Shown here: positions 1 through 64,000 of the stretch, one piece after another
How positions within the stretch are numbered: the stretch's first letter is position 1
How the letters are laid out: each line of letters begins with the position of its first letter
NCBI GenBank assembly: GCA_019721035.1
Contig: JAHEAA010000006.1
Location: 1 to 64,000 of the forward strand
Source of the DNA: Candidatus Sysuiplasma acidicola
Lineage (GTDB): Archaea; Thermoplasmatota; Thermoplasmata; Sysuiplasmatales; Sysuiplasmataceae
Length of the DNA stretch: 64,000 nucleotides
Reading direction: 5' to 3'
Notes under the pieces: generated by a model
Databases searched by the model: none
The model's input: only the letters and a program-made list of their open reading frames with translations
What the model was told of the DNA's origin: nothing
Program-made: the position numbers and the translations under genes

Positions 1-1281
1 GAACAAAACAAAGGTTATGGGCTTTCCTGTTTTGAGCGCACTGGCGGTTTGCCGGAGGTGTTCAAGCTCCTTTTTGCCCGCTTTTTTAGAGCTCCACTTG
101 CATTCGCCGATGTACAGACTTCTGTTCGTCTCGACAATCAGATCTATTTCACGCTGCTCGTGTTTGCCCTTCTCCACTTCCACGCTCCCCCACCATCTGC
201 CGGACGCAATTATCTGTTCTCCCCTCTTCCTCAGGTATGTCATTAGAAAGTCTGCACACATGAGTTCAAACCTCTTCCCTACAAAGGCGTTGAGAGCTTC
301 CGTGTCAGGTTGCTGTATCTTCCCGTACACATGACTGAACCAGAAGGCCAGCAGGTTGTCACTAATCATGTAAATGCCTTTCTTGCTTCTGTGTGGATTC
401 TGACCGAACGGCACAATTCGATGTATCAGTTTGAAATCCATCTGCAGCGAGATGAGATACTTGGACAAGGTGGTCTGGCGCAATCCTATCCGGTCTGCTA
501 TCTCTCCCGAGGAAACCATGCCGCTGCCTATCGCTTCCAGAATGGCAAAATACCTCTTGTAGGTGGAACCAAACTCCTGTCTCAGCACATCCTGACCCTC
601 CTCTCTGAGCTGCCCCAGGCCAAAAAACAATGAAATGACATCGGCATTCCCCCCGGCCTGCTTTTCCATAAGTTCATAGTAGTATGGAATTCCTCCAAGA
701 ACCGAGTAGGTCCTGATCATCTCGACAGGGTCCTGCATTCCAATGCTTTCACGCAGGATTCTCCAGATGTGCTCCCTTTGCAGAGGCTCGAGAAGAATCT
801 TGTAGGTCGCGCGGTTGAAGAGTGGAGCCTTCCTCACTGTGAAAATTCTGTCCATCATGCCTGTGTAGGATCCGGAAACGATCAATATCTTGGCCGTTCT
901 GTCCTTATGTGCATCCCATATCCGCTGCAGCTCGAATGGCACCGATTGGTTCACTTCCAGGAAGTTGGGAAACTCGTCAATGAAGAGAATGCGCTCCCCG
1001 GAATTTGCAAAGAAATATTCGAGTGCTTCCTTGACTGTGTTGAACACGGGTCTGTAGCCATCCGAAAGAGCATCTGCAAAATCATTTGCCACCTGCTTCT
1101 CTTCTTTCGGTACGACCATTACTCTTGAAGCTCTATTCCCCTTCAGGAATTCATCCACAAGTCTGCTTTTTCCCACTCTGCGTCTGCCGCTTATGGCGAT
1201 CATGGCTGAACCTTTTTGTTTTACTGCATCCCGTAAGACTGCCAGGTTCCTTTCACGATCATAGAACTTCAAGTTATCCAC
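1..1281 (-). CDS. AAA ATPase with C-terminal DUF234-type domain (3' end outside window)
   Basis: 427 codons are visible on the minus strand and the frame runs off the left edge. An in-frame TAG lies 13 nt upstream of the GTG start at 1281. The Walker A motif GRRRVGKS sits near residue 35 and a Walker B-like ILFIDEFPNF near residue 95. A winged-helix segment follows in the middle. The C-terminal part has DLIVETNRSLYIGECKW, the PD-(D/E)xK-like signature of DUF234 archaeal ATPases. Such proteins are common in archaeal genomes and near mobile DNA, and their exact role is unknown. A TATA-like AATTATTTAA lies just upstream of the start. Family call is solid; function is not. Confidence 0.85.
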   Translation of the reverse strand, partial: MDNLKFYDRERNLAVLRDAVKQKGSAMIAISGRRRVGKSRLVDEFLKGNRASRVMVVPKEEKQVANDFADALSDGYRPVFNTVKEALEYFFANSGERILFIDEFPNFLEVNQSVPFELQRIWDAHKDRTAKILIVSGSYTGMMDRIFTVRKAPLFNRATYKILLEPLQREHIWRILRESIGMQDPVEMIRTYSVLGGIPYYYELMEKQAGGNADVISLFFGLGQLREEGQDVLRQEFGSTYKRYFAILEAIGSGMVSSGEIADRIGLRQTTLSKYLISLQMDFKLIHRIVPFGQNPHRSKKGIYMISDNLLAFWFSHVYGKIQQPDTEALNAFVGKRFELMCADFLMTYLRKRGEQIIASGRWWGSVEVEKGKHEQREIDLIVETNRSLYIGECKWSSKKAGKKELEHLRQTASALKTGKPITFVLF

Positions 1282-1927
1282 GCGCAGGATTATCTAATGT
1301 TTGGATAATTATTTAAGTGTTTGTTCCAAAGCTCATGAAATCAAGAAAAATAGATTCTTTCCGCCTACGCAGCCTGTGTCTGAAACTGTTCCTCAAATCA
1401 TAGTGAGCATGTTGACGAAATGTGATGCACAAAAATACTGTTTTTTGTGCATTGCAATTATGCATAGCGAGCAGGAAGATATCCCATTGTAATGGGAAGA
1501 TGAAAGCGAGCGACAAACGTATTACAAGAACTGAATATGTCTATGGCAGAGGGGCAGGACATGCCAGAATTCACGTGTGTAGAGAGAGCGTAAGATCAGA
1601 CGGAACTCTGTTGTCCATCCGGCTGTTCCAGTCGAAGCACGAACAGCTACGGATTCTTCGGTAGGAAGCCACTGTATTCATACTGTAGAGGATCTCACGG
1701 TTCTATCCCTGGTGACGAAGGAATAGTCAGCAAATCCCGAACATTCTCTGATTAGAAAAGTCTTGTCGGTTTACCTTCTGCCATATATGAATACCCATCC
1801 AGTAGTACCTTTTAATTCTCCACATTGTTTTTCTATAATCATGGTTAGTATAATTGCCATTATACTTGTCAAATGATTGTCCCGGGCTTCTCGAAAATTA
1901 CTTAAAACCACAACTGATGAGTGCATC
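1282..1927. other. Gene-poor intergenic region with clustered hairpins
   Basis: I see no convincing gene here. The best small frame (1500-1664, plus strand, 54 codons) is arginine-rich with no family resemblance. The region holds at least two short inverted repeats (1425-1452 and 1482-1497), and the promoter of the downstream peptidase lies near 1894-1908. Confidence 0.4.
1425..1452. repeat. 11-bp perfect inverted repeat (hairpin)
   Basis: ATGCACAAAAA at 1425-1435 is the exact reverse complement of TTTTTGTGCAT at 1442-1452, with a 6-nt loop. A second hairpin (TCCCATT, 2-nt loop, AATGGGA) lies at 1482-1497. It could be an operator or transcript-end structure; nothing in the sequence decides. 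Confidence 0.55.
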
Positions 1928-3769
1928 ATGGCGGGGAATCTCAATAAACGAGTGCCAACAACATATTCGCGTTTCACGCAATACTTCAGGTACGGCACAG
2001 TGGATGTGCTGGCCGGAAACAGTGTTTTGTACACATCTGACATTAACGGGCAGTTCAACCTGTGGACTCAGTCATTTTCCCGGGACATGACCCCCGGATA
2101 TCAGAGGATGCTAACTGCTTTTTATGACAGGACAGTTAGGGAGTTTGTCATATCTCCCGACAGGCGCATGATTTATTTTATTGCGGACACAGGAGGAAAT
2201 GAACAATTCCAGATTTACGGCATTCCAGCAACCGGCGGAGAACCTTTTGCGGTTACCAGCGACGAAACCACAAGGCACGAGATAAACAGGGGCAGCATTC
2301 ATCCGGACGGCAATCTGTTCGCATATTGTGACAACAGACGTGCAAAGACCGACTTCGACCTGGTAATAAGAAACATGAGAAACGGAACGGAGAAAAGGCC
2401 TTTGGATCAGGGCTTTATCTGGACCGAACCGATTTGGGATCAGACAGGCTTGAGGCTGACAGTAGAACAAATTCACAGCAATACGAACAGGCACAGTTTC
2501 ATTCATGACATCAAGAAGTCAAAGACTACCGAGATCCTTCCGCATGAGGAAAACGCGGCTGTGGACGCAGTAGGCTGGACAACAGACGGCAACGTTCTTG
2601 TGCTTTCAGATGTGGGCAGTGAATTCAGTCATCTCTCGCTCTTCAACCCGAAGAACGGCGCACTGGTGCCGATATATCAGGGAAAACACGATGTTGAAAG
2701 CGTACTCTATTCGGCCGTCAGCCGGGAGTTGCTGTATTCCATAAATAATGAGGGGTACTCCGAACTTTATCTCGGAAGGCCAGGTTCGAAATTCGCCAGG
2801 ATACGCATGCCATACAGAGGCCACCTCTACAGCAGCCTGAACGGCATATCAACCGACAGGTCGAGAAAGACTGTTGCGTTTATCTGGGCTCCTGATGCAA
2901 GGCCGCCGGAGATCATGCTGCTGGAACTGTCGCGCAGACGGGGCGCCATATTGACGGACAGCATGGCAGGCGGCGTTCCTTCAGGCATACCGCCTCCCTT
3001 GCTTGTCCATTACGAATCCTTCGACGGAAGGGCGATTCCAGCCTTCTATTACAAGCCAGTCGGGCGGAAGGCAAAATTCCCTGTGGTGCTGTCAATTCAT
3101 GGCGGCCCCGAGGCGCAGGAGAGGCCGGGATGGGGATACGAGGGCCTCTATCAGTTCCTTCAGTACTCCGGCATCGGTGTATTCTGTCCAAATATCAGGG
3201 GGTCCACGGGCTATGGCAAATCCTATCAGAAGCTGATTCACAGAGACTGGGGAGGAAATGAACTCCAGGATCTTAAATTCGCGGCAGAATGGCTCATGGG
3301 CAGAAAGGAAATTGACGGCAACAGAATGGCTGTCTTTGGAGGAAGCTTCGGAGGGTTTGCAACACTTTCCTGCGTAACACGTCTTCCCGAGTACTGGAAG
3401 GCTGGAGTGGATATCTGCGGCCCCTCCAATCTTCTCACCTTCTGCAAGTCTGTTCCGCCGTTCTGGCTCAGATTCATGAAGGAATGGGTCGGCGATGCGG
3501 AAACCGAGTCAGACTTCCTTTTGCAGCGGTCGCCGATAACCTACATCGACAGAACGAAGGCAGACATGCTCATTATACAGGGTGCCAACGACCCGCGCGT
3601 CGTAAAGCCCGAATCTGATCAGATGGTTGACAGGTTGAAGCAAATGGGCAGGAGCGTCGAATACATGGTGTTTCCAGACGAGGGGCATGGCTTCACAAAA
3701 TCTGAGAATGCAAGAAAGGGTTTCGGCGCGGCGGCAGACTTCCTTGTCGCGAAACTAACTCAGGATTGA
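1928..3769 (+). CDS. S9-family serine peptidase (prolyl oligopeptidase / acylaminoacyl-peptidase type)
   Basis: 613 aa from ATG 1928. The frame is open further back to a TTG at 1877, but a TATA-like AAAATTACTTAAAA (1894-1907) 20-34 nt before ATG 1928 suits a leaderless start there. The N-terminal two thirds is a beta-propeller-like region with WD-type repeats. The C-terminal third is an alpha/beta hydrolase with GGSFGG (Ser473), GANDPRV (Asp555) and DEGHGF (His587) forming the expected triad, plus the HGGPE oxyanion loop. These enzymes cleave oligopeptides or N-acylated residues in the cytoplasm. There is no signal peptide. It is monocistronic and followed by tRNA-Trp on the other strand. Confidence 0.9.
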   Translation: MAGNLNKRVPTTYSRFTQYFRYGTVDVLAGNSVLYTSDINGQFNLWTQSFSRDMTPGYQRMLTAFYDRTVREFVISPDRRMIYFIADTGGNEQFQIYGIPATGGEPFAVTSDETTRHEINRGSIHPDGNLFAYCDNRRAKTDFDLVIRNMRNGTEKRPLDQGFIWTEPIWDQTGLRLTVEQIHSNTNRHSFIHDIKKSKTTEILPHEENAAVDAVGWTTDGNVLVLSDVGSEFSHLSLFNPKNGALVPIYQGKHDVESVLYSAVSRELLYSINNEGYSELYLGRPGSKFARIRMPYRGHLYSSLNGISTDRSRKTVAFIWAPDARPPEIMLLELSRRRGAILTDSMAGGVPSGIPPPLLVHYESFDGRAIPAFYYKPVGRKAKFPVVLSIHGGPEAQERPGWGYEGLYQFLQYSGIGVFCPNIRGSTGYGKSYQKLIHRDWGGNELQDLKFAAEWLMGRKEIDGNRMAVFGGSFGGFATLSCVTRLPEYWKAGVDICGPSNLLTFCKSVPPFWLRFMKEWVGDAETESDFLLQRSPITYIDRTKADMLIIQGANDPRVVKPESDQMVDRLKQMGRSVEYMVFPDEGHGFTKSENARKGFGAAADFLVAKLTQD

Positions 3770-3899
3770 AGTGTAAGCTGATCCAGCACGTTACGATCAG
3801 TCTGTGCGGATGTCGGCCCAATATTCGTTTCGTTTTGAAAATGAAAACAACCGTCAAAAAAGCCAATGGCACAACGGATAACGCTCGAAAATCATACGA

Positions 3900-4074
3900 T
3901 GGGGGTTGTGGGATTTGAACCCACATCAGCGGGTGCCTCCTTCTCAGGCAGCTCATCGCTCCAGTATTTCATCATCCTTTCGTCAGTTAAAGGAACAATT
4001 CATTCGCTGCCAGGAGGTCTCAACCATCAAATATTACTGGAGCCCGCAAGGATACCGGACTACCCCAAACCCCC
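3900..4074 (-). tRNA. tRNA-Trp(CCA) with a 102-nt intron
   Basis: Read on the minus strand, exon 1 is 4074-4037 and exon 2 is 3934-3900; the intron is 4036-3935. The acceptor GGGGGTT pairs with AACCCCC, followed by discriminator A. The anticodon stem GCGGG/CCCGC and T stem GTGGG/CCCAC are perfect. The loop reads C32-T-C-C-A-G37, so the anticodon is CCA. The splice sites fit an archaeal bulge-helix-bulge: the central helix is CTCC (32-35) with GGAG near the intron 3' end, and the bulges are AGT and GCA, each cut after the second base. The outer helix is weak. No CCA is encoded. Confidence 0.93.
3953..4005 (-). ncRNA. Candidate box C/D guide RNA inside the tRNA-Trp intron
   Basis: Read 5'-3' on the minus strand: C-like GAATGAA (4005-3999), 12-nt guide, D' CTGA (3986-3983), 7 nt, C' ATGATGA (3975-3969), 12-nt guide, D-like ATGA (3956-3953). 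The second guide contains ACTGGAGC, complementary to GCTCCAGT of the tRNA anticodon loop. The guide base five positions before the D-like box pairs with C34, as the N-plus-five rule requires for Cm34. tRNA-Trp introns that guide their own methylation are known in Euryarchaeota. The D and first C boxes are degenerate, so this is a structural prediction. Confidence 0.65.
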
Positions 4075-4320
4075 TGGGTGAAAGAAATTAAAGGGTTTAC
4101 TGCTTCCTCATCTTCTGGGCTCTCTTTCTCCTCCTCATTCTCTTTTTTCGCCATTTCCAGCGCATCTTGCCCCGTTTCTTCCATACACGTGAACTTCTCT
4201 TCATGCAGTAACCCTAATTTGTAGTGGGTGACGAAACTCTCAATGTTTATAAATTGTTGCATATGCGCTTTGCTGCAAACAACCGGTCGTCTCCAGGTTC
4301 GCTTAAAGCCATGGAATTAT

Positions 4321-5190
4321 TCACTTCCGCTTTACGACAAGGTTCCAGTAAAAGTAGGCATGAATAAGTGCAATTGGTTTCATTGCCGCCTCCACATAGG
4401 CAAACGGCATCCTTACGATCATCCTCTTTTCTGAGACTCTCTTCCTCAATCTCCTGTTTTTGAGCATCACCACAGCCGCTCCAACCAGATATCTGTATCT
4501 GTGCTTCATCAGTGCGAAATACCCTTTTTCAGTTGCCTTGTTGTGATACACCCAGGCATCCTTGACAAAGGACCCTTTATACCCTGCGTCAACGGCTCTC
4601 ATTTCCAGATCATAATCAGGCGCACCGCCGCGAAACACTATTCTCTTGTCAAAGCGGAGGTCTTTAAGCAGCGACGTTCTCCAGGCCGTGTTGCCCAGCG
4701 GTATGTAAACTATGTCCTGTTGCACATCACTCTCGTATATTCTTCTGTCCAGCTCGTTATAATATCTCTCAACGCCGTTCCTCGGCTCATTGGGCGGTCT
4801 TGTCGGTCCGCCGGTAAAGTCCGCCGTACCGGAAACTATTGGTTCCACTATTTTTTGTAGCCAATCCTGAGGTGCCACTTCATCCGAGTCGAGGAATGCA
4901 GTAACGTCTTCAGTTATGTGGTCAATGGACGCGTCCTTCGTTGCTATGTGCGTTCCAGGCAGATTGCAAACTTCAATTGGCAGATCGCTATAGTCCCTCA
5001 GAATTCTGTCAACATAGTCTTTCGGAGAGCCACCGTCTGCCACTATTATCCTGTCAGGTTTCCTCGACTGCTTTCTGAGGGAATCCAGCGTGTCAAACAG
5101 TTTAGGATCCTTCAGAACAGCAATGTCCACGCAAACCGAAGGGTTGTCAGCCATGGTACTCACTGTTTTCTCCATGAGTCGGTTTGCCAA
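4321..5190 (-). CDS. Family 2 glycosyltransferase
   Basis: 289 aa. The GT-A fold signatures are an N-terminal nucleotide-binding strand ending in VADGGSP, and the metal/sugar-nucleotide motif FLDSDE near residue 100. A second acidic motif (APDYDLEMRA) lies near residue 190 and a basic C-terminal tail may touch the membrane. It transfers a sugar from a nucleotide donor to a growing glycan; donor and acceptor cannot be read from sequence. Several starts are possible (Met1, Met6 at 5175, Met13 at 5154). It is the first gene of the polysaccharide island, convergent with tRNA-Trp and divergent from the epimerase gene. Confidence 0.8.
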   Translation of the reverse strand: MANRLMEKTVSTMADNPSVCVDIAVLKDPKLFDTLDSLRKQSRKPDRIIVADGGSPKDYVDRILRDYSDLPIEVCNLPGTHIATKDASIDHITEDVTAFLDSDEVAPQDWLQKIVEPIVSGTADFTGGPTRPPNEPRNGVERYYNELDRRIYESDVQQDIVYIPLGNTAWRTSLLKDLRFDKRIVFRGGAPDYDLEMRAVDAGYKGSFVKDAWVYHNKATEKGYFALMKHRYRYLVGAAVVMLKNRRLRKRVSEKRMIVRMPFAYVEAAMKPIALIHAYFYWNLVVKRK

Positions 5191-5299
5191 TCATCTCAAC
5201 CTTGTTATATTTCTGTCGGCGCTTCAGCGACTTTGACTGGTGCTTTGAGTCCTGGGGCGGTTGTTTATTGTGAGTCTTGAACATCGTTCATCGAAAGCT

Positions 5300-5311
5300 A
5301 CTTTTAATTCT
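5300..5311 (+). promoter_or_regulatory. TATA-like box for the epimerase gene
   Basis: ACTTTTAATTCT lies 25-36 nt before ATG 5336, the spacing expected for a TATA element of a leaderless archaeal transcript. This also argues for 5336 over the longer in-frame extension to 5261. Confidence 0.4.
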
Positions 5312-5335
5312 CCTGCAATCCCAGCTCGTAATAAC

Positions 5336-6121
5336 ATGAAAATCCTGATAACTGGGCATAAAGGGTTCATAGGTTCTCATATCCTCAATCTTCTTAAGCC
5401 AGCTCATGAAGTTACTGGTTTTGACTTGGGAGATGAGTTTCCAGAAGGCCAATTTGACTTCATAGTACATCTTGCTGCAAGGGGCCTGATCCGAAAATCT
5501 CTGGAGAATCCCTACGGTTATTTCACCGATGACCTTGATCTGACAATGAAATTTCTGGATATGGCAAGAAAAAGTGATTCCACATTCATTTTTCCCTCCT
5601 CAGGATCTACGGCAAGTCCTTCCAATCCTTATTCTCTCTCCAAGAAACAATCTGTTGAATGGATAAACCTGTACCGGAGGCTTTACTCCATCAAAGCGTT
5701 TGATCTGACTTTTTACAACATATATGGGTCTGGAAGCAGAAAGGGTGGCGTCTACCTCTTCTCGAAGATGGCTCTCGCCGGAGGGCCGATAATCATGCTT
5801 GGAGATGGAACAGATGTCAGGGACTTTGTATATGTTACAGACGTCGCAAAATTTGTCGCCGATGTAATTGATGGAAAGGTCAGGACTGGCAGTTACGAAA
5901 TTGGTACAGGTATAGGAACAAGCATTCGCGGTCTTTCGGAGATGATTTCAGAGGAAGTTGGAGGCAATATCGACATAGTTAGCCGTCCAGACACAATCGA
6001 AACTGCTCCTAAGCTGGTTGCTTCAGTTCCAGCGCTAAAAAATCCGGTTCTTCTGAGGGATGGAATAAGAAAAGTGATCGCTTTCATAAAAGAGGACGAA
6101 TTGAATAAATCAGGCGCATGA
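5336..6121 (+). CDS. NAD-dependent epimerase/dehydratase (nucleotide-sugar, extended SDR)
   Basis: 261 aa. The N-terminus is a Rossmann fold with GHKGFIG as the GxxGxxG dinucleotide-binding motif. HLAARG follows near residue 47 and the catalytic YSLSK (Tyr-x-x-x-Lys) near residue 105, with an upstream SS(G)S serine region. The protein is short for the family (usually 300-340 aa), mainly at the C-terminal substrate domain. It probably epimerises or dehydrates an NDP-sugar feeding the neighbouring glycosyltransferases. Its stop overlaps the next small ORF by 4 nt (ATGA), so the genes are co-transcribed. Confidence 0.85.
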   Translation: MKILITGHKGFIGSHILNLLKPAHEVTGFDLGDEFPEGQFDFIVHLAARGLIRKSLENPYGYFTDDLDLTMKFLDMARKSDSTFIFPSSGSTASPSNPYSLSKKQSVEWINLYRRLYSIKAFDLTFYNIYGSGSRKGGVYLFSKMALAGGPIIMLGDGTDVRDFVYVTDVAKFVADVIDGKVRTGSYEIGTGIGTSIRGLSEMISEEVGGNIDIVSRPDTIETAPKLVASVPALKNPVLLRDGIRKVIAFIKEDELNKSGA

Positions 6122-6294
6122 ATGATTCTGAGCCACACACGAAGATCTCGCCGGTTTTCCCCTATGTGATGTATTCAATGGTGTTGGATAGAATTAAGCG
6201 ACTGAATCTCGATGAGCCCGACAATAAGACGGCATTCTCAGGGAGATTTGAATGGTCAAAGAACCACCGCAGAGCAGTCCGAATGACTTACTGA
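6118..6294 (+). CDS. Small hypothetical protein, translationally coupled
   Basis: 58 codons starting at the ATGA overlap with the epimerase stop. It has no recognised domain; it is mixed charged with several basic residues at the end. It overlaps the start of the GT4 gene by 43 nt, so either the GT4 start is further downstream or this frame is not translated. I list it because of the overlap signal only. Confidence 0.35.
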   Translation: MNDSEPHTKISPVFPYVMYSMVLDRIKRLNLDEPDNKTAFSGRFEWSKNHRRAVRMTY

Positions 6295-7433
6295 ATTCGA
6301 AAAGCGATAAGTGGACATTTTACATCGCCTCGAAGACATTTGGTGGGGAGTACATATGGCTGGAGAGAATTTCAAGGAAAATCAGTGGTAGCAATATTGT
6401 CTTTATATGGAACAGGGGGGACAGCGAACCCTCTATGGAGATTCATGGTCTGAGGAATAATTTATTACTTTCGCTGGCAAAAATATTGCCCTTTGGCAGG
6501 GAACTTTTCATCAATATTCTCATTGCATATTTCCGTTTGCCAGACACCATTCCAACTTTTGTAAGTTCATCATATTACCCAATTCCTGTTAACACTTCAA
6601 TCGCATACATTCATACTCCTTCGAGAAGAATGACTGTTCAACCGGACTCAAATGTGGAATATAAAGGACTGAAGGCCTTTGCATGGGAAGTATTCAAACT
6701 CGCATACAGGTTAACATATTGCAGATCACTCAGCAATGCCGCAAAAATTTACACAAATAGCCAGAACACCGCAGAGCGCATTCGAAAATTCTGTCCTTCC
6801 TGTCCGCATATTGAAGTAGTTTATCCCTCTCAGGACATCACTTTATTCAGTTTTAAGCGATTTGAGAACTTTTTCTTCATGCCCTCCAGATTTACGGAAC
6901 AGAAGAATCAGCTTTTTGCAATCATGGCTTTCAAACGTTTTCTTGAAATAAGCGAGTCAGCCGGCGGAACAAGACCCACTTTCACCCTCCTTCTTGCTGG
7001 AAGCGATCCGGCAAAGGGAACCGGGAGTCCTGAATATTTGGAAAAGCTTAGGGATTTCATCAATTCGCACGGAGATGCTCTTATTAGTAAAATTCAATTT
7101 GTTTTTGATGCAGAGGGGCCCGCTCTGCGTGATTACTATTCCCGTTGCTTCGCGGTTCTTTATCCGGCGAGGAATGAGGACTTCGGTCAAGTTCCAATAG
7201 AAGGGATGCTGTCATCTAAGCCTGTTATTGCCTTAAATGAGGGGGGTATGAAAGAAACCATAAAAGAGGGAGAAACGGGTTTTCTGGTCGATACTGTGGA
7301 AGAAATGGCTGAAAAGATGTTTTTTCTTGCAACTCAATCGGACGTCGCTCAGAAGATGGGCATGAGCGGAAGACACCTTGCCGCTGAGTATGATGATGAA
7401 TTATTCCTCTCCAGAGCAGGAATATCCCTGTGA
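6252..7433 (+). CDS. Family 4 glycosyltransferase (GT-B fold)
   Basis: 393 aa. The C-terminal half shows the GT4 donor-binding pattern: FFMPSRFTEQKN at the start of the second Rossmann domain, then ARNEDFGQVPIEGMLSSKP with the EX7E motif, then GETGFLV. The N-terminal half is the variable acceptor domain. It uses a nucleotide-sugar donor in lipid-linked or S-layer glycan assembly. A start later than 6252 is possible given the overlapping small ORF. It forms a probable operon with the epimerase. Confidence 0.85.
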   Translation: MVKEPPQSSPNDLLNSKSDKWTFYIASKTFGGEYIWLERISRKISGSNIVFIWNRGDSEPSMEIHGLRNNLLLSLAKILPFGRELFINILIAYFRLPDTIPTFVSSSYYPIPVNTSIAYIHTPSRRMTVQPDSNVEYKGLKAFAWEVFKLAYRLTYCRSLSNAAKIYTNSQNTAERIRKFCPSCPHIEVVYPSQDITLFSFKRFENFFFMPSRFTEQKNQLFAIMAFKRFLEISESAGGTRPTFTLLLAGSDPAKGTGSPEYLEKLRDFINSHGDALISKIQFVFDAEGPALRDYYSRCFAVLYPARNEDFGQVPIEGMLSSKPVIALNEGGMKETIKEGETGFLVDTVEEMAEKMFFLATQSDVAQKMGMSGRHLAAEYDDELFLSRAGISL

Positions 7434-7570
7434 TTCGATGCGGAGTGATTGAGTGTTGTCTGTAGTGTCACTTCTACGCGATTGAATTAACGCCAGATGT
7501 ACTCGTTTAGAACGATTGTAATTTAATCTCACTGTCACTCGAAGAAACACGGATGGCGTTGTTTGCCAAA

Positions 7571-8632
7571 TCAGACGTCCGGAAATGTTTGTGCGTAATA
7601 GTCACCGATACCTTTTTTAAAAGTCTCGAAGCTGTATCTGTGCTTAATCAAATATCCTAGTTCAGAGAGCTCTTCAGACTTTTCGACTGCTTCTAGTACA
7701 GCCTTCTTCAATTGAATCGGTTCTGTGCTAGATATGACTGCCGCACCTTCTGCAATTTCTCTAAAAACTTCGATATCCGAGCAAACTACTGGAAGACCTG
7801 TTGTAAATGCTTCAGCTATGGGATATCCGAAACCTTCATCTATCGATGGAAATAAAAGGACATCGCATACGTTGTACAACTCATTAACTGTAAGGTCGTC
7901 AATTTTTTGAAAGGTAAATGACTGATTTAGAGGCTTTCCTATCCTTACCAGTCTAAAGTCGCTGCCCAGGATTGACATCGTTTCTTCAACGGCTTTCAAA
8001 TTCTTTCTCGGATCGAGAGTTGAAACGCTAAGTACCAGCTTTTTATCTGCTGGAAGATTCAGTTTTTTACGCAAAACAGATTTGTCCACGTCTAATCTTT
8101 CAAACGACTCAGCAACCGGAGGGTATATGACTCTTACGCTATCGGGGAACCCTTCCTCAAGAAGCTGAGTCCTGACATGATTAGATATTGTCAAAATGTT
8201 ATCAAATTTCTTGAATTCGGTTATTGACTTCGCCATTGTTCTCCGGAACGAATTAGAATAGTTGTATTCCGTTTTTATGGGGAAAAGATCCAATATCGAA
8301 ACCACAGAATCACAATTGAGTTTCAATGGTCTCAATTTGTGTGATGAATAATGTAACACGTCTGTCTTTTCCACATTTTTCTTAAGATGCTTGTATGCCT
8401 TTCTCATGAAGACAGAGGGGTAGTTCTGATTCAGGTACCATCCAGATTGGAAAAAAGGCGGAAAGAAACCAGATATTACTGTTCCGCTGTAATTTTCAAT
8501 TGGTATGTCCTTGTCTTTTCTCAAAGAAATCAATTCTGCACCCAGAGCTTTAGAAAGATAGTCTGCGTATCTTCCCAACCCGGTCATCTTTGCGGAATCG
8601 TTCAATATAACAACTCTTCTCTTCATCTTCAT
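7571..8632 (-). CDS. Family 4 glycosyltransferase (GT-B fold)
   Basis: 353 aa. An N-terminal glycine-rich loop (TGLGRYA) binds donor or acceptor. SVSTLDPRKNLK opens the second domain near residue 205, and FPSIDEGFGYPIAEAF carries the EX7E motif near residue 265. It resembles mannosyl/rhamnosyl-type transferases of cell-surface glycan clusters. It is convergent with the preceding GT4 gene and preceded by a small ORF 17 nt upstream on the same strand. Confidence 0.85.
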   Translation of the reverse strand: MKMKRRVVILNDSAKMTGLGRYADYLSKALGAELISLRKDKDIPIENYSGTVISGFFPPFFQSGWYLNQNYPSVFMRKAYKHLKKNVEKTDVLHYSSHKLRPLKLNCDSVVSILDLFPIKTEYNYSNSFRRTMAKSITEFKKFDNILTISNHVRTQLLEEGFPDSVRVIYPPVAESFERLDVDKSVLRKKLNLPADKKLVLSVSTLDPRKNLKAVEETMSILGSDFRLVRIGKPLNQSFTFQKIDDLTVNELYNVCDVLLFPSIDEGFGYPIAEAFTTGLPVVCSDIEVFREIAEGAAVISSTEPIQLKKAVLEAVEKSEELSELGYLIKHRYSFETFKKGIGDYYAQTFPDV

Positions 8633-8648
8633 AGATTCACTCCACTCT

Positions 8649-8867
8649 CTACACTGTCCTCATCAGATATTCATATTCGTTGATAAGTTTCATTCTGCAA
8701 AGCGCAAACTCATTCCCATTCTGTGTATGTGCGTGAATGCCATTTCCTCGAAAGCCGAACATTTTTCGCAACGATTCAAAAAAACGTCTAGTATTTATTT
8801 TCTCAAGTTCTACTTCGCTTTTTTGCTTCTGTTCCATAGGGCACCTAATTTTTCCTACAATAGGCAT
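8649..8867 (-). CDS. Small hypothetical protein upstream of GT4
   Basis: 72 codons, or 62 from an internal ATG. It is charged, with no transmembrane segment and no recognised domain. It ends 17 nt before the GT4 start on the same strand and could be its leader gene. It may also be chance. Confidence 0.3.
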   Translation of the reverse strand: MPIVGKIRCPMEQKQKSEVELEKINTRRFFESLRKMFGFRGNGIHAHTQNGNEFALCRMKLINEYEYLMRTV

Positions 8868-9113
8868 TTCGATTCTAGAATATAAGTGAAATTAACATGT
8901 TAGAAAGTAACCCATTACTGTGCAGAAACCAAAATATGCTGACAATGTACTGATCTTGCCGTAGATTCTTGGACCATGTGTATCCCCAGTTCTCGCCACA
9001 TGGCTTCCTCGTTCGAGTATCTTGATGCTTAGAGTAGTTTAGTAGTAACTAAATAATCATTAATTATCACAATAAGCAATGCCTAGGAAAATTGCCTGAG
9101 CGTTATCAAGAAG

Positions 9114-9992
9114 ATGGGCCATCGAGAGAGTATGGGAGTGTTACATGTGAGGGTTGTGACTGAAATTATTGGAAAATCGGATTCAGGCATAGATCTGAAT
9201 GTGACGGTACCAACAATCACTGTCTCCTCGGAGAAGTTCAAGACGCTGAGACACAGTGTGATAGAAAGTGCAGCAAATGTTGGATGCAATGTTTTGTTGA
9301 TAGCTGTTGAAGACTCTCTACCGTCCTTCAGATTTTCAAAGTCGGTTAACAGGGGTTTCGCAGAATTCGATGCCGATTATTATGTCAATGTAAATGATGA
9401 TATACTTCTGCAAAAGACTTCCTTGAGTAACAGTTTGCATAGTTTACAAAAGGATGATGAGATTGGTATTTTGGCCGGCATTCATTATAATCCAGATGGT
9501 ACGATACAAGATGTGGGTTACGGTGTCGCATTAAGTGCGACAGCGAAATATTATGCCATGATGGTTTTAAAGTATCATGCCCCCTTTGATGCCTTCAGAA
9601 AAATAAAAAATTACAAGGAGAGGGGAATTTCTAAGTTTGTTCTATTTTATGATTACAAGAGTGTTAAAGAGGCAAAGGAGGGATTGTGTGGTGGACCGTA
9701 TCAGATGATTAACAAATCGGCATTGAAGTTGACCGGTGGGTATGATGAAAATTACGTTATGGGCCTCGAGGATACAGATTTCTGTTTGAGAGTTATACAG
9801 AATGGGTTGAAAGCAAGAATTGACAGAAGAGTAGGTATGACCCATGAGCGAGGTGCATCGGGAATAAACTATTGGAAATCGTGGAGCGAAGACGGGACGC
9901 GTTTATTGTATTCTAAATTCAGCGCCAACGATATACTAAGATTAGTTCGTGAGAACGGTCAACTGATCTCTAACTCGATTGATTTTGAGTAG
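9114..9992 (+). CDS. Family 2 glycosyltransferase
   Basis: 292 aa. The GT-A fold is shown by VNVNDDI (the DxD-type motif, near residue 95) and GGYDENYVMGLEDTDFCLR (near residue 210), the typical ED acceptor-loop motif of rhamnosyl/galactosyl-type GT2 enzymes. An alternative start is Met7 at 9132. The gene is visibly A+T-rich and flanked by A+T-rich intergenic DNA, in keeping with a horizontally acquired glycan cluster. It ends the island. Confidence 0.8.
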   Translation: MGHRESMGVLHVRVVTEIIGKSDSGIDLNVTVPTITVSSEKFKTLRHSVIESAANVGCNVLLIAVEDSLPSFRFSKSVNRGFAEFDADYYVNVNDDILLQKTSLSNSLHSLQKDDEIGILAGIHYNPDGTIQDVGYGVALSATAKYYAMMVLKYHAPFDAFRKIKNYKERGISKFVLFYDYKSVKEAKEGLCGGPYQMINKSALKLTGGYDENYVMGLEDTDFCLRVIQNGLKARIDRRVGMTHERGASGINYWKSWSEDGTRLLYSKFSANDILRLVRENGQLISNSIDFE

Positions 9993-10192
9993 TATTGTGA
10001 TGGATGTTTGTATTTTGAATCACTCTGGCAGCTGAAGAATTTATTTCTCCGCCACCTTACCTTGCGTTCTCTTCCGCTTGTCGTAGAACTCAGTTTGTGT
10101 CGTATGGTCAAGGTTAAGCGAATCCCAGTTCTCAATTTCAATGTGCCAGCATCTTGTTGTCCGAAACCGACGCCCTGCATACAGTCATCGAT

Positions 10193-10399
10193 TCATATGT
10201 TATGTCTTGCGGCGCCGTAAATGATCATTACGAATCCAAAGAATCCCAGTCCAAGGGCAACCCAGCTGGACAACTGGTGCTGTCCAATCTGCGAATTGAT
10301 TGTCGGAAAGAGCTGATAGTAGATGAACAGAGGGGAGGCGGCGAGCAGCAGCACTATGCCTGTTGCGATTATTAACATGTTAAAGTGCTCCTCCTTCAA
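10193..10399 (-). CDS. Small membrane protein, last gene of the cytochrome b operon
   Basis: 68 aa with two predicted membrane spans (about residues 8-28 and 45-63). I do not recognise a family. Its ATG overlaps the stop of the preceding gene by 4 nt, so it belongs to the Rieske/cytochrome b transcript and may be an accessory subunit. Confidence 0.65.
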   Translation of the reverse strand: MKEEHFNMLIIATGIVLLLAASPLFIYYQLFPTINSQIGQHQLSSWVALGLGFFGFVMIIYGAARHNI

Positions 10400-10743
10400 A
10401 CCAGGCTCACCCCTATGAGGCCAAAAGCAAACGCATACAGTATCAGCGGAAAGAACATCGTAATCCGCGACATCTTCAGGTTTGCCCGTCTGGCAAGGAT
10501 AAACGAAAGGAGGTAAAGAGCGAGAGAGACCGTGGTGAAGATAATGGATATTGCCTCGAGACCGACCAGGAAAGTGTAAAAATTGCCGAATATGGGGGAT
10601 GTCATAGAATGTGTCTGTTCATGGTACATCACAACAACAGGCTCAATGACCACTGCGAACATGATGACGAATATGGAGCCGACTATGAACACAATCATTG
10701 ACAGGTAGTAGGCCATGAGCGCCTTATTTTCCATAAGCACCAC
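10396..10743 (-). CDS. Small membrane protein in the cytochrome b operon
   Basis: 115 aa with three hydrophobic spans (about 10-35, 52-82 and 93-113). A more likely start is the second Met at 10734, which reduces overlap with the upstream gene. It has no haem ligands that I can assign and no family recognised. Context suggests a subunit or assembly factor of the quinol-oxidising complex. Confidence 0.65.
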   Translation of the reverse strand: MVLMENKALMAYYLSMIVFIVGSIFVIMFAVVIEPVVVMYHEQTHSMTSPIFGNFYTFLVGLEAISIIFTTVSLALYLLSFILARRANLKMSRITMFFPLILYAFAFGLIGVSLV

Positions 10744-10918
10744 CTGTGAGGAACCGCATTATCATTAGCACGATCGAGGCTGTGAGTATAAGCTCAATGC
10801 CCAGGAGGGCAGCCCATGCGGCCTGGTATTTTATCGGATTCAGCAGGGAGATGTACCACATGCAAGCAGCTATGACAAACTGAACCGCGACTATGATGTA
10901 CGGTACCTTGTCATTCAT
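10724..10918 (-). CDS. Small membrane protein following cytochrome b
   Basis: 64 aa with two membrane spans. Its start overlaps the cytochrome b stop by 8 nt, so translation is probably coupled. No homologue recognised. It resembles the tiny supernumerary subunits of bc-type complexes in size and place only. Confidence 0.6.
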   Translation of the reverse strand: MNDKVPYIIVAVQFVIAACMWYISLLNPIKYQAAWAALLGIELILTASIVLMIMRFLTGGAYGK

Positions 10919-12110
10919 TGCGCTTCACCGCCATTGCGCCCAGATCTCTCTTTGCGTGTCTCATCGCATACACCGGAACGAGCGAGCAGAACGTCAGCGC
11001 ATAGAGCATGAACAGCGTCAAAGGCCGCGTCTGCGACAGGCCCGGTTGGGCGTATCCCCAGAGTCCGACTACCAGCCAGAAGAGTATGATGAAGACGCCC
11101 ATGAATGTGATCATCGGCCTCTCAAGCGGCCCGTTATCCCTGTATCTGTCGATGAACGGGACGAGCATGAGGAATAAAAGGAGTGCGAACACCAGCGGTA
11201 CGCCCCCCGTCGAAAGGCCAAACCCTGCGACATCCATGAGTTTGTAGACTGGCATTTCGTACCAGTCCGGGAACGGCGTCGTGCCGTACACCAGCTGGCC
11301 GTATGCCGGCGGCAGCCCCTGCGGCATCAGTGCCGAAGCAATGAGAATGCCTGCAACAAAAATCATGCCTATGAATGCGGTGTAGAGCAGATTCATCGGG
11401 AACCATGGAATCTTCTCTTCGTCGGCATGTGCGGAAGGGTCGTATGGTCCGGACTTTTCATACAGGAAAAAGTGTATGAAGACGAGAATCAGCAATATTA
11501 TGCTGAGTATTGCAGCATGCAGTATGAGCAGGTGCTGCCAGGACTGCACCGTCGTGCCGTTGCCTACGATCACCGATGTGAGCCATCCGGCCAGTCCAGG
11601 TGCCAGCCTGCCGATTATGCTCCGCTGGAGCAGTATTTCAGAAACATGCAGGCCAAGAACGCTCTGAACGGAATACGTCAGCATGTACCCCATTGCCGCG
11701 ATGGTGTTGACGAGCAGAAATATTATGACGCCTATGATCCACTGCAGCCATCTCCACTTTCCCCGGTATGCGCCGATGAAGTACTGCCTGAACATGTGTA
11801 TGTAGACCATGGCGACCATTGCATACGCCATGAACAGATGCGAAGTGAGCAGCACTTCACCGAACGGAACTACGCCCATAATCATCAGTGTGGAGCTGTA
11901 AGGACTTCCGGGTTCGTAGTAGTAGGCGAGCAGTATTCCGGTGGCTATCTGGTAAATGAGCGCCGTGGCGAGGAATGCCCCTGTCCAGTAGTCAATACGC
12001 AGCTCTTTCCTCGTGACCGGAAGGAAAGAAATCGAGTATGCTCCTTTCTGTGCCTCTTCCTGTTTCGTAAGGTTCAGAGGATTGTACTCATTCTTTTCAG
12101 CCATGTGCAC
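10911..12110 (-). CDS. Cytochrome b/b6-type subunit of a quinol-oxidising complex
   Basis: 399 aa, about eight membrane spans. The haem b ligands are visible as two His pairs: His91/His105 (H-x13-H, helix B) and His198/His213 (H-x14-H, helix D, the b6-like spacing). PDWY stands in for the PEWY quinol-site motif. N- and C-terminal halves are fused as in classical cytochrome b. It oxidises membrane quinol with the Rieske protein encoded just upstream (10-nt gap). No cytochrome c1 gene is present, as in several archaeal acidophiles. The operon runs Rieske, cytochrome b, three small membrane proteins. Confidence 0.93.
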   Translation of the reverse strand: MHMAEKNEYNPLNLTKQEEAQKGAYSISFLPVTRKELRIDYWTGAFLATALIYQIATGILLAYYYEPGSPYSSTLMIMGVVPFGEVLLTSHLFMAYAMVAMVYIHMFRQYFIGAYRGKWRWLQWIIGVIIFLLVNTIAAMGYMLTYSVQSVLGLHVSEILLQRSIIGRLAPGLAGWLTSVIVGNGTTVQSWQHLLILHAAILSIILLILVFIHFFLYEKSGPYDPSAHADEEKIPWFPMNLLYTAFIGMIFVAGILIASALMPQGLPPAYGQLVYGTTPFPDWYEMPVYKLMDVAGFGLSTGGVPLVFALLLFLMLVPFIDRYRDNGPLERPMITFMGVFIILFWLVVGLWGYAQPGLSQTRPLTLFMLYALTFCSLVPVYAMRHAKRDLGAMAVKRNE

Positions 12111-12120
12111 CTACACCAAG

Positions 12121-12981
12121 TTATTTTGAAGGCCATGGTCCGTTCGCGCTGCTCACCACTATTGTCTTGTAAATCGGTCCACTGACGCTGCTGGAAAGAG
12201 CAAGGGGCGGGCCGTCATACACGGGCAGCAGCGATCCTCCAGACAGATTCTCCGCTTCCACTCCGGCGCCATACTCCTGGCCGCCGGGTTCCCACAGATG
12301 AGTTCTTATCACGGCGTTCACCGGGTTCATGCCTGTGGCGTAAACTATTCCGTCAGCATCGACGGTAAGAATGACCTGCGGCAGAGAATGATTTGCAGGA
12401 CTGGGAGCTGGTCCCGAATTATAGAGATTGTGCGGTCCCAGGGTTGGATCGTACTGGCTGCCATGACACTTGCAGAACAGCAGCCCGAAAGCAGGCCAGT
12501 TGGTCTCGTTATATCCAATCAGTTTGGCCTCAAAGGGGATGCTCTGATGCGGATGGTAGTCCAGGAGCGGGACTATGCATCCGAGATGCTGGCAAATCCC
12601 GCTGAAGGCAGTAACATACTCCCCCGTCGGCAATTTTACGGCACCCGGAATAGGTGCGCTCATCCCAGAAAGTTTGACGAGTATGTTCGGCTCATCCTGC
12701 AGTGGGTAGTTGAACATCATTATGGGATAAGTGGAACTGCTGGCTGTTGCAGTGGGTATGTCTGAAGCTTTTATTGGATTGCGCTGGCTGTCGACAAGAA
12801 CGGCTGTGGGGTACGAACTCAGTAAGGGTGTGTCCCTCGTTGTTGGCGAGATAAATCTTTCCAATGAGAGTCCGCCCAGAACAAGAGCTCCGGAGGAGGC
12901 GCCAAGAGCCTTAATGAAGGTCCTCCTCTGTTTATCCACTTCCTGTTTGCCCTTCTCTTCCTTTTTCCGTTTTTCAGGCAT
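12121..12981 (-). CDS. Rieske [2Fe-2S] iron-sulfur protein
   Basis: 286 aa. A charged N-terminus carries RRTFIKALG and a hydrophobic helix (residues 25-40), a Tat-like signal anchor. The cluster ligands are Cys130/His132 (CQHLGC) and Cys170/His173 (CKCHGS), with the disulfide-forming Cys135 and Cys172. The 34-residue spacer between motifs is longer than in bacterial or mitochondrial Rieske proteins and resembles archaeal SoxL-type proteins. It transfers electrons from quinol to an acceptor outside the membrane; with no c1 gene nearby the acceptor is unknown (sulfocyanin or another copper protein is possible). Confidence 0.93.
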   Translation of the reverse strand: MPEKRKKEEKGKQEVDKQRRTFIKALGASSGALVLGGLSLERFISPTTRDTPLLSSYPTAVLVDSQRNPIKASDIPTATASSSTYPIMMFNYPLQDEPNILVKLSGMSAPIPGAVKLPTGEYVTAFSGICQHLGCIVPLLDYHPHQSIPFEAKLIGYNETNWPAFGLLFCKCHGSQYDPTLGPHNLYNSGPAPSPANHSLPQVILTVDADGIVYATGMNPVNAVIRTHLWEPGGQEYGAGVEAENLSGGSLLPVYDGPPLALSSSVSGPIYKTIVVSSANGPWPSK

Positions 12982-13011
12982 TGTACATTCTCCGGCATGT
13001 GTTGTCGTGCA

Positions 13012-13185
13012 TCAATTTACCCTGAAACCTGGCCGCACGCTGCAAGGTGCATCGTGTTCCAAACTATTTGCGTATTTGCAGGCCATCGCGTCGTAATCTT
13101 TCTGCTCACGCAGGAATCCGGTGATGTCAAAGACATCGCCACTGAATATATTCCTCTCCGTTCCCGCAGGCATCAGACGGTTCAT
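13012..13185 (-). CDS. Small hypothetical protein heading the Rieske operon
   Basis: 57 aa, soluble, with two Cys and a mixed charged sequence. No family recognised. A TATA-like TTAAAATAG lies about 20-30 nt before the ATG and the gene ends 30 nt before the Rieske start on the same strand, so it may lead the operon. Codon use looks like coding DNA, but support is modest. Confidence 0.45.
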   Translation of the reverse strand: MNRLMPAGTERNIFSGDVFDITGFLREQKDYDAMACKYANSLEHDAPCSVRPGFRVN

Positions 13186-13194
13186 CAGCCCTTA

Positions 13195-13210
13195 CTATTT
13201 TAAGATTTAA
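13195..13210 (-). promoter_or_regulatory. TATA-like element upstream of the respiratory operon
   Basis: TTAAATCTTAAAATAG on the minus strand is the best TATA candidate between the Rieske operon and the divergent REC-PAS gene. Confidence 0.35.
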
Positions 13211-13435
13211 CCCAATATGTAAATGGCGGAATGATATTTGCTTAAGTCGAATCACGGCAGACGCATCAGACAAATGCCCGCCAGGCTTTAGAATCGATTG
13301 AAATTACGCCCGTCGCAAAACAGGCTCTTCAATCGGGAGGTCATGTGGTTATCAGCTCTGAAATTATTGAATCATTGGTTTATAAACGCCCGCCGCATGA
13401 TGCTTCTAAAGGTTGACCCCACTGAAGCCTAAACG

Positions 13436-14233
13436 ATGATGTCTATGGTATCACAGGACGGAGGAGGAAAGCTCCAGATACTCTATGTCGACGACGAAAA
13501 GTTCCTTCATGAGCCTTTCAAGCTGTACATGGAGATGATTGGCAGCGTAAGTGTCGATTGCGCAAATTCCGGAAAGGAGGCAATCGACAAACTCTCCAGT
13601 TTGAGGTACCATGCCGTTGTCTCCGACTATCAGATGCCAGGCATGGACGGCATAGAGCTGCTCAAAAACATACGTTCCAGAGGCTCCGATATCCCCTTCG
13701 TCATATTCACCGCAAGGGGCAGGGAGGAGATAGTCATAGAGGCGATAAACAACGGAGCGGACTATTACCTTATGAAGGGAGAGGACCCCATTTCCTTGTT
13801 TGCTGACATGCTGCACGTCATCCAGTCTGCCGTGAACGAAAGGGAAGAGCGTGAGCATCTTCGCGTGACGGAGGAGAGACTCAGGGCAGTGCTGGACAAC
13901 ACTCACGACGCTATAGTGCTCTTTGATATGAACTACAGGGTTTTGTATGTGAATCCTTCCTTCCAAAAGACCTTCGGATGGAGCCTCGAAGATCTGAATG
14001 AATTGAGCCTGCCATGGATTCCGGAGGAATCTCTTCCCCGTACCGAGACGCGGATAGACGATATGGTTTCATCTAAAAAAGCACTGCATTATGATGGAAT
14101 AAGGAAAACAAAACAGGGTCGCTTAATCAAATGCCACATTTCCATAACACCGATAACAGACCCTAACGGTAAAGTTAATACCGTTTCTGCCATCATGACA
14201 CCGATAGAGCAGGGGACTGAGCTTCAGTCCTGA
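13436..14233 (+). CDS. Response-regulator receiver plus PAS domain protein
   Basis: 265 aa. Residues 13-130 form a receiver domain: acidic pair Asp19-Asp20, phospho-acceptor Asp64 in SDYQMPGMDG, Thr in FTARG and Lys in LMKGED. A coiled linker (130-150) leads into a PAS domain (150-255). There is no kinase, HTH or cyclase output. Such REC-PAS proteins occur in archaea, where they presumably relay signals by protein contact. No histidine kinase lies in the window. The next gene begins 229 nt downstream. Confidence 0.85.
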   Translation: MMSMVSQDGGGKLQILYVDDEKFLHEPFKLYMEMIGSVSVDCANSGKEAIDKLSSLRYHAVVSDYQMPGMDGIELLKNIRSRGSDIPFVIFTARGREEIVIEAINNGADYYLMKGEDPISLFADMLHVIQSAVNEREEREHLRVTEERLRAVLDNTHDAIVLFDMNYRVLYVNPSFQKTFGWSLEDLNELSLPWIPEESLPRTETRIDDMVSSKKALHYDGIRKTKQGRLIKCHISITPITDPNGKVNTVSAIMTPIEQGTELQS

Positions 14234-14462
14234 GGAAATGTGTTTTTGTTCTCGCTGCGATGCCATAACGCGCATTTGCCCGATGCGACCGCATGGGATA
14301 TGTTTATCACCGTCAATCGTCTTAAGAACATTCAATCAATGGTAGCCGGAGATGCTGCACAGGCGTACCCCCACGTTTAAGGCAGAATGAGCAAACTCGT
14401 GCGCCCGACCGTGGATGTCTGCATGACATCTGTATTTGCAGTTATTTCAGGAGTGATATCGA

Positions 14463-15446
14463 ATGCCAGCCGAAGAGAGCAGGGAAACATTGCACATCAA
14501 AAACGAGCGCCATGCGCACACTCGGACGACATTCAAAATGCCCGGAGAGCTGAGACTCGGAGCGCCAACTCTCCGTGTTGGCAACGCCGGCATAATGAAA
14601 AAGTTCTATGTTGAGAAACTGGGCCTTGCAGTTAAAAGGGAATTCAAAGACACTTCCGACTCATTGAATGTAACGGAGCTGGGCTTCGAATCATCGTCAG
14701 GGAAGTCAGAGGGGGAAACAGTGATTGTTCTGAAAGACGATCCTGAGGCTGTGGTTCCGCCACACGATTTTGCCGGTCTGTACCATTACGCACTCCTCGT
14801 CCCTGACAGGAGGAGTCTCGCATCCACATACCTCGCTATTGAGCACTCCGGCGCACGATACGATGGTTTCGCCAATCATACATTCAGCGAATCTCTTTAT
14901 CTGCACGATGCCGAGAACAACGGCATTGAAATTTATGCGGACAGGCCAAGAAGCGAATGGCCAGACTGGGGCAGGATGACAGATTCTCTGAATCATGGTG
15001 ATATGTCGGCGCTTAACATCATGACGCGGCCGCTTGATTTAGGATCTTTGCTCAGGGAGCTGAATGGTTTGCAGTCAACCGGCGTAACTTCATTTCCTGC
15101 AGGGGCGGTAATCGGACACATGCATCTCAGAGTAACAGATCTTGAGAGATCCGTCAAGTTCTATCACGAGAAACTCGGCCTTGATGTCAAGGCTTACATT
15201 CCGCAAATCGGTGCCGCCTTTCTGTCCGCTGGCGGCTATCATCACCACCTGGGCCTTAACACATGGCACAGCAGGGAGGGCAGCCCTCACAGAACCGGTT
15301 ACTCTGGACTCGACAGTTTCACATTCATAGTCCCGGACAGGCACATTGTAGAGGAGCTGGCTGCAGTGCTGGACGGCGCTTCCGTAGTTAACGGCAAGCT
15401 TACTTTTTCAGATCCCGATGGAATAGTGATATCTATAGAAGCATAA
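14463..15446 (+). CDS. Two-domain VOC protein (glyoxalase / extradiol-dioxygenase-like, CatE type)
   Basis: 327 aa, or 302 aa from Met26 at 14538, where homology to the fold begins. Two VOC modules: residues about 30-160 and 215-325. The second has GHMHLRV and YHHHLGL for metal-binding histidines and a terminal acidic residue near SIEA. It resembles Bacillus CatE-type ring-cleavage or glyoxalase-like enzymes; the substrate cannot be told from sequence. It is alone, with no obvious operon partner. Confidence 0.75.
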   Translation: MPAEESRETLHIKNERHAHTRTTFKMPGELRLGAPTLRVGNAGIMKKFYVEKLGLAVKREFKDTSDSLNVTELGFESSSGKSEGETVIVLKDDPEAVVPPHDFAGLYHYALLVPDRRSLASTYLAIEHSGARYDGFANHTFSESLYLHDAENNGIEIYADRPRSEWPDWGRMTDSLNHGDMSALNIMTRPLDLGSLLRELNGLQSTGVTSFPAGAVIGHMHLRVTDLERSVKFYHEKLGLDVKAYIPQIGAAFLSAGGYHHHLGLNTWHSREGSPHRTGYSGLDSFTFIVPDRHIVEELAAVLDGASVVNGKLTFSDPDGIVISIEA

Positions 15447-15589
15447 TTTACGAATTCTCCTGAATGCCGGGCAGTGTTCAAAGCACTTTTCAGTTTCCTC
15501 GACCGGTGCTTTGCAAAACTGGTCGGTCAGACAAAACAACATATATGCACGACTGCCTCGATTCCAACATCAGAGAGCGAAAGCGGTGA

Positions 15590-16114
15590 ATGACAGTGGA
15601 GCAGAATGAGATTTCATTGATTCGACAAGGAGAGTTTCCGTCCAGGAAAGGAGAACGCCCTGTTACTCAGCACGCTATGCCGCACACACAGCTGAGTCAG
15701 AACGCGCCGCCAGAACAGTACAGTAAACTCGCCGAATTGATTTTTTCCATTCCTGGCATTGAAGAACGGCGCAGCCTTGTGTCGGTACCCGGCGCAAGGG
15801 CACTGTGGCTGAGAGAAGGTTCAGGTGAAGGACCGCGTGCTGCATTTTTCGCAGGCAGGGAATTCGCGCACCTGCATCCTGCTTATGACGGGAGTCTGCA
15901 CATGACGCTTCCTCAACCGCTGATTGAAGAAGCGACAGGAAAGGGATGGGGTGAACTTCATCCTCTGGCCGAAATGGGCATTGCACCGGGAAATTTTGTA
16001 ATGATTTATGGGCCGAGAAATGACGAGGAGCTCAAAGTGGTCTACAGTCTGGTCAGGTATTCATGCTCTTTTGCGAAAGGCGAAATGGATAAAGTTTCCG
16101 CAACTGTGGAATAG
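15590..16114 (+). CDS. Luciferase-domain (PF17648-like) protein
   Basis: 174 aa. The central REFAHLHPAYDGSLHMTLP segment, rich in His, is the hallmark of the small alpha/beta 'luciferase domain' family, which is unrelated to LuxA and of unknown role in most prokaryotes. The C-terminal segment is NFVMIYGPRNDEEL. The start ATG follows a GGTGA ribosome site. The first 40 residues look disordered. Confidence 0.65.
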   Translation: MTVEQNEISLIRQGEFPSRKGERPVTQHAMPHTQLSQNAPPEQYSKLAELIFSIPGIEERRSLVSVPGARALWLREGSGEGPRAAFFAGREFAHLHPAYDGSLHMTLPQPLIEEATGKGWGELHPLAEMGIAPGNFVMIYGPRNDEELKVVYSLVRYSCSFAKGEMDKVSATVE

Positions 16115-16462
16115 CCGTCGCACAGCCAATGTGATGCGAGCGCAAGTTCAGAAGTTCAGCTCTTTGGCATTGTACATCTGATGTCCGATTCTACATTCAT
16201 TCGAATCCAGTTCATGGCGGACCAATATTCATGACGACTCTGTCGCTCACAGAGCATCAGCTTCCAGATGCGTGTGACTTTAGTGTGTTAGCGAGGCTTT
16301 CATCAATCGTATTGTGAAACCAGTAATGTTGGATGTTCACGCCGGGATTCCAATGTATGCTCAGTCGCATCAGGAGTCTTTCATGCTTAATAATTGGTGT
16401 ATGGTCGATATGCATCCGTGGGGACCGTAGTCACCGGAAAAGTCACTCAAAGGCTCAAATAG
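16115..16462. other. Intergenic region, no gene seen
   Basis: No frame with coding character on either strand. It lies between the luciferase-domain gene and a decayed toxin-antitoxin locus. Confidence 0.4.
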
Positions 16463-16758
16463 TCAAGCAGGCGTAGCCTAAGTTGGGATAGCTCGATTCT
16501 AAAACTTAAAATTGGGAAGAAAGGTCATATGCAATCATTCCAAAAGCTATCAGACAAGCTATCGGTGTCGATGTAGGCGACGACCTGATTGTCGCCGTGG
16601 ACGTTGGTATAAAGTTGATCCCTGAAAGGAAGGTTGACAGAAGCTCTTTGAAAAAAGCAATTAGAAATAACAGAGCGATTATCTTCTCCATCGAAGGTGC
16701 TAAGGCCCCTAAGTCTGGCGAGGCATGGAAACATTCAATGGAGGATGAATTTGACTAG
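16463..16758 (+). pseudogene. Frameshifted AbrB/VapB-type antitoxin
   Basis: Two frames join into one AbrB-like protein. The first ends in LKIGKKG (about 16501-16530) and the second continues SYAIIPKAIRQAIGV and GDDLIVAVDVG to the TAG at 16756. AbrB/MazE-type antitoxins read IGKKG-x-x-x-IPK-x-IR, so the break near 16530 is a frameshift within the swapped-hairpin DNA-binding fold. No good start codon remains. It is followed by a VapC-like fragment. Confidence 0.6.
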
Positions 16759-16883
16759 TGCTTTCTTAAGGGCCAGGACTAAAAGTGAGCGTATGGCGGT
16801 CAACGCCAAGAGTGCAAACGATATCCTGAAGAGCGTTCCCAGGTTGAAGAAAGGTACAACGAGGAAAATGGTCAGGAAAGATC

Positions 16884-17102
16884 GTGACAGCCATGCTTGA
16901 AGGGTCTGCGCTTGTCGATTATCTGCTGGAGGAAGGTAGCGAGGAACTTGCTGACAACCTGTCTGTTGGTTTCGAAAGTGTGGAACTTATGCTCGTCGAG
17001 TCATACAATGCGATCTTGACACCGATGTGCAATAAATACATCAGTCCCGCGAATGCTTTTACTCTCACCAAGGCTTGGGTAAATAACTGGAGAAGTGTTT
17101 GA
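16884..17102 (+). pseudogene. Truncated VapC/PIN-domain toxin, N-terminal part
   Basis: 73 codons from a GTG. LEGSALVDYLLEEGSEEL matches the PIN start (usual LDASALVDYLL), and LMLVESYNAIL matches the second acidic motif. The first catalytic Asp is replaced by Glu and the C-terminal half (third and fourth acidic residues) is missing, so it should be inactive. Canonical VapC is about 130 aa. Confidence 0.55.
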
Positions 17103-17119
17103 AGGGTGCAAATGGTTCC

Positions 17120-17340
17120 TCAGCTTGATCTTAGCCTTATTATTTTGATGCTTTTTACCTTCTCAAAGTATCTGACGTTGTCTGTCAGGACTGCAGCATT
17201 TGCTTTCAGGGCATGAGTGGATATCAGGGTGTCGTTAATTCTTATCACGGATTCGTGTGCAATTTTCATTGCGCTCATAACGTTTTCATATGAAAAGTCG
17301 AGCCAGTGGGCCTGCGAGTTTCTCCTCAGGCTGCCATCTC
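17120..17340 (-). pseudogene. PIN-domain fragment, C-terminal part
   Basis: On the minus strand, ENVMSAMKIAHESVIRIND, ALKANAAVLTDN and FEKVKSIKIIRL form the third-to-fourth acidic-motif half of a VapC PIN domain, ending at TGA 17120-17122. There is no start or N-terminal half. It is opposite in strand to the adjacent N-terminal fragment, so it is not simply the rest of the same gene. Confidence 0.5.
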
Positions 17341-17408
17341 CTTCTTGTTCTTGCAGTCACAATGCTCCCTCCAAACCACCCTCATTCTGACTTGTTTTCT
17401 CCGGATCC

Positions 17409-17778
17409 TTATAAGCCAATAATGTCGCAGTATTTAGGGGGGCAGACCACATCGAAGAACACCTTCTTCTTGTCCCCAAGCACTTCCATATGCGTTTCCA
17501 TAACTGATCTTAGATCCTCAGCCGCTAGCCCTGTAAGTAATTCGTCGTCAAAATTCAGGTATAAGAAGTCATTTTTGAATCTGGTTCGCATTAGCTGCAT
17601 AATAAGCGTGCCTTTGCCACATCTACGTACGCCTTTTATGACAAAGGCGGAAGAGCCGCTATACGATAGGACTTCTGGAAAGATTGTTCTTGGTATTTCT
17701 TGGTATACTACTGTCGTAGCTGCTAATCTCTTTCAATTGGTCTTCTACTACACTGCGCAAAAGGCTCTTACTTATCAT
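17409..17778 (-). pseudogene. AAA ATPase (AAA_14/DUF4143 type) fragment, frameshifted by a 10-bp tandem duplication
   Basis: From ATG 17778 the frame reads MISKSLLRSVVEDQLKEISS and then hits a stop. A perfect tandem 10-bp repeat ATACCAAGAA sits at the break, and removing one copy restores the frame into FPEVLSYSGSSAFVIKG, the P-loop GVRRCGKGT and FLYLNFDDELL. The gene then ends early at 17409 (about 120 residues of a usual 400). The P-loop Ser/Thr pattern GKGT is also off-consensus. Confidence 0.7.
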
Positions 17779-17844
17779 GATGGGCTAATGGCAGAATAAA
17801 TATTTACACAATGCATATTGTAATAAACAAAATCAGCTATTAAT

Positions 17845-17860
17845 GTTTATTATAATAAAC
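17845..17860. repeat. 16-bp perfect palindrome upstream of the ATPase remnant
   Basis: GTTTATTATAATAAAC is its own reverse complement. A further half copy (TAATAAAC) lies at 17821. It is 67 nt upstream of the ATPase start codon, so it may have been an operator or paired TATA elements. Confidence 0.5.
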
Positions 17861-17996
17861 ACCCTGCTGCCATCGAGCGTGTTGAAAATCTTACTAATAA
17901 ATTCAGTTTTTGAGCCTCAACACGCGTGCGCTCTTGCCTAAGATCAGCATATATCTTACATAGTACCTGATTTTCTTAATCTCTGAAGCGCCTGTC

Positions 17997-18182
17997 TCAC
18001 CAGACATCCCGCAGGTAGGCGAAGGCAGCACATTCGAAACACTCATCCGCCGTTCCAGAGAATGAACCTGAGGGGAGTCTGGAAGGCTCATATCTGTCGA
18101 TGCTCGCCCTGTAGAATGCGAAACGCCACCGGTTGCCGTGTATGTGATCGAGCCTGCAGAGATGAACCGGTGTGCTGTCCAT
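17997..18182 (-). CDS. Small hypothetical protein next to the element
   Basis: 61 aa from ATG 18182 (a longer frame reaches 18233 but enters the repeated att flank). The segment RWRFAFYRASIDRYEPS followed by SGSFSGTADE looks like a genuine small domain with aromatic residues, though I cannot name it. It sits on the chromosomal side of the left attachment site. Confidence 0.45.
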   Translation of the reverse strand: MDSTPVHLCRLDHIHGNRWRFAFYRASIDRYEPSRLPSGSFSGTADECFECAAFAYLRDVW

Positions 18183-18213
18183 GATCGTAAAGATCAGATC
18201 CAGGCACGTCACA

Positions 18214-18322
18214 GATGCATGGATTGAAACCAATAGGCCTCATCTCTTAGAAAATTACAGCGCTAATATGAGGGTGTTTGTCGTCGACAAATTGAGATAA
18301 TATTAGAACCGCAGCCTATATT
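18214..18322. repeat. 109-bp direct repeat, left copy (tRNA-Glu 3' flank)
   Basis: Aligns without a gap to 41198-41306, about 82% identical (20 differences by eye). Each copy immediately precedes the identical 26-bp att core on the plus strand. It is thus a diverged duplicate of the sequence downstream of tRNA-Glu. Confidence 0.8.
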
Positions 18323-18348
18323 GGTATGCTCCCGTCGGGATTTGAACC
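18323..18348. repeat. Left attachment core (tRNA-Glu 3' fragment)
   Basis: 26 bp identical to 41307-41332. It contains the last 22 bases of tRNA-Glu (T loop, T stem and acceptor strand) but the rest of the tRNA is absent here. AACC at its inner end also forms a 14-bp palindrome AACCTATATAGGTT (18345-18358). Confidence 0.88.
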
Positions 18349-18349
18349 T

Positions 18350-18371
18350 ATATAGGTTGTGCCTTAAATAT
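18350..18371. repeat. Inner arm, left (inverted copy of 41284-41305)
   Basis: ATATAGGTTGTG plus ten further bases match the reverse complement of 41284-41305 at 20 of 22 positions. In the excised circle the 26-bp core would be flanked by this inverted pair, as expected for integrase arm sites. Confidence 0.65.
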
Positions 18372-18410
18372 AAATAGGTACAATTCCATACGGGTAACCG
18401 GGCAGAAGAA

Positions 18411-19679
18411 ATGGAACCTAAGTATAACGTTCTACTCGAAAACAAGGAATTCAGGAGATGGTATGAGAATGTGGCGAGGGGGCATGAGAGTACTGCGCGC
18501 AATTATCTCCGCTGCCTGGGCAAACTGTGCGGCCTGGTAGGTCGTTCACCGCAGGAAATTATCAAAATGTCCCAGAGGGAAAGGGACGACATGATCCTCG
18601 ATTACATTGCCGACAGGGAAAAGAACGGCATAACCGGTGCCTCGATCAAGGTGGAGATAAAGGCATTGAAATCATGGTTGCGGTGGAATGATAAGCGCAT
18701 AAACAAACCTATCAGGATAAAGCACGCTGGCTGGACAACCACACTTTCCAACGAGTCTATACCGAGCCAGGATGAACTGAAAACCATATTTAATGCGGCA
18801 TCTCCCCAGCAGAGAACTGCAATTGCTCTGGTCGCATTCAGCGGCCTGAGGCTGGAAGTCCTGGGAAACTACAACGGAACAGACGGTCTGAGGGTCGACG
18901 ATTTGGAAGGAGTCCGAATCGACGGGGAAACAGTGACTTTCAGCCGGGTGCCCGCCATGATAAGAGTAAGGACCGAACTGAGCAAGACCGGAAACTCGTA
19001 TTTCACATTCATCGGGCCTGAGGGATGCGACTATATCAGGGCATACCTTGAAAGTAGACTCAGGGCAGGAGAAGAGCTGGGAGATAAATCGCCGTTAGTT
19101 GCACCGGTGAGGAGAAGTGTAAAGTTCATCACCACAATAAACATCGGTGACATCATTCGTAGACCGATGAGGCTCGCAGGCAACGAGCAAAGGCCCTATG
19201 TCTTCCGCTCATATTTCGCGACGAGATCAATGCAGGCTGAAGGGGCCGGTCTGTTGAGAGACTGGCGTGTCTTCATGATGGGTCACAAGGGTGACATAGA
19301 ACACACGTACACGATGAACAAGGGACGGTTGAAAGAGGATCTCATAGAACAGATGAGGGAAGGATACAAAGCCGCTCTTCCGTTTCTGGAGACCTCCAAA
19401 CAGACAGCGCCAATGTCCAACTCCGACTTCTTGAAAAGAATGATTTCTGTCCTGAATCCAAAGGGCGAAGTTTCGAAAGCAGATCAGGCGGAATTAACCA
19501 GACTGATAAGGGAAAAACTGGAGAAAGAACAGAATGAGAACAACGTCACCGATTCCGTCAAGTCACGGTCGGTTCAGCGGGTTGTTCAAATCTCAGAGCT
19601 GGATAATTATCTCCGTGGAGGATATGAGTTCGTTCATGAATTGCCAGACAGCAGAATTATCGTAAGGCATTCTGACTGA
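18411..19679 (+). CDS. int: Tyrosine integrase of the element
   Basis: 422 aa. The N-terminal SAM-like core-binding domain (residues 10-100) is followed by the catalytic domain (120-320). Catalytic residues seen: Arg in FSGLRLEVLG, the Y-x-x-R box YVFRSYF (Tyr replacing the usual first His), GHKGDIEHTY with His and the nucleophile Tyr. The last 100 residues are charged and coiled-coil-like. The TATA-like TTAAATATAAAT (18364-18375) lies 36-47 nt before the ATG and overlaps the left arm repeat, so integrase binding could repress its own promoter. Confidence 0.9.
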   Translation: MEPKYNVLLENKEFRRWYENVARGHESTARNYLRCLGKLCGLVGRSPQEIIKMSQRERDDMILDYIADREKNGITGASIKVEIKALKSWLRWNDKRINKPIRIKHAGWTTTLSNESIPSQDELKTIFNAASPQQRTAIALVAFSGLRLEVLGNYNGTDGLRVDDLEGVRIDGETVTFSRVPAMIRVRTELSKTGNSYFTFIGPEGCDYIRAYLESRLRAGEELGDKSPLVAPVRRSVKFITTINIGDIIRRPMRLAGNEQRPYVFRSYFATRSMQAEGAGLLRDWRVFMMGHKGDIEHTYTMNKGRLKEDLIEQMREGYKAALPFLETSKQTAPMSNSDFLKRMISVLNPKGEVSKADQAELTRLIREKLEKEQNENNVTDSVKSRSVQRVVQISELDNYLRGGYEFVHELPDSRIIVRHSD

Positions 19680-19777
19680 TCTGCCTCCGGAAAGGCCGAC
19701 AGTCATAGTGGGAAAGCGCTCAATGATTCAAATGGGATTGAAAATCAAGTAATGTGGGGGAGGGGGGTCTAAATTGA

Positions 19778-19951
19778 TTAGCGGAGTTCCCTGCTGGATA
19801 ATTTGAGCCAGATGCTGCTCTTGCTTGCAAACTCGGCAAGAGTCAGGACATCGGGCTCAGACATTATCACATCTCTCAAGACTGAAGTGGGAGGTAGCTT
19901 TCTGACGAACTCCTTGATGCCGGTTATGTCTACAGTGGTCTGGGTGACCAT
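19778..19951 (-). CDS. Small hypothetical protein
   Basis: 57 aa, ATG 1 nt after the stop of the upstream gene (TGA-T-ATG), so co-transcribed. Soluble and mildly amphipathic, no family recognised. Third gene of a minus-strand trio. Confidence 0.55.
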   Translation of the reverse strand: MVTQTTVDITGIKEFVRKLPPTSVLRDVIMSEPDVLTLAEFASKSSIWLKLSSRELR

Positions 19952-19952
19952 A

Positions 19953-20237
19953 TCACTTCACGCTCCCAGATTCAGTAATCGCTTTCGGTGCTTTCTCCCA
20001 AGGCAGTCGACTCAGCTCCAATTTTTCCCCACAGAATGGGCAGAATCTCACATCCTTCAACTTTATCCACGGTCTATCATCGTCCAGGACGATGTCAATC
20101 ATCACGCAGCCTCCGTTGGTTATCACCCCTGAAATTGTGTATCCTTCAAGCACTCTGCAGCACCACTTGTCGTGCGCCCAGAAATCGTAAAATGCATAGC
20201 CCAATGAACTCTTATAGCAGAAGGCATCGAACTTCAC
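19953..20237 (-). CDS. Small zinc-ribbon-like hypothetical protein
   Basis: 94 aa from GTG 20237, whose GTGA overlaps the upstream stop; this start removes a 46-nt overlap implied by the longer frame. It is aromatic-rich with a C-terminal RFCPFCGEKLEL, half of a zinc ribbon (CxxC); an upstream KWCC could complete it. It resembles small virus/plasmid proteins in style; role unknown. Confidence 0.55.
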   Translation of the reverse strand: MKFDAFCYKSSLGYAFYDFWAHDKWCCRVLEGYTISGVITNGGCVMIDIVLDDDRPWIKLKDVRFCPFCGEKLELSRLPWEKAPKAITESGSVK

Positions 20238-20560
20238 AATATCTCCCCCTGTTTGAGAAAGGATTTTCGGGCTTCGCAATAGAACCAGCCATTACGGCTC
20301 ATTGTATCGGTGAGAATTATCAGTTCGGAACCAGTGAGTTTCCTTCTAAGCAAAATGCATGAAGGATACTCTCCAACATCCAGATCATATCTGTCTTCCA
20401 TAATCGTCAACCATGGCGGTATAATCACGGGAGAGCTGCTAACGTACTTTCCCATCATTGCACCAATGGCAGGCAGGAAAGCCAATCTGCCTGTCCATGT
20501 CATGGACGAGGTACCTGTAGTTGTACCAGTTGCACCAGTTTTGCTTTTAGCTTGTGCCAT
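20234..20560 (-). CDS. Hypothetical protein, first gene of a minus-strand trio
   Basis: 108 aa. The first 20 residues are Ser/Thr/Gly-rich and probably disordered, then a compact region with CILLRRKL and FYCEARKSF. No family recognised. It is divergent from the winged-helix gene at 20662, and the two share a 100-nt control region with back-to-back TATA-like boxes. Confidence 0.5.
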   Translation of the reverse strand: MAQAKSKTGATGTTTGTSSMTWTGRLAFLPAIGAMMGKYVSSSPVIIPPWLTIMEDRYDLDVGEYPSCILLRRKLTGSELIILTDTMSRNGWFYCEARKSFLKQGEIL

Positions 20561-20577
20561 ATTCTTACTTCCAAGAT

Positions 20578-20634
20578 GAAATATACATCCAACCTATTAA
20601 TATCTTCTGATGTGGAAGCCGAAAGATATATTTC
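20578..20634. promoter_or_regulatory. Divergent promoter with inverted TATA-containing repeats
   Basis: GAAATATA (20578-20585) and its reverse complement TATATTTC (20627-20634) face each other between the trio and the winged-helix gene, each about 20-30 nt from the start codon it would serve. The product of 20662 is a plausible regulator of both. Confidence 0.45.
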
Positions 20635-20661
20635 ATATTCCAACTTGTGTTATAGAAGACA

Positions 20662-20940
20662 ATGCAAAGAATCAGGGTATTTGAAAAACAATCGGGTCTT
20701 CTGAGACTCATCGTGTTTCTCGATGAACAGGATGAATATCTGTTGTCAAAGATATGGGCAGATGCCGGTATCTCGATCAACCAGGGTTATCGCTCGGTTG
20801 AGAAGGCGAAACATATGGGTTTGATCAGGCAAAAAGTGGATGCATCATCCTATCCCCCCAAGAACATGATTTCGCTCACTCCTAAAGGCAAGAAGGTTGC
20901 TGAACTGCTCAAGAATATTGAAGAGGTGTTGGATGAGTGA
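20662..20940 (+). CDS. Winged-helix DNA-binding protein
   Basis: 92 aa. LSKIWADAGISINQGYRSVEK forms the helix-turn-helix and the following KVDASSYPPKNMISLTPKG the wing, as in MarR/archaeal winged-helix regulators. It is the first gene of a plus-strand run up to 24710 and overlaps the next gene by 4 nt (GTGA). It probably autoregulates the cluster from the divergent promoter. Confidence 0.65.
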   Translation: MQRIRVFEKQSGLLRLIVFLDEQDEYLLSKIWADAGISINQGYRSVEKAKHMGLIRQKVDASSYPPKNMISLTPKGKKVAELLKNIEEVLDE

Positions 20941-21398
20941 GTGATGCTAAGAAAGAAAGTGACGATGCAAACGCTACGAAAAATCGTGTGGGCATGGTTG
21001 CAGCCGAAAAACTGTTGAGTAAATGGGGATTTTCCAATATTAGGCGCGCAGACCATGACGGAGAAGGTTGTGACTTCACAGCATTAAAGAGCGGGAGCCA
21101 ATGCAAAATCGAGCTCAAGACTACACAGACCAATGGAGTTCCTGATGGTTATGAAAGCGAGTTCGGGAATTTAGACTCTCTGCCAATCCTAACGGCGGAT
21201 TACCTTCTTGTTGTAAAGGTTGAGAAACGAACGGATGGTAAATTCCATCCTATGGGCGGTCGTCTTGTCACAAAAGAGGAGGTAGGTAGGTACAAGCATA
21301 AGCACCGTGTGGTGAGGCACGTAAAGTTCGCAAATGAATTCCAGAGTGATTTGCGTGACGGGAAAGTAGGCCAGTGCAAGAAATATGAGGAAGATTGA
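20937..21398 (+). CDS. PD-(D/E)xK nuclease-like protein
   Basis: 153 aa from a GTG overlapping the upstream stop. VGMVAAEKLLSKWGF then DHDGEGCDFTAL and CKIELKTTQ give the D-x(n)-E-x-K catalytic core of restriction-type nucleases; it resembles DUF3883/NO VEIN-type domains. No second domain is seen. With the winged-helix gene it forms the start of a tightly spaced operon with membrane proteins. Confidence 0.6.
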   Translation: MSDAKKESDDANATKNRVGMVAAEKLLSKWGFSNIRRADHDGEGCDFTALKSGSQCKIELKTTQTNGVPDGYESEFGNLDSLPILTADYLLVVKVEKRTDGKFHPMGGRLVTKEEVGRYKHKHRVVRHVKFANEFQSDLRDGKVGQCKKYEED

Positions 21399-21410
21399 GG
21401 AGGAAATCAA

Positions 21411-21578
21411 ATGGGAAGCACGGAAATCGATTTTGAGTTCGAAAGTGCCACGAAGCTCACCTACAGGCTCCTAGAGAAGACATTCACGGGCGCTGTGATT
21501 CGAACACCGTATTTGCAGAAGGCGCTGTTCGACAGCCAGATGCCGAAGAGCCTGAGGGTGACAGTGAACTGGGGGTGA
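21411..21578 (+). CDS. Small hypothetical protein
   Basis: 55 aa after a good GAGGAGG ribosome site, ending in the 4-nt overlap (GTGA) with the next gene. Soluble, with an acidic N-terminus (IDFEFESA). No family recognised. The spacing and overlap are the main support. Confidence 0.55.
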   Translation: MGSTEIDFEFESATKLTYRLLEKTFTGAVIRTPYLQKALFDSQMPKSLRVTVNWG

Positions 21579-22468
21579 AAACGATGAAGCGATCTATGGC
21601 GTTCGTTTATGCTGTGATTATCCCGGTTATTCTTATTTTGTTTGCGAAGTACATCAACTTTTTGCCCAATAGCTTGACCCTTGTCCCTGCATTTCTCATA
21701 GCATTTCTTGCATTTATCACAGGAAACTACACTTGGCATGTCATTACATCGCCAGTTCTTGAAATAAAAAGGGGAAAGTCTACACCGAACGGGTCCACCA
21801 ATACCGTTTTTTATCCAGTGTTTATCAAGAACTCAGGCAGAACATCCTGCAAGAATGCGTTGATTAAAGTTTATTTAAAAAATGAGTCTAGCGGAGAAAC
21901 CATAGAGTTTACCCCCAAATGGGCTTCATCACCTGAACCATTTACAAGATATTTTTTCGAGAGAGCGCCCGGATCCAATGGTAAGACGGCACAAGTCAGA
22001 ATTAACAGCGAGGGTTTGAGCCCGACCTTGCTAGCGAACATGTCTCAAACAGTTTCAATTCCGCCAATGCCTAAGGGCGATCAGAATTTTGCTGGTGAAA
22101 GAGCTGACTTGTTTTTTTGGGACATGGGAGGGCAATTCGCCTTGAGGTTAGTGGGCGAATCAGGAACGACCATGATTAATGCACCTCCGGGTGTTAAGAA
22201 ATTCTCACCTTTCGACTTTTATTTGAATAGGGGTTCCTCTTCCAGCGCTCTGAAGAGTGCAGATTACAATGGAACGCTCTATATCATTGCTGACGACTAC
22301 TGTGGTGCTTGCAAAATAATCCTCCGCAAATGGGAAGAGCCTGATTTTACAACAGCCCAGCCTGGAGACCTTCTCTCTGCATCAGATAAGTTTCAATTTT
22401 CATTATCTTATGCTAAAATTAAAGGTGTTAAATCCATTAAGGTAACTGAGGAGGGACTGGAGGGATGA
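21575..22468 (+). CDS. Membrane protein with C-terminal beta-rich domain
   Basis: 297 aa from GTG (or 294 from ATG 21584). Two membrane helices at about residues 8-27 and 35-53, then a 240-residue soluble domain opening with PVLEIKRGKS and containing repeated short beta-like stretches and DDYCGACKII (two Cys three apart). A similar layout (helices, then a beta-rich domain) recurs in the gene at 23988. No family recognised. Confidence 0.6.
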   Translation: MKTMKRSMAFVYAVIIPVILILFAKYINFLPNSLTLVPAFLIAFLAFITGNYTWHVITSPVLEIKRGKSTPNGSTNTVFYPVFIKNSGRTSCKNALIKVYLKNESSGETIEFTPKWASSPEPFTRYFFERAPGSNGKTAQVRINSEGLSPTLLANMSQTVSIPPMPKGDQNFAGERADLFFWDMGGQFALRLVGESGTTMINAPPGVKKFSPFDFYLNRGSSSSALKSADYNGTLYIIADDYCGACKIILRKWEEPDFTTAQPGDLLSASDKFQFSLSYAKIKGVKSIKVTEEGLEG

Positions 22469-22710
22469 ATGAGATTTTTGTGTTTCTTGGCAGTATTTTG
22501 CTTACATTGGGGATAAGCTTTTTTCACTCTGGATTCAGTTTTGTAACTCTCATGGACGCAGTGGTGTCCAGTCCTGGAGGAGCGTTGCTTTTCAATGATA
22601 GCGCAATCTTGTCAAGTTGCAGAAACGCGGCGCAATTGCGATCACTCTCTGCCGGAGTCACGCTAACAGGAATGTGCATGATTGTAACAGACTTGGCATG
22701 GAGGGACTGA
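22465..22710 (+). CDS. Small two-span membrane protein
   Basis: 81 aa, ATG overlapping the upstream stop (ATGA). Hydrophobic segments at about 4-24 and 62-76 flank a polar loop. No family recognised. Co-transcribed with its neighbours. Confidence 0.5.
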   Translation: MNEIFVFLGSILLTLGISFFHSGFSFVTLMDAVVSSPGGALLFNDSAILSSCRNAAQLRSLSAGVTLTGMCMIVTDLAWRD

Positions 22711-22714
22711 GGAG

Positions 22715-22957
22715 GTGCTCGAGGAAGATGAACGTGTCAATTGTTGTTATCAATCCACTCTAAGAAATGTAAACAACAGAGATACTGAGCAAGATTCAAA
22801 CACATCTTTCTTGAGGTGGCAGAAAATGTTCTTGGTTCAGATCGCATCAGAAGCTTTTGAAAAGAGCATTATGGTTCCTTCTATTGATACGTGCACAATA
22901 TTGACTTTTAAACCTGAAAATACTGAGATTGTTGACAAAATGCCTCATTTATGGTGA
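22715..22957 (+). CDS. Small hypothetical protein
   Basis: 80 codons from a GTG placed 4 nt after the previous stop with a GAGGAG site. It overlaps the next gene's earliest start by 29 nt. It has two adjacent Cys, is soluble, and no family is recognised. Confidence 0.4.
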   Translation: MLEEDERVNCCYQSTLRNVNNRDTEQDSNTSFLRWQKMFLVQIASEAFEKSIMVPSIDTCTILTFKPENTEIVDKMPHLW

Positions 22958-23984
22958 TGTGTTGCCAGGAAGACTTTCTGATGAAAAATTGAAGAATCTT
23001 CTTATGAGTATGCCTATAGGTGTGTTGAAAAGAGTCTTGAAAAACGCAAGTAAAGGAAGACTGGAAGGAGTTCGGATGACGAGCCTGGAAGATATTGCGG
23101 ATGCTGTTGTAAACGTGGGAATTGATGAAAAGACTGAAGAGGAAATATTACGACTTTACGGAGAAATTGGGCAAGAGCTTGAGCCAGAAACAATACATTT
23201 TGTCTCCTTAACAAAAGGACAAGACTTATCGACCATCGAGACCAAACTAAGAGCACATCCCTTCAATAAGGAAAGCGGCACGGGAAAGATCACTGTTGAT
23301 GGGTTCGACATCGAGAATATAGAGGTCACCGACAGCTGTAACACCGTTTATTTCTGGTATCTTTCCCAAAGTGAATCACTTGGAACAGATTACGAGGTAA
23401 AGAGTGATTGGAATAACATTGGTGTTGGACTAACGTTTAATGTCGATGAAATGCGAATTGAATTACGTGGAAAGGCTGCACAAGCGTCTAAAGCTCTTTC
23501 ATTCATCGAACGTGCTGTGCGCATCGGTTGTTCCTATCCAAACCCTGTGGAAGTTAGTGCCGAGCAGCTCGAAGAGAGTTTTAAGAAGTTGACTTCGAGA
23601 ATAACAACTGCATGCAATGCCCAAAATTCTTCAGATGGGCGTTCTCCAATAGAGATTCGTTCAATGAATTTCTTTTATCCCACGGGGGCGATGTCTGACA
23701 AATCATTTAAAGGCAGAGAGGACATCTTCACTCATCCAGACGTAAGATATGAAATCGATAGAATGAGCGCAAAGGTTATGCAAATAGGAGGAGTGCTCAC
23801 CTATAAGAATCTGGATTTCAATTTCAAGGTTGGATTTGTTCGTCTTTTTGGGTCAGGAAAATACATAGGCGTGTTACACATCCAAGAGCGTGGGTCAGGT
23901 ATTGGCGAGTCGTCCATCAAGAGAGACCTCTTAAAGTTAATTCTTCAGGTATATTTCGGCGAATTTAGAAAATACTTCTCCTGA
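22929..23984 (+). CDS. Hypothetical protein in the nuclease/membrane cluster
   Basis: 351 aa from TTG 22929 (GTG 22956 is the alternative). Soluble, alpha then alpha/beta, with two similar-looking halves rich in DGF and VDEM strands. No catalytic motif I can name. It is 3 nt upstream of the next membrane gene. It could be the sensor or effector of the cluster. Confidence 0.6.
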   Translation: MLTKCLIYGDVLPGRLSDEKLKNLLMSMPIGVLKRVLKNASKGRLEGVRMTSLEDIADAVVNVGIDEKTEEEILRLYGEIGQELEPETIHFVSLTKGQDLSTIETKLRAHPFNKESGTGKITVDGFDIENIEVTDSCNTVYFWYLSQSESLGTDYEVKSDWNNIGVGLTFNVDEMRIELRGKAAQASKALSFIERAVRIGCSYPNPVEVSAEQLEESFKKLTSRITTACNAQNSSDGRSPIEIRSMNFFYPTGAMSDKSFKGREDIFTHPDVRYEIDRMSAKVMQIGGVLTYKNLDFNFKVGFVRLFGSGKYIGVLHIQERGSGIGESSIKRDLLKLILQVYFGEFRKYFS

Positions 23985-23987
23985 GGC

Positions 23988-24710
23988 ATGAATGGTATGG
24001 TAGATTACAAATTCGAACTCCAGTACACCATATCATTATTTGTCATGGTTTTCGCTGCGATAACAGCAGGCTTTCACGCATATGTATATTCCTATGATGC
24101 CTTCTTTGTTTTCGGCATTTCTCAACTTATTTGGTTGAGTGTAAGCCGGAGCTCCAAAGAACCGCGACTTTCCGAGAGCTTGTCTCAAGAATCTGCAGAT
24201 ACTGCCTTGGAAGTCAGCACTATATTATTTTCCGCGGCCGCTGTTTTTGTTATCTCAGAGCAGGTTTTATTTACATTCACTCGTTGTTTCAGTCTTGTTG
24301 TGATGATTCCATTTACGGCAGCATTCGTTGCGTCGTTTCCTTTATTTAGAAACATCCAAAAATCTAGATACTGGCGCAGAATCATATTCCAGGTGAACCC
24401 AACGGAAATTAAGGTATATGACAAGTACGAAGATGATTCAATAACGCTCTATCTGAAGAATGAGACAAGAAGAGAGAGATCCATTCAAATCGATATTAAG
24501 ATACCCAATGGGATCAGTATGAGAGTAAACGGCGGCGAAGACGTGTTGAATAAACATCAAGAACAGTTAGACCTTTATCCAGGTAAGGAAATAGTTCGTG
24601 AGCTTTCTTTTAAACACAGTGGAGAAAAAAGCGTGTCTTCGTTCTTAGAAATTGGTATTCGTGGCGAGAAAGGCTCTTTAAGAACCTCCGCCAAATTGAT
24701 CAAACGTTGA
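23988..24710 (+). CDS. Membrane protein with C-terminal beta-sandwich-like domain
   Basis: 240 aa. Four hydrophobic segments in the first 125 residues, then a soluble domain beginning VNPTEIKVYDKYEDD that looks immunoglobulin- or CARDB-like (SITLYLKNETRRERSIQIDI). It mirrors the helix-then-beta design of the 21575 product. No family recognised. Last gene of the run. Confidence 0.6.
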   Translation: MNGMVDYKFELQYTISLFVMVFAAITAGFHAYVYSYDAFFVFGISQLIWLSVSRSSKEPRLSESLSQESADTALEVSTILFSAAAVFVISEQVLFTFTRCFSLVVMIPFTAAFVASFPLFRNIQKSRYWRRIIFQVNPTEIKVYDKYEDDSITLYLKNETRRERSIQIDIKIPNGISMRVNGGEDVLNKHQEQLDLYPGKEIVRELSFKHSGEKSVSSFLEIGIRGEKGSLRTSAKLIKR

Positions 24711-24787
24711 TCGCATTCAATTCCAGTAAAACAACTCTGTCCTACTTTCTTCCTTCTCAGTGACTCTGGTGTTGTCGCAAAACCTCT

Positions 24788-25470
24788 CTAATTCACTCTC
24801 CAGGGAGGCTTACCGAATTTCTTGATGACAAACCCGTTCTTGTTGATGTTCAGTAGCTAATTCCCTTTCAGCGTCGGCAGAATCTCGGCCAAATCATCGA
24901 AGTCACTTTCCTTGAAGTTGTGACGGTAGAACTTCTTGCCGAAATAGGGCGTGTCGAGGTAGAAGAAAGCATCTTCGATTTCGTACCTCTTCATCAGGTC
25001 TCTGAAGTCGAGATGCTAGATTGTCCAGCTCTGAATCTCTCTGCTGACCTCTTCAACTCTTGCAACCGCATCAAGTACCTTGAGCGAGATGGACCTTCTG
25101 TTTCCCACCAGATATCCGAAAGTCCAGCCCTTGCCTGCAAACGAACTGTAGAACACGAAGAATGTTGTGAACACATCATCCACAGGTTCTCCAGTTTCAG
25201 GTGTGTGGACATATTTCTCAAACAGCTCCCTCGAATACACGAACGTTTCGAACCTTTGCCTGAACTCATATGGGCACTCCCTGATTACGTTTAACAGGTT
25301 GACGAGTCTCAAGTCGATGTCGTTGTAAACATTGTTCCTGGCATCCACATCGAACAGGAACTTGTCTGAGCCCCCAAAGGCGTTTATCGCGACAGGTTTT
25401 CCCGACCTCTAGAATGTCTCCTTTATCTCACCCATCAGGTAAAATTTGCCGCCGCCGTTGACACTGTAGA
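24788..25470 (-). pseudogene. D12-class (Dam-like) adenine methyltransferase with four in-frame TAG codons
   Basis: About 225 codons read in one frame with no frameshift. The N-terminal GGGKFYLMGEIKETF and INAFGGSDKFLF match the D12 motif I region, DIDLRLVNLLNVIRE and TFVYSRELFEKY the middle, and HLDFRDLMKRYE then FFYLDTPYFG motif IV (DPPY changed to DTPY). TAG codons interrupt at 25409-25411, 25016-25018, 24857-24859 and 24788-24790; no TAA or TGA occurs in this span. No start codon is evident at the 5' end. It is judged decayed. Confidence 0.75.
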
Positions 25471-25595
25471 CAGTGACAAGTTATATGCACGGTTCCAGAG
25501 TGCCATGGATGTCGTCTCCAGGCACCGTACAGGTCTGGCAAGTGAGTAGAGATGTGAAGTGGTTTGAGTGATGCTTGGATGGAAAGCACAAGCCT

Positions 25596-25805
25596 TCAGA
25601 GCAGCCCCATTTCCTTTTTGAGTGTGTTGGCCCTGTCCTCTGCTATGTGCGATATAACGAAGTTGAACTTTTCTTCCATCTGTGTAGTCAACGTTTCCCT
25701 GTCTTTTGTCGACTTCACGGTTTCCCTGAATATCGAATAATCCAGGTTGAACTGGTCTTTCCTGCCCGTCACATATTCCTTCACAAATGCGTTGCCCTTC
25801 GCCAT
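25596..25805 (-). CDS. Small hypothetical protein upstream of the methylase remnant
   Basis: 69 aa from ATG 25805. Helical and charged, possibly coiled-coil. No family recognised. It may be a leftover of the restriction locus. Confidence 0.35.
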   Translation of the reverse strand: MAKGNAFVKEYVTGRKDQFNLDYSIFRETVKSTKDRETLTTQMEEKFNFVISHIAEDRANTLKKEMGLL

Positions 25806-26125
25806 TTCATTCACTTCTTTTCTTGTTTTCCACGCGGGTTTCAGGCCAGAACAGTGTCGCTCATTCGGATGAGGCCGAAAGATGTATTATGTATAGCCGC
25901 ACAGTGTCACGTCTTAAATCAGTGTTCTCTGATACCGTGTGCAATGGAAATCAACGATTTCAGAGAAAATTTCGTGTCAGACTTCCTGAACGAGAAAGTC
26001 AAACCGGTTTCTGATGAAAACTGAACCGATAGACTCTGCCATGCACAGACTTACTTTAATAACCGAGAAGAAATTTCACAATACATGGGGATGAGCGTCC
26101 CGTCTGCCGGAGCGAGGTAACTTTG
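25806..26125. other. Intergenic, no gene seen
   Basis: No frame of coding character on either strand. A TTTAATAA box at 26054-26061, some 65-72 nt before the type IIG start, is the only promoter-like element noticed. Confidence 0.35.
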
Positions 26126-26680
26126 ATGCTGACACCTAGAGAGGTAGAGCAGAATGCCATAAGATTCTCTACAGAATGGAAAGATGAGAGTCGAGAGAAA
26201 GCCGAAGCCCATAGCTTCTGGGATGCTTTTTTTGACGTCTTTGGATTGTCTAGACGGCGACTAGCTTCCTTTGAGGAACCTGCTAAAAAATTTGATGGTC
26301 GGCGTGGGTCAATCGACTTATTTTGGAAGGGTAAACTCCTTGTAGAACATAAGTCCAAAGGAGAGAATCTCGATGCTGCTTACACACAGGGATTGGATTA
26401 CTTCGCCGGAATTTCGGAGGAGGATTTACCAAAGTATGTCTTGGTTTCTGACTTTGCGCGTTTTCGTCTCTATGACTTAGAGGAACATGACTCCAAACCA
26501 GACGAGTTTCCCTTGGAGAAGTTCCATGAGAATCTCCATCTATTCAACTTCATTCTTGGCTGGGAAACGCGCAAGGTAGTTGATGAGGCTCCAGTGAATA
26601 TCCGGGCGGCGGAGCTAATGGGTCAGCTTCACGATGCTCTGAAGGCGTCAGGATACACCGGCCATCCGCTAGTGCCCTGA
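26126..26680 (+). pseudogene. Type IIG restriction-modification protein, 5' part (nuclease domain), cut by IS630-type element
   Basis: From ATG 26126 the frame encodes the N-terminal domain, with RRGSIDLFWKGKLLVEHKSKG carrying the D-x(n)-E-x-K nuclease core typical of MmeI/BREX-PglX-like single-chain enzymes. At codon 183 (CCG CTA) an IS has inserted at TA, so the frame runs three codons into the IS and stops. Joining 26671 to 27880 restores a 930-residue frame. A nuclease-only fragment could still be made. Confidence 0.85.
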
Positions 26681-27877
26681 TTCGATAACGAACTTCTGTA
26701 TTTTTGACCGAAACGCTTGAATCCTTGATTGCACATACACTGGTGCATGACACTGCACGTCAGAACCTTGCACAACGAGGAAGGAAAGAAGCTGTCCAGG
26801 ACTGCCAGGAAAACAAACAATGCGATAACGCTCAGGAGAGCGCAGGTGATACTGCACTCTGCCCAGGGCTTCACCCCGCCGAAGATCGCGGATATGCTCG
26901 GGCTGTCTGTTGAATGGACAAGGCACATCATTCATGAATTCAATGAGAATGGTTTCGACTCGCTGAAGCCGCTGCCCAACAAGGGCGGCACCGGCAGGCC
27001 GAGGAAGTTTGTGGATGAGATAAGACTCGAGATGGTGAACATGGCGCTGACGCCGCCATCATCACTGGGCTATCCATTCACCACATGGTCCCTGAGGAAG
27101 CTCAGGGACGCAATAGTGGAGAAGGGGATTGTTGCAGACATCAGTGTCTCCAACCTTCAGAAGATACTGAAGGACGAGGAGCTGACATACCAGGCTGTGA
27201 AGACATGGAAGGAGAGCGATGACCCTGACTTCGAGAAGAAGAAGCGGCGGATAGACAGGCTCACCCGCAGGAAACACAATCCGCCGGTGGTCATTTCATT
27301 CGATGAAGTGGGGCCACTGCAGCTCAAGCCAGTGGGCGGCGGCCACTGGCAGGTCAGCGGCCACCCGGACAGGGTGCCGGCGACATACAGCAGGAAGGAG
27401 GGTACAAGGCAGCTGCTGCTCGCATTCAACTACTACCATGGCACGTTCTTCGGAAGGATCAGGAAAAGGAAAACGGCGAAGAACATACTCTCTTTCTTCA
27501 GGGAGCTCCGCCGCCATTACCCGGCGGAGCAGCGCATTCACATCATAATGGACAACCTGTCTGCGCATGGAACAGAGGATATAGTGAAATGGACGAAGAA
27601 GAACAGAGTCTCCTTTGCGCCTACGCCGACAAACGCGTCATGGCTCAATCCGGTCGAATGTCACATCGGTGACATTCAGCGTCTGGCATTGAAGGATACA
27701 GATTACAGGAAATGGCCGGAAGCAGATGCGGCACTCCAGAGTGCAATTCGATACAAGAATGCGCACAGGAAGGAGATGCTTGAAAACAGGGAAAGGCGGA
27801 AAAAGGACAGAAGAAAGGCGAGAAAGCGAGTCATCTGGAAATTCAGGACACAGAACTCAGTTATTGAAACAGGGCAC
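26672..27877 (+). mobile_element. IS630/Tc1-type insertion sequence (1206 bp)
   Basis: Terminal inverted repeats: GTGCCCTG(A/T)TTC at both ends, 24 of 30 positions matching. It is flanked by TA on both sides (26670-26671, 27878-27879), the usual IS630 target duplication. It carries one transposase gene. The stop codon of that gene (TAG) is completed by the flanking TA plus the next base, outside the element. Confidence 0.92.
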
Positions 27878-27880
27878 TAG
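26747..27880 (+). CDS. IS630-family transposase
   Basis: 377 aa from ATG 26747 (the frame is open to a TTG at 26729). An N-terminal paired HTH region includes ITLRRAQVILHSAQGFTPPK and MLGLSVEWTRHIIHEF. The DDE core follows: Asp in VISFDEVGP, Asp in IIMDNLSAH, Glu in NASWLNPVECHIGD. Basic C-terminus. The frame appears intact, so the element may be active. Confidence 0.92.
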   Translation: MTLHVRTLHNEEGKKLSRTARKTNNAITLRRAQVILHSAQGFTPPKIADMLGLSVEWTRHIIHEFNENGFDSLKPLPNKGGTGRPRKFVDEIRLEMVNMALTPPSSLGYPFTTWSLRKLRDAIVEKGIVADISVSNLQKILKDEELTYQAVKTWKESDDPDFEKKKRRIDRLTRRKHNPPVVISFDEVGPLQLKPVGGGHWQVSGHPDRVPATYSRKEGTRQLLLAFNYYHGTFFGRIRKRKTAKNILSFFRELRRHYPAEQRIHIIMDNLSAHGTEDIVKWTKKNRVSFAPTPTNASWLNPVECHIGDIQRLALKDTDYRKWPEADAALQSAIRYKNAHRKEMLENRERRKKDRRKARKRVIWKFRTQNSVIETGH

Positions 27881-30123
27881 AAGTATTCCTCGTCCGTGTC
27901 ATGTTCTGCATGTTTGCCGATGATACCGGCATCTTTCTACCAAGGGACCACTTTGCGTATTACATCGAGACCAAGACGAAGACCGATGGGTCAGACTTGG
28001 GCCTTCACCTCTCTCAGATTTTCCAGGTACTCAACACAGGGGAAGGGAGTCGACAAAATACCTTGGACGCAGAGTTGGCAAGATTCCCGTATGTCAACGG
28101 CAAGCTCTTCGAGGAGCAACTACCGTTTCCTTCATTCAATGTGTCAATGAGGGCACTACTACTCGAGTGCATCCACTTCAACTGGAGTGAAGTCTCACCA
28201 GCAATATTCGGCTCGTTGTTTCAGTCTGTAATGGATCCAGAGAAGAGAAGAGACCTTGGCGGCCACTACACCGCGGAGAGGAACATTCTCAAGGTGATTC
28301 ATCCACTATTCTTGGATTCTCTCAGAGCCGAGATGGAACGCTACTGGTCCAATGAAAGGAAGCTCAGAGACATCCTCGACAGAATCTCCCAGATGAGATT
28401 TCTTGACCCTGCATGCGGATGCGGCAACTTCTTGGCCATCACATACCGTGAGCTTCGTCAGGTCGAGTTAGAAATCAGGGTTCGACTCAGGGAACTCTCT
28501 GAGAAGCCCGGTCAGAAGGCACATCAGAGAGTGTTGGACGTGGAGATGGGCAACGAGATAGATGTCGATGCTTTCTATGGAATTGAAATCGAGGAGTTTC
28601 CAGCTCGGATTGCAGAAGTCGCTCTCTGGCTGGTTGACCACCAGATGAATGTGAAGCTTTCTGAGAAGCTTGGGGACTACTTTGTTCGACTTCCGTTAAA
28701 GAAATCTCCGACTATCAAGAATCTGAATGCCCTACGCCAAAACTGGAAGCTGATTCTACCACGGGACCAAGTCAGCTACGTCCTCGGAAACCCACCATAC
28801 GCCGGGAAGAAACGACGAAATGCAGAACAAACCGAGGATATGGGCATCGTGATGAAAGGCAAGGTGGAGAACTACGGAAACCTCGATTACGTAGCATGCT
28901 GGTATGTAAAGGCGCTCGAATACATCAAGGGTACATCTGCGCATGTGGCCTTTGTATCGACTCAGGCCATCATGCATGGAGAACAAGTTGGGTTGCTCTG
29001 GGCGTTCCTTCTCCGTCAAGGAGCCATAATTCACTTCGCCCACCGTCCTTTCACATGGACCAGCGAGGCGAAGGGCAAGGCAGCCGTAACTGTCATCATT
29101 ATTGGTTTTGCATCCTTTGACCAGCCTAGAAAACGATTGTTCGACTACTCAGATCCTAATGGTCAGCCTGTTGAAGCCATCGTTCGCAATATCAACCCCT
29201 ATCTCGTAGACCAGCCATCTTTCCTCCTGCCGAGCCGAAAACGGCCAATCTGTTCAGTGCCAGAGATTCACTTTGGCAGTATGCCTAACGATGGAGGCCA
29301 CTTTATTTTCACTGAGGCAGAGAAGCAAAGCTTCATTGCAGCAGACCCATTGTCAGAGCGATTCTTGCGCCCACTCATTAGCGCAAAGGAGTTTCTCCAC
29401 ATGGAGAATCGTTGGTGTCTCTGGCTCCAAGGGATTCCGCCGCAGGAGTTAAGAGACCGCAAGGGTGTTATGGAGCGTATCGAAGAAGTCAGGAAGTATC
29501 GGTTGCAGAGCAAACGCGCAAGCACTCGGCGTCTTGCAGCGACTCCTTATCTCTTTGGGGAGATTCGTCAGCCCTTTGAGGACTACATACTTATTCCCAG
29601 ACACTCCTCGGAAACGCGCCGCTACATCCCGTTGGCATTCTTCGAAAGTTCCAACATCGCGAGCGATTCGTGCCTTGTGATTCCAGGAGGAAGCCTGTAC
29701 CACTTCGGTGTGTTGATGTCCGCAATGCACATGGCTTGGGTGCATCAGGTCGCAGGTAGGTTGACCGAACGAATCAGATACTCGAATAAGGTGGTCTATA
29801 ACAATTTTCCGTGGCCAAAGTCCCCCGCCCCGACTCAGATTGCGGAAGTGGAGAAACTAGCCAAGGGCATACTAGAGGCTAGGGCGAAGTTTACGGGTGT
29901 TTCATTGGCAACCCTTTACGACCCTTTGGTGACTCCTCCTGAACTGGTAAAAGCGCATGAGAAGTTAGACAAAATGGTAGACAGATGCTACCGCCAGAAA
30001 CCCTTCAGGACTGATTTGAGTAGGCTACGGTTTCTGTTCATGTTGTATAGGGAGTACTGTCCAGGGGCAACAACGCTGGATGCGTACCCCTTTGAGGATG
30101 GGGATGTAGATGATACTTCCTGA
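27880..30123 (+). pseudogene. Type IIG restriction-modification protein, 3' part (methyltransferase and specificity domains)
   Basis: The frame continues directly from the 26126 gene. From ATG 27901 it gives 740 aa. Motif I is DPACGCGNFLAITYREL, motif IV VLGNPPYAGKK (N6-adenine type). The C-terminal 350 residues look like a target-recognition domain. Because an ATG lies 21 nt after the junction, a free methyltransferase half could be made from a new or IS-borne promoter. No stop or frameshift is seen in this half. Confidence 0.85.
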
Positions 30124-30439
30124 CTGTACGCTCTCAGGACGCGCTCTGACCCAAAGGTCCTTGAGTTGCACCCAAACCCCGCCTACCATGTGAGGGTTCG
30201 AATGTAAAACCTCATTGAAGTACGGTTGCAAATATCACCGTGTCAATTTAGTTTTGTCGAAAGCAACTGGTCCTCTTCTCTACTCTACACGTTGGCTAAC
30301 CGAAAGAACATTAACGTATTGAATCGCATCTATATTCAGATTGGAATCGAGTCTGGCACTTTTACCGAGCTTAATTGTCCCCTTGCAGGAGGATGAGCTT
30401 CTGATGGAATCTCAGTCCACATAATTTGTATGAGGCACG
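30124..30439. other. Intergenic, no gene seen
   Basis: Lies between convergent genes. No coding frame or tRNA noticed. Confidence 0.4.
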
Positions 30440-32080
30440 TCAGTTATCATCTTCAATTCCATTATAGTCAGCAAAAGCGGTATCAAACTCTTCATTGGTA
30501 TAAATCAGTCCAGCTAATCCAAGAATTATTGAGTCTGCCCGTTCCTGTAGAAACATATCATAATCATCAGTTTCAATACCGAATTTGGGCTCAAGCTCTA
30601 TGAAGTGACTCTTGAGTGCGCCACCAAGATTTGGGTTTTCCTCAAGAATCGGCTTCAAATAATCTTTCGGGCTGTTGTCCTGATAATGCAAATTCGAAGC
30701 GGCTGGTACCAGACATATGTTAGCAACACTGTTAGCATGATCCTCAGAAACGCCTTTCTTCTTAAGGTATGCCTTTGGGAAGAAATGATGATAGTGTCTG
30801 CTGTTGCTTCTTGCGAGATTGGAACTGTCAACACGAACGGGGGTGTTGTTTTCAAAACTCAAAGGGTGACTTGAGGCAAGAAAAGCGAGGATCATTTTGC
30901 AGAAAGCGTTGCTCAAGGATAGTTCCGTCCTGATGATTTTGTCGCTTGTAAAACTCACCCATCCTTCTGGCCATGAAAACAACGATTCCAAGTCTTTTTC
31001 ATCTTTAACCAGTTTATCAATATCCCTGATATCCTGTCCAAGTTTGCTTTCCGTTCCTGAGGAATATCTTTCAATGGCGGCAGAACGCCAAAAATACCGA
31101 TTCAATATGCGAGCTTGAGACGACTTGGGCTGCTTGAATTCATTGCGATAGAAGAAGTACGCGATCGGGACCACACAGGACTGATAAGGAAGTAGCCTTG
31201 TTGAAGGGATCCCCAGATGATCTCTCAGAAAATCTACAGCAAGATTCGTTGCGTTAACGATTTCTACCCAATATTCAGTGACATCGTCTCTGGTGATTGA
31301 AAGGATATGTTTGCGCGTGCACCCGCCTTTGACAATGGCACCAGCAATTTGCAGAACCACAGACGCAGCCAATTCATCGTATTGCGCTTTTCTAAGATTT
31401 GAAGACAATTCGTTGTACTTGTCGCGAAGATTGAAATTATCCATCCAAGTCTTGGCAACCATGAGGTCAAACAAGTCGAGTTCGGTCCCCGTGTTGTTTA
31501 TTCTGGTAAACATCTCGCAAACCACATCTAGTGGCTGGTCCTCAATCCTTATGACAGGAAATTTGTAGAGCCTGAAGGTCTCACGTAACTTGTCGAAGCG
31601 TTTCTGTCGTTCGTCGCTCAGACTCTTGGACACTTTTTGTGGTTCATCTCCTAGGAGGTCGCCAATGTCTACGAATCTTGTGGGGTCAGAGCTCTCTAGC
31701 TTGAATGTCTCATCTTCTCCAGAAGCATCTAAATCGCAAAACACCTGGTATTTCTTTGTGTTTATAACTGCACCTTTGATACAAGCGTACAAAGAAGTGA
31801 GTCTCTGCTGACCGTCTAGAATGTAATTGATCAACTGGTTGTCAGGCGACTCTTTCAGAGCAAGATCGCCGATATTTCTGTGCGCCTTCATTCTTTCTTG
31901 GGTTTGCCAAAATATGAAACTTCCGATGGGGAACCCTTTACTAATGCTATCCAGTAAGTAGAGCGTTTGCCCAATATCCCAGACAACTCGTCTTTGAAAA
32001 TCAGGTATTTTTATGGCTCCATTCCCAATTTCCATAATAAGCTCAGGATATTCCATATAATCGGGTTTAGGTTGACGCAT
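30440..32080 (-). CDS. DUF262/DUF1524 (GmrSD-like) protein
   Basis: 546 aa from ATG 32080; the longer frame to 32398 has no family resemblance. DUF262: IKIPDFQRRVVWD (residues 19-31) and ILDGQQRLTSLY, the nucleotide-using DGQQR signature. DUF1524: an HNH-like HYHHFFPKAYL and NSVANICLVPA. This is the architecture of GmrSD type IV restriction enzymes, which cut modified DNA. A single-chain form is common. It is divergent from the Cas4-like gene with 214 nt between them. Confidence 0.85.
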   Translation of the reverse strand: MRQPKPDYMEYPELIMEIGNGAIKIPDFQRRVVWDIGQTLYLLDSISKGFPIGSFIFWQTQERMKAHRNIGDLALKESPDNQLINYILDGQQRLTSLYACIKGAVINTKKYQVFCDLDASGEDETFKLESSDPTRFVDIGDLLGDEPQKVSKSLSDERQKRFDKLRETFRLYKFPVIRIEDQPLDVVCEMFTRINNTGTELDLFDLMVAKTWMDNFNLRDKYNELSSNLRKAQYDELAASVVLQIAGAIVKGGCTRKHILSITRDDVTEYWVEIVNATNLAVDFLRDHLGIPSTRLLPYQSCVVPIAYFFYRNEFKQPKSSQARILNRYFWRSAAIERYSSGTESKLGQDIRDIDKLVKDEKDLESLFSWPEGWVSFTSDKIIRTELSLSNAFCKMILAFLASSHPLSFENNTPVRVDSSNLARSNSRHYHHFFPKAYLKKKGVSEDHANSVANICLVPAASNLHYQDNSPKDYLKPILEENPNLGGALKSHFIELEPKFGIETDDYDMFLQERADSIILGLAGLIYTNEEFDTAFADYNGIEDDN

Positions 32081-32294
32081 GGCCCTGCAACATTTCCAAA
32101 AGATATCAAACTTACTAGAAATGTACAGACCTATAGATACTACTGTAGATTGCTTGCACGTTTTGAAACTTTCGGTTAGCCTCGTCACGCATTGGGATAT
32201 ACATATGTGGCAAGAAGTACGCTCATTACATTGTGCGGCTGTCGGCATCCCCTCCGAAAGGCGTAAATATCGAAAATGCGGAATATCTTGTCCT

Positions 32295-33173
32295 ATGCCT
32301 ACGCGGATGAAGGAGTCCACAGGAGAGATGAGTTCATACCTGGACATGCTCAGGTCATATGAACCAGAAAATGACTCCTCAAACCGTGTGTCGTTCAAAC
32401 GTATATTGTCCCTTTATCCTGCTGCTGAAGAGGCAATGTCGAAGAGCGGCATCAGTAATGTGCATCATACCCGTGTGTCAGATTTTTCTGGTATAGGATA
32501 CTGTGCTTACAAGTCTTGGCACTATGGTCGCCGCACACCGCAGATTAGGCCGCCTAGAATCGCAAAACTAGTTGCGACTGGTACCCACATGCATTCAGTT
32601 AGGGAGATGGAAATACTTCAAGAGTCGACAAAACGTCCGCAGGCAACAGCAGCTCAATTGAAGAATCCTAAGGTAGACATATTCGATATTCCCGAATTTC
32701 CTACAACATTCCTAGAAGGAGATGTGGTTTACCATGCGAAGGTTGACAGCGCATCAAGGATTTCTGGCGATCTACGCATAACCGAGTTGAAGACAGGGAA
32801 TTTTGTTGGAATGCCCGATCATTATTTGCAGATGTGGGCCTATTGCCTGGCAACTCCGTCAGGTCTATATTTAGCCACTAATCACAATTTCAGAGCCCAA
32901 GATATTCAGTGGCAGATTCGCAATCCAAGAGTAGGAAAGGGCATTGGACCATTCCCTTTCACTGAAAACATGCTGAAGCTGGTCAGAATGGGCATGTATT
33001 ACCATAACAATCTGTACAAGATGGGGCTGTCAGGAGTAACCAAAGTTCCTCTAGAAACAACAACGGTACCGACAGCGACGAAATGTAGTGCATGTGCATT
33101 TTCCCACTCTTGTATGTGGCGTGCCAGTAGCGAAGAAGATGAGGACGAAGCAATCCATGGGAGGGTAAATTGA
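32295..33173 (+). CDS. Cas4-like PD-(D/E)xK nuclease with Fe-S cysteines
   Basis: 292 aa from ATG 32295 (32307 and 32328 are alternatives); TAAATATC at 32264-32271 is a well-placed TATA box for a leaderless start, and upstream frame overlaps the divergent gene. The first Cys is in GIGYCAYKSW, His in GTHMHSVRE, the nuclease core is SGDLRITELKTGN (D...E-x-K), and the C-terminus has CSACAFSHSC. The four Cys layout is that of Cas4/RecB-type nucleases binding [4Fe-4S]. No cas1, cas2 or CRISPR repeats are near, so it is a solo element-borne Cas4-like protein. Confidence 0.75.
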   Translation: MPTRMKESTGEMSSYLDMLRSYEPENDSSNRVSFKRILSLYPAAEEAMSKSGISNVHHTRVSDFSGIGYCAYKSWHYGRRTPQIRPPRIAKLVATGTHMHSVREMEILQESTKRPQATAAQLKNPKVDIFDIPEFPTTFLEGDVVYHAKVDSASRISGDLRITELKTGNFVGMPDHYLQMWAYCLATPSGLYLATNHNFRAQDIQWQIRNPRVGKGIGPFPFTENMLKLVRMGMYYHNNLYKMGLSGVTKVPLETTTVPTATKCSACAFSHSCMWRASSEEDEDEAIHGRVN

Positions 33174-33613
33174 AGAGAGTAGTGGGTGGCGACTCCGGGG
33201 AGGGTAGGAAGATTTACTACGCACATGCTGTGTGTATATATGGAAGCGATGAAGAGAAGACTCAGAAAAAATCCATCAGAAAAATCTTCCCATCCGCTGT
33301 TATTGTGAACCCTGCAAGCTATCGTCGTAAATACAGCGAATGGCTGTGTGAGGATGATCGGCAGGATCGCATGGAATTTTTTTACAACATGATTGATAAG
33401 TGTGATAAATTAGTCTTCTGCCGCCTTCTTGGAGTGATAACCGCTGGTGTCGGAAAAGAGATCAATTATGCAATAGCAAACGGAAAACCTGTTTTTGAAT
33501 TGTCTGGGTCTACTTCCCGGAGGATGAGAACAAAAAAAGTTAAATTCGCCTCTCCGGAAGAAACAGTAAAGCTGTATGGTTACTGGAGACGAGCTAACAA
33601 GACATCGGACTAA
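33170..33613 (+). CDS. Nucleoside deoxyribosyltransferase-like (NDT superfamily) protein
   Basis: 147 aa from a TTG overlapping the Cas4-like stop by 4 nt, so they are coupled. KIYYAHAVCIYGS at the start, NPASY, and GVGKEINYAIANGKPVFEL resemble NDT/DUF4406-type Rossmann-like nucleotide-binding proteins. These can hydrolyse nucleoside bonds or bind signalling nucleotides. Together with the nuclease it may form a two-gene module. Confidence 0.55.
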   Translation: MKRVVGGDSGEGRKIYYAHAVCIYGSDEEKTQKKSIRKIFPSAVIVNPASYRRKYSEWLCEDDRQDRMEFFYNMIDKCDKLVFCRLLGVITAGVGKEINYAIANGKPVFELSGSTSRRMRTKKVKFASPEETVKLYGYWRRANKTSD

Positions 33614-33706
33614 GATTTCGCAGGATTTTGAACTTTGGATCAAATGCACAGTGTCATAGAATGTTGGATAATTTTGTAATTGTAGCATCCCTCAGCGGTA
33701 ATGCGG

Positions 33707-33958
33707 CTATTTGAGCAAATGCTCTATCGCCGATGTATTGCAGACACTTTTCAAATTTTCCAGTGGAATGTTCTTGATGAATCGCCTGACTGCTTCATCG
33801 AGTTTTCTGTTAGAATCGAAGTAATGGCTATTGAGCAGTTTTGCCCTCTCGTAATTCCACCTCTGATCCTGCGGATTGATGTCAAGCGAATATCTTGATA
33901 GATAGTCTAAAACAACACGTGGATGCTTAACGTTTTTCCATACAATTTTGTTAAGGAG
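33707..33958 (-). pseudogene. Coding-like fragment without a start codon
   Basis: 84 codons on the minus strand (NKIVWKNVKHPRVVLDYLSR through SNRKLDEAVRRF to IEHLLK). An in-frame TAG lies at 33959-33961 and no ATG, GTG or TTG follows in frame. Looks like the tail of a larger protein. Family not recognised. Confidence 0.4.
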
Positions 33959-34002
33959 CTATAAAAAGAAGCGTACGATATATATTCATTTGTCACAAAG
34001 AT

Positions 34003-34113
34003 TCAGAAACTCACTTTCTGCACTAACCGCATTTGAATTTCATGGGCGTTGACAAGGTAATAGCCCATTGTCGTCAGCATGCTTGAATGACCTGTCTTTG
34101 CAGAGATTTTCAG
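34003..34113 (-). pseudogene. Tyrosine recombinase C-terminal fragment
   Basis: The last about 36 residues (ISAKTGHSSMLTTMGYYLVN) closely match the C-terminus of the recombinase at 39533-40123 (ISARLGHSNVLTTMRYYLV), with the His and nucleophile Tyr. The rest of the gene is missing upstream. A relic of a second copy. Confidence 0.6.
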
Positions 34114-34203
34114 TATCGCTAAGCAAGTAAAGGCACCTTTGAACCAATTTGGTCCGCGGAAATATCTTTTTATCCGCACAGCAAATAGGGTCACAAGATA
34201 ACA

Positions 34204-34599
34204 ATGCCAAGGAAGCCACAGTATGATGACGATTTGATAGACAAGGCTTATCAAATTTTGAAAGACACCACCAAAGAAACCCCAAAGAAAGCGAGAGAAT
34301 TGCAACGCATGCTTGGACTCGATGATGCTGATGGCAGACCAAACACCCGTGGCTTGATAACGGATGTAATTCGGAAGAAAAAATTGCCATTAGCGGCGTC
34401 CTCCCACGGTTATTATGTTATCCGTGATGCAGACCAACTTAAAGAAAACAACAAACAGTTGGACAGGAGGAAAATAGGGATAGAGAATCGGAAAGTTCTC
34501 ATAAACAGTGTGTTTCTGCTAAACCATCCTGAGAGTCTGGAAGACTCTCGCTTCGAAGACTCCGAATACTTTGATGAAGAAGACGAGGAAAACGAATAG
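34204..34599 (+). CDS. Hypothetical winged-helix-like protein, acidic tail
   Basis: 131 aa. The N-terminal half (LIDKAYQILKDTTKETPKKA, then RGLITDVIRKKKLPLAASSHGYYVI) has the helix-helix-wing look of a small DNA-binding protein. The C-terminus is very acidic. Convergent with the methylase gene. It might be the regulator of a restriction locus; no proof. Confidence 0.5.
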   Translation: MPRKPQYDDDLIDKAYQILKDTTKETPKKARELQRMLGLDDADGRPNTRGLITDVIRKKKLPLAASSHGYYVIRDADQLKENNKQLDRRKIGIENRKVLINSVFLLNHPESLEDSRFEDSEYFDEEDEENE

Positions 34600-34716
34600 T
34601 GTAATTTGCTCATCACCGCCATCTTCGTTCGAAGTGTTTGAGGAAGACCGAACGATTTCAAATCTACTGCAAACATTCGACAGAGAGGCGCGTCTTCATA
34701 AACAGAACGAAACCAC

Positions 34717-35643
34717 TTAAACACGGAGAACTGAGATTCTTGGCTGTCCCGAATAGGTCTCCAGTTCAGCGGTCAATACGTTCTCTTCAATGACCTTTTC
34801 GAAAGGCTTTCCAGATCTGGTGGCAAACCCGAGTTCGATTCCAATGGAATTCCTACCTAAGGATGCGGCCGCGCGCATTGTTGTTCCGCTCCCGACGAAA
34901 GGATCCAACACTGTTTCTCCTGGAAAGCTAAACATTCTGATTAGGCGGTTTGGCAGTGTCTCAGGGAAAGCACTTGGATTTTCGCCGGCCTTGGTCCCGG
35001 GGAAAGTCCAAACGCCTTGAGTGAATTCCCTCCATTCAGCAAGACTCAATTTGCTAGCATCTCTGAATGGTCTTTCCGGCCTTGGTGGTGTTCCTTCCTT
35101 TCTGAAAATCGCAATGAACTCATTCTCGAAGCAGGGATATACATTCCGGGGATATGGATAACTGCCCATTACGTTGGCGCCTCCAGAAGTCTTTGTTGTA
35201 GATATCTTCCGCCAGATAATGGTGCCGAGGAAGTCCATGCGCATACGTTTGTCATTCATAATGCTGTTAATGACATATGAATGCAGGGGTATGATCTGAT
35301 AGGCCTTGTGCTTAGTAGCGCGCAAATACTGGTCGCCGATGTCTATTATCATTCTGCACCCTGGGCACAATGCATCGTAACATTTTCTCCACACCGACAG
35401 GAGTGAATCGATGTATTCCGCCAAGTCTTGATTGAAACCAATCTGGCCTGGAATCCCGTAGTCCCTAATGGTCCAATAAGGAGGAGATGTAACAACAAGA
35501 TGTACATTCCCAATGGATTCCATACTCACTCTTCTCGCATCACCCACGATGAGTTTGTGGCTGGTGGGAATAATCAATTGTTTTTCATTTTGAAACTCCA
35601 CCTTGCTCTGAGATGTGAGTTCATAATCAACGCTGCTTTGCAT
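34717..35643 (-). CDS. DNA methyltransferase, beta-class N4-cytosine type
   Basis: 308 aa. Motif IV TSPPYWTIRDYG near residue 53 comes before motif I LDPFVGSGTTMRAA near residue 250, the beta-class order; SPPY suggests N4-cytosine rather than adenine. Ends with IGIEL. A matching restriction enzyme is not identified. An IS5-like element sits only 44 nt upstream of the ATG and may have separated the gene from its promoter. Confidence 0.85.
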   Translation of the reverse strand: MQSSVDYELTSQSKVEFQNEKQLIIPTSHKLIVGDARRVSMESIGNVHLVVTSPPYWTIRDYGIPGQIGFNQDLAEYIDSLLSVWRKCYDALCPGCRMIIDIGDQYLRATKHKAYQIIPLHSYVINSIMNDKRMRMDFLGTIIWRKISTTKTSGGANVMGSYPYPRNVYPCFENEFIAIFRKEGTPPRPERPFRDASKLSLAEWREFTQGVWTFPGTKAGENPSAFPETLPNRLIRMFSFPGETVLDPFVGSGTTMRAAASLGRNSIGIELGFATRSGKPFEKVIEENVLTAELETYSGQPRISVLRV

Positions 35644-35686
35644 GATACTGAATTGATTTCTAGTATCTAGATTTTGTGGTCTGGAG

Positions 35687-36780
35687 GGGTGTGCCCATAA
35701 ATTATTGTATTCTCATCACTGCCATCGCGTCCCACACGATCAGCCTGAGCATGAGCTCAACACGCTGATTCCTCGTCTTCCTTGAATATATCATCTCTCC
35801 GAAACGCATCTTGATTGCTGCAATTATGCCCTCTATGACAGAACGCTTGCTGTACTTCCGCTTGTATGGACCGGGATGGTCAAGTGCTGTCCTGACCATC
35901 CGGTGCCATTCAGGCACTGCAGCAGCCCTCGCCGTCGTGTTGCACTTCAGCTTGATGACAGGCAGTCCGCCATGGTCGGATATGCTCTGCACGGCATATC
36001 TGGAGAGATAGCCTGGATCCAGACAGACATCGCCGATGACGATTGCATCGTCGACGACGTCGAGGAGTGTGTCGAGCATCTTTATGTCTGCCACCGTGCC
36101 TTTTGTCACACTCGCAGACAACACGATGGCAGGCCATATGGATATGCAAAGATGGAGCTTGACGAACTGCCTCTTCCTCTTCTTACCTGCCTTCCTGGAC
36201 ACGAACCAGCACAGGTAGCGCTTTGTGCCGAAGCCGGTGCCGTCACCGGCAATATTCAGCCTGCGGCACTTTCTGAGCACAACTGTTATGGAGTGCAGCA
36301 GTGACTGCAGAAAGTTCTCCGATATTCTCGAGCAGTACTTCTGTGCCGTATTGTAGTGCGGCACAGTCGTCATGCCGGCGAGCATGACAACGGTGCTGTC
36401 AGCAGCCAGCAGCGAATATGTGCCTCTGTATGAGTCGCAGAACAGTGTCTTCAGCACGAGGAACATCACAATATCAGACGGTGGCGCCGGCGGCCTTCCC
36501 CTGCCGCCACTCCTCACCCTGTAAGGCGCCCTCCTGCTTCTCACCTCGGCACCAACAGTTGTTATGACCTCTTCTTTTTCATGCTTCCGGCACTCATTGT
36601 ACACTTTCCAGTTCCTGCTTCGCCTTGTCGTTCACATCCCATCCCGCCGACAACGGTACGGGCATCAAAAGTCAGATAAACAACGGATATGCATATTATC
36701 CCGCGGAGATGCGCCATCCTGTTGTCGTTGCAAACAAAAGGTATGGCATCTCCTCAATTTCATATTTTGTGGGCACACCC
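35687..36780. mobile_element. IS5-like insertion sequence (1094 bp) with 9-bp target duplication
   Basis: Perfect 11-bp terminal inverted repeats GGGTGTGCCCA at both ends, with weaker pairing beyond. The flanks GGTCTGGAG (35678-35686 and 36781-36789) are identical, a 9-bp target duplication. One transposase gene on the minus strand. Confidence 0.9.
35702..36604 (-). CDS. DDE transposase, IS5-like
   Basis: 300 aa. DDE residues: Asp in NIAGDGTGFG, Asp in VCLDPGYLS, Glu in KRSVIEGIIAAIK (the R/S-x3-E-x6-K pattern). The basic N-terminus includes RSGGRGRPPAPPSD. Frame intact and target duplication perfect, so insertion is recent. Confidence 0.88.
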   Translation of the reverse strand: MYNECRKHEKEEVITTVGAEVRSRRAPYRVRSGGRGRPPAPPSDIVMFLVLKTLFCDSYRGTYSLLAADSTVVMLAGMTTVPHYNTAQKYCSRISENFLQSLLHSITVVLRKCRRLNIAGDGTGFGTKRYLCWFVSRKAGKKRKRQFVKLHLCISIWPAIVLSASVTKGTVADIKMLDTLLDVVDDAIVIGDVCLDPGYLSRYAVQSISDHGGLPVIKLKCNTTARAAAVPEWHRMVRTALDHPGPYKRKYSKRSVIEGIIAAIKMRFGEMIYSRKTRNQRVELMLRLIVWDAMAVMRIQ

Positions 36781-36831
36781 GGTCTGGAGGGTTCTGTAAA
36801 GATTGATTATGCACTCTGCAATACTCCTTCG

Positions 36832-37185
36832 ATGCAAGCTCGGGCGAAAAATCACCAATATGATGTGAGGCGTCTGTTATCAGAGGCTGGGCGGAAAGAT
36901 TTGATCGAAATTCTGGTAGATGCTGAGCGGAAAATCAACAAGGTAGCAATGCGGGAACTGCGCCCACTAAAGCTCCAGATTGATCCACTGCTCTACTTGG
37001 CTTTCCATTCAAAAAAGGTTCTGTCTATCCTATATTCATTAACAACGTTATGTCCATCTGGAGATGGCGCCAGCATTCGACCGTTATTGATAAGAAATAT
37101 TGATGGAGATTATGTACTTTGCATGGTGTGTGAAAGCCATGGTTTTCATCGATTCTGCTCAGAAAAGCCTCTTAAACTCCATTGA
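36832..37185 (+). pseudogene. Possible interrupted gene right of the IS5-like element
   Basis: 117 codons from ATG 36832 in a frame that is open back into the IS. A second overlapping frame (37100-37385 region, with DSAQKSLLNSIDFETHEEIL and KAFAPACPEVLAIGVF) looks like its continuation after a frameshift near 37130. No family recognised. It may be the remains of a gene hit by the IS. Confidence 0.3.
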
Positions 37186-37385
37186 CTTTGAAACACATGA
37201 AGAAATTTTGTCAACAAACAAATCTTATCGTGATAGGAATGTGGCAACCATACGTGAATCGCATCCTTCACATCCGGGCATTAAAGCATTCGCTCCTGCA
37301 TGCCCCGAGGTTCTGGCTATCGGTGTTTTTGCGACCAATCCAATCAGACCCTGTGGATGGACGCCGTGGCCTTTCGTTCCCATGT

Positions 37386-38594
37386 CTAATCGGGTGGATT
37401 TCTCAGTGCATTCTTCACTGAACTTATTTCGTCTTTTAGCGTTCCTCTTTGAATAATCTTCTCCAGTTCCTTTTTCTCCACGTGAGAGTAAATCTCCCGA
37501 GAAGTCTCTGTCAATTTCACTGCTTCATAGTCCTTGACGTAGTTGGAATAAGTAGAGGTCGCAGCATCGGCTGAGAATGAATTCTCGCTTATCCAGTTCT
37601 GAATTCTCGCAAGAGCGTCTTTGTAGTTCCTCTTGGCGTAGCCGAGTTCTTCTCTGTAATATATCCGCGGCTGAGGATTTGGCGCCCCTGGCTTGTTGTT
37701 TATTCTCATCTTCGGGAATGTGTATCTGGGCCCGAAGGAACTGAACCTGTAGAAGTGCTGCAGTACATTCTTCGCAGTGGCTATCTCGCCGGCGCTCCTG
37801 TTCATCTTGGATTTCGCAGAATCGTACCCATAAAGGATAAACGCTTCGCCTTGTCGTTGCGTGACGCTTGAAATATCCTTAGAATATAGCAAACTATTGA
37901 TCTGAGGTAACACGGTAAGCTGCTCCTGTCCGTGGCCATCAGATATCACAATAGGTGTGTTGAAATCCTTGTAAACAGATGCGAACTCTGATACCTTGGC
38001 ATGAGGAAGGTTACACGGAACTGTCATAGCTAAGACATTTCCGATGTTTGAAGAGGTAGTGCTCTTCAAGAACCTTTTCATGAAATTAAGATAGTCGCCA
38101 AAAGGCAGAGGGGTCGTCTTGTATACTCTTGTCAGTTGCCGGCTTGTTGCCCCGACAATTCTAGTAAAAGTCTTAGTTTCATAATAGTATACTACAGGAG
38201 GAACAGGTATGGTATAGAGAGAATATAAGTCAATTAGCGCTCGCAGGTATTCAATATCCTGATTTTCAATTTTGTCTGTTGTTTTAACCAAGAGGTTGAT
38301 TATGTTCAACGAAAAATTATCATATCGCCCAATCCGAAGTTCCCTCTTAATGAATTCCCTCTGGGCGTCGGCGTCATTGTCGATTTTTCTCAACTTGTCC
38401 AGCGTGATATTCACTGAGTTTTCAAATATGGCTTCATTTCCCAGCAAATCCAAGGTCCTCCGCTTCACCTTAGAAGGGTTCACTGCAGGATGGACCTCGA
38501 AATGACTACCTGATTTGAGTCTTAGCTCAGTCTTTCTCAAATGTAGTCCATCTTCACGGTACTCCTCTACAAGTCCTACGTCCACCTTTGCCAC
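37386..38594 (-). CDS. Hypothetical element-encoded protein
   Basis: 402 aa from GTG 38594. Soluble, mixed alpha/beta. It has a strand-rich middle (VLAMTVPCNLPHAKVSEF, then PIVISDGHGQEQL) that could be a TIM-barrel- or Rossmann-like core, and a helical charged C-terminus. I do not recognise a family. It is next to the Panacea-like gene on the same strand. Confidence 0.6.
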   Translation of the reverse strand: MAKVDVGLVEEYREDGLHLRKTELRLKSGSHFEVHPAVNPSKVKRRTLDLLGNEAIFENSVNITLDKLRKIDNDADAQREFIKRELRIGRYDNFSLNIINLLVKTTDKIENQDIEYLRALIDLYSLYTIPVPPVVYYYETKTFTRIVGATSRQLTRVYKTTPLPFGDYLNFMKRFLKSTTSSNIGNVLAMTVPCNLPHAKVSEFASVYKDFNTPIVISDGHGQEQLTVLPQINSLLYSKDISSVTQRQGEAFILYGYDSAKSKMNRSAGEIATAKNVLQHFYRFSSFGPRYTFPKMRINNKPGAPNPQPRIYYREELGYAKRNYKDALARIQNWISENSFSADAATSTYSNYVKDYEAVKLTETSREIYSHVEKKELEKIIQRGTLKDEISSVKNALRNPPD

Positions 38595-38624
38595 TTTAAC
38601 TTTCCTCCTGATATCGCAAATTAA

Positions 38625-38780
38625 TCATTCCTCCCTCTCTGCGGCCCTCACAACATGAATATCTTTGCCGTCGTAATGGTAGAACACAGGTTTAATGGAG
38701 AGCATTTTCCTTTTTGGCCTGCATTTCTGGAGTTCACCTATGTTGCCCAGGTCGATATTGACCTCAACTGCCGAATTACT
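38625..38780 (-). CDS. Small ORF with no standard start
   Basis: A coding-looking frame (AVEVNIDLGNIGELQKC, then IKPVFYHYDGKDIHVVRA) lies between the two larger minus-strand genes. It has no ATG, GTG or TTG until ATG 38705, which leaves 26 codons. An ATG in the adjacent frame 8 codons upstream hints at a 1-base frameshift. Possibly broken. Confidence 0.25.
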   Translation of the reverse strand, partial: SNSAVEVNIDLGNIGELQKCRPKRKMLSIKPVFYHYDGKDIHVVRAAEREE

Positions 38781-38802
38781 CGTTCATACCGCCTGCCCGC
38801 AC

Positions 38803-39375
38803 TCAGCGCCCAACCTCGCTCAGGATTATCCTACCATCCACCAGCTCAACTTTGACCTTTCGACCTTTGTCTGTCACTATCTCCAATTTCTTCTCCTTTC
38901 TTAATCCCTCGGCGTCGAATGACATAGACTCGAGCTTTTTAGACCGTACGTATGACTTTATTTTCGAACCCACAGTATAATCAGGATACAGTTTATAAAC
39001 TACATACACGAGATCATCACGGTCAAAATCCTTAAACGATGAAACGAGGCTGGCAATTTCGTCTAACTCTATATCTTTGCGACTTATTTCGTGCTTCATT
39101 TCATTGAAAGTTGAATCAACTTGAAGGTCACCGTTCAACAATCCGAGGTCCTGCATCCGAGCAACATCGGTTTCAACCAGCTCTGAGTACGGTCCAAAGT
39201 CGTAAGGAAGATAGTCATTATCATAGTCTTTGAGCCTCTCCGGCATCAGCTTTGTTACGAGGAAAACCATTTTCTGAACAGACATCGGATCCATGGGCAG
39301 TCCATTCCTGCGCATGGCATCGATAGAAAGCAAGAGAATCTTCTGCCTGTCATTCAAATCAATCTCGCTTGCCAT
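38803..39375 (-). CDS. Panacea/SocA-like (DUF4065-type) protein
   Basis: 190 aa. KMVFLVTKLMPE and YLPYDFGPYSELVETDVARM are the helical signature of the Panacea/SocA antitoxin domain, here with a C-terminal extension. These proteins neutralise diverse toxins or act in prophage regulation. A partner toxin could be the unknown 402-aa neighbour, but this is inference. Confidence 0.6.
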   Translation of the reverse strand: MASEIDLNDRQKILLLSIDAMRRNGLPMDPMSVQKMVFLVTKLMPERLKDYDNDYLPYDFGPYSELVETDVARMQDLGLLNGDLQVDSTFNEMKHEISRKDIELDEIASLVSSFKDFDRDDLVYVVYKLYPDYTVGSKIKSYVRSKKLESMSFDAEGLRKEKKLEIVTDKGRKVKVELVDGRIILSEVGR

Positions 39376-39532
39376 CCTTCCCTCCTTTGCAGCATATCAA
39401 TAACTTCATATTTGAATACACCCCAGTTACAACTTTCTTCGTCAAATGAAGTGAGGAGTCGTCTGGGTTGCAAAAACGAAGCTGTGTTCAAATCCATCCT
39501 TCTGCTCACTATCTCTTTTCCCTACTTTTGCA

Positions 39533-40123
39533 CTATATCCTGCCTGCTACTAATTGCCTCTGGACCTCCGGCGTGATCACCAGGTAGTAACGCATGGTCG
39601 TCAGAACGTTCGAGTGTCCCAGCCTCGCCGATATTATCGGGATGGGTACATTGTTTTTCAGCAGGTGTATGGCCAGCCCGTGCCGGAACATGTGCGGATG
39701 CACATCGATTCCGGTTTCCTTCCCGTACGTTCTCACAATTTTCCACGCCTGCACCTTGGAAAAGTCACAAAGTTTACCCCCGACAGCGTAATTCCTGAGA
39801 TAGTTGCTGATCTCGAGCAGGAGACTATCGTCGAGCGGTATGGTGTTCACGTTCTTTCGCTTCTTCACGCTGAGATTGAGAACCTTCCTATCGAAGTCAA
39901 AATTCTCAGGCACGATGTTAAGGATGTCACCTATCCTGCCTCCCGTCTCCCACATCAGGCTGAGGAGCAACTTATCCCTGTCTCTTAAATAGCGCTCTTT
40001 CTTCGCCCACTGCCCCGCCGATGAGTATTTCCTGGCGACTGCATCCAGAAGCCTGAGATACTGCTCCCTCGTTATGTGCGGCGGGAGCTTGTCATACTCC
40101 TTCAGCATGAGTGCTCTCTGCAC
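39533..40123 (-). CDS. Tyrosine recombinase, catalytic domain only
   Basis: 196 aa. Catalytic residues: Arg in ETGGRIGD, His-x-x-Arg in HMFRHG, His in LGHSN, Tyr in MRYYLV. The N-terminal core-binding domain is absent (XerA-type proteins are about 290 aa). Possibly an excisionase helper, a resolvase, or a relic. Start at 40123 or ATG 40108. Confidence 0.8.
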   Translation of the reverse strand: MQRALMLKEYDKLPPHITREQYLRLLDAVARKYSSAGQWAKKERYLRDRDKLLLSLMWETGGRIGDILNIVPENFDFDRKVLNLSVKKRKNVNTIPLDDSLLLEISNYLRNYAVGGKLCDFSKVQAWKIVRTYGKETGIDVHPHMFRHGLAIHLLKNNVPIPIISARLGHSNVLTTMRYYLVITPEVQRQLVAGRI

Positions 40124-40163
40124 AAAAGATTAACTCTAATAGGAACCTTCAACTTGCCTATAC

Positions 40164-40634
40164 CTACGGCAGAGAATGCGACATTGCTTTCTCGTATATC
40201 TTTAGTAAGAAAGGCAAATCAGTCACTGCTGGAAAGTACTGTTGGATTTCCTTCCCTATAATCTCCCCAGCTGCATCAGTGCTTACAAACTCATCGTCTG
40301 TCCAGACCCAGATGGATGACGGATTGAACTTAACAACGAACTCATACTCAACAATCCCATTCTCATCCGCGTGTCTGTATCTTTCTTTCTCCGCAGGCGT
40401 AGTATCTCGTTTATCTTCTTCAACAACTGCGCAACCTACAATCCATTTATTTTTGTGGAAAAAAACGATGGAACCTTTATCGAGTGCACCAAGACCGGTT
40501 CCCTTTCTCAGGTGATAATACCCTTTTCTATAAATTCTCAGTTCATTGTGAAGCCAGTCACGGAGATAGTACTCGTCCTTGAACTCTTCGTCTGAGTGCG
40601 GGAAAAAAACAACTTTTTGCATGAATGTGGCCAT
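40164..40634 (-). CDS. Hypothetical protein, possibly PUA/EVE-like
   Basis: 156 aa. GSIVFFHKNKWIVGCAVVEEDKR looks like the strand pattern of EVE/PUA-type domains found near restriction systems. Many charged residues. The similarity is weak and no ligand pocket can be confirmed. Confidence 0.4.
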   Translation of the reverse strand: MATFMQKVVFFPHSDEEFKDEYYLRDWLHNELRIYRKGYYHLRKGTGLGALDKGSIVFFHKNKWIVGCAVVEEDKRDTTPAEKERYRHADENGIVEYEFVVKFNPSSIWVWTDDEFVSTDAAGEIIGKEIQQYFPAVTDLPFLLKIYEKAMSHSLP

Positions 40635-40708
40635 TTGTAATATGGAATTAAAAGGTTGTTATTGTGTCTGAAAGATTAACCCGCAATCTTGCCAGAAAAC
40701 CACTGGGG

Positions 40709-40897
40709 CTACTTGCCCTTTCCCTTTGAATGATGATGTGCGGGATTGTTCGGATTCATCTGATTTGACCTGTTATCCATTGCGGCCTTGTTTTCAGAAC
40801 TTGTCGGATTAAACGCGTCTGACCTCTGATCATTCGGACTCCTGCTCGTGCTCTTGCTAACACTCTTACTATCTTTGCCTTCCTTGTTTTCTGCCAT
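40709..40897 (-). CDS. Small hydrophilic disordered protein
   Basis: 62 aa, almost no hydrophobic residues: Ser/Asn/Lys-rich with SDAFNPTSSENKAAMDNRSN and MNPNNPAHHHSKGKGK. Resembles the RSNQxNPNN-type small proteins found in many prokaryotes, of unknown role. No structured domain expected. Confidence 0.5.
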   Translation of the reverse strand: MAENKEGKDSKSVSKSTSRSPNDQRSDAFNPTSSENKAAMDNRSNQMNPNNPAHHHSKGKGK

Positions 40898-40965
40898 GAT
40901 GCTGAATCCAACTGCTCCAAATAAATTCGGCTTGGTGTAGTATCAATCTTGAAAGTTCCAGAATT

Positions 40966-41184
40966 TCAAACTTGGAGATGTAAGAAACCCATGACACATA
41001 TACCGATGATAACGAGCAATCCTGCAGCAACAAAAGATGGTATCGCTTCAGCCCTGTACCTTCTCTTCAGCGCATTCCTGCTCATGTGAACAAAGAAAGG
41101 CGGAAGTTGATTCAAAGTTTTCCCCTCATCTTTTCTTCCCTGTCTTGTGATGCAAGCGCGCTCTGAGATACCGTCTTGCTCCAT
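40966..41184 (-). CDS. Small tail-anchored membrane protein
   Basis: 72 codons, or 39 from ATG 41085. One C-terminal membrane helix (IPSFVAAGLLVIIGICVMGF) after a basic stretch. It has the size and topology of Sec61-beta-type proteins but lacks their usual motif, so I do not name it. Last gene before the right attachment region. Confidence 0.4.
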   Translation of the reverse strand: MEQDGISERACITRQGRKDEGKTLNQLPPFFVHMSRNALKRRYRAEAIPSFVAAGLLVIIGICVMGFLHLQV

Positions 41185-41197
41185 CGCACCCTTCCCG

Positions 41198-41306
41198 GAT
41201 GCATGAATTGAAATCCATTGGCATCATCCCTTTGCAAATTACAGCGTTAATATGTGATTGTTTGTTGTCGACAAATCAAGATAATATTTAAACCACAACC
41301 TATATG
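41198..41306. repeat. 109-bp direct repeat, right copy (tRNA-Glu 3' flank)
   Basis: Partner of 18214-18322, no gaps, about 82% identity. It lies inside the element, directly after the tRNA 3' end. Confidence 0.8.
41284..41305. repeat. Inner arm, right (inverted copy of 18350-18371)
   Basis: The reverse complement matches the left arm at 20 of 22 positions. It adjoins the right core. Confidence 0.65.
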
Positions 41307-41332
41307 GGTATGCTCCCGTCGGGATTTGAACC
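41307..41332. repeat. Right attachment core within tRNA-Glu
   Basis: 26 bp identical to 18323-18348, spanning the acceptor, T stem and T loop of the intact tRNA. Confidence 0.88.
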
Positions 41333-41383
41333 CGAGTCCCAAACTCGAGAGGCTTGGATGATTGGCCACTACACTACGGGAGC
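41311..41383 (-). tRNA. tRNA-Glu(CTC)
   Basis: 73 nt, no intron. Acceptor GCTCCCG pairs with CGGGAGC, discriminator A. Anticodon stem CAAGC/GTTTG (one G-T pair), loop CTCTCGA giving CTC. T arm TCGGG/CCCGA with loop TTCAAAT. The 3' half is supplied by the integrated element's core. Confidence 0.93.
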
Positions 41384-41735
41384 AGTTGGTGAGGAAATGC
41401 GAATGTCACTGCCGATTTAAACCTTCTTGTATCACCTGCTCATGCAGATCATAATATCAGTGTGGACACACCAAGCGCTTCTTAGTTTTTCGCCAACGAG
41501 GTGATTTCAAGAGCTGCAGTGCGGCGCTTTCATGGGCATCGTGCATTTGGAACAGGGCAGTACTCAACTCAGGTTTACGTATGGCTCTTCTGCAGTGCTC
41601 CGATCAGTCGTCGGGTGCTTCGTATCAAAAACGGGCCGATCCAGAAGAATGCCGCAGTCTATGACTTGCGATATAGTTACTGTGTCCGGGACAGAATCGT
41701 CAAGATTAAAATAATGCCACGGAATAACATGACTT
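41384..41735. other. Intergenic, no gene seen
   Basis: Upstream of tRNA-Glu and of the Phi_1-like gene. Short open frames overlap in all phases but none looks coding. Confidence 0.35.
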
Positions 41736-42626
41736 ATGAATCGCTGTCCGTCGTGCAATGCGATTTCCTCGTGCCCTGTGTGCGGCTCGATGGTACAGTA
41801 TTTCGTGCACGCTGGTGTGCGCGGAAATGAATCTCACTTCACCATCCCTCTTATCGACCAGCGAATAGATCTCGGCAGCAACCCTTCAGACATAAGACAT
41901 TACGCGCAGCCTTGCGGCCACAGAGTAGTGACGCAACCCGCGTCGCCGAATCTGGCATACAACGGCGGGCCTTTATGGGGCAACGGCTACTCCTGGGTAA
42001 ACGTCTACTGGGGTGTATTTTACGGGACACCGGCGGCAAAAGCGTGGATGACCAGGGTGGACAGGGCTGTGTCCAACATCGAGACAAACCAAAGTTATTC
42101 AGGCGGCCTGAGGCAATACAACGTAGGTATGGGCAAACTGCTAAACAGCACGGTCATACCGACAGACCCCGGTTCAGTAATTTCAAATGCAGAACTTTCC
42201 AAGCAACTCGTTTCATGGATAAATTCAGGAACGGTAACGGACGTAGGCGCGAAAGGTGCTTACAACATTTTCCTTCCACCGGGCGTTACTGTGACACTCT
42301 CGTCAGAAGCCTCATGTTCGGTTTTCTGCGATTACCACGACACGGCAGATGGTGTGAACGGTCCATTTTACACCGTTGAGCCATACCCCTGCAGTTCCGG
42401 ATGCAATCAGTGCACAGCGAGCGAATTCGATACGCTGACGATGGGAATCTCAGAAGAGATGACGGAACTCAAAACGGATATGGATCCGGGCACAGGCTGG
42501 GTCATCGGCAACGAAGAGCTCTGCGATTTCTGCGACAAGCATTTCGTGTGCAACAGACTGACGACAGGCGAATACGTCAACGCCTGGTACGATAAATCGA
42601 AGAATGCGTGCTGGACTGGCAAGTAG
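41736..42626 (+). CDS. EXORDIUM/Phi_1-like protein with N-terminal zinc-ribbon cysteines
   Basis: 296 aa. The N-terminus has CPSCNAISSCPVCG, two CxxC pairs. The body (LAYNGGPLWGNGYSWVNVYWG, then FLPPGVTVTLSS and SCSVFCDYHDTADG) and the end (MTELKTDMDPGTGW, EELCDFCDK) follow the pattern of Phi_1/EXORDIUM-like secreted proteins of bacteria. In those, HE-x-x-E precedes T(D)P; here ISEEMTEL lacks the His, so any metalloprotease activity is doubtful. No signal peptide is seen. Confidence 0.6.
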   Translation: MNRCPSCNAISSCPVCGSMVQYFVHAGVRGNESHFTIPLIDQRIDLGSNPSDIRHYAQPCGHRVVTQPASPNLAYNGGPLWGNGYSWVNVYWGVFYGTPAAKAWMTRVDRAVSNIETNQSYSGGLRQYNVGMGKLLNSTVIPTDPGSVISNAELSKQLVSWINSGTVTDVGAKGAYNIFLPPGVTVTLSSEASCSVFCDYHDTADGVNGPFYTVEPYPCSSGCNQCTASEFDTLTMGISEEMTELKTDMDPGTGWVIGNEELCDFCDKHFVCNRLTTGEYVNAWYDKSKNACWTGK

Positions 42627-42638
42627 TTGGTGTTTGCG

Positions 42639-43337
42639 ATGGTCAGAAAGATTTTCTGGGAAGATGCCTACGTTCGCGAGTTTGATGCCGTCGTGCAGGA
42701 CGTATCAGAGAACAGGGTTTCGCTGGACGCGACCGCCTTCAATCCGAGGGGCGGCGGCCTTCCAGGCGACACAGGAACGCTAAACGGAGCACGCGTCGTG
42801 GATACCGTCAAGGACGGAGACTCGATTGTGCATGTTCTCGACGGTCCGGCTCAGTTAACTGCCGGCACAGCTGTACACGGAACGCTGGACTGGGACAGGC
42901 GTTACAGAATAATGAGAATGCACACCGCAGCCCATGCGCTGAGCGCAGTTTTCAACAGGGAGGCCGGCGCTCTGATAACGGGAAACAAAATCGAACCCGA
43001 TGAATCTCGCATAGACTTCAGCATAGGCGAATTGGACAGGGATGTAATGACCTCCTACGTTGACGAGGTTAACAGAGAGATTTCAAGGAACCCCGGGGTG
43101 AGCACATATTTCCTTCCGAAGGAGGAGGCGCTGAAGATTCCCGCTGTTGTAAAGCTTGCCGGTGCCTCCCCACCTGATGTCAGCACTTTCCGTATCGTTG
43201 AGATAAAAGGTCTGGACACTCAGGCCGACGGCGGCGTTCACGTGGGAACGCTCGGCGAAGTCCGCGGCATAGTACCTGTCAAATTCGAAAACAAGGGCAA
43301 ATCAAACAGACGACTGTATTTCAGGCTGAACGACTGA
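42639..43337 (+). CDS. alaX: Alanyl-tRNA editing protein AlaX (medium form)
   Basis: 232 aa from ATG 42639. Zinc ligands His95 and His99 (HTAAH) and the later ADGGVHVGTLGE motif are those of the AlaRS editing domain. The glycine-rich NPRGGGLPGDTG region aligns with the N-terminal OB part (usual GGGQP has Leu here). It hydrolyses mischarged Ser-tRNA(Ala)/Gly-tRNA(Ala) in trans. It begins 12 nt after the preceding gene. Confidence 0.88.
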   Translation: MVRKIFWEDAYVREFDAVVQDVSENRVSLDATAFNPRGGGLPGDTGTLNGARVVDTVKDGDSIVHVLDGPAQLTAGTAVHGTLDWDRRYRIMRMHTAAHALSAVFNREAGALITGNKIEPDESRIDFSIGELDRDVMTSYVDEVNREISRNPGVSTYFLPKEEALKIPAVVKLAGASPPDVSTFRIVEIKGLDTQADGGVHVGTLGEVRGIVPVKFENKGKSNRRLYFRLND

Positions 43338-43346
43338 CGCTACGCA

Positions 43347-43499
43347 TCATTTGAGTTTCTTCATCGCCTCGCGTGCTTTCCCGCTTCCGTGCACTATTTC
43401 GTTGTAAGCCATCACCATCTTCGCCGGCTCCCTGTATTGCCATACGTTCCTGCCGAATACTACGTCCTTTCCATCCTCGTGTCTGAGGACCCCTGACAT
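43347..43499 (-). CDS. Small hypothetical protein
   Basis: 50 aa after a GGAGAGAG ribosome site. MSGVLRHEDGKDVVFGRNVW then a helical basic tail. Codon use is coding-like and the alternative overlapping frames are not. No family recognised. It lies between AlaX (convergent) and the dehydrogenase stop. Confidence 0.5.
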   Translation of the reverse strand: MSGVLRHEDGKDVVFGRNVWQYREPAKMVMAYNEIVHGSGKAREAMKKLK

Positions 43500-43533
43500 C
43501 CTTCTCTCTCCCCAGATTGTTATCCATTACTCA

Positions 43534-44553
43534 TCACCCGGATTCCACTATTATCTTCCTTGCCGCATTGATATCTTCGGCGAGTTTGAACGCCTCGCCT
43601 GCCTCGTCGAGCCTGAATGAGTGCGATATCATGCTTTCAAACTTCTCTGCATGCAGTGCAATCATGCTGATGGCGTCGGCAACATCCCGCTCGATTCCCG
43701 AATATGTCGTAATAATCGAAATCTCCTTTCTGAAAATGGCTGAGAAATCGCTCTCCAGCCGCATGCCCGGCTTCGGCAGCCCAAACTGGATCAGTTTTCC
43801 TCCCTTTCTCAGTGTTTCGATGCCCGTGCCGATGGCCGGGGGGCTGCCTGCCGCCACAATGGTCAGATCGGAACCGATCCCTCCGCTGCTTTCGACGATC
43901 CCTCCTACGGCTTCCTGGGGACTGAAAGTCTCATCTGCTCCCAGTTTACGTGCAAACTCCCTCCTTTCTCCGGACAGATCGACGGCAGCAATATGCTTCG
44001 CGCCGAGTATCTTCAGCGCTGCCACATGGAGCATTCCAACGGGGCCAACGCCTATCACGGCGACATGGCTGTCAGTGCCGAGAGTAGCCTTTCCCAGGCC
44101 TCTCAACACACATGCGAGCGGTTCAATGAGTGCGCCCGCTCTGAATGACATCCTCTCCGGCAGTTTGAAGACAGCTCCCCTGCTCACATTCCATTCGGGA
44201 ACGGTGAAATATTCGGCAAGACCGCCCGGGTGTATATTCGAACGGGAGAAGTGGGGACACATGGTTTCGCTTCCGTTCCGGCAGAAATGGCAGTCATAGC
44301 AGGGTACATGGTGGTGTGGAAAAACCCTGTCTCCGGGCTCGAAATCGCGTACGCCGTCATCCACGGACACAATCTCGCCAACAGCTTCGTGTCCGAGTAT
44401 TTTGGACGGGTAATTGCCGTGAAGCTTTTCAACATCGGTGCCGCATATGCCGCACGCCCTCATTTTCACGAGCAGTTCTCCGCGCGTTATCTCCGGTTTC
44501 GGCTGTTCAGAAATTTCCAGCGAACCGTCAGCCCCTATCACGCATGCCTTCAT
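43534..44553 (-). CDS. Zinc-dependent medium-chain dehydrogenase (alcohol/sugar dehydrogenase type)
   Basis: 339 aa from ATG 44553; the extension to 44784 has no family resemblance. Catalytic zinc: Cys in RACGICGTD and His-Glu in GHEAVGE. Structural zinc: CYDCHFCRNGSETMC with four Cys. Rossmann motif GVGPVGMLHV. It oxidises an alcohol or polyol with NAD(P); in Thermoplasmata relatives act in sugar oxidation, but the substrate is not readable. Confidence 0.9.
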   Translation of the reverse strand: MKACVIGADGSLEISEQPKPEITRGELLVKMRACGICGTDVEKLHGNYPSKILGHEAVGEIVSVDDGVRDFEPGDRVFPHHHVPCYDCHFCRNGSETMCPHFSRSNIHPGGLAEYFTVPEWNVSRGAVFKLPERMSFRAGALIEPLACVLRGLGKATLGTDSHVAVIGVGPVGMLHVAALKILGAKHIAAVDLSGERREFARKLGADETFSPQEAVGGIVESSGGIGSDLTIVAAGSPPAIGTGIETLRKGGKLIQFGLPKPGMRLESDFSAIFRKEISIITTYSGIERDVADAISMIALHAEKFESMISHSFRLDEAGEAFKLAEDINAARKIIVESG

Positions 44554-44735
44554 CTTTGAGATGTAAGCGGATCCTGCTTTAAAGACATTTATAGGTGCTG
44601 AAAGATGGCAATGGTCGCTGCGTAAATGCACCGAAGTGCTGCGAAATGGACTCTTTTGTGCCCTTCCGGCTGCTCCGTCGCCGATTGAATAAGATTTAAT
44701 TACTATGATTGTGCCTAACGCACGGTAAGAGGCCG

Positions 44736-46328
44736 ATGACTCCAGTATACCCGTCGCCGAATCTGGTTTTGCTCTTTTCCACATACCTCATACTCATCGG
44801 TTCGATCCTCGCCTTCGCGATATATGAATTCAATTCGGGCGTTGCTTTTCAGGTCATTACTCTGATAATGATCGGACTCGCCTTCGCGTTTCTCATTTAT
44901 CATCACATCATACATCTGCCCGCCTCATTCATTTCCTTCCTGACGGATTTCTCCATACCTGTCGTTACAAATCTGGTCCTTGTGCTGATATATGCCGGCA
45001 TGGGCCTTAAGCTCGGTGCCGACGCAAAATCGCTCCGCGGTTCGGGGCTCAGAGTGGCACTGGCAGGCATCATGATGGCAGTCATGGACATTGTGCCTCC
45101 TGCAATCATCATGGGCTTTGCGTGCGAACCGCTCCTCCACTGGCCCTGGGCTTATGGCGCACTGCTCGGCACTCTGCTCGGAGAAACATCGGCAGCTGTC
45201 GTCGTGCCGTACCTCAACCATCTCATGGACCTAGTCAAGGACAGGGGGGAAGACGCCGAACATATGAAAAAGATTTCCAGCGTACTTAAGCTGGAGTCGA
45301 CGGTAAACAGCGTCGTTCTGCTGCTGTTCGTGGCTCTATTCTATAATCTGATATTCCTTAAAGATCCGTCGCCGACCTTCAACTCATTTTTCAGCTTAAC
45401 GTATCAGTCGCTTTCGGGTGTTCTCGTCTACCATTCGGCAGTTCTGGTGTTCGTTCTAGTGGGCATCCCCGCCCTTGTCTACCTCGGCTCCAGACTGATC
45501 GTGTTTGGAGTTCGGCGCAAGATTGTCGACAGGAAAAAAAGCAGACTGAAGGCTTACGCATTCTTCTCCATGAACGATATTGTTGTGACCAAGCAACAGG
45601 GTGATGTCAGCGAGAAACAGCTGCGCATGGGGATGATACTCTATGGTATTGTGCTCGGCATCGCGATGCTCGTGTACGAGTCTATACTCTATCTGACCTC
45701 ATTTGCTGGTTTCACCAACGTTCTCTTCACGCTGATAGGTCTGATTTATCTCGGTTTCTTCATCGGCTTTCTCTTCCCCGGCGGCGAAAAAACCGTCGTC
45801 GACAAGGATACGGACGACACCGGAGAACGGACGTTCACAGGCATGATGCTTTTTCACGACGAATTCGAGCTTCTCATAAGGATTGTGTTCTATTTCAGCA
45901 TAGGAATACAACTGGGCATAATGCTCTTCTCTCCTCCTCTGGGCATCCATCCGATTCCATCGGGCGAAATTACAGGCGTCATAGTCCTGATACTGATAAT
46001 GGCTCCTCTCTTTCTGCTCTTCAGACTTATGAGCGGCGGCGTGGGTTTGCCCATTGCATTTTACACACGCTACTCTGTCGAAAAATCCAGCGGCGACATG
46101 GGACTCGTTGCCGCAACTATGCCGAAAGGCATAACTGTTGCCGCAATTTCTGTGCTGATACTCCAGTCCGGGATGGAGTACGGCGGCACTATATACGTGC
46201 TGGCGCTCGTCTCAATTATTGTCTCCACACTCGGTTTCACCTTTATAACGTCCCTCGGCATGCGCTCCGTCGAGAACAGGAAGAAGCGGAAAGAAAAGAT
46301 CGAACAGGCCGCCGTCAGAGAGCTCTGA
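44736..46328 (+). CDS. Cation:proton antiporter (CPA-like)
   Basis: 530 aa from ATG 44736 (27 nt after the longer frame's start). About 13 membrane spans in two repeats, with acidic residues in GLKLGADAKSL and LGETSAAVVVP. Distant to KefB/NhaP-type exchangers; the ion (Na or K) is not determinable. It would serve cytoplasmic pH or salt balance. Confidence 0.75.
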   Translation: MTPVYPSPNLVLLFSTYLILIGSILAFAIYEFNSGVAFQVITLIMIGLAFAFLIYHHIIHLPASFISFLTDFSIPVVTNLVLVLIYAGMGLKLGADAKSLRGSGLRVALAGIMMAVMDIVPPAIIMGFACEPLLHWPWAYGALLGTLLGETSAAVVVPYLNHLMDLVKDRGEDAEHMKKISSVLKLESTVNSVVLLLFVALFYNLIFLKDPSPTFNSFFSLTYQSLSGVLVYHSAVLVFVLVGIPALVYLGSRLIVFGVRRKIVDRKKSRLKAYAFFSMNDIVVTKQQGDVSEKQLRMGMILYGIVLGIAMLVYESILYLTSFAGFTNVLFTLIGLIYLGFFIGFLFPGGEKTVVDKDTDDTGERTFTGMMLFHDEFELLIRIVFYFSIGIQLGIMLFSPPLGIHPIPSGEITGVIVLILIMAPLFLLFRLMSGGVGLPIAFYTRYSVEKSSGDMGLVAATMPKGITVAAISVLILQSGMEYGGTIYVLALVSIIVSTLGFTFITSLGMRSVENRKKRKEKIEQAAVREL

Positions 46329-46379
46329 GCTTCAACACGCCGCGCGTGACGTCTTTTCCGCTGCGGTGGCCTGCGCGGC

Positions 46380-47165
46380 TTATTTTCCTGTAATCGGAGA
46401 CAGGAACGAAGCGACATGCCCGGCATTGTGGTGCTGTATGGATTTTATGCTCACCGGAGTTATGCTTATCTCCGATTCTCCGAGAACTGTCTGCAGATCC
46501 GTATCGGGCTCGAATTTGCTCTTCTTCGTTCCGGCCAGCCAGTAATATGTATTCCCTCTCGGATCCTTTCTTTCAACCACATAATCGTCAAACATCTCGC
46601 TGGCCATTCTGGTTATGCGCACCGGCGTATTCTTCGTCGTGTTGACGGGAAAATTCACGTTGAGCATGTCAACGTCTTCAGGAAAACCTTTTTTCATCAG
46701 AAAAGAAACAATCTTTGCTGCCCACCACGCTGCGTTTCTGAACTCCTTCTCGGTGAGCGGTTCGTCTTCGGAGGCAATTTCCTTCGAGAAAGCAACTGAT
46801 TTGATGCCAATTATGGCGCCGGACATTGCCGCAGACACTGTTCCGGACGAGAAAAAAGACTGCATGCTGATGTTGCCGCCGATGTTTATCCCGGAAACCA
46901 CCATGTCAATCTTGTTTCGCCTGTACAGCTTATGGACAGAGGCAAACACACAGTCTGCCGGCGTCCCTCCCACGGCCGTAGCTTCGTAGCCTTTCATGCT
47001 GACCCTGCTGATGCGCAAGGGCCTGTGAAACGTTATGCTCATCCCTGTGCTGCTCTGCGCACCCTTTGGAGCGACGACTTTCACGTCCATATTCCTGGAG
47101 AGAGCAGTCGACAGTGCCCTGAGGCCGGGGCTGTATACGCCATCATCATTTGTGAGCAGGAGCAT
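46380..47165 (-). CDS. surE: 5'/3'-nucleotidase SurE
   Basis: 261 aa. Metal site LLTNDDGVYSPGL at the N-terminus (Asp6/Asp7), then the Ser in SSTGMSIT, and VSGINIGGNIS, all SurE hallmarks. It dephosphorylates nucleoside monophosphates in the cytoplasm. Standalone and convergent with the antiporter. Confidence 0.93.
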   Translation of the reverse strand: MLLLTNDDGVYSPGLRALSTALSRNMDVKVVAPKGAQSSTGMSITFHRPLRISRVSMKGYEATAVGGTPADCVFASVHKLYRRNKIDMVVSGINIGGNISMQSFFSSGTVSAAMSGAIIGIKSVAFSKEIASEDEPLTEKEFRNAAWWAAKIVSFLMKKGFPEDVDMLNVNFPVNTTKNTPVRITRMASEMFDDYVVERKDPRGNTYYWLAGTKKSKFEPDTDLQTVLGESEISITPVSIKSIQHHNAGHVASFLSPITGK

Positions 47166-47293
47166 ATCGACTCATCTGCATCGGATATAACTTTATTGTC
47201 TATTTAGAAAAGTATGATCGTTCTCACCAGAAGCCATGACTGCTGACAGGAGGGCCGCGCATGTTTTTAATAAGGCATAATATACGCTTCCAC

Positions 47294-47389
47294 GGGCCCG
47301 TAGCTTAGTTCGGATATAGCACTGGCCTTCTAAGGTGCTTAACGCCGGAAGGAAGCCAGATGTCCCGGGTTCGAATCCCGGCGGGCCCG
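47294..47389 (+). tRNA. tRNA-Arg(TCT) with a 21-nt intron
   Basis: Exons 47294-47332 and 47354-47389; intron 47333-47353. Acceptor GGGCCCG/CGGGCCC, discriminator G. Anticodon stem CTGGC/GCCAG, loop CTTCTA(A) giving TCT. A clean bulge-helix-bulge forms: central helix CTTC with GAAG, bulges TAA and GAA, outer helix GGTG with CGCC. Confidence 0.93.
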
Positions 47390-47710
47390 TAACTATTTTG
47401 CAACAGAATACTGCCCGGCCCAATGGCAGACAAGCTACTGGGTGACTTCAGGCTGGTGGCCGCCCACCATCCGTTGCGGAAGGGCCCGCATGTCCAGCGA
47501 ATCGTATTCGGACTGACCGTGCAGCAACTCGCAACAGCTTTTACTACTCCACATCGTCGGAATTTCGCAGGAGAGCTATATGGCATGAGTCGGTCAATCA
47601 GGCAAATCGGCCAACTGACCATTCGGTCAGTGCGGAACGCAAGGACGGTTCTATAGGCCGATCGAGATTTCTGCCCTTTGATGCTGCGATTGAGTTAGAC
47701 TGGAATCCGT

Positions 47711-48097
47711 GTGCGCGACCTGAACGAGTCGATTAGGTTCTACACTGAGTTACTTGGCATGGAGATGGTGGAGCCGGTACAATCCACTCCCCCGACGCAA
47801 GGGAGCGTAGTCACTCTACGGAGTCCGGGATCTTCGCAGCTCCTGGAACTCAACTGGTACGAGTCAGGCAGCAGATTCGGCACTCCGTACGCGAAGGGCG
47901 AAGAGCTCGATCACCTGGCGTTCGAGTGTGATGACGTGGACCGTGTCGCACGGGAATTCGAGTCGAAGGGAGCCAAGCTTCTTGTCCGGCCGCGGGAGAT
48001 TGGAGCGGACATCGGCTGGAGCGAGGCATTCGTCGAAGATCCGAACGGGATCTGGATAGAACTGATTCCCGGAAAGGACAGGCAAGGAGCGAAGTGA
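47711..48097 (+). CDS. VOC-family (glyoxalase-like) protein, N-terminus possibly lost to an amber codon
   Basis: 128 aa from GTG 47711. VRDLNESIRFYTELLGME and HLAFECDDVD, then VEDPNGIWIEL, give a single VOC module, near lactoylglutathione lyase in look. The conserved beta strand before VRDL is present in frame upstream (ATG 47681, MLRLS, then TAG at 47696-47698, then TGIRV), so the natural start appears cut off by TAG. The first metal ligand normally lies here. Function may be lost. Confidence 0.6.
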   Translation: MRDLNESIRFYTELLGMEMVEPVQSTPPTQGSVVTLRSPGSSQLLELNWYESGSRFGTPYAKGEELDHLAFECDDVDRVAREFESKGAKLLVRPREIGADIGWSEAFVEDPNGIWIELIPGKDRQGAK

Positions 48098-48214
48098 GGG
48101 CTTCGGTCACACTCCCGCTATCAGGCACAGGCGCTACCGTAACAGTTTCGCTGCCGGTGATGTTCTTTGCTGCATTCACATTATCGCTCAGGAAATGAAA
48201 TGGCACATCCAGTT

Positions 48215-49426
48215 TCAGCTGTCGGCCATTTCTTCAGGCGGTTTGATTTTGTCAAACCTCCAGAGCAGCACAAGATCGTAGAACGATTTCAAAACGCCGC
48301 CGAGAATGAAGGGCAGTCCAAGTGCGGCAAACTGGAGCATGGCGCCCGATATCCATGGACTCGATGCCGAAGCCACACTCCTGCCGAGGCCGGTGATTGC
48401 CGCCGCCTGCGGCCTTTCACTGTCGGAGGTCACAGCCATCACATAGGACTGCCTGGTCGGCACATCCATCTGTGATATCGACTGCCTCAGCAGAAGGATC
48501 ACAACGGCTATGGTGAATGTAGGTGCAAATGCAATGAGCAGGAGCAGTATGTTTGACGGAAGATGCGTGAAGACCATCGTCCTCACGACGCCAATCCTGC
48601 CAGCTATCCACGGCGTCAGCAGCAGCGAAAGTGCAATTATGAAATTGACCGCTGCAAAAACGTACGAAAGGCTTTCAAGCGATGCGTTGAATCTGAGATG
48701 GAACCAGTATGCTATGACGCTCTGCAGAACGAGTCCGCCTGCAAAAGCGTCTATGGCGAACAGGAGTGCCAGTTCCCTTATGATTGACCTGCTTCTTGGA
48801 CTCAGTGACCTGTAATCAAGCAGACGTCTCGTTTCCTGCTTCCTTCCTATGCCCGGTATTGTGGCGTATATTGCTGCATTCAGGATAAGGCAGGCCATGT
48901 AGACAAACAGTATGCCTCTGTATCCGGGCAGCCCTCCTCCAAAGACGCCGTACAGTATTGAAGAGGACAGTACGCCGAGACCGACCGCCAGATATCCGGA
49001 GGTGTTGTAAACGGCAAACGTCCTGTTCCTTTCCCTGCCTGACACATAATCTGGCAGGAGGGACTGCTCGAGCGGGAGAAAGACGCTTGTGTCGCTGCCA
49101 CCGAGGCTGAAATTTGCAAAGAATGCAAACGGAAGAAGGACAAAGAAAGTGTTGCTGAAAGCGACGCCGGCGGCTGCCACGGATACAATGGCGGTGAAAA
49201 GGAAGAGCGATGTCCTCCTTCCCAACCGTCTGATCCTGTAAGATATGAAGAAGAGAAGGAATGCGGTTCCTGCCATCACAATGCTGAATATTGCACCTAT
49301 CTCCAGTGACCCTATGCCGATGTAGCTGAGATACGTCGGGAAGGAGACAACTATCAGCCCGATGCCGAAACCCCTGATCGACTTTGCCGCAAAAAGTTTC
49401 CACGACTGTACCCTGTTATCACTCAA
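48215..49426 (-). CDS. MFS transporter
   Basis: 403 aa, about 12 membrane spans. The loop after span 2 has RIRRLGRRTSLFLF, similar to the MFS loop motif. No substrate clue. Intergenic on both sides; probably an efflux or solute carrier. Confidence 0.8.
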   Translation of the reverse strand: MSDNRVQSWKLFAAKSIRGFGIGLIVVSFPTYLSYIGIGSLEIGAIFSIVMAGTAFLLFFISYRIRRLGRRTSLFLFTAIVSVAAAGVAFSNTFFVLLPFAFFANFSLGGSDTSVFLPLEQSLLPDYVSGRERNRTFAVYNTSGYLAVGLGVLSSSILYGVFGGGLPGYRGILFVYMACLILNAAIYATIPGIGRKQETRRLLDYRSLSPRSRSIIRELALLFAIDAFAGGLVLQSVIAYWFHLRFNASLESLSYVFAAVNFIIALSLLLTPWIAGRIGVVRTMVFTHLPSNILLLLIAFAPTFTIAVVILLLRQSISQMDVPTRQSYVMAVTSDSERPQAAAITGLGRSVASASSPWISGAMLQFAALGLPFILGGVLKSFYDLVLLWRFDKIKPPEEMADS

Positions 49427-49560
49427 TCGTCACACACTGTTCCTCACGGTCTACTTACTTCAGCCCTCAGAACTTCATCATATTTCCAATATGTGAACGC
49501 TCTCAAGCCAATTCTACACAATTCGACAGATTAATATCATGTTATTTCTGATATAGAGCC

Positions 49561-51057
49561 ATGAATGTCAGCGTTACACCCGAACTCTCCCTCGACGAAG
49601 GTTCATCTTTTGCAGGCGGACTCGGTGTTCTGGAAGGGGACAAGTTCTACGCGGCGGCAAGGCTCGGCATTAATTATACTGTAATCACGCTGTTCTACAG
49701 GCGCGGTTATGTGGGCTATGAATTCAGGGACGGAATGGCTGTGCCTGTCGACAATCCGTACCCCGACAGCTTTCTCGATGAATTGACAGAGAAACGGGGC
49801 AGTGTCTCCATAGGCGGCAGGGAGGTGGTGACCGCATACAGAGTTTTCACAAAGGGAAGTGCGAAGGCAGTCTTCATCGACACGGTGTCACCCGCCTGGG
49901 CAAGGAGGCTCAATGAGCATCTCTACGAACACACTGATACAGACCTTTCGTTCAACAGGTATGTACTGCTCGCGGAAGGCGTGCTTGACTACCTCGCACG
50001 GTATGAGAAGGATGTGATTTGCATTGACATGCAGGAGGCGTACACAACACTCCTCTCCATCAGCCCGAATCTGAAGAAGGTCGGCAGCCCCAGGCTGAGG
50101 TTTATAATCCACACTCCGGGACCGTGGGGTCATCCCTCCTTTCCGTCCAGGTACTTCAGGGCACAATATGATTATGATTTTCTTTATGACAGAGTCTTTC
50201 TCACAGATCTCGGCCTCGCAAGGGCTGATCAGGTATTCTGTGTTTCAAAGAAACATCACAGCGTAACTCAGCGTGTGATGCCTCATTTTGCAGGAAAAAT
50301 TGGCTATGTTACGAACGGCATCGAACTGCCAAGATGGCAGGGGAAGGGTGCCGCAAACATCAAAGCTGGTGATTTCAGGGAATTCAAGGACAGGAGCAGA
50401 AAGGCTCTGCTCAGGCGCGTCGGCATCAGGAACGACGGTATGGTGCTTGCATGGAACAGGAGGATTGTCACGTACAAAAGGCCGGATTTCATTCTCAGGT
50501 TCATCAGGGAAAACAGGAACAGTGAACTCAATTTCATACTCGCAGGCAAGGCGCATCCGCAGGATCTCGTGAACAGGGAGGTCATGGAGGAGTTCCATGC
50601 GCTGTCGAATGAAGTGGACAATGTCTTTTACACGCCAGCTTATGATGTCGAACTCTCAAAAAAGATAGTCAGGGGTGCGGATCTGATGGTTTTCACACCG
50701 TTCAGCGGATGGGAGTCATCAGGAACTTCATTCATGAAGGGAATGGTAAACGGCACGCCGCCGATAACCTCACGTGACGGCTCGGTAGTCGAGTTTGTAA
50801 AGGACGGTTTCAACGGCTGGCTCTTCGGAAAGGACTTCAGGGATCTCAAACCGTTCGACAACAGCGAGGGGCTGGAAATCAGCAGAAAAGATTACAGGGA
50901 ATTCTCCTCAAAGCTGAAAAAGGTCGTGGACATGTGGTCGAACAGGCGGGAATCGTTTGAGGAAGTCGCACTGAATGCGATGAAGACACCGGGATTCGAA
51001 ATGGCCAGGGTATTGAAATCCTACTACGGCCCTCTCACCGTTTCGAGGAAAAGGTGA
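49561..51057 (+). CDS. Alpha-glucan phosphorylase-like GT35 enzyme (short archaeal form)
   Basis: 498 aa, shorter than the usual 700-840. The N-terminal FAGGLGVLEGDKFYAAARLGI is the typical glucan-binding opening. RRIVTYKRPDFIL (near residue 300) and GKAHPQD follow, then GWESSGTSFMKGMVNGTPP with the Lys expected to carry pyridoxal phosphate. It would release glucose-1-phosphate from glycogen-like polymer. A Mal/Glg partner is not in the window; the next gene is a sugar-acid aldolase-type enzyme. Confidence 0.85.
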   Translation: MNVSVTPELSLDEGSSFAGGLGVLEGDKFYAAARLGINYTVITLFYRRGYVGYEFRDGMAVPVDNPYPDSFLDELTEKRGSVSIGGREVVTAYRVFTKGSAKAVFIDTVSPAWARRLNEHLYEHTDTDLSFNRYVLLAEGVLDYLARYEKDVICIDMQEAYTTLLSISPNLKKVGSPRLRFIIHTPGPWGHPSFPSRYFRAQYDYDFLYDRVFLTDLGLARADQVFCVSKKHHSVTQRVMPHFAGKIGYVTNGIELPRWQGKGAANIKAGDFREFKDRSRKALLRRVGIRNDGMVLAWNRRIVTYKRPDFILRFIRENRNSELNFILAGKAHPQDLVNREVMEEFHALSNEVDNVFYTPAYDVELSKKIVRGADLMVFTPFSGWESSGTSFMKGMVNGTPPITSRDGSVVEFVKDGFNGWLFGKDFRDLKPFDNSEGLEISRKDYREFSSKLKKVVDMWSNRRESFEEVALNAMKTPGFEMARVLKSYYGPLTVSRKR

Positions 51058-51109
51058 CTTGGTCCTGCATTGCCAATGTTATTACCATTGATACGTTTAT
51101 TGAAATGGT

Positions 51110-52006
51110 ATGAAACTAAAAATTGAAGGCATCTGGTCGCCTATGCCAACGCCGCTGGACAGGCAGGGGAATATCGACAAAAAGAAGATTAGAGTGCTCG
51201 TGAACCATCTTATCGGCGGGGGTGTAGACGGTCTTTTCCCCCTGGGCACAACGGGCGAATTTGCGATGCTTGACAGGGCGGAACGAAGACTCGTGCTGCA
51301 GGAAGTCGTCAATGCCGCAAACGGCAGGGTTCCGGTGCTCGCAGGCGTCTCAGATCCGAGTATGGAGAACATCGTTGAGTTTGGCACCGATGCCCTGGAC
51401 ATTGGCGTGAATGGCATAGTCGCCACTCCGCCTTATTACTACTCACTGGGTTCCGAGGGGATTTACAACCACTACAAGATGATTCACGATAGTGTTGATT
51501 TGCCGTTGCTTGTATACAACATACCCGAGTGGACACACAATCCTGTCAGTGTCGACGCAGTGAGGCAACTTGCAGAAGACAAGCTGATCGTGGGCATGAA
51601 GTACACTGAAAACAACCTCTTCAAGCTGCTGAAATATATCGAGGTGGTCGGAAAAAGGATAGCGGTGTTCACCGGCTCTGACGCGATGGCGTTAACCTGT
51701 CTGGAGTTTGGCGGCAGTGGAGCTGTTGTGAGCATGAGCAATGTCTGGCCCGAAAAGGCAGCGAGCATATTTGATCTCTTCAAGAGCGGCAGGGTCGATA
51801 AGGCAAGAAGGGCTCAGAAGGAACTGCTCCCGGTCATAGAGGCTGTGGGTATTGGGCACTTCCCGGCCGGCTTGAAGGAGGCAATGTCTGCAACGGGCAT
51901 GGATGTGGGGCAGGTCAAGAAACCACTTGAGTCTCTGACGAAGATTGAAAAGCAGCAGGTTAGAACACTTCTGGCTGAAGCAGGGATGAAAGTCTCCGGC
52001 CGATGA
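51110..52006 (+). CDS. DHDPS/KDG-aldolase family lyase
   Basis: 298 aa TIM barrel. Schiff-base Lys in VGMKYTENN, Tyr in LLVYNIPEWT, and PLGTTGEF for the carboxylate-binding loop. In archaea this family supplies 2-keto-3-deoxygluconate aldolase of the non-phosphorylating Entner-Doudoroff path or dihydrodipicolinate synthase. The sequence cannot separate them; the neighbouring sugar gene favours the first slightly. Confidence 0.85.
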   Translation: MKLKIEGIWSPMPTPLDRQGNIDKKKIRVLVNHLIGGGVDGLFPLGTTGEFAMLDRAERRLVLQEVVNAANGRVPVLAGVSDPSMENIVEFGTDALDIGVNGIVATPPYYYSLGSEGIYNHYKMIHDSVDLPLLVYNIPEWTHNPVSVDAVRQLAEDKLIVGMKYTENNLFKLLKYIEVVGKRIAVFTGSDAMALTCLEFGGSGAVVSMSNVWPEKAASIFDLFKSGRVDKARRAQKELLPVIEAVGIGHFPAGLKEAMSATGMDVGQVKKPLESLTKIEKQQVRTLLAEAGMKVSGR

Positions 52007-52386
52007 GTAACCTGCTCAGGCCGTTCCGTGCTATGCACTCTGTTTGGTATGCGGGTGCAATCACTACGTGTTTGTCAATTTGTTTTGACTCTGCACCGTG
52101 CCGTCTTTTCATTGCGTGGAAGCACGTTGGTCACCGCTCTGATATGAGTTTGGACACAGTGTATAAATCACTGATGTGCTCATCCAGACCGCTTGTGCCC
52201 TAGATAAGGATGTGACGCAATGATCCTGTTGTATGTGCCCATGCTCCGAATCATCATCCGCTGTTCACCTGAAATGCGATTGAGTCCTTCGTCAAGTCCT
52301 TGCGGCGATACTTTACATTTTACTCATAGAATCTCTTAAGAAGAACTACTGTTATATGCGACCGATACAGGGGACTGGAATAACTG
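52007..52386. other. Intergenic, no gene seen
   Basis: No coding frame convincing on either strand; no tRNA. Confidence 0.4.
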
Positions 52387-52788
52387 ATGGATGCTGAGCG
52401 CGCGGGGAATCCGTTCGTTGCTTATGCGAGGGCAATTCTTATCACACGAGTTTTGGGCATATTCTACCTGCTGATCGGACTTCTCGGCTTATACGCCAGT
52501 TTCATGATCACCACTTCGATCACTTCTGAAATTATCCTTCTGGGAAATGACGGTCTTACGACTAATAATTTCACTTACATCAATAGGATATCCTCATACA
52601 ATTTCATGCTCTTCATCATTTTCCTTGTACTGGTCTTGGTACTGACCGTTCCTATCCACCTTTACCAAGGTTTGGTGGCGAAGAGAACTCTCGAAGTGAC
52701 CGGGACGGCAAACGTCGCGGATCTCCGCAGGAAGACAAAGGAACAAGGTGGAATACTGAGACTTTCGCTTACGAAGAGGAACAGTTAG
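52387..52788 (+). CDS. Two-span membrane protein, unknown
   Basis: 133 aa. Hydrophobic helices at about residues 18-40 and 73-97, with a polar loop between and a basic C-terminal tail. No family recognised. Monocistronic. Confidence 0.55.
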   Translation: MDAERAGNPFVAYARAILITRVLGIFYLLIGLLGLYASFMITTSITSEIILLGNDGLTTNNFTYINRISSYNFMLFIIFLVLVLVLTVPIHLYQGLVAKRTLEVTGTANVADLRRKTKEQGGILRLSLTKRNS

Positions 52789-52897
52789 TCAATCTGCCTC
52801 AATCAAGACTGTGATAACCGTGCCTCCAGATGGCGGTAATTCGGTTCAGGAGCCTATTTGTCCCTGATGTAGGCTGAATGAAAATAATTATCGTGTA

Positions 52898-53641
52898 ATG
52901 AAAGTGAACTGCATCCATTCCAGTGATGTTTTAAGTAATACGGGTGTCTTGGCGCAGCCAATGATTGAGATAGGCATATTTCTTGCTGCAGCAGGCATAA
53001 CGGTTCTTGAGATGGCCGAGGCCGCCGCTGTTGGTATTGCTTTGTATGCCGATACCAAAAATGCTACGGCGTTCCTGGCCATAGCGCTCGGTGTAATCGT
53101 CATTTTCATACCCACTGCCGTGGTCGGCAATCTGATAGCATATCTTCCGATACTTCTGGTAAGGATCATTTCCGCAACCTTGCTGCTGTACTTCGGTTTG
53201 AGGCTGATGAAAAGCGCCCGAAGATCAGTCAGAATATCCCGGGGTCTCGGGCCGGGCAAAGGCGCGGAGCATGACGAACAGAAGGGGCTGTTTGTTGCTG
53301 GTTTTTCCGTCGGTGCTGTGGAAGCGTTTGAAGCCGCCATTGTTCTGGTCGCCCTCTATCCCAACAGTTATTCGTCCACGATACTCGGCCTCTTTGCCGG
53401 TGTCTTGATCGTGGTCGTTGCCGCATTCATGCTTCATTCGCAGATAAGAAAGGTGAAGCAGGCCAATATGAAAGTTATGGTCTCCTCGATACTGCTGACT
53501 TTTTCTGCATTCTGGTATGCGGAGTCGGTTATTGCAGTGAGCGACCTTGTTCTGATTCCCATTTTCATCTTCTTCAGTGCCGTGGTGTATTACGTTTCGC
53601 ATCGGGGACTGTCAGCTCCGGTCCCGCAGGCGTCGCCCTGA
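52898..53641 (+). CDS. COG4280-like membrane protein (GDT1-related appearance)
   Basis: 247 aa, or 226 from ATG 52961. Six membrane spans in two repeats, each with an acidic pair: ITVLEMAEAAAVGIAL and VGAVEAFEAAIVLVAL. This resembles the acidic motif repeats of the GDT1/UPF0016 cation exchangers, though the canonical ExGDKT is not present. Possibly divalent-cation transport; inference only. Confidence 0.6.
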   Translation: MKVNCIHSSDVLSNTGVLAQPMIEIGIFLAAAGITVLEMAEAAAVGIALYADTKNATAFLAIALGVIVIFIPTAVVGNLIAYLPILLVRIISATLLLYFGLRLMKSARRSVRISRGLGPGKGAEHDEQKGLFVAGFSVGAVEAFEAAIVLVALYPNSYSSTILGLFAGVLIVVVAAFMLHSQIRKVKQANMKVMVSSILLTFSAFWYAESVIAVSDLVLIPIFIFFSAVVYYVSHRGLSAPVPQASP

Positions 53642-53804
53642 GGCGCATACCGCCTTTGCTCCCAACGCGCAGTGTTTCTTCAGCGAGCGGCATTTCGCAT
53701 CTCTAAACTCGGCACTCTGGCGCGTACACGGTGTCTATGTGTGCGCATCCTTCGCCCTGTATGTGCAGACAGGCTTCCATACACTGTTTCACAACCTTGT
53801 CTCA

Positions 53805-53836
53805 CTATATCGATATCGACATCGATATCGATATAG
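53805..53836. promoter_or_regulatory. 32-bp palindromic operator upstream of the PadR gene
   Basis: CTATATCGATATCGA (53805-53819) and its exact reverse complement (53822-53836) are separated by 2 bp. It lies 31 nt before the PadR start codon and directly upstream of a TATA-like TTTATAATG. PadR family repressors bind ATATCGATAT-type palindromes, so autoregulation of the PadR-ABC operon is likely. Confidence 0.75.
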
Positions 53837-53866
53837 CTTTATAATGGGTAGCCATGATGAAGATAC

Positions 53867-54373
53867 ATGCAGAAGGAAGTTGAAAGGCCGCGTAACATTC
53901 GCACCAGTCTCATTGCAATGTTTGCTCTGAGGAGGATGCTCGAGGGACCGGTTTACGGCTACAGTCTGGCTGCAGAAATCTCGGAGAAAACGGGAGAATC
54001 GTGGTCTCCCGGGCCAGGCACGATATATCCTGCACTGCATCATCTGGTCGAGAAGAATTATGCAAAAACCAGGACAGAAGAGGGACGCCGCGTCTATTAC
54101 ATCACGCGTCAGGGTAAGGCAAAACTCGAATCGTTCCGCAGGAAGATGGCCAGGACTCGGGGCAGATTTCAGGATGCAGGCAGGCTGTGGATGGAAATCA
54201 TGGATGATTCAGAACTCAGGGAATTCATAGTACACCGGCTGAAGACCGATATCAAACTCTTTACTCTCATCACGGAGGGACGGCTGGGTCATCTGTCGGT
54301 GAAGGAGCGGAAGCTGCTAACCAAAGAGGTTGCGACCGAACTGAAGAACTTAATCCCTTACAGGGGAGAATGA
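53867..54373 (+). CDS. PadR-family transcription regulator
   Basis: 168 aa. Winged helix: LIAMFALRRMLEGPVYGYSLA, SPGPGTIYPALHHLVEKNY, then EGRRVYYIT, which are PadR hallmarks; the C-terminal helix and acidic region form the dimer coiled coil. Just downstream are an ABC ATPase and permease with 3-nt spacing. Probably represses the exporter until an exported compound binds. Confidence 0.92.
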   Translation: MQKEVERPRNIRTSLIAMFALRRMLEGPVYGYSLAAEISEKTGESWSPGPGTIYPALHHLVEKNYAKTRTEEGRRVYYITRQGKAKLESFRRKMARTRGRFQDAGRLWMEIMDDSELREFIVHRLKTDIKLFTLITEGRLGHLSVKERKLLTKEVATELKNLIPYRGE

Positions 54374-54376
54374 ACA

Positions 54377-55399
54377 TTGAGTGTTGCAAGAACATCCTCG
54401 GAAACCGTGCATGTGGACGACAGTTCAAATGCAATAGTCATGAAGGGCATAACAAAAAAATATGGAAATTTCACGGCTCTGGACAACGTCGATCTGATTG
54501 TTCCGGAAGGAACAATATTTGGTCTTCTGGGACCCAACGGAGCAGGCAAGACTACGATAATAAAAGTGCTTACTGCGCTAATCCCTGCAGACGCAGGGGA
54601 GGCGCATGTTTCTGACCATGACGTGAAGAAAGAACCTAAACTTGTTCGGGCCAACATAGGATGGGTTGCCGCCGAGGTAATACTGGACGATGACCTGACG
54701 GCAATGGAGAATCTCTGGCTGCAGGCAAAGCTTCAGAATCTGCAGGAATGGAAGGAACGCGCGAATGACCTCCTGAAGTATTTCGACCTTTTTGACAGAA
54801 AAGACACCAAGGTCGGCAAGTACTCCACCGGAATGAGAAAGAAGCTTGAAATCGCGCTCGCTCTTCTGCATCAGCCCAAAGTCATATTCATGGACGAGCC
54901 GACAATCGGCCTGGATCCGGGAACAAGAAGGATGCTCTGGCAGCTCATCACCGGCATAAACAGGGAGTATGGCGTGACAATACTGCTTACATCCCACTAC
55001 ATCGAGGAGGCTGATGCCCTCTGCAGCAATCTCGCAATCATCGATCACGGCAAAATCGTTGCCACTGGAACGCCGTCGGAACTCAAGTCAAAGGTGAATG
55101 CCGACATTATAGAGATAGGGCTGAACTACGAACCGGATGTTGCCTTATTTGAACGCATGGAAGGCGTTCTTGACGCAAGCAGGACTGAAAACGGCATGCG
55201 TCTGAAGGTGACGGCATCTGAGAAAATCCTTCCGCGCATTCTCTCATCTCTTAAAATCGAGGGTATTGTGAAGATAAACGTCGACAAGCCCAGCCTCGAA
55301 ACGGTGTTCATCGATCTGACAGGGAAACGCTTGAGCGAAGAGGACAACAAGATGGATATGAGGAAGTTTTACGCAACCCTCAGGATGGCGAGAAGATGA
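54377..55399 (+). CDS. ABC transporter ATP-binding protein (DrrA-type exporter)
   Basis: 340 aa from TTG 54377, 3 nt after the regulator's stop. Walker A LGPNGAGKTT (residues 51-60), signature KYSTGMRKKL, Walker B VIFMDEPTIGLDP, H-loop LTSHYIEEAD. The C-terminal 80 residues are the DrrA-type extension. It powers the membrane partner encoded next (4-nt overlap ATGA), likely a drug or lipid exporter. Confidence 0.93.
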   Translation: MSVARTSSETVHVDDSSNAIVMKGITKKYGNFTALDNVDLIVPEGTIFGLLGPNGAGKTTIIKVLTALIPADAGEAHVSDHDVKKEPKLVRANIGWVAAEVILDDDLTAMENLWLQAKLQNLQEWKERANDLLKYFDLFDRKDTKVGKYSTGMRKKLEIALALLHQPKVIFMDEPTIGLDPGTRRMLWQLITGINREYGVTILLTSHYIEEADALCSNLAIIDHGKIVATGTPSELKSKVNADIIEIGLNYEPDVALFERMEGVLDASRTENGMRLKVTASEKILPRILSSLKIEGIVKINVDKPSLETVFIDLTGKRLSEEDNKMDMRKFYATLRMARR

Positions 55400-56175
55400 G
55401 AAACGCAACGCTGAATCAGTTTTCCGGCCTTCTGACCAGGGAGATTATGAAGACATACAGAAATCCATGGATCATTGCGATAACAGTGGTGCAGCCGTTC
55501 ATGTGGCTGGCATTCTTCGGCAGCAGTTTTGCCTCCGCGCCAAAGTCATTCCTTGAAGGCTTCTTCCATACCTCCAGCTACATAGCGTTCCTTCTGCCAG
55601 GTGTTCTGTCAACTTCAATGCTCACAGTAGGGATGTTCGGCTCGATGAGCACGATACAGGACAAGCGTTTCGGCTACATGAAGCGCATACTGCTCACTCC
55701 CACGGACAAGGCAACAATATTCGTGGCGAAATCGATGGGTTCAACGACACGCGGCATGGTTCAGCTGCCAGTGATGGTCATTGCCGCCTTCCTGTTCGGC
55801 GTCAGTTTTCCGCTGAACCCGATACTCTGGATAGGCTGGATTCTTGCACTGTTCTTTCTCGGCCTCGGGTTCTCATCCCTGTTCATGGCCATGACAGTCT
55901 CAAGCACAGACTGGCAGACGCCCGGCGTGATATCCAACTTCATAACAATGCCGCTGATGTTCTCCAGCACTGCACTCTTTCCACAGGCAAATTTCCCTGC
56001 CTGGATGAGGGCTATATCCTCGGTCAACCCCGTGACCTTTTCCGCAACGCTAGGCAGATCCATTGTGCTCGGAGGTGCCGTCGACTGGACGCCCCTCGGC
56101 TATCTGGCGATCTTCGCTGTCCTGATGCTCTTCGTGGGGTCAGTCATGGCGACAAAATGGCTTAGAGTCGAATAG
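55396..56175 (+). CDS. ABC-2 type permease
   Basis: 259 aa with six membrane spans typical of DrrB/ABC2 membrane proteins. The motif GRSIVLGGAV near the end is conserved. It pairs with the preceding ATPase. Confidence 0.9.
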   Translation: MRNATLNQFSGLLTREIMKTYRNPWIIAITVVQPFMWLAFFGSSFASAPKSFLEGFFHTSSYIAFLLPGVLSTSMLTVGMFGSMSTIQDKRFGYMKRILLTPTDKATIFVAKSMGSTTRGMVQLPVMVIAAFLFGVSFPLNPILWIGWILALFFLGLGFSSLFMAMTVSSTDWQTPGVISNFITMPLMFSSTALFPQANFPAWMRAISSVNPVTFSATLGRSIVLGGAVDWTPLGYLAIFAVLMLFVGSVMATKWLRVE

Positions 56176-56256
56176 CCGTTTTACTGACGATGCGGTTTAA
56201 ATACTGGTTGTTGACAATCCTCATTTCTGTCCGTCGCGGACCGGCTGAAACGGTAT

Positions 56257-57459
56257 ATGAACAAAGGCAACAACGATTTCCATATGCAGCTTCTGACGAA
56301 CATCGCTTACACTTCGTCGACTCTCTTCATCCCAGTTTACGCATCGGAGACCGGTGCAAACAGCGCTGAGATTGGCGCAATCGTTGCATCGTACAGCGTC
56401 GCGCTGCTCGTCAGCAATTACACACTGGGACGGCTCTCGGACATCTATGGAAGAAAACTCATCCTTGCTGTCAGCCTCATGTTCGCTTCGCTGATGGCTT
56501 TCCTGCAGCTTGAGGCCACGTCTCCGCTGGTTCTGCTGACTGTGAGATTTTTCCTGGGTCTCTCTGCAGGTTCCAGCAGCTCACTTATCGCCTATGCAAT
56601 AGACCTGAAGCGCGACCTTGGTTACTTCAGTTCCATTGCCGCGATGGGTTCGGCGATAGGGCAGGGCTTCGCAGGCATAGTCATATATCTCTTTGCAGGC
56701 AGAACAATCGGACATAGTCTGTTTACTCCTGTCTTCCTCATGTCCTCGCTTCTGCTGTTCATGTCATTCGTGCTCTCGCTCCAGATAAAATATCCGGTTC
56801 ATCATTCCGCCGGATCAGTCAGATTCTTCCCGGCAGGCGTGTTTTCGCGCGGTAGGGCCGCCTACCTCTCACTGTCACTGAGACATTTCGGAGCCACTGC
56901 AATCTGGGCTCTATTCCCCTTATTCTGTCTCGCACTGACTCCCACATCTTACCCGTACAGCCTGAGGCTTGCACTGGTCGCATCCATCTATGTGCTCAAC
57001 TCTGTTGTGCAGATAGTGTCTATGCGATTACTGACCCCCGGCAGGTCTGCACGAGCACTGCTTCTGTCAGGATTAGCCCTTTCTGCCGTTACATTCTTTT
57101 CATTCACTCTTGCCCGAAATTTTGCCGAACTGGCGGCCACACAGCTTCTGCTCGGTGTCGGATGGTCTTTCATGTACGTGGGCGGACTGAGATACGTAGT
57201 GGAGCGCTCATCAAGTCGAGGGGCGTCTGCTGGACTTCTGGCATCCTTCATGGCAATGTCAGGAATAGGCGGGCCCATCGCCGGCGGTGCGATCGCCACC
57301 AGTGTGGCGTCGCTTGGTTTCGGTGATGCCGGCGGCTATCTCGCTGTGATGTACGTTGCTGCGATTCTGACCGCAGTTGCAGCAGTTGTCTTCTACCTCA
57401 TGGAATACAGAGGTGCACGGATGCAGCTTGCGTCAAAGGGCACGATCACCGGATTGTAG
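56257..57459 (+). CDS. MFS transporter
   Basis: 400 aa, 12 membrane spans. The loop between spans 2 and 3 has GRLSDIYGRK, the canonical MFS motif A (G-x-L-x-D-x-x-G-R-K). It lies 81 nt after the ABC permease. Presumably an efflux pump; substrate unknown. Confidence 0.85.
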   Translation: MNKGNNDFHMQLLTNIAYTSSTLFIPVYASETGANSAEIGAIVASYSVALLVSNYTLGRLSDIYGRKLILAVSLMFASLMAFLQLEATSPLVLLTVRFFLGLSAGSSSSLIAYAIDLKRDLGYFSSIAAMGSAIGQGFAGIVIYLFAGRTIGHSLFTPVFLMSSLLLFMSFVLSLQIKYPVHHSAGSVRFFPAGVFSRGRAAYLSLSLRHFGATAIWALFPLFCLALTPTSYPYSLRLALVASIYVLNSVVQIVSMRLLTPGRSARALLLSGLALSAVTFFSFTLARNFAELAATQLLLGVGWSFMYVGGLRYVVERSSSRGASAGLLASFMAMSGIGGPIAGGAIATSVASLGFGDAGGYLAVMYVAAILTAVAAVVFYLMEYRGARMQLASKGTITGL

Positions 57460-57663
57460 CTTTCCCTGCAATGTGTATCGTGTTGAAATGAATCGTGACA
57501 AACAATGCTGCTTAACTCGAAATCATCCTGTTACCTGCATGCAGGAAGTCTTCCTGGATGTTTCAAGTTGCAACACTCCCAACCTTCGTACATCTGCCCG
57601 CTGCAATTGTAGTTCGGATCGGCTGACAGCAGCCTCTTCTGAAAGCATTCGCGGCCAGAGTAT

Positions 57664-58008
57664 TTATCGCTCATAGCGCTCTTGCCCGCTGCCAGCCGAA
57701 TGCTCCGGAGAAACAATTCGCCGTAACAGGGAAGGACTCACACGCCAGGTTGAACCGTAATTTTCACTTCCAGCCTGTCCTTCCGGCGGGGCGCAATGCA
57801 CTGTTACCGAGCGTGCGCTGATGCGGGCCACGTGGCCGCGTCTGGTGATGCCGGTACGATCCTCAAATTCAATTATGTCCCCCACCCTCAGTTCGGATGC
57901 GTGCTTTGCCTCGCGAGCGAGCACTTCCTCACGGACCAGGGATGAGAGTTTCCGGAGTTCGTCTTCAGACATGCTCCGCAACCTGTTGCGCCACTCCTCT
58001 TCAATCAA
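57664..58008 (-). CDS. Hypothetical protein with SH3-like barrel
   Basis: 114 aa. A helical N-terminus (EDELRKLSSLVREEVLA), then ELRVGDIIEFEDRTG...RRGHVARI, which looks like an SH3/KOW-type small barrel. No family assigned. Confidence 0.5.
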   Translation of the reverse strand: MIEEEWRNRLRSMSEDELRKLSSLVREEVLAREAKHASELRVGDIIEFEDRTGITRRGHVARISARSVTVHCAPPEGQAGSENYGSTWRVSPSLLRRIVSPEHSAGSGQERYER

Positions 58009-58100
58009 GGCAATCCCCTGCTTCCCCTGTTCACAGATTCTTCCTCAACTTCATCAATGTTCATAACTCCTCCGCTCTTGGACGATGCGAAATCCTGAAC

Positions 58101-59129
58101 TCAGTTGACGAAATCTTCTCTTCCTCTTCTCTGCTGTTGTTCGGCTGCTTCGTCATAGGGATATGAAACGCCCGTGGCGCTGAGTCTCCCCAGCTCGTCT
58201 GCGTGCCTGCTCTCCAGCTTCCACCCGGCGGCGCCCATGTTTTCCTGAAGCTGTGTCGTCGAAGCAGCACCGATGATTGGGGCTGTGACGCCTTCCCTGT
58301 GGAGCAGCCAGTTGAGGGCAACCTGAGAGTCGGTTTTACCCAGCTCACCCGCAATGCGGTCCAGCGCTTCGACAATGCTCCATGTCACTTCGTTGTTGTA
58401 CTTCTTCCACATCTCCGTCCTTCCCTCGCGATATGCGCCGCCTATCCTGGTGTTATCCGGCGGCACTTCCATACTTCTCCTGTACTTGCCGCTGAGGAGG
58501 CCTCCACGCAGCGGACTCCAGGGAATCACGCCTATGCCGTTTGCCATGCATGCGGGTATGAGCTCATATTCAGTTCCACGGCAGAGAAGATTGTATTGCG
58601 GCTGAAGACTGCAGAATTTAGCCAAGCCCATAGATTCGCTGGTGTCTAAGGCCTTCTGCAGCTGCCACGCTCTGAAGTTGCTTGCGCCGATGTACCTCAC
58701 TGTGCCTTCATGCACCAGATCATTCAGTACATCCAGCGTTTCGGCAATCGGTGTTGCCGGATCCCACGCATGGACCTGATACAGGTCTATGTAATCGGTT
58801 TTCAGTCTTTTCAGGCTCTTCCGCACTGAGCTCAATATGTGCTTTCTCGTCAAACCGATATCGTTCGGTTTTTCCGATGATCCAAAGCGCACCTTTGTGG
58901 CGACAAAAAAGTCATCCCTGTTCTGTTCATGGAGCCAGTTTCCAAGTATTTCCTCGGATTTACCGTCCGCATAAACATCCGCCGTGTCGATGAAATTTCC
59001 TCCCCCGGCGGCAAACATGTCGAGCATCTGGTGGCTCGTCTGCTCGTCTGCCTTCCACCCGAACGTCATCGTGCCAAAACACAATTCGCTGACCCTTACA
59101 CCGGTCTTTCCAAGATATCTGTAATTCAT
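58101..59129 (-). CDS. Aldo/keto reductase
   Basis: 342 aa TIM barrel. Catalytic tetrad seen: Asp in FIDTADVYADG, Tyr in the same stretch, Lys in VATKVRFGS, His in YQVHAWDP. NADPH-binding end GAASTTQLQENM. Reduces a carbonyl compound; close to the potassium-channel-beta/YajO-like group. Monocistronic. Confidence 0.9.
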   Translation of the reverse strand: MNYRYLGKTGVRVSELCFGTMTFGWKADEQTSHQMLDMFAAGGGNFIDTADVYADGKSEEILGNWLHEQNRDDFFVATKVRFGSSEKPNDIGLTRKHILSSVRKSLKRLKTDYIDLYQVHAWDPATPIAETLDVLNDLVHEGTVRYIGASNFRAWQLQKALDTSESMGLAKFCSLQPQYNLLCRGTEYELIPACMANGIGVIPWSPLRGGLLSGKYRRSMEVPPDNTRIGGAYREGRTEMWKKYNNEVTWSIVEALDRIAGELGKTDSQVALNWLLHREGVTAPIIGAASTTQLQENMGAAGWKLESRHADELGRLSATGVSYPYDEAAEQQQRRGREDFVN

Positions 59130-59437
59130 GTATGCACGAAATGCACATTGCTTACTTTAACTGTCGCGAAATTGCGCTCTGAGCAACCGGGCAGCTACCA
59201 GTGATGTCCGGCCGTCTTAGCAATGCACCATGTGCCATGCTCGATTATCCAACAGGCCACTCTGCCAGCTCGCAGGCATTTTCGTCCATGGTGGATGAGT
59301 CGTTAATTCGCAAGACGCGCCGGAGACTGTGTCTGCCCGAGTGCCGCACAATTCGACCTGTATGCAGAGTTCTGTAAACGATCAGAAAAGTAAGGAAAGC
59401 GTTTGAAAGTGTTTTCAGGACAATGTTGCTGTATTGT
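59130..59437. other. Intergenic, no gene seen
   Basis: No coding frame or RNA structure noticed. Confidence 0.4.
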
Positions 59438-61117
59438 CTACTGGTCCTTGCTCTCTCCTTCAGAGCCACCTGAGACCGTGAATTCCTCTGCCTTGACATA
59501 CTGCGAACCCAGGGCAATCATCTGCTCGATCTCTTCGGTCTTGGTTGCGCTCACAACAGATATGGCGTAGAATATCAGAGATACGATTATCACGACTATG
59601 AAGTCGGTAGGGAACGGAAACACGCCGATACCACCATAGGTCGTTTCACCGAGATATGAAAGCACGAGCAGCGCCAGTATGAATAAGGGGACCCACAGAC
59701 CGGACTTTATAGACTTTGCCGTGAATATGTTGTCAACCTTGGAAGTGAGATAGAAGAATGCGTAGACAAGAAGGCCAGCGAATATAGCGATGGCAATGTA
59801 GGCGACATAGGGCCATCCGGTCCAGTACACGATAAGCGCAGATCCCACAAACGCAATCGGGCTCAAAATAGATGCGCCAGACAGTCTGAATGGTCTCTTG
59901 AGTTCAGGTGCATGTTTTCTGAGTGCCATCAGGGCAGAGCCGCCAACAATGTACGTGAACACTGTCGCGCCCGAAATGAATCCTACGAGTTTGTACCAGC
60001 TCGGAAACGGAAGGAAGAATATGAAGCCAACAACCAGCGAGGCTACCAGAGGCAGAACAGGTATCCTGTACTTTTCATGGATTTTTGTCAGTGCTGCCGG
60101 GTAATAACCGTTGGCTCCCATGCCGTACAACGTCCTCTGCGATGTTCCGAGATAGACACTAAGCGTGCCGGACGGTGAAATATAGGCATCGGCATAGAGC
60201 ACGTAGGTCAGGAGCACCAGTCCTGCGGAAGTGGCCAGAGTAGCGAATGGCGCGTCAAATAGCGCTTTTGCGCCTGGAGCAGTAGCCAAAGCACCCCAGT
60301 TTCCTGCGTGGACACCAATTGCTCCCCAGTCGACGTGTCCAATGAAAACAACCTGGAGAAGGCTGTAAAGCACTATGCCAATCAGAACAGACCCGATGGT
60401 CGCCCTTGGTATGGACTTCTGCGGTGTTTTAGCTTCTCCTCCATAATCCAGCGCCTGTCTGAAACCAAGGTATGAAAACACTATACCCGAAAGGGATATT
60501 GCAGCAAACACGTTCGGCCATCCTCCGTAGAGGAAACCCGACGGAAGAGCGAAGTTGCCCGGATTGAATCCTACGGCAAGCAGTATTATGACTGTTCCAA
60601 GCGGAACTATGAGTTTCCACCAAGTCACGCCCGTGTTGGTTTTTCCCATGATCCTTATGCCCACGTAATTAAGCGCGAAAAACAGAAACATGAGGAGCAT
60701 TGCAATGCCAATGCCAACCACAGTCAGCACTCCGGATGTCGCTACCAGGCCGTTGATGTATGTGGATGCGTACGTCACGACCGCTTCTGCTTCTATTGCG
60801 GGAACAGAAACGGCTGACAGGAAATACGCCCAGCCGAAGATATATCCCGCAAAACTATCATGCGAGAATTGAGCATACCTGACAATCGCTCCAGATCTAG
60901 GTATCATGCCGCCGAGTTCTGAATACACAAGGGCAATGGCCAGCACAATCAAGCCACCAACAAGCCAAGCTACAACTGCAGACGGACCGGCGAGCACGGC
61001 GGCACCGGAGGCTGCAAATAGCCAGCCAGAACCGATTATACCGCCGAGACTCAAAAACAACAGGTCCATTGTCGTCAGTTCACGTCTCAATTTTCTGTCG
61101 GATGTAGAACTTACCAA
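59438..61117 (-). CDS. APC-superfamily amino-acid permease
   Basis: 559 aa, about 12-14 spans. LFLSLGGIIGSGWLFA is the typical first-helix substrate motif of APC permeases, followed by IALVYSELGGMIPRSG. An acidic C-terminal tail. Transports amino acids or amines. Confidence 0.88.
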   Translation of the reverse strand: MVSSTSDRKLRRELTTMDLLFLSLGGIIGSGWLFAASGAAVLAGPSAVVAWLVGGLIVLAIALVYSELGGMIPRSGAIVRYAQFSHDSFAGYIFGWAYFLSAVSVPAIEAEAVVTYASTYINGLVATSGVLTVVGIGIAMLLMFLFFALNYVGIRIMGKTNTGVTWWKLIVPLGTVIILLAVGFNPGNFALPSGFLYGGWPNVFAAISLSGIVFSYLGFRQALDYGGEAKTPQKSIPRATIGSVLIGIVLYSLLQVVFIGHVDWGAIGVHAGNWGALATAPGAKALFDAPFATLATSAGLVLLTYVLYADAYISPSGTLSVYLGTSQRTLYGMGANGYYPAALTKIHEKYRIPVLPLVASLVVGFIFFLPFPSWYKLVGFISGATVFTYIVGGSALMALRKHAPELKRPFRLSGASILSPIAFVGSALIVYWTGWPYVAYIAIAIFAGLLVYAFFYLTSKVDNIFTAKSIKSGLWVPLFILALLVLSYLGETTYGGIGVFPFPTDFIVVIIVSLIFYAISVVSATKTEEIEQMIALGSQYVKAEEFTVSGGSEGESKDQ

Positions 61118-61271
61118 AGATTCCCCTCTCTTTGTGCAGCTGAATCAACTTTATTCAAATTTAAAGGTTATCTGTGAATTTCGAAATAGTGCAAAATTAA
61201 TGTTTATTAATCTATTATAATGTACTATACCACCAGACTGTCAGAGCCGGTGCATCCAAAACGCTTCCGTC

Positions 61272-62432
61272 TCAGACTTTTGTTATGACGTCAAATGAAT
61301 CTCTGGCAGGCGGGAAAAGCAGCGAATAAATGAGCGTTCCTCCCTCGTATAGCGCCACGGGCAGCTGGAGCAGTGCCATCGGGATCATGTATTTTCTGGA
61401 TGTTCTGGCAGAACCATACTGATAAAACAGGAAATAGCTGCCGAGATTGAATACGAGTATTATGTAAATGGGAAGCGGTAGCACGAGTCCGTAAAAAATG
61501 CATGCTACAAATACCAGGAAGCCGAGCACGCCTGTCCAGCCGACGGCGTATCTGTAGAGGAACCAGTCCATTGTCTTTGCATCAATTTCCCTGATGCGCC
61601 TGCTGGACCAGAGTATGGACATGATCCACCTTCTCCTCTGCTTGTAAAAGTCCCTTGCAGAAACCGGAGGTGCTATCATTATGGGATGAGGTATGAAGCC
61701 GAAACTGTGGCCGCTCCTCACAATCATCTGTCCCATGATGAGATCATCGGCACCATAAGTACCGTAATCCCAGCCAAGTGCATACTCAACATCCGCCCGT
61801 ATCACCAGTCCCTCACCGTGAACGGATTTTGGATGCCCTGTAGAATTGAAAAAATGACAGAACGAATCGCAGTTGGAAACTCTTACCATGTCCGCCAGCG
61901 TGGAAAGCATGTGGACGCCCGTCTTCCGGAGTCGCAGGTGCCCCTGTCCGGCATGTTCCTCCATCCTGAAAACATGTTCAAGATACTCTTCCGACACCAG
62001 AGAATCGTCATCCAGGTGGCAGATGTAGCTTTCGCTGCCATATCCGCAGCCGTGCAGATATTCTATGCCGAACTGCAGCGCCCGCATCTTGTTTCTGGTG
62101 TCGTGTGCCGTCATGTAATCTTTTGGCACTATGACCTCTCTGGCAGGGTAGCTGAATCTGTCCCTCTCCTCCTTTATCACAAAGAGTTCTATGTTCAGGT
62201 TGTATGAATGCAGCACTGAAAGAATGTGCTCAGCCACACGCGGATTCTGACCGTTTGTTGTCAGCACACACAGGACCCTTCTACCTTCCACTGCCTTTCC
62301 GCTGTGGTCGCACTGTGTTGCAAACGTCTTTCTGTATTTCAGCAGAAGCCAGTCCTGCATAAACGCAATAGGGAAATAAAGCACCACGAGTGCCGCCGCG
62401 AATATTGTAAGACCGACAGAAAACGCCTGCAT
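61272..62432 (-). CDS. Membrane family 2 glycosyltransferase
   Basis: 386 aa. One N-terminal membrane span, then a GT2 domain with CHLDDDSLV and ADDLIMGQ, then FYKQRRRWI (the Q-x-x-R-W-type motif of processive enzymes), then three C-terminal spans. Likely synthesises a membrane-bound glycolipid or polymer. Separate from the 4-10 kb island. Confidence 0.85.
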   Translation of the reverse strand: MQAFSVGLTIFAAALVVLYFPIAFMQDWLLLKYRKTFATQCDHSGKAVEGRRVLCVLTTNGQNPRVAEHILSVLHSYNLNIELFVIKEERDRFSYPAREVIVPKDYMTAHDTRNKMRALQFGIEYLHGCGYGSESYICHLDDDSLVSEEYLEHVFRMEEHAGQGHLRLRKTGVHMLSTLADMVRVSNCDSFCHFFNSTGHPKSVHGEGLVIRADVEYALGWDYGTYGADDLIMGQMIVRSGHSFGFIPHPIMIAPPVSARDFYKQRRRWIMSILWSSRRIREIDAKTMDWFLYRYAVGWTGVLGFLVFVACIFYGLVLPLPIYIILVFNLGSYFLFYQYGSARTSRKYMIPMALLQLPVALYEGGTLIYSLLFPPARDSFDVITKV

Positions 62433-62636
62433 TACCTTAATGGAATACTGTCACTGTATTTACGGATTTTTAAACGACTCTCAACATTGTTATCGACTAA
62501 CACGCGGTTTAAGCCGTCCGTTCCACCTCCCGTATCTATTATAAACAGCTTCGATCATTATCTGCCAGAGCGGGATGCACTATGAGGTCTGCCTGTTTCG
62601 CACACTCAGTTGCCGGCTCATGCTGGTGATCCGGAC

Positions 62637-64000
62637 ATGTTTCTGAAGGAGATAATGCTTGAAAATTTCAAGTCATTCGGAAGAAAGGTCAGGCTGCCAC
62701 TTCAGCCTGGATATACGGTAGTTACCGGGCCCAACGGTTCCGGAAAGTCGAACATATCCGATGCCATACTGTTCGTTCTTGGGCCAAAGAGTTCCAAGGT
62801 CATCAGAGCTGGAAAGCTGACCGACCTCATCTACAACGGAGGAAAGTCAAAGAATCCTGCATCCTTTGTGACTGTCTCCGTCACATTCGACAACAGCGAC
62901 CGTTCCATTCCGATAGATGCGGATGAAGTCACGTTTACGAGAACTGTCAAACGCTCCAACGACGGAGAGGGATACACGTCTTACTTCTATGTCAACGACA
63001 GGCGCTCATCGCTCACCGAATTCGACACGCTGCTGAGGGAGGCAAAACTCAGCGCAGACGGATACAATTTCGTCCAGCAGGGCGACGTCACAAGAATTAT
63101 TGAAATGGGAAACACCGAGCGGAGGAGAATACTCGACGACATAGCGGGCATAACTGCCTTCGACACGGAAATAGAAAATGCGGAAAGAGAGAGGGCACAG
63201 GTGGAGACCAATCTGCTCACGGCCAATTCGGTGCTTGGGGAACTGAGGCAGGAACTCAGGAAACTCGAGGCGGAAAAGAAGGCAGCGGAGAAGTACGTTG
63301 CTGAGAAGAAGAGGCTGGAGGATGCAAGGTTCACGCTGGCCATAAGGAAGATGGCCACCTCAGACGAGGAGCTGAAATCGATTAATTCACAGATCGAGCG
63401 CAACACCGTCCAGATTAATGAGCTGACAGAGAAGAACGAATCTTCCAGACTCGAGGTAAGGAAGCTGGTTGACGAGCTCGGTGTTAAAGATCGGGAACTC
63501 AACAGTTCCGGAGGCAGGGAATCGAAAGAGTTGAGGGAGAAGCTGGACAACGCCAAAATAGCAAAGGCAAGGCATACAGATGCCGCCGCAACCGCAGGGC
63601 AGGAGCTCGATGAGAAAAAGGAGGAGTGCAAAAGGCTCAGGAAGGCTGTCGATGCCGCAGTCAAGGGCATCGCAGAAATGCAGTCCACGCTGGACGCAGA
63701 CGAGGCCAAACTGAAGAGCTCACAGCATGATAACGCCGCACGCAGGAAGGAACTGCAGGCGCTGGAAAAGAGGATCGGAGAGGGGGACAGCAGGGCTGAA
63801 GGCATAAGGAAGGAGATGAACAGACTCGCGGTCAACATAACATCGCTCCAGTCCAGCATTCGCGAATTGCAGCTGGAATCAGACAGACTGAAGGATCGCG
63901 CAGATCGTGGCGCCAGGGAGCTGGCGGCACTCGAGGACAGGAAGAACACAAAGGATTTCGAATTCAGAGACATCGCCTGGCAGCTTAAGGAGACTGGCAA
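62637..64000 (+). CDS. smc: Chromosome segregation ATPase SMC (3' end outside window)
   Basis: 454 codons visible, frame open at the window end. Walker A GPNGSGKSN (residues 31-39), Q-loop in NFVQQGDVTRIIEM, then a long charged coiled coil from residue 180 on. Start ATG follows GGTGATC. It condenses and organises DNA; scpA/scpB-like genes should follow outside the window. Confidence 0.95.
   Translation, partial: MFLKEIMLENFKSFGRKVRLPLQPGYTVVTGPNGSGKSNISDAILFVLGPKSSKVIRAGKLTDLIYNGGKSKNPASFVTVSVTFDNSDRSIPIDADEVTFTRTVKRSNDGEGYTSYFYVNDRRSSLTEFDTLLREAKLSADGYNFVQQGDVTRIIEMGNTERRRILDDIAGITAFDTEIENAERERAQVETNLLTANSVLGELRQELRKLEAEKKAAEKYVAEKKRLEDARFTLAIRKMATSDEELKSINSQIERNTVQINELTEKNESSRLEVRKLVDELGVKDRELNSSGGRESKELREKLDNAKIAKARHTDAAATAGQELDEKKEECKRLRKAVDAAVKGIAEMQSTLDADEAKLKSSQHDNAARRKELQALEKRIGEGDSRAEGIRKEMNRLAVNITSLQSSIRELQLESDRLKDRADRGARELAALEDRKNTKDFEFRDIAWQLKETG

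Follow-up and report, generated by a model that had tools for sequence, protein, structure and literature searches.

What does the long intron in the tRNA-Trp(CCA) gene of this archaeon do, and does it serve one target or two? The gene lies in the window, by which we mean the whole stretch of 64,000 nucleotides that was analysed, and its intron has the layout of a complete box C/D RNA (table 1). The intron is very probably a box C/D guide for C34 of pre-tRNA-Trp, and in the Sysuiplasma family the ancestral position-39 guide is gone from the C/D′ half of this intron. The boxes, the covariation of the terminal stem, the covariation between guide and precursor and the lost complementarity to C39 are direct observations; what the altered C/D′ half now does is a separate matter, on which several readings have to be weighed.

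Table 1. The tRNA-Trp(CCA) gene and the elements of its intron, in window coordinates; where two forms of a motif are given, DNA precedes RNA.
Feature	Coordinates	Strand	Remarks
tRNA-Trp(CCA) gene with intron	4074-3900	minus	Ca. Sysuiplasma-family archaeon, order Sysuiplasmatales, class Thermoplasmata
tRNA-Trp(CCA) 5′ exon	4037..4074	minus	C34 = window 4040
tRNA-Trp 3′ exon	3900..3934	minus	first base A38
Intron, 102 nt, complete box C/D RNA	3935..4036	minus	canonical 37/38 position
Terminal (K-turn) stem, 5′ strand GGCAGC	4006..4011	minus	comparison of 7 introns
Box C, AAUGAAU, non-canonical	3998..4004	minus	UGA core 4000-4002
D′ spacer TTGTTCCTTTAA / UUGUUCCUUUAA	3987..3998	minus	candidate guide to 16S 911-919, N+5 = A915; not a C39 guide
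Box D′, CTGA / CUGA	3983..3986	minus	invariant in 7/7 family introns
Box C′, GATGATGA / GAUGAUGA	3969..3976	minus	invariant in 7/7 family introns
D guide, 12 nt, AATACTGGAGCG / AAUACUGGAGCG	3957..3968	minus	N+5 = C34
Box D, ATGA / AUGA ("D-like")	3953..3956	minus	covaries with box C
Terminal stem, 3′ strand GCUGCC	3947..3952	minus	comparison of 7 introns

The exon/intron junction was inferred from the anticodon stem GCGGG/CCCGC together with the CUCC/GGAG central helix of the bulge-helix-bulge motif. The minimum-energy fold of the pre-tRNA lacks the bulge-helix-bulge and pairs the intron CCUCC with GGAGG instead. Both ARAGORN and Rfam missed the gene, presumably owing to its long intron. A further tRNA at 47293-47390 on the plus strand, which ARAGORN left unnamed, looks like a tRNA-Arg(UCU) with a short intron, judged by eye and by comparison with locus L094. 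Directly upstream of the tRNA-Trp gene, at 4097-4204 on the minus strand, there is an open frame of 35 residues that is very rich in Arg and Lys (MKRSSRVWKKRGKMRWKWRKKRMRRRKRAQKMRKQ); it resembles ribosomal protein eL41, a candidate identity that was set aside when a Pfam search gave no match.

Seventy-nine loci, two of them rRNA loci, were put through the intron parse, and 67 introns are counted, seven from the Sysuiplasma family and 60 from outside it. Copies identical over their first 80 bases were dropped before this count, as were a partial second copy from genome G004 at the end of a contig, an arbitrary stretch from G019 and loci in which no intron could be parsed. Exon boundaries were set by hand for four of the 67 (L019, L170, L171 and L175). 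Covariation was counted over distinct combinations (30, 29 and 37 in the respective comparisons). There was no match in 85 of the 200 relatives searched, and the matches to an exact pattern of the intron include Ca. Sysuiplasma superficiale and two bacterial records (Opitutales and Oscillospiraceae), which were taken as chance.

Counted upstream from the D box, the fifth base (N+5) pairs with C34, positions 2-8 of the D guide pair with G31-G37, and positions 9-10 continue into the first two bases of the intron. The bare count of pairing at C34 (67/67) is partly given by construction, because the D guide was located by the motif CTGGA[AG]. The covariation between D guide position 10 and intron base 2, by contrast, does not follow from the way the introns were parsed: the two are paired in all 67 introns through five pair types, and 29 of the 29 distinct combinations pair against a shuffled mean of 21.6/29, with none of 10,000 shuffles as high. 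Position 9 is invariant, and position 11 pairs in 58/67 introns without significant covariation. Since the guide covaries with a base of the intron itself, its predicted target is the unspliced precursor. Fibrillarin (PF01269) is present in all five family genomes searched, that of the window included. An intron that guides modification of C34 in its own tRNA is of an ordinary, known kind, and as a prediction from pairing this function is well supported here.

Compensatory change is seen in the terminal stem and between boxes C and D. In the terminal stem both sides have changed at four of the six pairs, all 42 cells of the seven family introns are paired (100%), and the sister genus keeps the pairing with different bases. 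Across the class, where D boxes are found at the expected place, position 6 of box C pairs with position 1 of box D as U-A, C-G, A-U or G-C, in 25 of 30 distinct combinations as compared with 17.9 after shuffling (P = 0.0001); the count covers 65/67 parsed introns, L174 and L186 not being placeable, and for L156 the script probably took a wrong UGA as box C. At box C position 5 and box D position 2 covariation is not significant (P 0.22). Because position 1 of box D covaries with position 6 of box C, AUGA is compensated in box C, and by this comparison the D box is genuine, not degenerate noise. The first base of box D varies among the tRNA-Trp introns of the class together with the sixth base of box C (AUGA, GUGA, UUGA, UAGA and others; examples are L019, L158, L187, L190, L191, L194 and L202), and guides with a box D other than CUGA would escape motif searches for CUGA. 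A first-pass annotation of the DNA had placed a tRNA-Trp intron at 3935-4036, with box C′, a 12-nt guide and a D-like box in guide-like spacing and N+5 at C34 of the same tRNA. Its coordinates are exact (102 nt, minus strand), the register of the guide is confirmed and joined by covarying pairs with the precursor in 67/67 introns, and all boxes are present along with a K-turn stem that shows compensatory changes. In the homologous introns of the family, boxes D′ and C′ are identical throughout.

The same annotation did not mention tRNA position 39, the usual second target of such introns, and it is here that the Sysuiplasma family departs from its class. Outside the family, position 5 of the D′ guide is a G opposite C39 (N+5 = C39) in 59 of 60 introns, the sole exception being L186 of family f9, in which no D′ guide is recognisable. 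Position 3 of the D′ guide and the final base of the intron change together, with pairs (T-A, C-G, A-T) in 36/37 distinct combinations as compared with 22.5 after shuffling, and 0/10,000 shuffles are as high. By this pairing the D′ guide outside the family can be equated with the known guide for position 39, which corresponds to Um39 in Haloferax and fits C39 in these introns. Within the family, none of the seven introns pairs with C39. The four introns of the genus Ca. Sysuiplasma have the D′ spacer UUGUUCCUUUAA or AUGUUCCUUUAA, and the three of the sister genus have UUGUUCCCAAAA (two introns) or UUGUUUCCAAAA (one). That this family has lost its guide for position 39 is, at the level of sequence comparison, a solid result and a new detail. 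Outside the family, eight of 60 introns have runs of under 5 pairs at C39 (in families f17, f6, f3 and f9); in f6, D′ position 6 is mismatched in five of eight introns (L178, L181, L182, L184 and L185), two of which are also mismatched at position 4, which suggests that the second guide may have decayed independently. Since some outside introns also have decayed D′ guides, loss at D′ may recur and need not mean retargeting. Therefore the two halves of one intron guide appear to be under different constraint: the C34 guide is fixed across Thermoplasmata, whereas the position-39 guide is lost in the Sysuiplasma family and frays elsewhere.

Could the altered spacer have acquired a target in rRNA? 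Counted from the box, its positions 1-9 form Watson-Crick pairs with TTAAAGGAA and the tenth pair is G-U; by alignment to E. coli rrsA this site is 16S 911-919, with N+5 at A915. The site was read in G002 (same genus) and in G005 and G007 (sister genus), because the 16S gene of the window's own genome is cut at a contig start (G000:C16, base 1) just past it; within Ca. Sysuiplasma it is readable only in G002, and 23S was not found in the assembly of the window's genome. The spacer agrees with the prediction rule published for archaeal guides, which asks for an unbroken run of nine or more Watson-Crick pairs with N+5 among them (PMC4644070). Nine pairs are reached by 3.8% of the shuffled guides (n = 2,000; 1.8% have the tenth pair too) and by 38/600 arbitrary 12-mers before CTGA in the window (11/600 with the tenth pair), 8.2% of 1,000 shuffles form as stable a duplex, and three of the 43 distinct D′ spacers from outside the family reach nine 16S pairs, yet fit the tRNA instead. 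The complementarity is thus only marginally above chance. A separate C/D-like gene with a guide to 16S A915 was sought in 389 genomes of the phylum by C box, guide and D box, and none was convincing: besides the window's intron there were six matches in ordinary-looking sequence, none with a visible second C/D pair, as compared with four in a reversed control. As independent A915 guides, the 12 matches outside the family were rejected against 14, by our own count, in the reversed-pattern control.

That the spacer is a functional guide to A915 in Ca. Sysuiplasma, so that one tRNA intron would mark both a tRNA and an rRNA, is in our judgement unlikely. The register is right for N+5, the 16S site is the best rRNA match of the spacer, and no equal Watson-Crick count is found in 80 tRNAs of two family genomes, in SRP RNA or in 5S. 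The core GUUCCUUUAA is moreover identical in all four introns of the genus, two of which are only 41% identical over their first 17 bases. Against this stand the frequency of such matches among control 12-mers (about 4-7%, or 8.2% by energy), the lack of any other such guide in the 389 genomes, and confinement to one genus: the guide is kept in 4/4 introns of Ca. Sysuiplasma and absent from 3/3 in the sister genus, where the 16S site is identical (G005, G007) but UUGUUCCCAAAA and UUGUUUCCAAAA do not fit it. In addition, the 16S pairing competes with an intramolecular one, in which AUUGUUCC of the D′ spacer is matched to GGAGCGAU, a stretch that spans D guide and D box. On this pairing rests a different reading, whereby the first half of the spacer would be a cis element that extends the K-turn stem and keeps the C34 guide locked until the pre-tRNA displaces it. 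The eight pairs keep the register of the K-turn and are formed in 98.2% of 55 cells over the seven introns, and the pairing is part of the minimum-energy fold; shuffling gives a P of about 0.01 for each genus's main spacer (0.0086 and 0.0112), and of 0.022 and 0.043 for the two variants. It also accounts for UUGUUCC, which is common to both genera while positions 3-5 are not shared, and which a 16S target does not explain. We nevertheless hold such a lock to be rather doubtful: there is zero covariation (although the D guide side leaves little room for change), a fold of this kind would have to compete with binding of the target, and positions 1-4 of the spacer are left unexplained. In the published model of the RNP neither guide is paired before its target is bound, which likewise counts against it.

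The remaining reading supposes an orphan guide, in which the function at C39 is lost and the spacer drifts without a target, and we see in it a real possibility, if short of a probable one. The spacers differ between the two sister genera, the D′ guide has decayed elsewhere in the class (the five f6 introns and L186 mentioned above), and tRNA-targeting C/D RNAs with a target-less second guide are reported from Pyrobaculum (PMC7994747). Drift alone fits less well with a spacer that, in each genus, has diverged less than the intron's free part, and with the retention of boxes C and D′. The first-pass annotation had proposed a nine-base complementarity to the 915 region and, with it, a dual tRNA/rRNA guide. 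The complementarity is real, and the C34 half of the proposal is well supported; the 16S half, weak against chance and limited to one genus, is only possible, so that dual guiding as predicted from these pairings is possible, not established. More specific still, and in our view improbable, is the proposal that in Ca. Sysuiplasma the second guide was recaptured from tRNA position 39 to 16S A915, a residue next to the central pseudoknot's 3′ strand, and that every excised intron so couples wobble methylation of tRNA-Trp to maturation of the small subunit.

Other candidate targets (tRNAs, SRP RNA, 5S and 12-mers of the whole genome) were weaker or inconsistent. A shared 23S target GGGAACAA near position 1057 pairs with positions 5-12 of the sister-genus spacer (8 pairs, shuffle P 0.044) and was not adopted; in Ca. 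Sysuiplasma its N+5 would fall on a U-G wobble, and at positions 1-4 pairing is always absent. For the same sister-genus spacer, tRNA-Pro(UGG) offers 9 pairs including one G-U and, by our own count, the middle anticodon base as target, the tRNA having been read in the other genus than the spacer; this target was likewise set aside. Full 12-base complements of the spacers in seven family genomes gave 15 matches, of which six are the intron loci and the other nine include no orthologous pair. A U3-like chaperone at the central pseudoknot was dropped because U3 is reported, in the passages of PMC5354517 on the 90S structure, not to bind the 3′ side of the pseudoknot.

Returning to the C34 guide with a lost position-39 half, the following course of events can be proposed. 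The intron of pre-tRNA-Trp would be bound by L7Ae, Nop5 and fibrillarin; its C′/D half would pair with an unspliced pre-tRNA-Trp, either its own or another molecule, over the anticodon loop and intron bases 1-2, and direct 2′-O-methylation of C34. The C/D′ half, having lost the guide for position 39, would now hold a genus-specific spacer that acts as a 16S A915 guide or an internal lock, or is an orphan. From RNP assembly and methylation to splicing and circularisation, these steps are what we infer.

How does this intron compare with systems already described? In Haloferax, as in many other archaea, the tRNA-Trp intron is described as a C/D guide whose targets are C34 and U39 (PMC2584109, PMC7994747, PMC11408192, PMC4090602), and papers citing d'Orval 2001, Bortolin 2003 and Singh 2004 describe such a guide for Haloferax volcanii, Pyrococcus (sR50) and other Euryarchaeota; in Haloferax the unspliced precursor is reported as the target (PMC2584109). 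The C34 half therefore only adds one more lineage to a known system. A tRNA-Trp intron that targets rRNA, or one that lacks the position-39 guide, did not turn up in the open-licence papers searched, which is not proof of absence. If the new spacer does have an rRNA target, this would be a rare tRNA intron with guides for tRNA and rRNA alike, and a natural instance of a retargeted guide. A C/D RNA inside a tRNA intron is also known from the tRNA-Met of Nanoarchaeum equitans, but there the tRNA is another one, the intron has 66 nt and the passages that describe it name no rRNA target (PMC3491384). With the rRNA-targeting C/D sRNAs of archaea the D′ spacer has the nine-pair rule in common (PMC4644070); it differs from them in its location in a tRNA intron, in being shared with a tRNA guide, in its restriction to one genus and in a chance rate of 4-7%. 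The "A915" of N. equitans sR17 is not E. coli 915, because it lies in helix 28 in that paper's numbering (507 = E. coli 530; PMC4644070). The closest likeness is to the guide of Haloferax and Pyrococcus, with which the Sysuiplasma intron shares the gene, the insertion at 37/38, a length of about 100 nt, boxes C/D and C′/D′, N+5 at C34 and, as deduced here from sequence, pairing with the unspliced precursor. It differs in its second guide, which misfits position 39 and has a lineage-specific D′ spacer, and in its boxes C (AAUGAAU) and D (AUGA), which are non-canonical and mutually compensated.

What the first reader, a model, noticed from the sequence alone, without database searches (positions are those of the whole stretch)
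26126..30123. Type IIG restriction-modification gene split cleanly by an IS630-type element; excision would restore it
The insertion is at TA in a CTA codon. Removing the 1206-bp IS and one TA gives an uninterrupted 930-codon frame with nuclease, methylase and recognition regions all intact and no other mutation seen. This looks recent and reversible, like a phase switch. The 3' half could still act as a free methylase from ATG 27901.
Basis: seen in the sequence. Interest (0 to 1): 0.65.

Follow-up and report, generated by a model that had tools for sequence, protein, structure and literature searches.

The report
Archaeal MmeI-type restriction gene with IS630
A single mobile element has recently jumped into a DNA-cutting defence gene of an uncultured archaeon and most likely switched it off; this is an ordinary kind of event, and nothing found here shows that it works as a reversible switch.

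Summary
An MmeI-family (Type IIL, a IIG subtype) gene, 26126-26671 plus 27880-30123, is split by a 1206-bp IS630-family element (26672-27877) at TA in CTAG, with the TA duplicated. Leaving out the IS and one TA gives 929 residues plus a stop, without secondary stops, that align end to end with over 60 homologues. Absence of stops bounds neutral divergence since inactivation to about 2.5-3%, so the insertion looks recent. The neighbouring D12 methylase (24717-25454) has four in-frame stops.

"Reversible, like a phase switch" is not supported. No empty-site allele was found. Three congeners lack the gene, so the insertion cannot be tested as fixed or polymorphic. By the ISY100 model, excision leaves a 4-bp footprint that keeps the gene broken (stop at codon 197). 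No Ku gene was found.

The free-methylase idea is possible but weak: ATG 27901 matches MmeI residue 194, 38 residues inside the helical spacer.

The gene is cargo of a ~23-kb integrative element in tRNA-Glu. The same slot holds unrelated R-M systems in two congeners. Most likely: ordinary IS inactivation of exchangeable R-M cargo.

The parts
26126..26671 (+). 5' part of the MmeI-family gene: PD-(D/E)XK nuclease domain (MmeI_N) and start of the helical spacer, 182 codons; the frame reads on into the IS and stops at TGA 26678-26680
   Evidence: Pfam PF20464 E 1.9e-42; D64-X9-E74-X-K76; ORF 26126-26680
26670..26671 (.). left copy of the duplicated TA target, in CTAG 26669-26672
26672..27877 (+). 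IS630-family insertion sequence, 1206 bp, 28-bp imperfect terminal inverted repeats beginning GTGCCCTG
   Evidence: NCBIfam transpos_IS630 184.6 bits against a cut-off of 100
26729..27880 (+). IS630 transposase, 383 aa from TTG 26729 (or 377 aa from ATG 26747); DDE acidic residues present; stop TAG made of the target TA plus host G
27878..27879 (.). right copy of the duplicated TA target
27880..30123 (+). 3' part of the MmeI-family gene: rest of helical spacer, N6-adenine methylase, target recognition domain and C-terminal bundle; separate ORF of 740 aa from ATG 27901
   Evidence: Pfam PF20473, PF20466, PF20467, PF20465; aligns to MmeI (PDB 5hr4) residues 194-901, E 1.5e-218
24717..25454 (-). 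pseudogene of a D12-class N6-adenine methylase, four in-frame stops plus a frame break; intact 290-aa copies in two congeners
18214..18348 (.). left att-like repeat of the host element: 135 bp, 85% identical to 41198-41332, ending in the tRNA-Glu 3' end
18411..19679 (+). probable tyrosine recombinase/integrase of the element, 422 aa
   Evidence: PHROG 1 integrase E 4.4e-14; XerA_Arch model E 5.5e-10, below its cut-off
39533..40123 (-). second tyrosine recombinase, 196 aa, conserved in G001
   Evidence: PF00589 E 1.4e-24; 81% DNA identity to G001
41198..41332 (.). right att-like repeat of the host element
41310..41384 (-). tRNA-Glu(CTC), inferred integration site of the ~23-kb element

Best explanation
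An IS630-family element transposed by cut and paste into a CTAG site of a previously intact MmeI-type (Type IIL) restriction-modification gene, in the same orientation as the gene, and inactivated it. The event is recent in sequence terms, because the halves carry no further stop or frameshift. The broken gene is cargo of a ~23-kb integrative element in a tRNA-Glu gene whose R-M content differs between related archaea. Loss of one R-M module by IS insertion is therefore most simply one step of ordinary cargo turnover. Shown: anatomy, family, target duplication, intact joined frame, single full IS copy in the assembly, island context. Inferred: recency, loss of restriction, irreversibility in practice.
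For: TA duplication in CTAG, inverted repeats and 1206-bp length. IS630 transposase with DDE residues. Five MmeI Pfam domains across two halves and an end-to-end alignment of the joined frame with homologues at 34-56% identity, the junction segment being ungapped in the close ones. Zero stops in 929 codons gives at most about 2.5-3.0% neutral divergence (95%), against four stops in the adjacent D12 methylase. Only one full IS copy in G000 plus a 72% remnant. MmeI gene absent from the three congeners, while the same slot in G001 holds an Mrr_cat endonuclease with an N6_N4 methylase and in G002 a 955-aa Eco57I-type protein. tRNA-Glu and 135-bp direct repeats. IS insertions into R-M and other defence genes are documented (PMC10359306).
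Against: No expression or methylome data. Purifying selection on the 3' half, if it is translated, would also keep it free of stops and make the insertion older than it looks. The genome is a 95%-complete draft, so another IS copy or an empty-site copy could be missing. Cargo exchange rests on three genomes.
Confidence: 0.8

Rival explanations
1. Phase switch: the IS excises precisely often enough that a subpopulation regains the full enzyme, giving reversible restriction.
For: Joined frame is intact; transposase looks intact; scarless IS excision restoring a gene is known for ISAba13 in Acinetobacter (PMC9038732, abstract), though from my own knowledge that is another IS family.
Against: ISY100, the biochemically studied IS630-family element, cuts exactly at the 3' ends and two bases inside the 5' ends, and rejoined donors carry TATATA, that is TA-NN-TA (PMC2170065); modelled here, +4 bp gives a stop at codon 197. 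No Ku in four congeneric genomes. No empty-site copy found. No regulated feature at the site.
Confidence: 0.05
2. Free methylase: the 3' half is translated from ATG 27901 as an orphan MmeI-type methylase, so the insertion turned an R-M enzyme into a methylation-only enzyme.
For: 740-aa ORF with whole methylase, recognition and C-terminal domains; the MmeI crystal model lacks its disordered nuclease domain yet shows the other domains bound to DNA (PMC4833311); homologues that lack the nuclease domain occur, e.g. L098 and L099; zero stops fits selection too.
Against: ATG 27901 equals MmeI residue 194, inside the 156-300 spacer, whereas L098/L099 begin at about query residue 149-155 and keep the spacer. 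No Shine-Dalgarno-like sequence is evident before 27901 and expression would need readthrough from the IS. No positive evidence of expression.
Confidence: 0.12
3. Adaptive inactivation: loss of this enzyme was selected, for example to end self-restriction or to let foreign DNA in.
For: IS insertion into CRISPR-cas genes has been selected experimentally and natural insertions into R-M genes are reported (PMC10359306); a second methylase in the same island is also dead.
Against: No selection evidence here; one insertion in one genome, at one of eight CTAG sites of the gene, needs no selection.
Confidence: 0.1

Closest known systems
MmeI, Type IIL (IIG) restriction-modification enzyme, PDB 5hr4, TCCRAC(20/18)
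   Same: five domains in the same order, nuclease D-X9-E-X-K spacing, methylase motifs, alignment from spacer to C-terminus
   Different: gene is interrupted; recognition sequence unknown; archaeal host
IS630/Tc1/mariner family insertion sequences (IS630, ISY100)
   Same: one DDE transposase ORF, short inverted repeats, TA duplication, CTAG target as for IS630 (Tenzen & Ohtsubo 1991, cited in PMC2170065)
   Different: archaeal element, closest (68-92%) to fragments in the same archaeal family and 40-48% identical to the rest of the class; its transposase stop codon is completed by the target site
IS insertions into defence genes (CRISPR-cas, R-M, Dnd)
   Same: an IS disrupts an R-M gene (PMC10359306)
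   Different: those were IS1/IS10 in bacteria; here IS630 in an archaeon
IS-mediated reversible phase variation (ISAba13 scarless excision)
   Same: gene interrupted by one IS
   Different: no reversion evidence here; IS630 chemistry predicts a footprint

Membership tests
MmeI-like Type IIL R-M enzymes | N-terminal PD-(D/E)XK nuclease with D-X9-E-X-K | tested here: met
   PF20464 1.9e-42; D64, E74, K76; spacing of MmeI D70/E80/K82 from PMC4833311
MmeI-like Type IIL R-M enzymes | helical spacer, gamma-class N6A methylase, TRD, C-terminal bundle in one chain | tested here: met
   PF20465, PF20473, PF20466, PF20467; 5hr4 match; one chain only if the IS is left out
MmeI-like Type IIL R-M enzymes | cuts about 20 bases from an asymmetric site and methylates one strand | not testable with these tools
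   needs protein or methylome
IS630 family | transposase of the IS630 family with DDE triad | tested here: met
   NF033545 184.6 bits, cut-off 100; D, D, E in the motifs at residues 189, 272 and 305
IS630 family | TA target duplication and terminal inverted repeats | tested here: met
IS630 family | CTAG target preference (IS630 itself) | tested here: met
   window site is CTAG; flanks of related copies: TAG at three of four right ends, CTA at the one left end
phase-variable (reversible) R-M locus | both ON and OFF states seen in one population or in close relatives | tested here: inconclusive
   only the OFF state seen; no close relative carries the gene
phase-variable (reversible) R-M locus | a mechanism that precisely restores the frame | not testable with these tools
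   the +4 footprint predicted from ISY100 breaks the frame; actual excision could not be tested
tRNA-integrated mobile element | integrase, tRNA gene and direct repeat of the tRNA 3' end at the other boundary | tested here: met

The most novel reading that the evidence does not exclude
The IS insertion converted a Type IIL R-M enzyme into a methylation-only enzyme that is still made from the 3' ORF, with rare precise excision giving back restriction: an IS-gated epigenetic switch in an archaeon.
Probability: 0.03. Interest if true: 0.6.

Novelty: new member of a known kind. Interest (0 to 1): 0.22.

Why it matters
It documents turnover of R-M modules in an integrative element of uncultured archaea: one slot holds three unrelated R-M systems in three related genomes, and in this one the MmeI-type module has recently been silenced by an IS. 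If reversion were ever shown it would be a new case of IS-controlled restriction, but that is not shown here.

Tried and rejected
Empty-site junction as an exact 21-base pattern in viral contigs: no match. MmeI-type relatives in phages and viral contigs: at most about 54% identity, no near copy. Signs of decay in the joined protein at conserved columns: not unusual for its divergence. G160 carries the closest class relative (61.5% over residues 612-927), but it looks short only because the frame runs to the end of a 6.8-kb contig, so it was not taken as a second broken copy. The partial second MmeI copy in L028 was not pursued. The IS transposase has no solved relative by sequence. The organism could not be named; it is archaeal by its 16S rRNA.

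Full report
Check of the observation. An ATG at 26126, preceded by GGAGCGAGG, opens a frame that runs to a CTA codon at 26669-26671. There a 1206-bp element (26672-27877) begins with GTGCCCTG and ends with CAGGGCAC, flanked by TA on both sides. Its ends form a 28-bp imperfect inverted repeat with 24 matching bases, found independently as 31 bp at 84% including the CTAG flanks. Leaving out the element and one TA gives 929 residues and a stop without any other stop; out-of-frame joins give 28-31 stops. The statement '930 codons' is correct counting the stop.

What the gene is. The 5' part matches MmeI_N; the 3' part matches MmeI_hel, MmeI_Mtase, MmeI_TRD and MmeI_C, all above the curated cut-offs. 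PADLOC's best model is a Type IIG restriction enzyme-methyltransferase that both halves match in register, at 4-177 and 197-907 of 912. The only solved relative found is MmeI itself (5hr4, E 1.5e-218), the reference of the Type IIL subclass. The nuclease triad has the same spacing as MmeI D70-E80-K82. In a public genome collection 123 stretches encode relatives, the best being 55% identical in a Methanoregulaceae archaeon, and the joined frame aligns from about residue 2 to 908 with most of those that are not cut by contig ends. Around the junction the close homologues read like the query, GHPLEVFLVR-LFC-FADDTGIF, without a gap, so nothing was lost at the insertion point.

What the insertion is. 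The transposase is an IS630-family protein (NF033545, 184.6 bits against a cut-off of 100) with DDE residues. CTAG is the target reported for IS630 (Tenzen & Ohtsubo 1991, as cited in PMC2170065); it makes up 1.5% of the window's TA sites. Fragments of related elements in the same archaeal family show the same half sites, TAG after three of four right ends and CTA before the one left end. The transposase stop codon is TAG made of the target TA and the next host base, so translation ends because of the target. G000 has one full copy plus a 72% remnant at C9, and the copy is assembled inside a contig, so it is not a collapsed repeat. The nearest elements lie in family members; none of those is full-length in the assemblies.

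How recent. With 365 of 8361 single changes giving a stop, zero stops in 929 codons means at most about 2.5-3.0% neutral divergence since inactivation (95%). This assumes that the 3' half is not under selection. Nearby on the left, a D12-class adenine methylase (24717-25454) is intact in two congeners but has four in-frame stops here, so decay within the same island can be seen and the MmeI gene has not had it.

Reversible? For ISY100, the family member studied in vitro, cleavage is exact at the 3' ends and two bases inside the 5' ends, and rejoined donors carry TATATA, that is TA-NN-TA (PMC2170065). Modelled on this gene, the +4 bp footprint stops the frame at codon 197. No Ku gene was found in this genome or its three congeners (of the control genomes only Bacillus subtilis rang), so end joining by that route is unlikely; homologous repair from a sister copy would restore the IS (established knowledge). 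Precise loss by slippage between the two CTAG copies is possible but is not a switch. No empty-site copy was found by exact pattern in viral contigs, and no near relative was found in phages, viral contigs or genomes.

Free methylase? The 740-aa ORF has whole catalytic, recognition and C-terminal domains. Its ATG corresponds to MmeI residue 194, while the spacer begins at 156. Nuclease-less homologues such as L098 and L099 begin at about query residue 149-155, before or at the start of the spacer. An enzyme from 27901 would thus be shorter than these. Translation would depend on readthrough or coupling from the transposase, which ends 20 bases upstream in another frame, and no ribosome-binding-like sequence is evident. 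I hold it possible at about 12%.

Where it sits. tRNA-Glu(CTC) lies at 41310-41384. A 135-bp direct repeat, 18214-18348 and 41198-41332, contains the tRNA's 3' end; a probable integrase ORF follows the left copy (18411-19679) and a second tyrosine recombinase lies near the right one. This delimits an integrative element of about 23 kb. Because the repeat extends about 112 bp beyond the tRNA part on the outer side of the left copy, an older element may lie to the left in tandem (inference). Between the D12 methylase and the second recombinase or its remnant, three related genomes carry different cargo: here MmeI with its IS630, a GmrSD_N protein and an N6_N4 methylase; in G001 an Mrr_cat endonuclease with an N6_N4 methylase; in G002 a 955-aa Eco57I-type protein. 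The host is an archaeon by its 16S rRNA.

Verdict. The best account is ordinary: a recent IS630 insertion inactivating one exchangeable R-M module of a tRNA-borne island. Insertion of IS elements into R-M genes is documented (PMC10359306). The reversible-switch reading stays a speculation that reads of the source sample could settle.

Noticed in passing
window 18214-41332: About 23-kb integrative element between a tRNA-Glu(CTC) gene and a partial tRNA repeat, with two tyrosine recombinases; the repeat extends beyond the tRNA fragment on the outer side, suggesting tandem elements.
   Followed up: partly
window 24717-41300; L138 (G001:C1); L142 (G002:C197): The same slot holds unrelated R-M systems in three congeneric archaeal genomes, next to a conserved D12 methylase and a tyrosine recombinase.
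   Followed up: partly
window 24717-25454 (-): D12-class adenine methylase pseudogene with four in-frame stops; intact 290-aa copies in G001 and G002.
   Followed up: yes
window 27878-27880: The IS630 transposase stop codon TAG is created by the CTAG target, so termination depends on the insertion site; related copies L140 and L146 have the same right junction.
   Followed up: partly
L139 about 4437-4640 (G001:C1): Two IS630-type ends about 200 bp apart, a possible MITE-like derivative of this IS family.
   Followed up: no
L028 2051-5391: Full MmeI-type gene followed at once by a second partial copy lacking the nuclease domain, in Candidatus Parabeggiatoa.
   Followed up: no
window 30440-36604: Further cargo: GmrSD_N-type protein (30440-32398 -), an N6_N4-type DNA methylase (34717-35643 -) with no evident endonuclease partner, and a DDE_Tnp_1 transposase (35702-36604 -).
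   Followed up: no
window 1-64000: CTAG is under-represented: 41 seen against about 71 expected from CTA and TAG counts.
   Followed up: no
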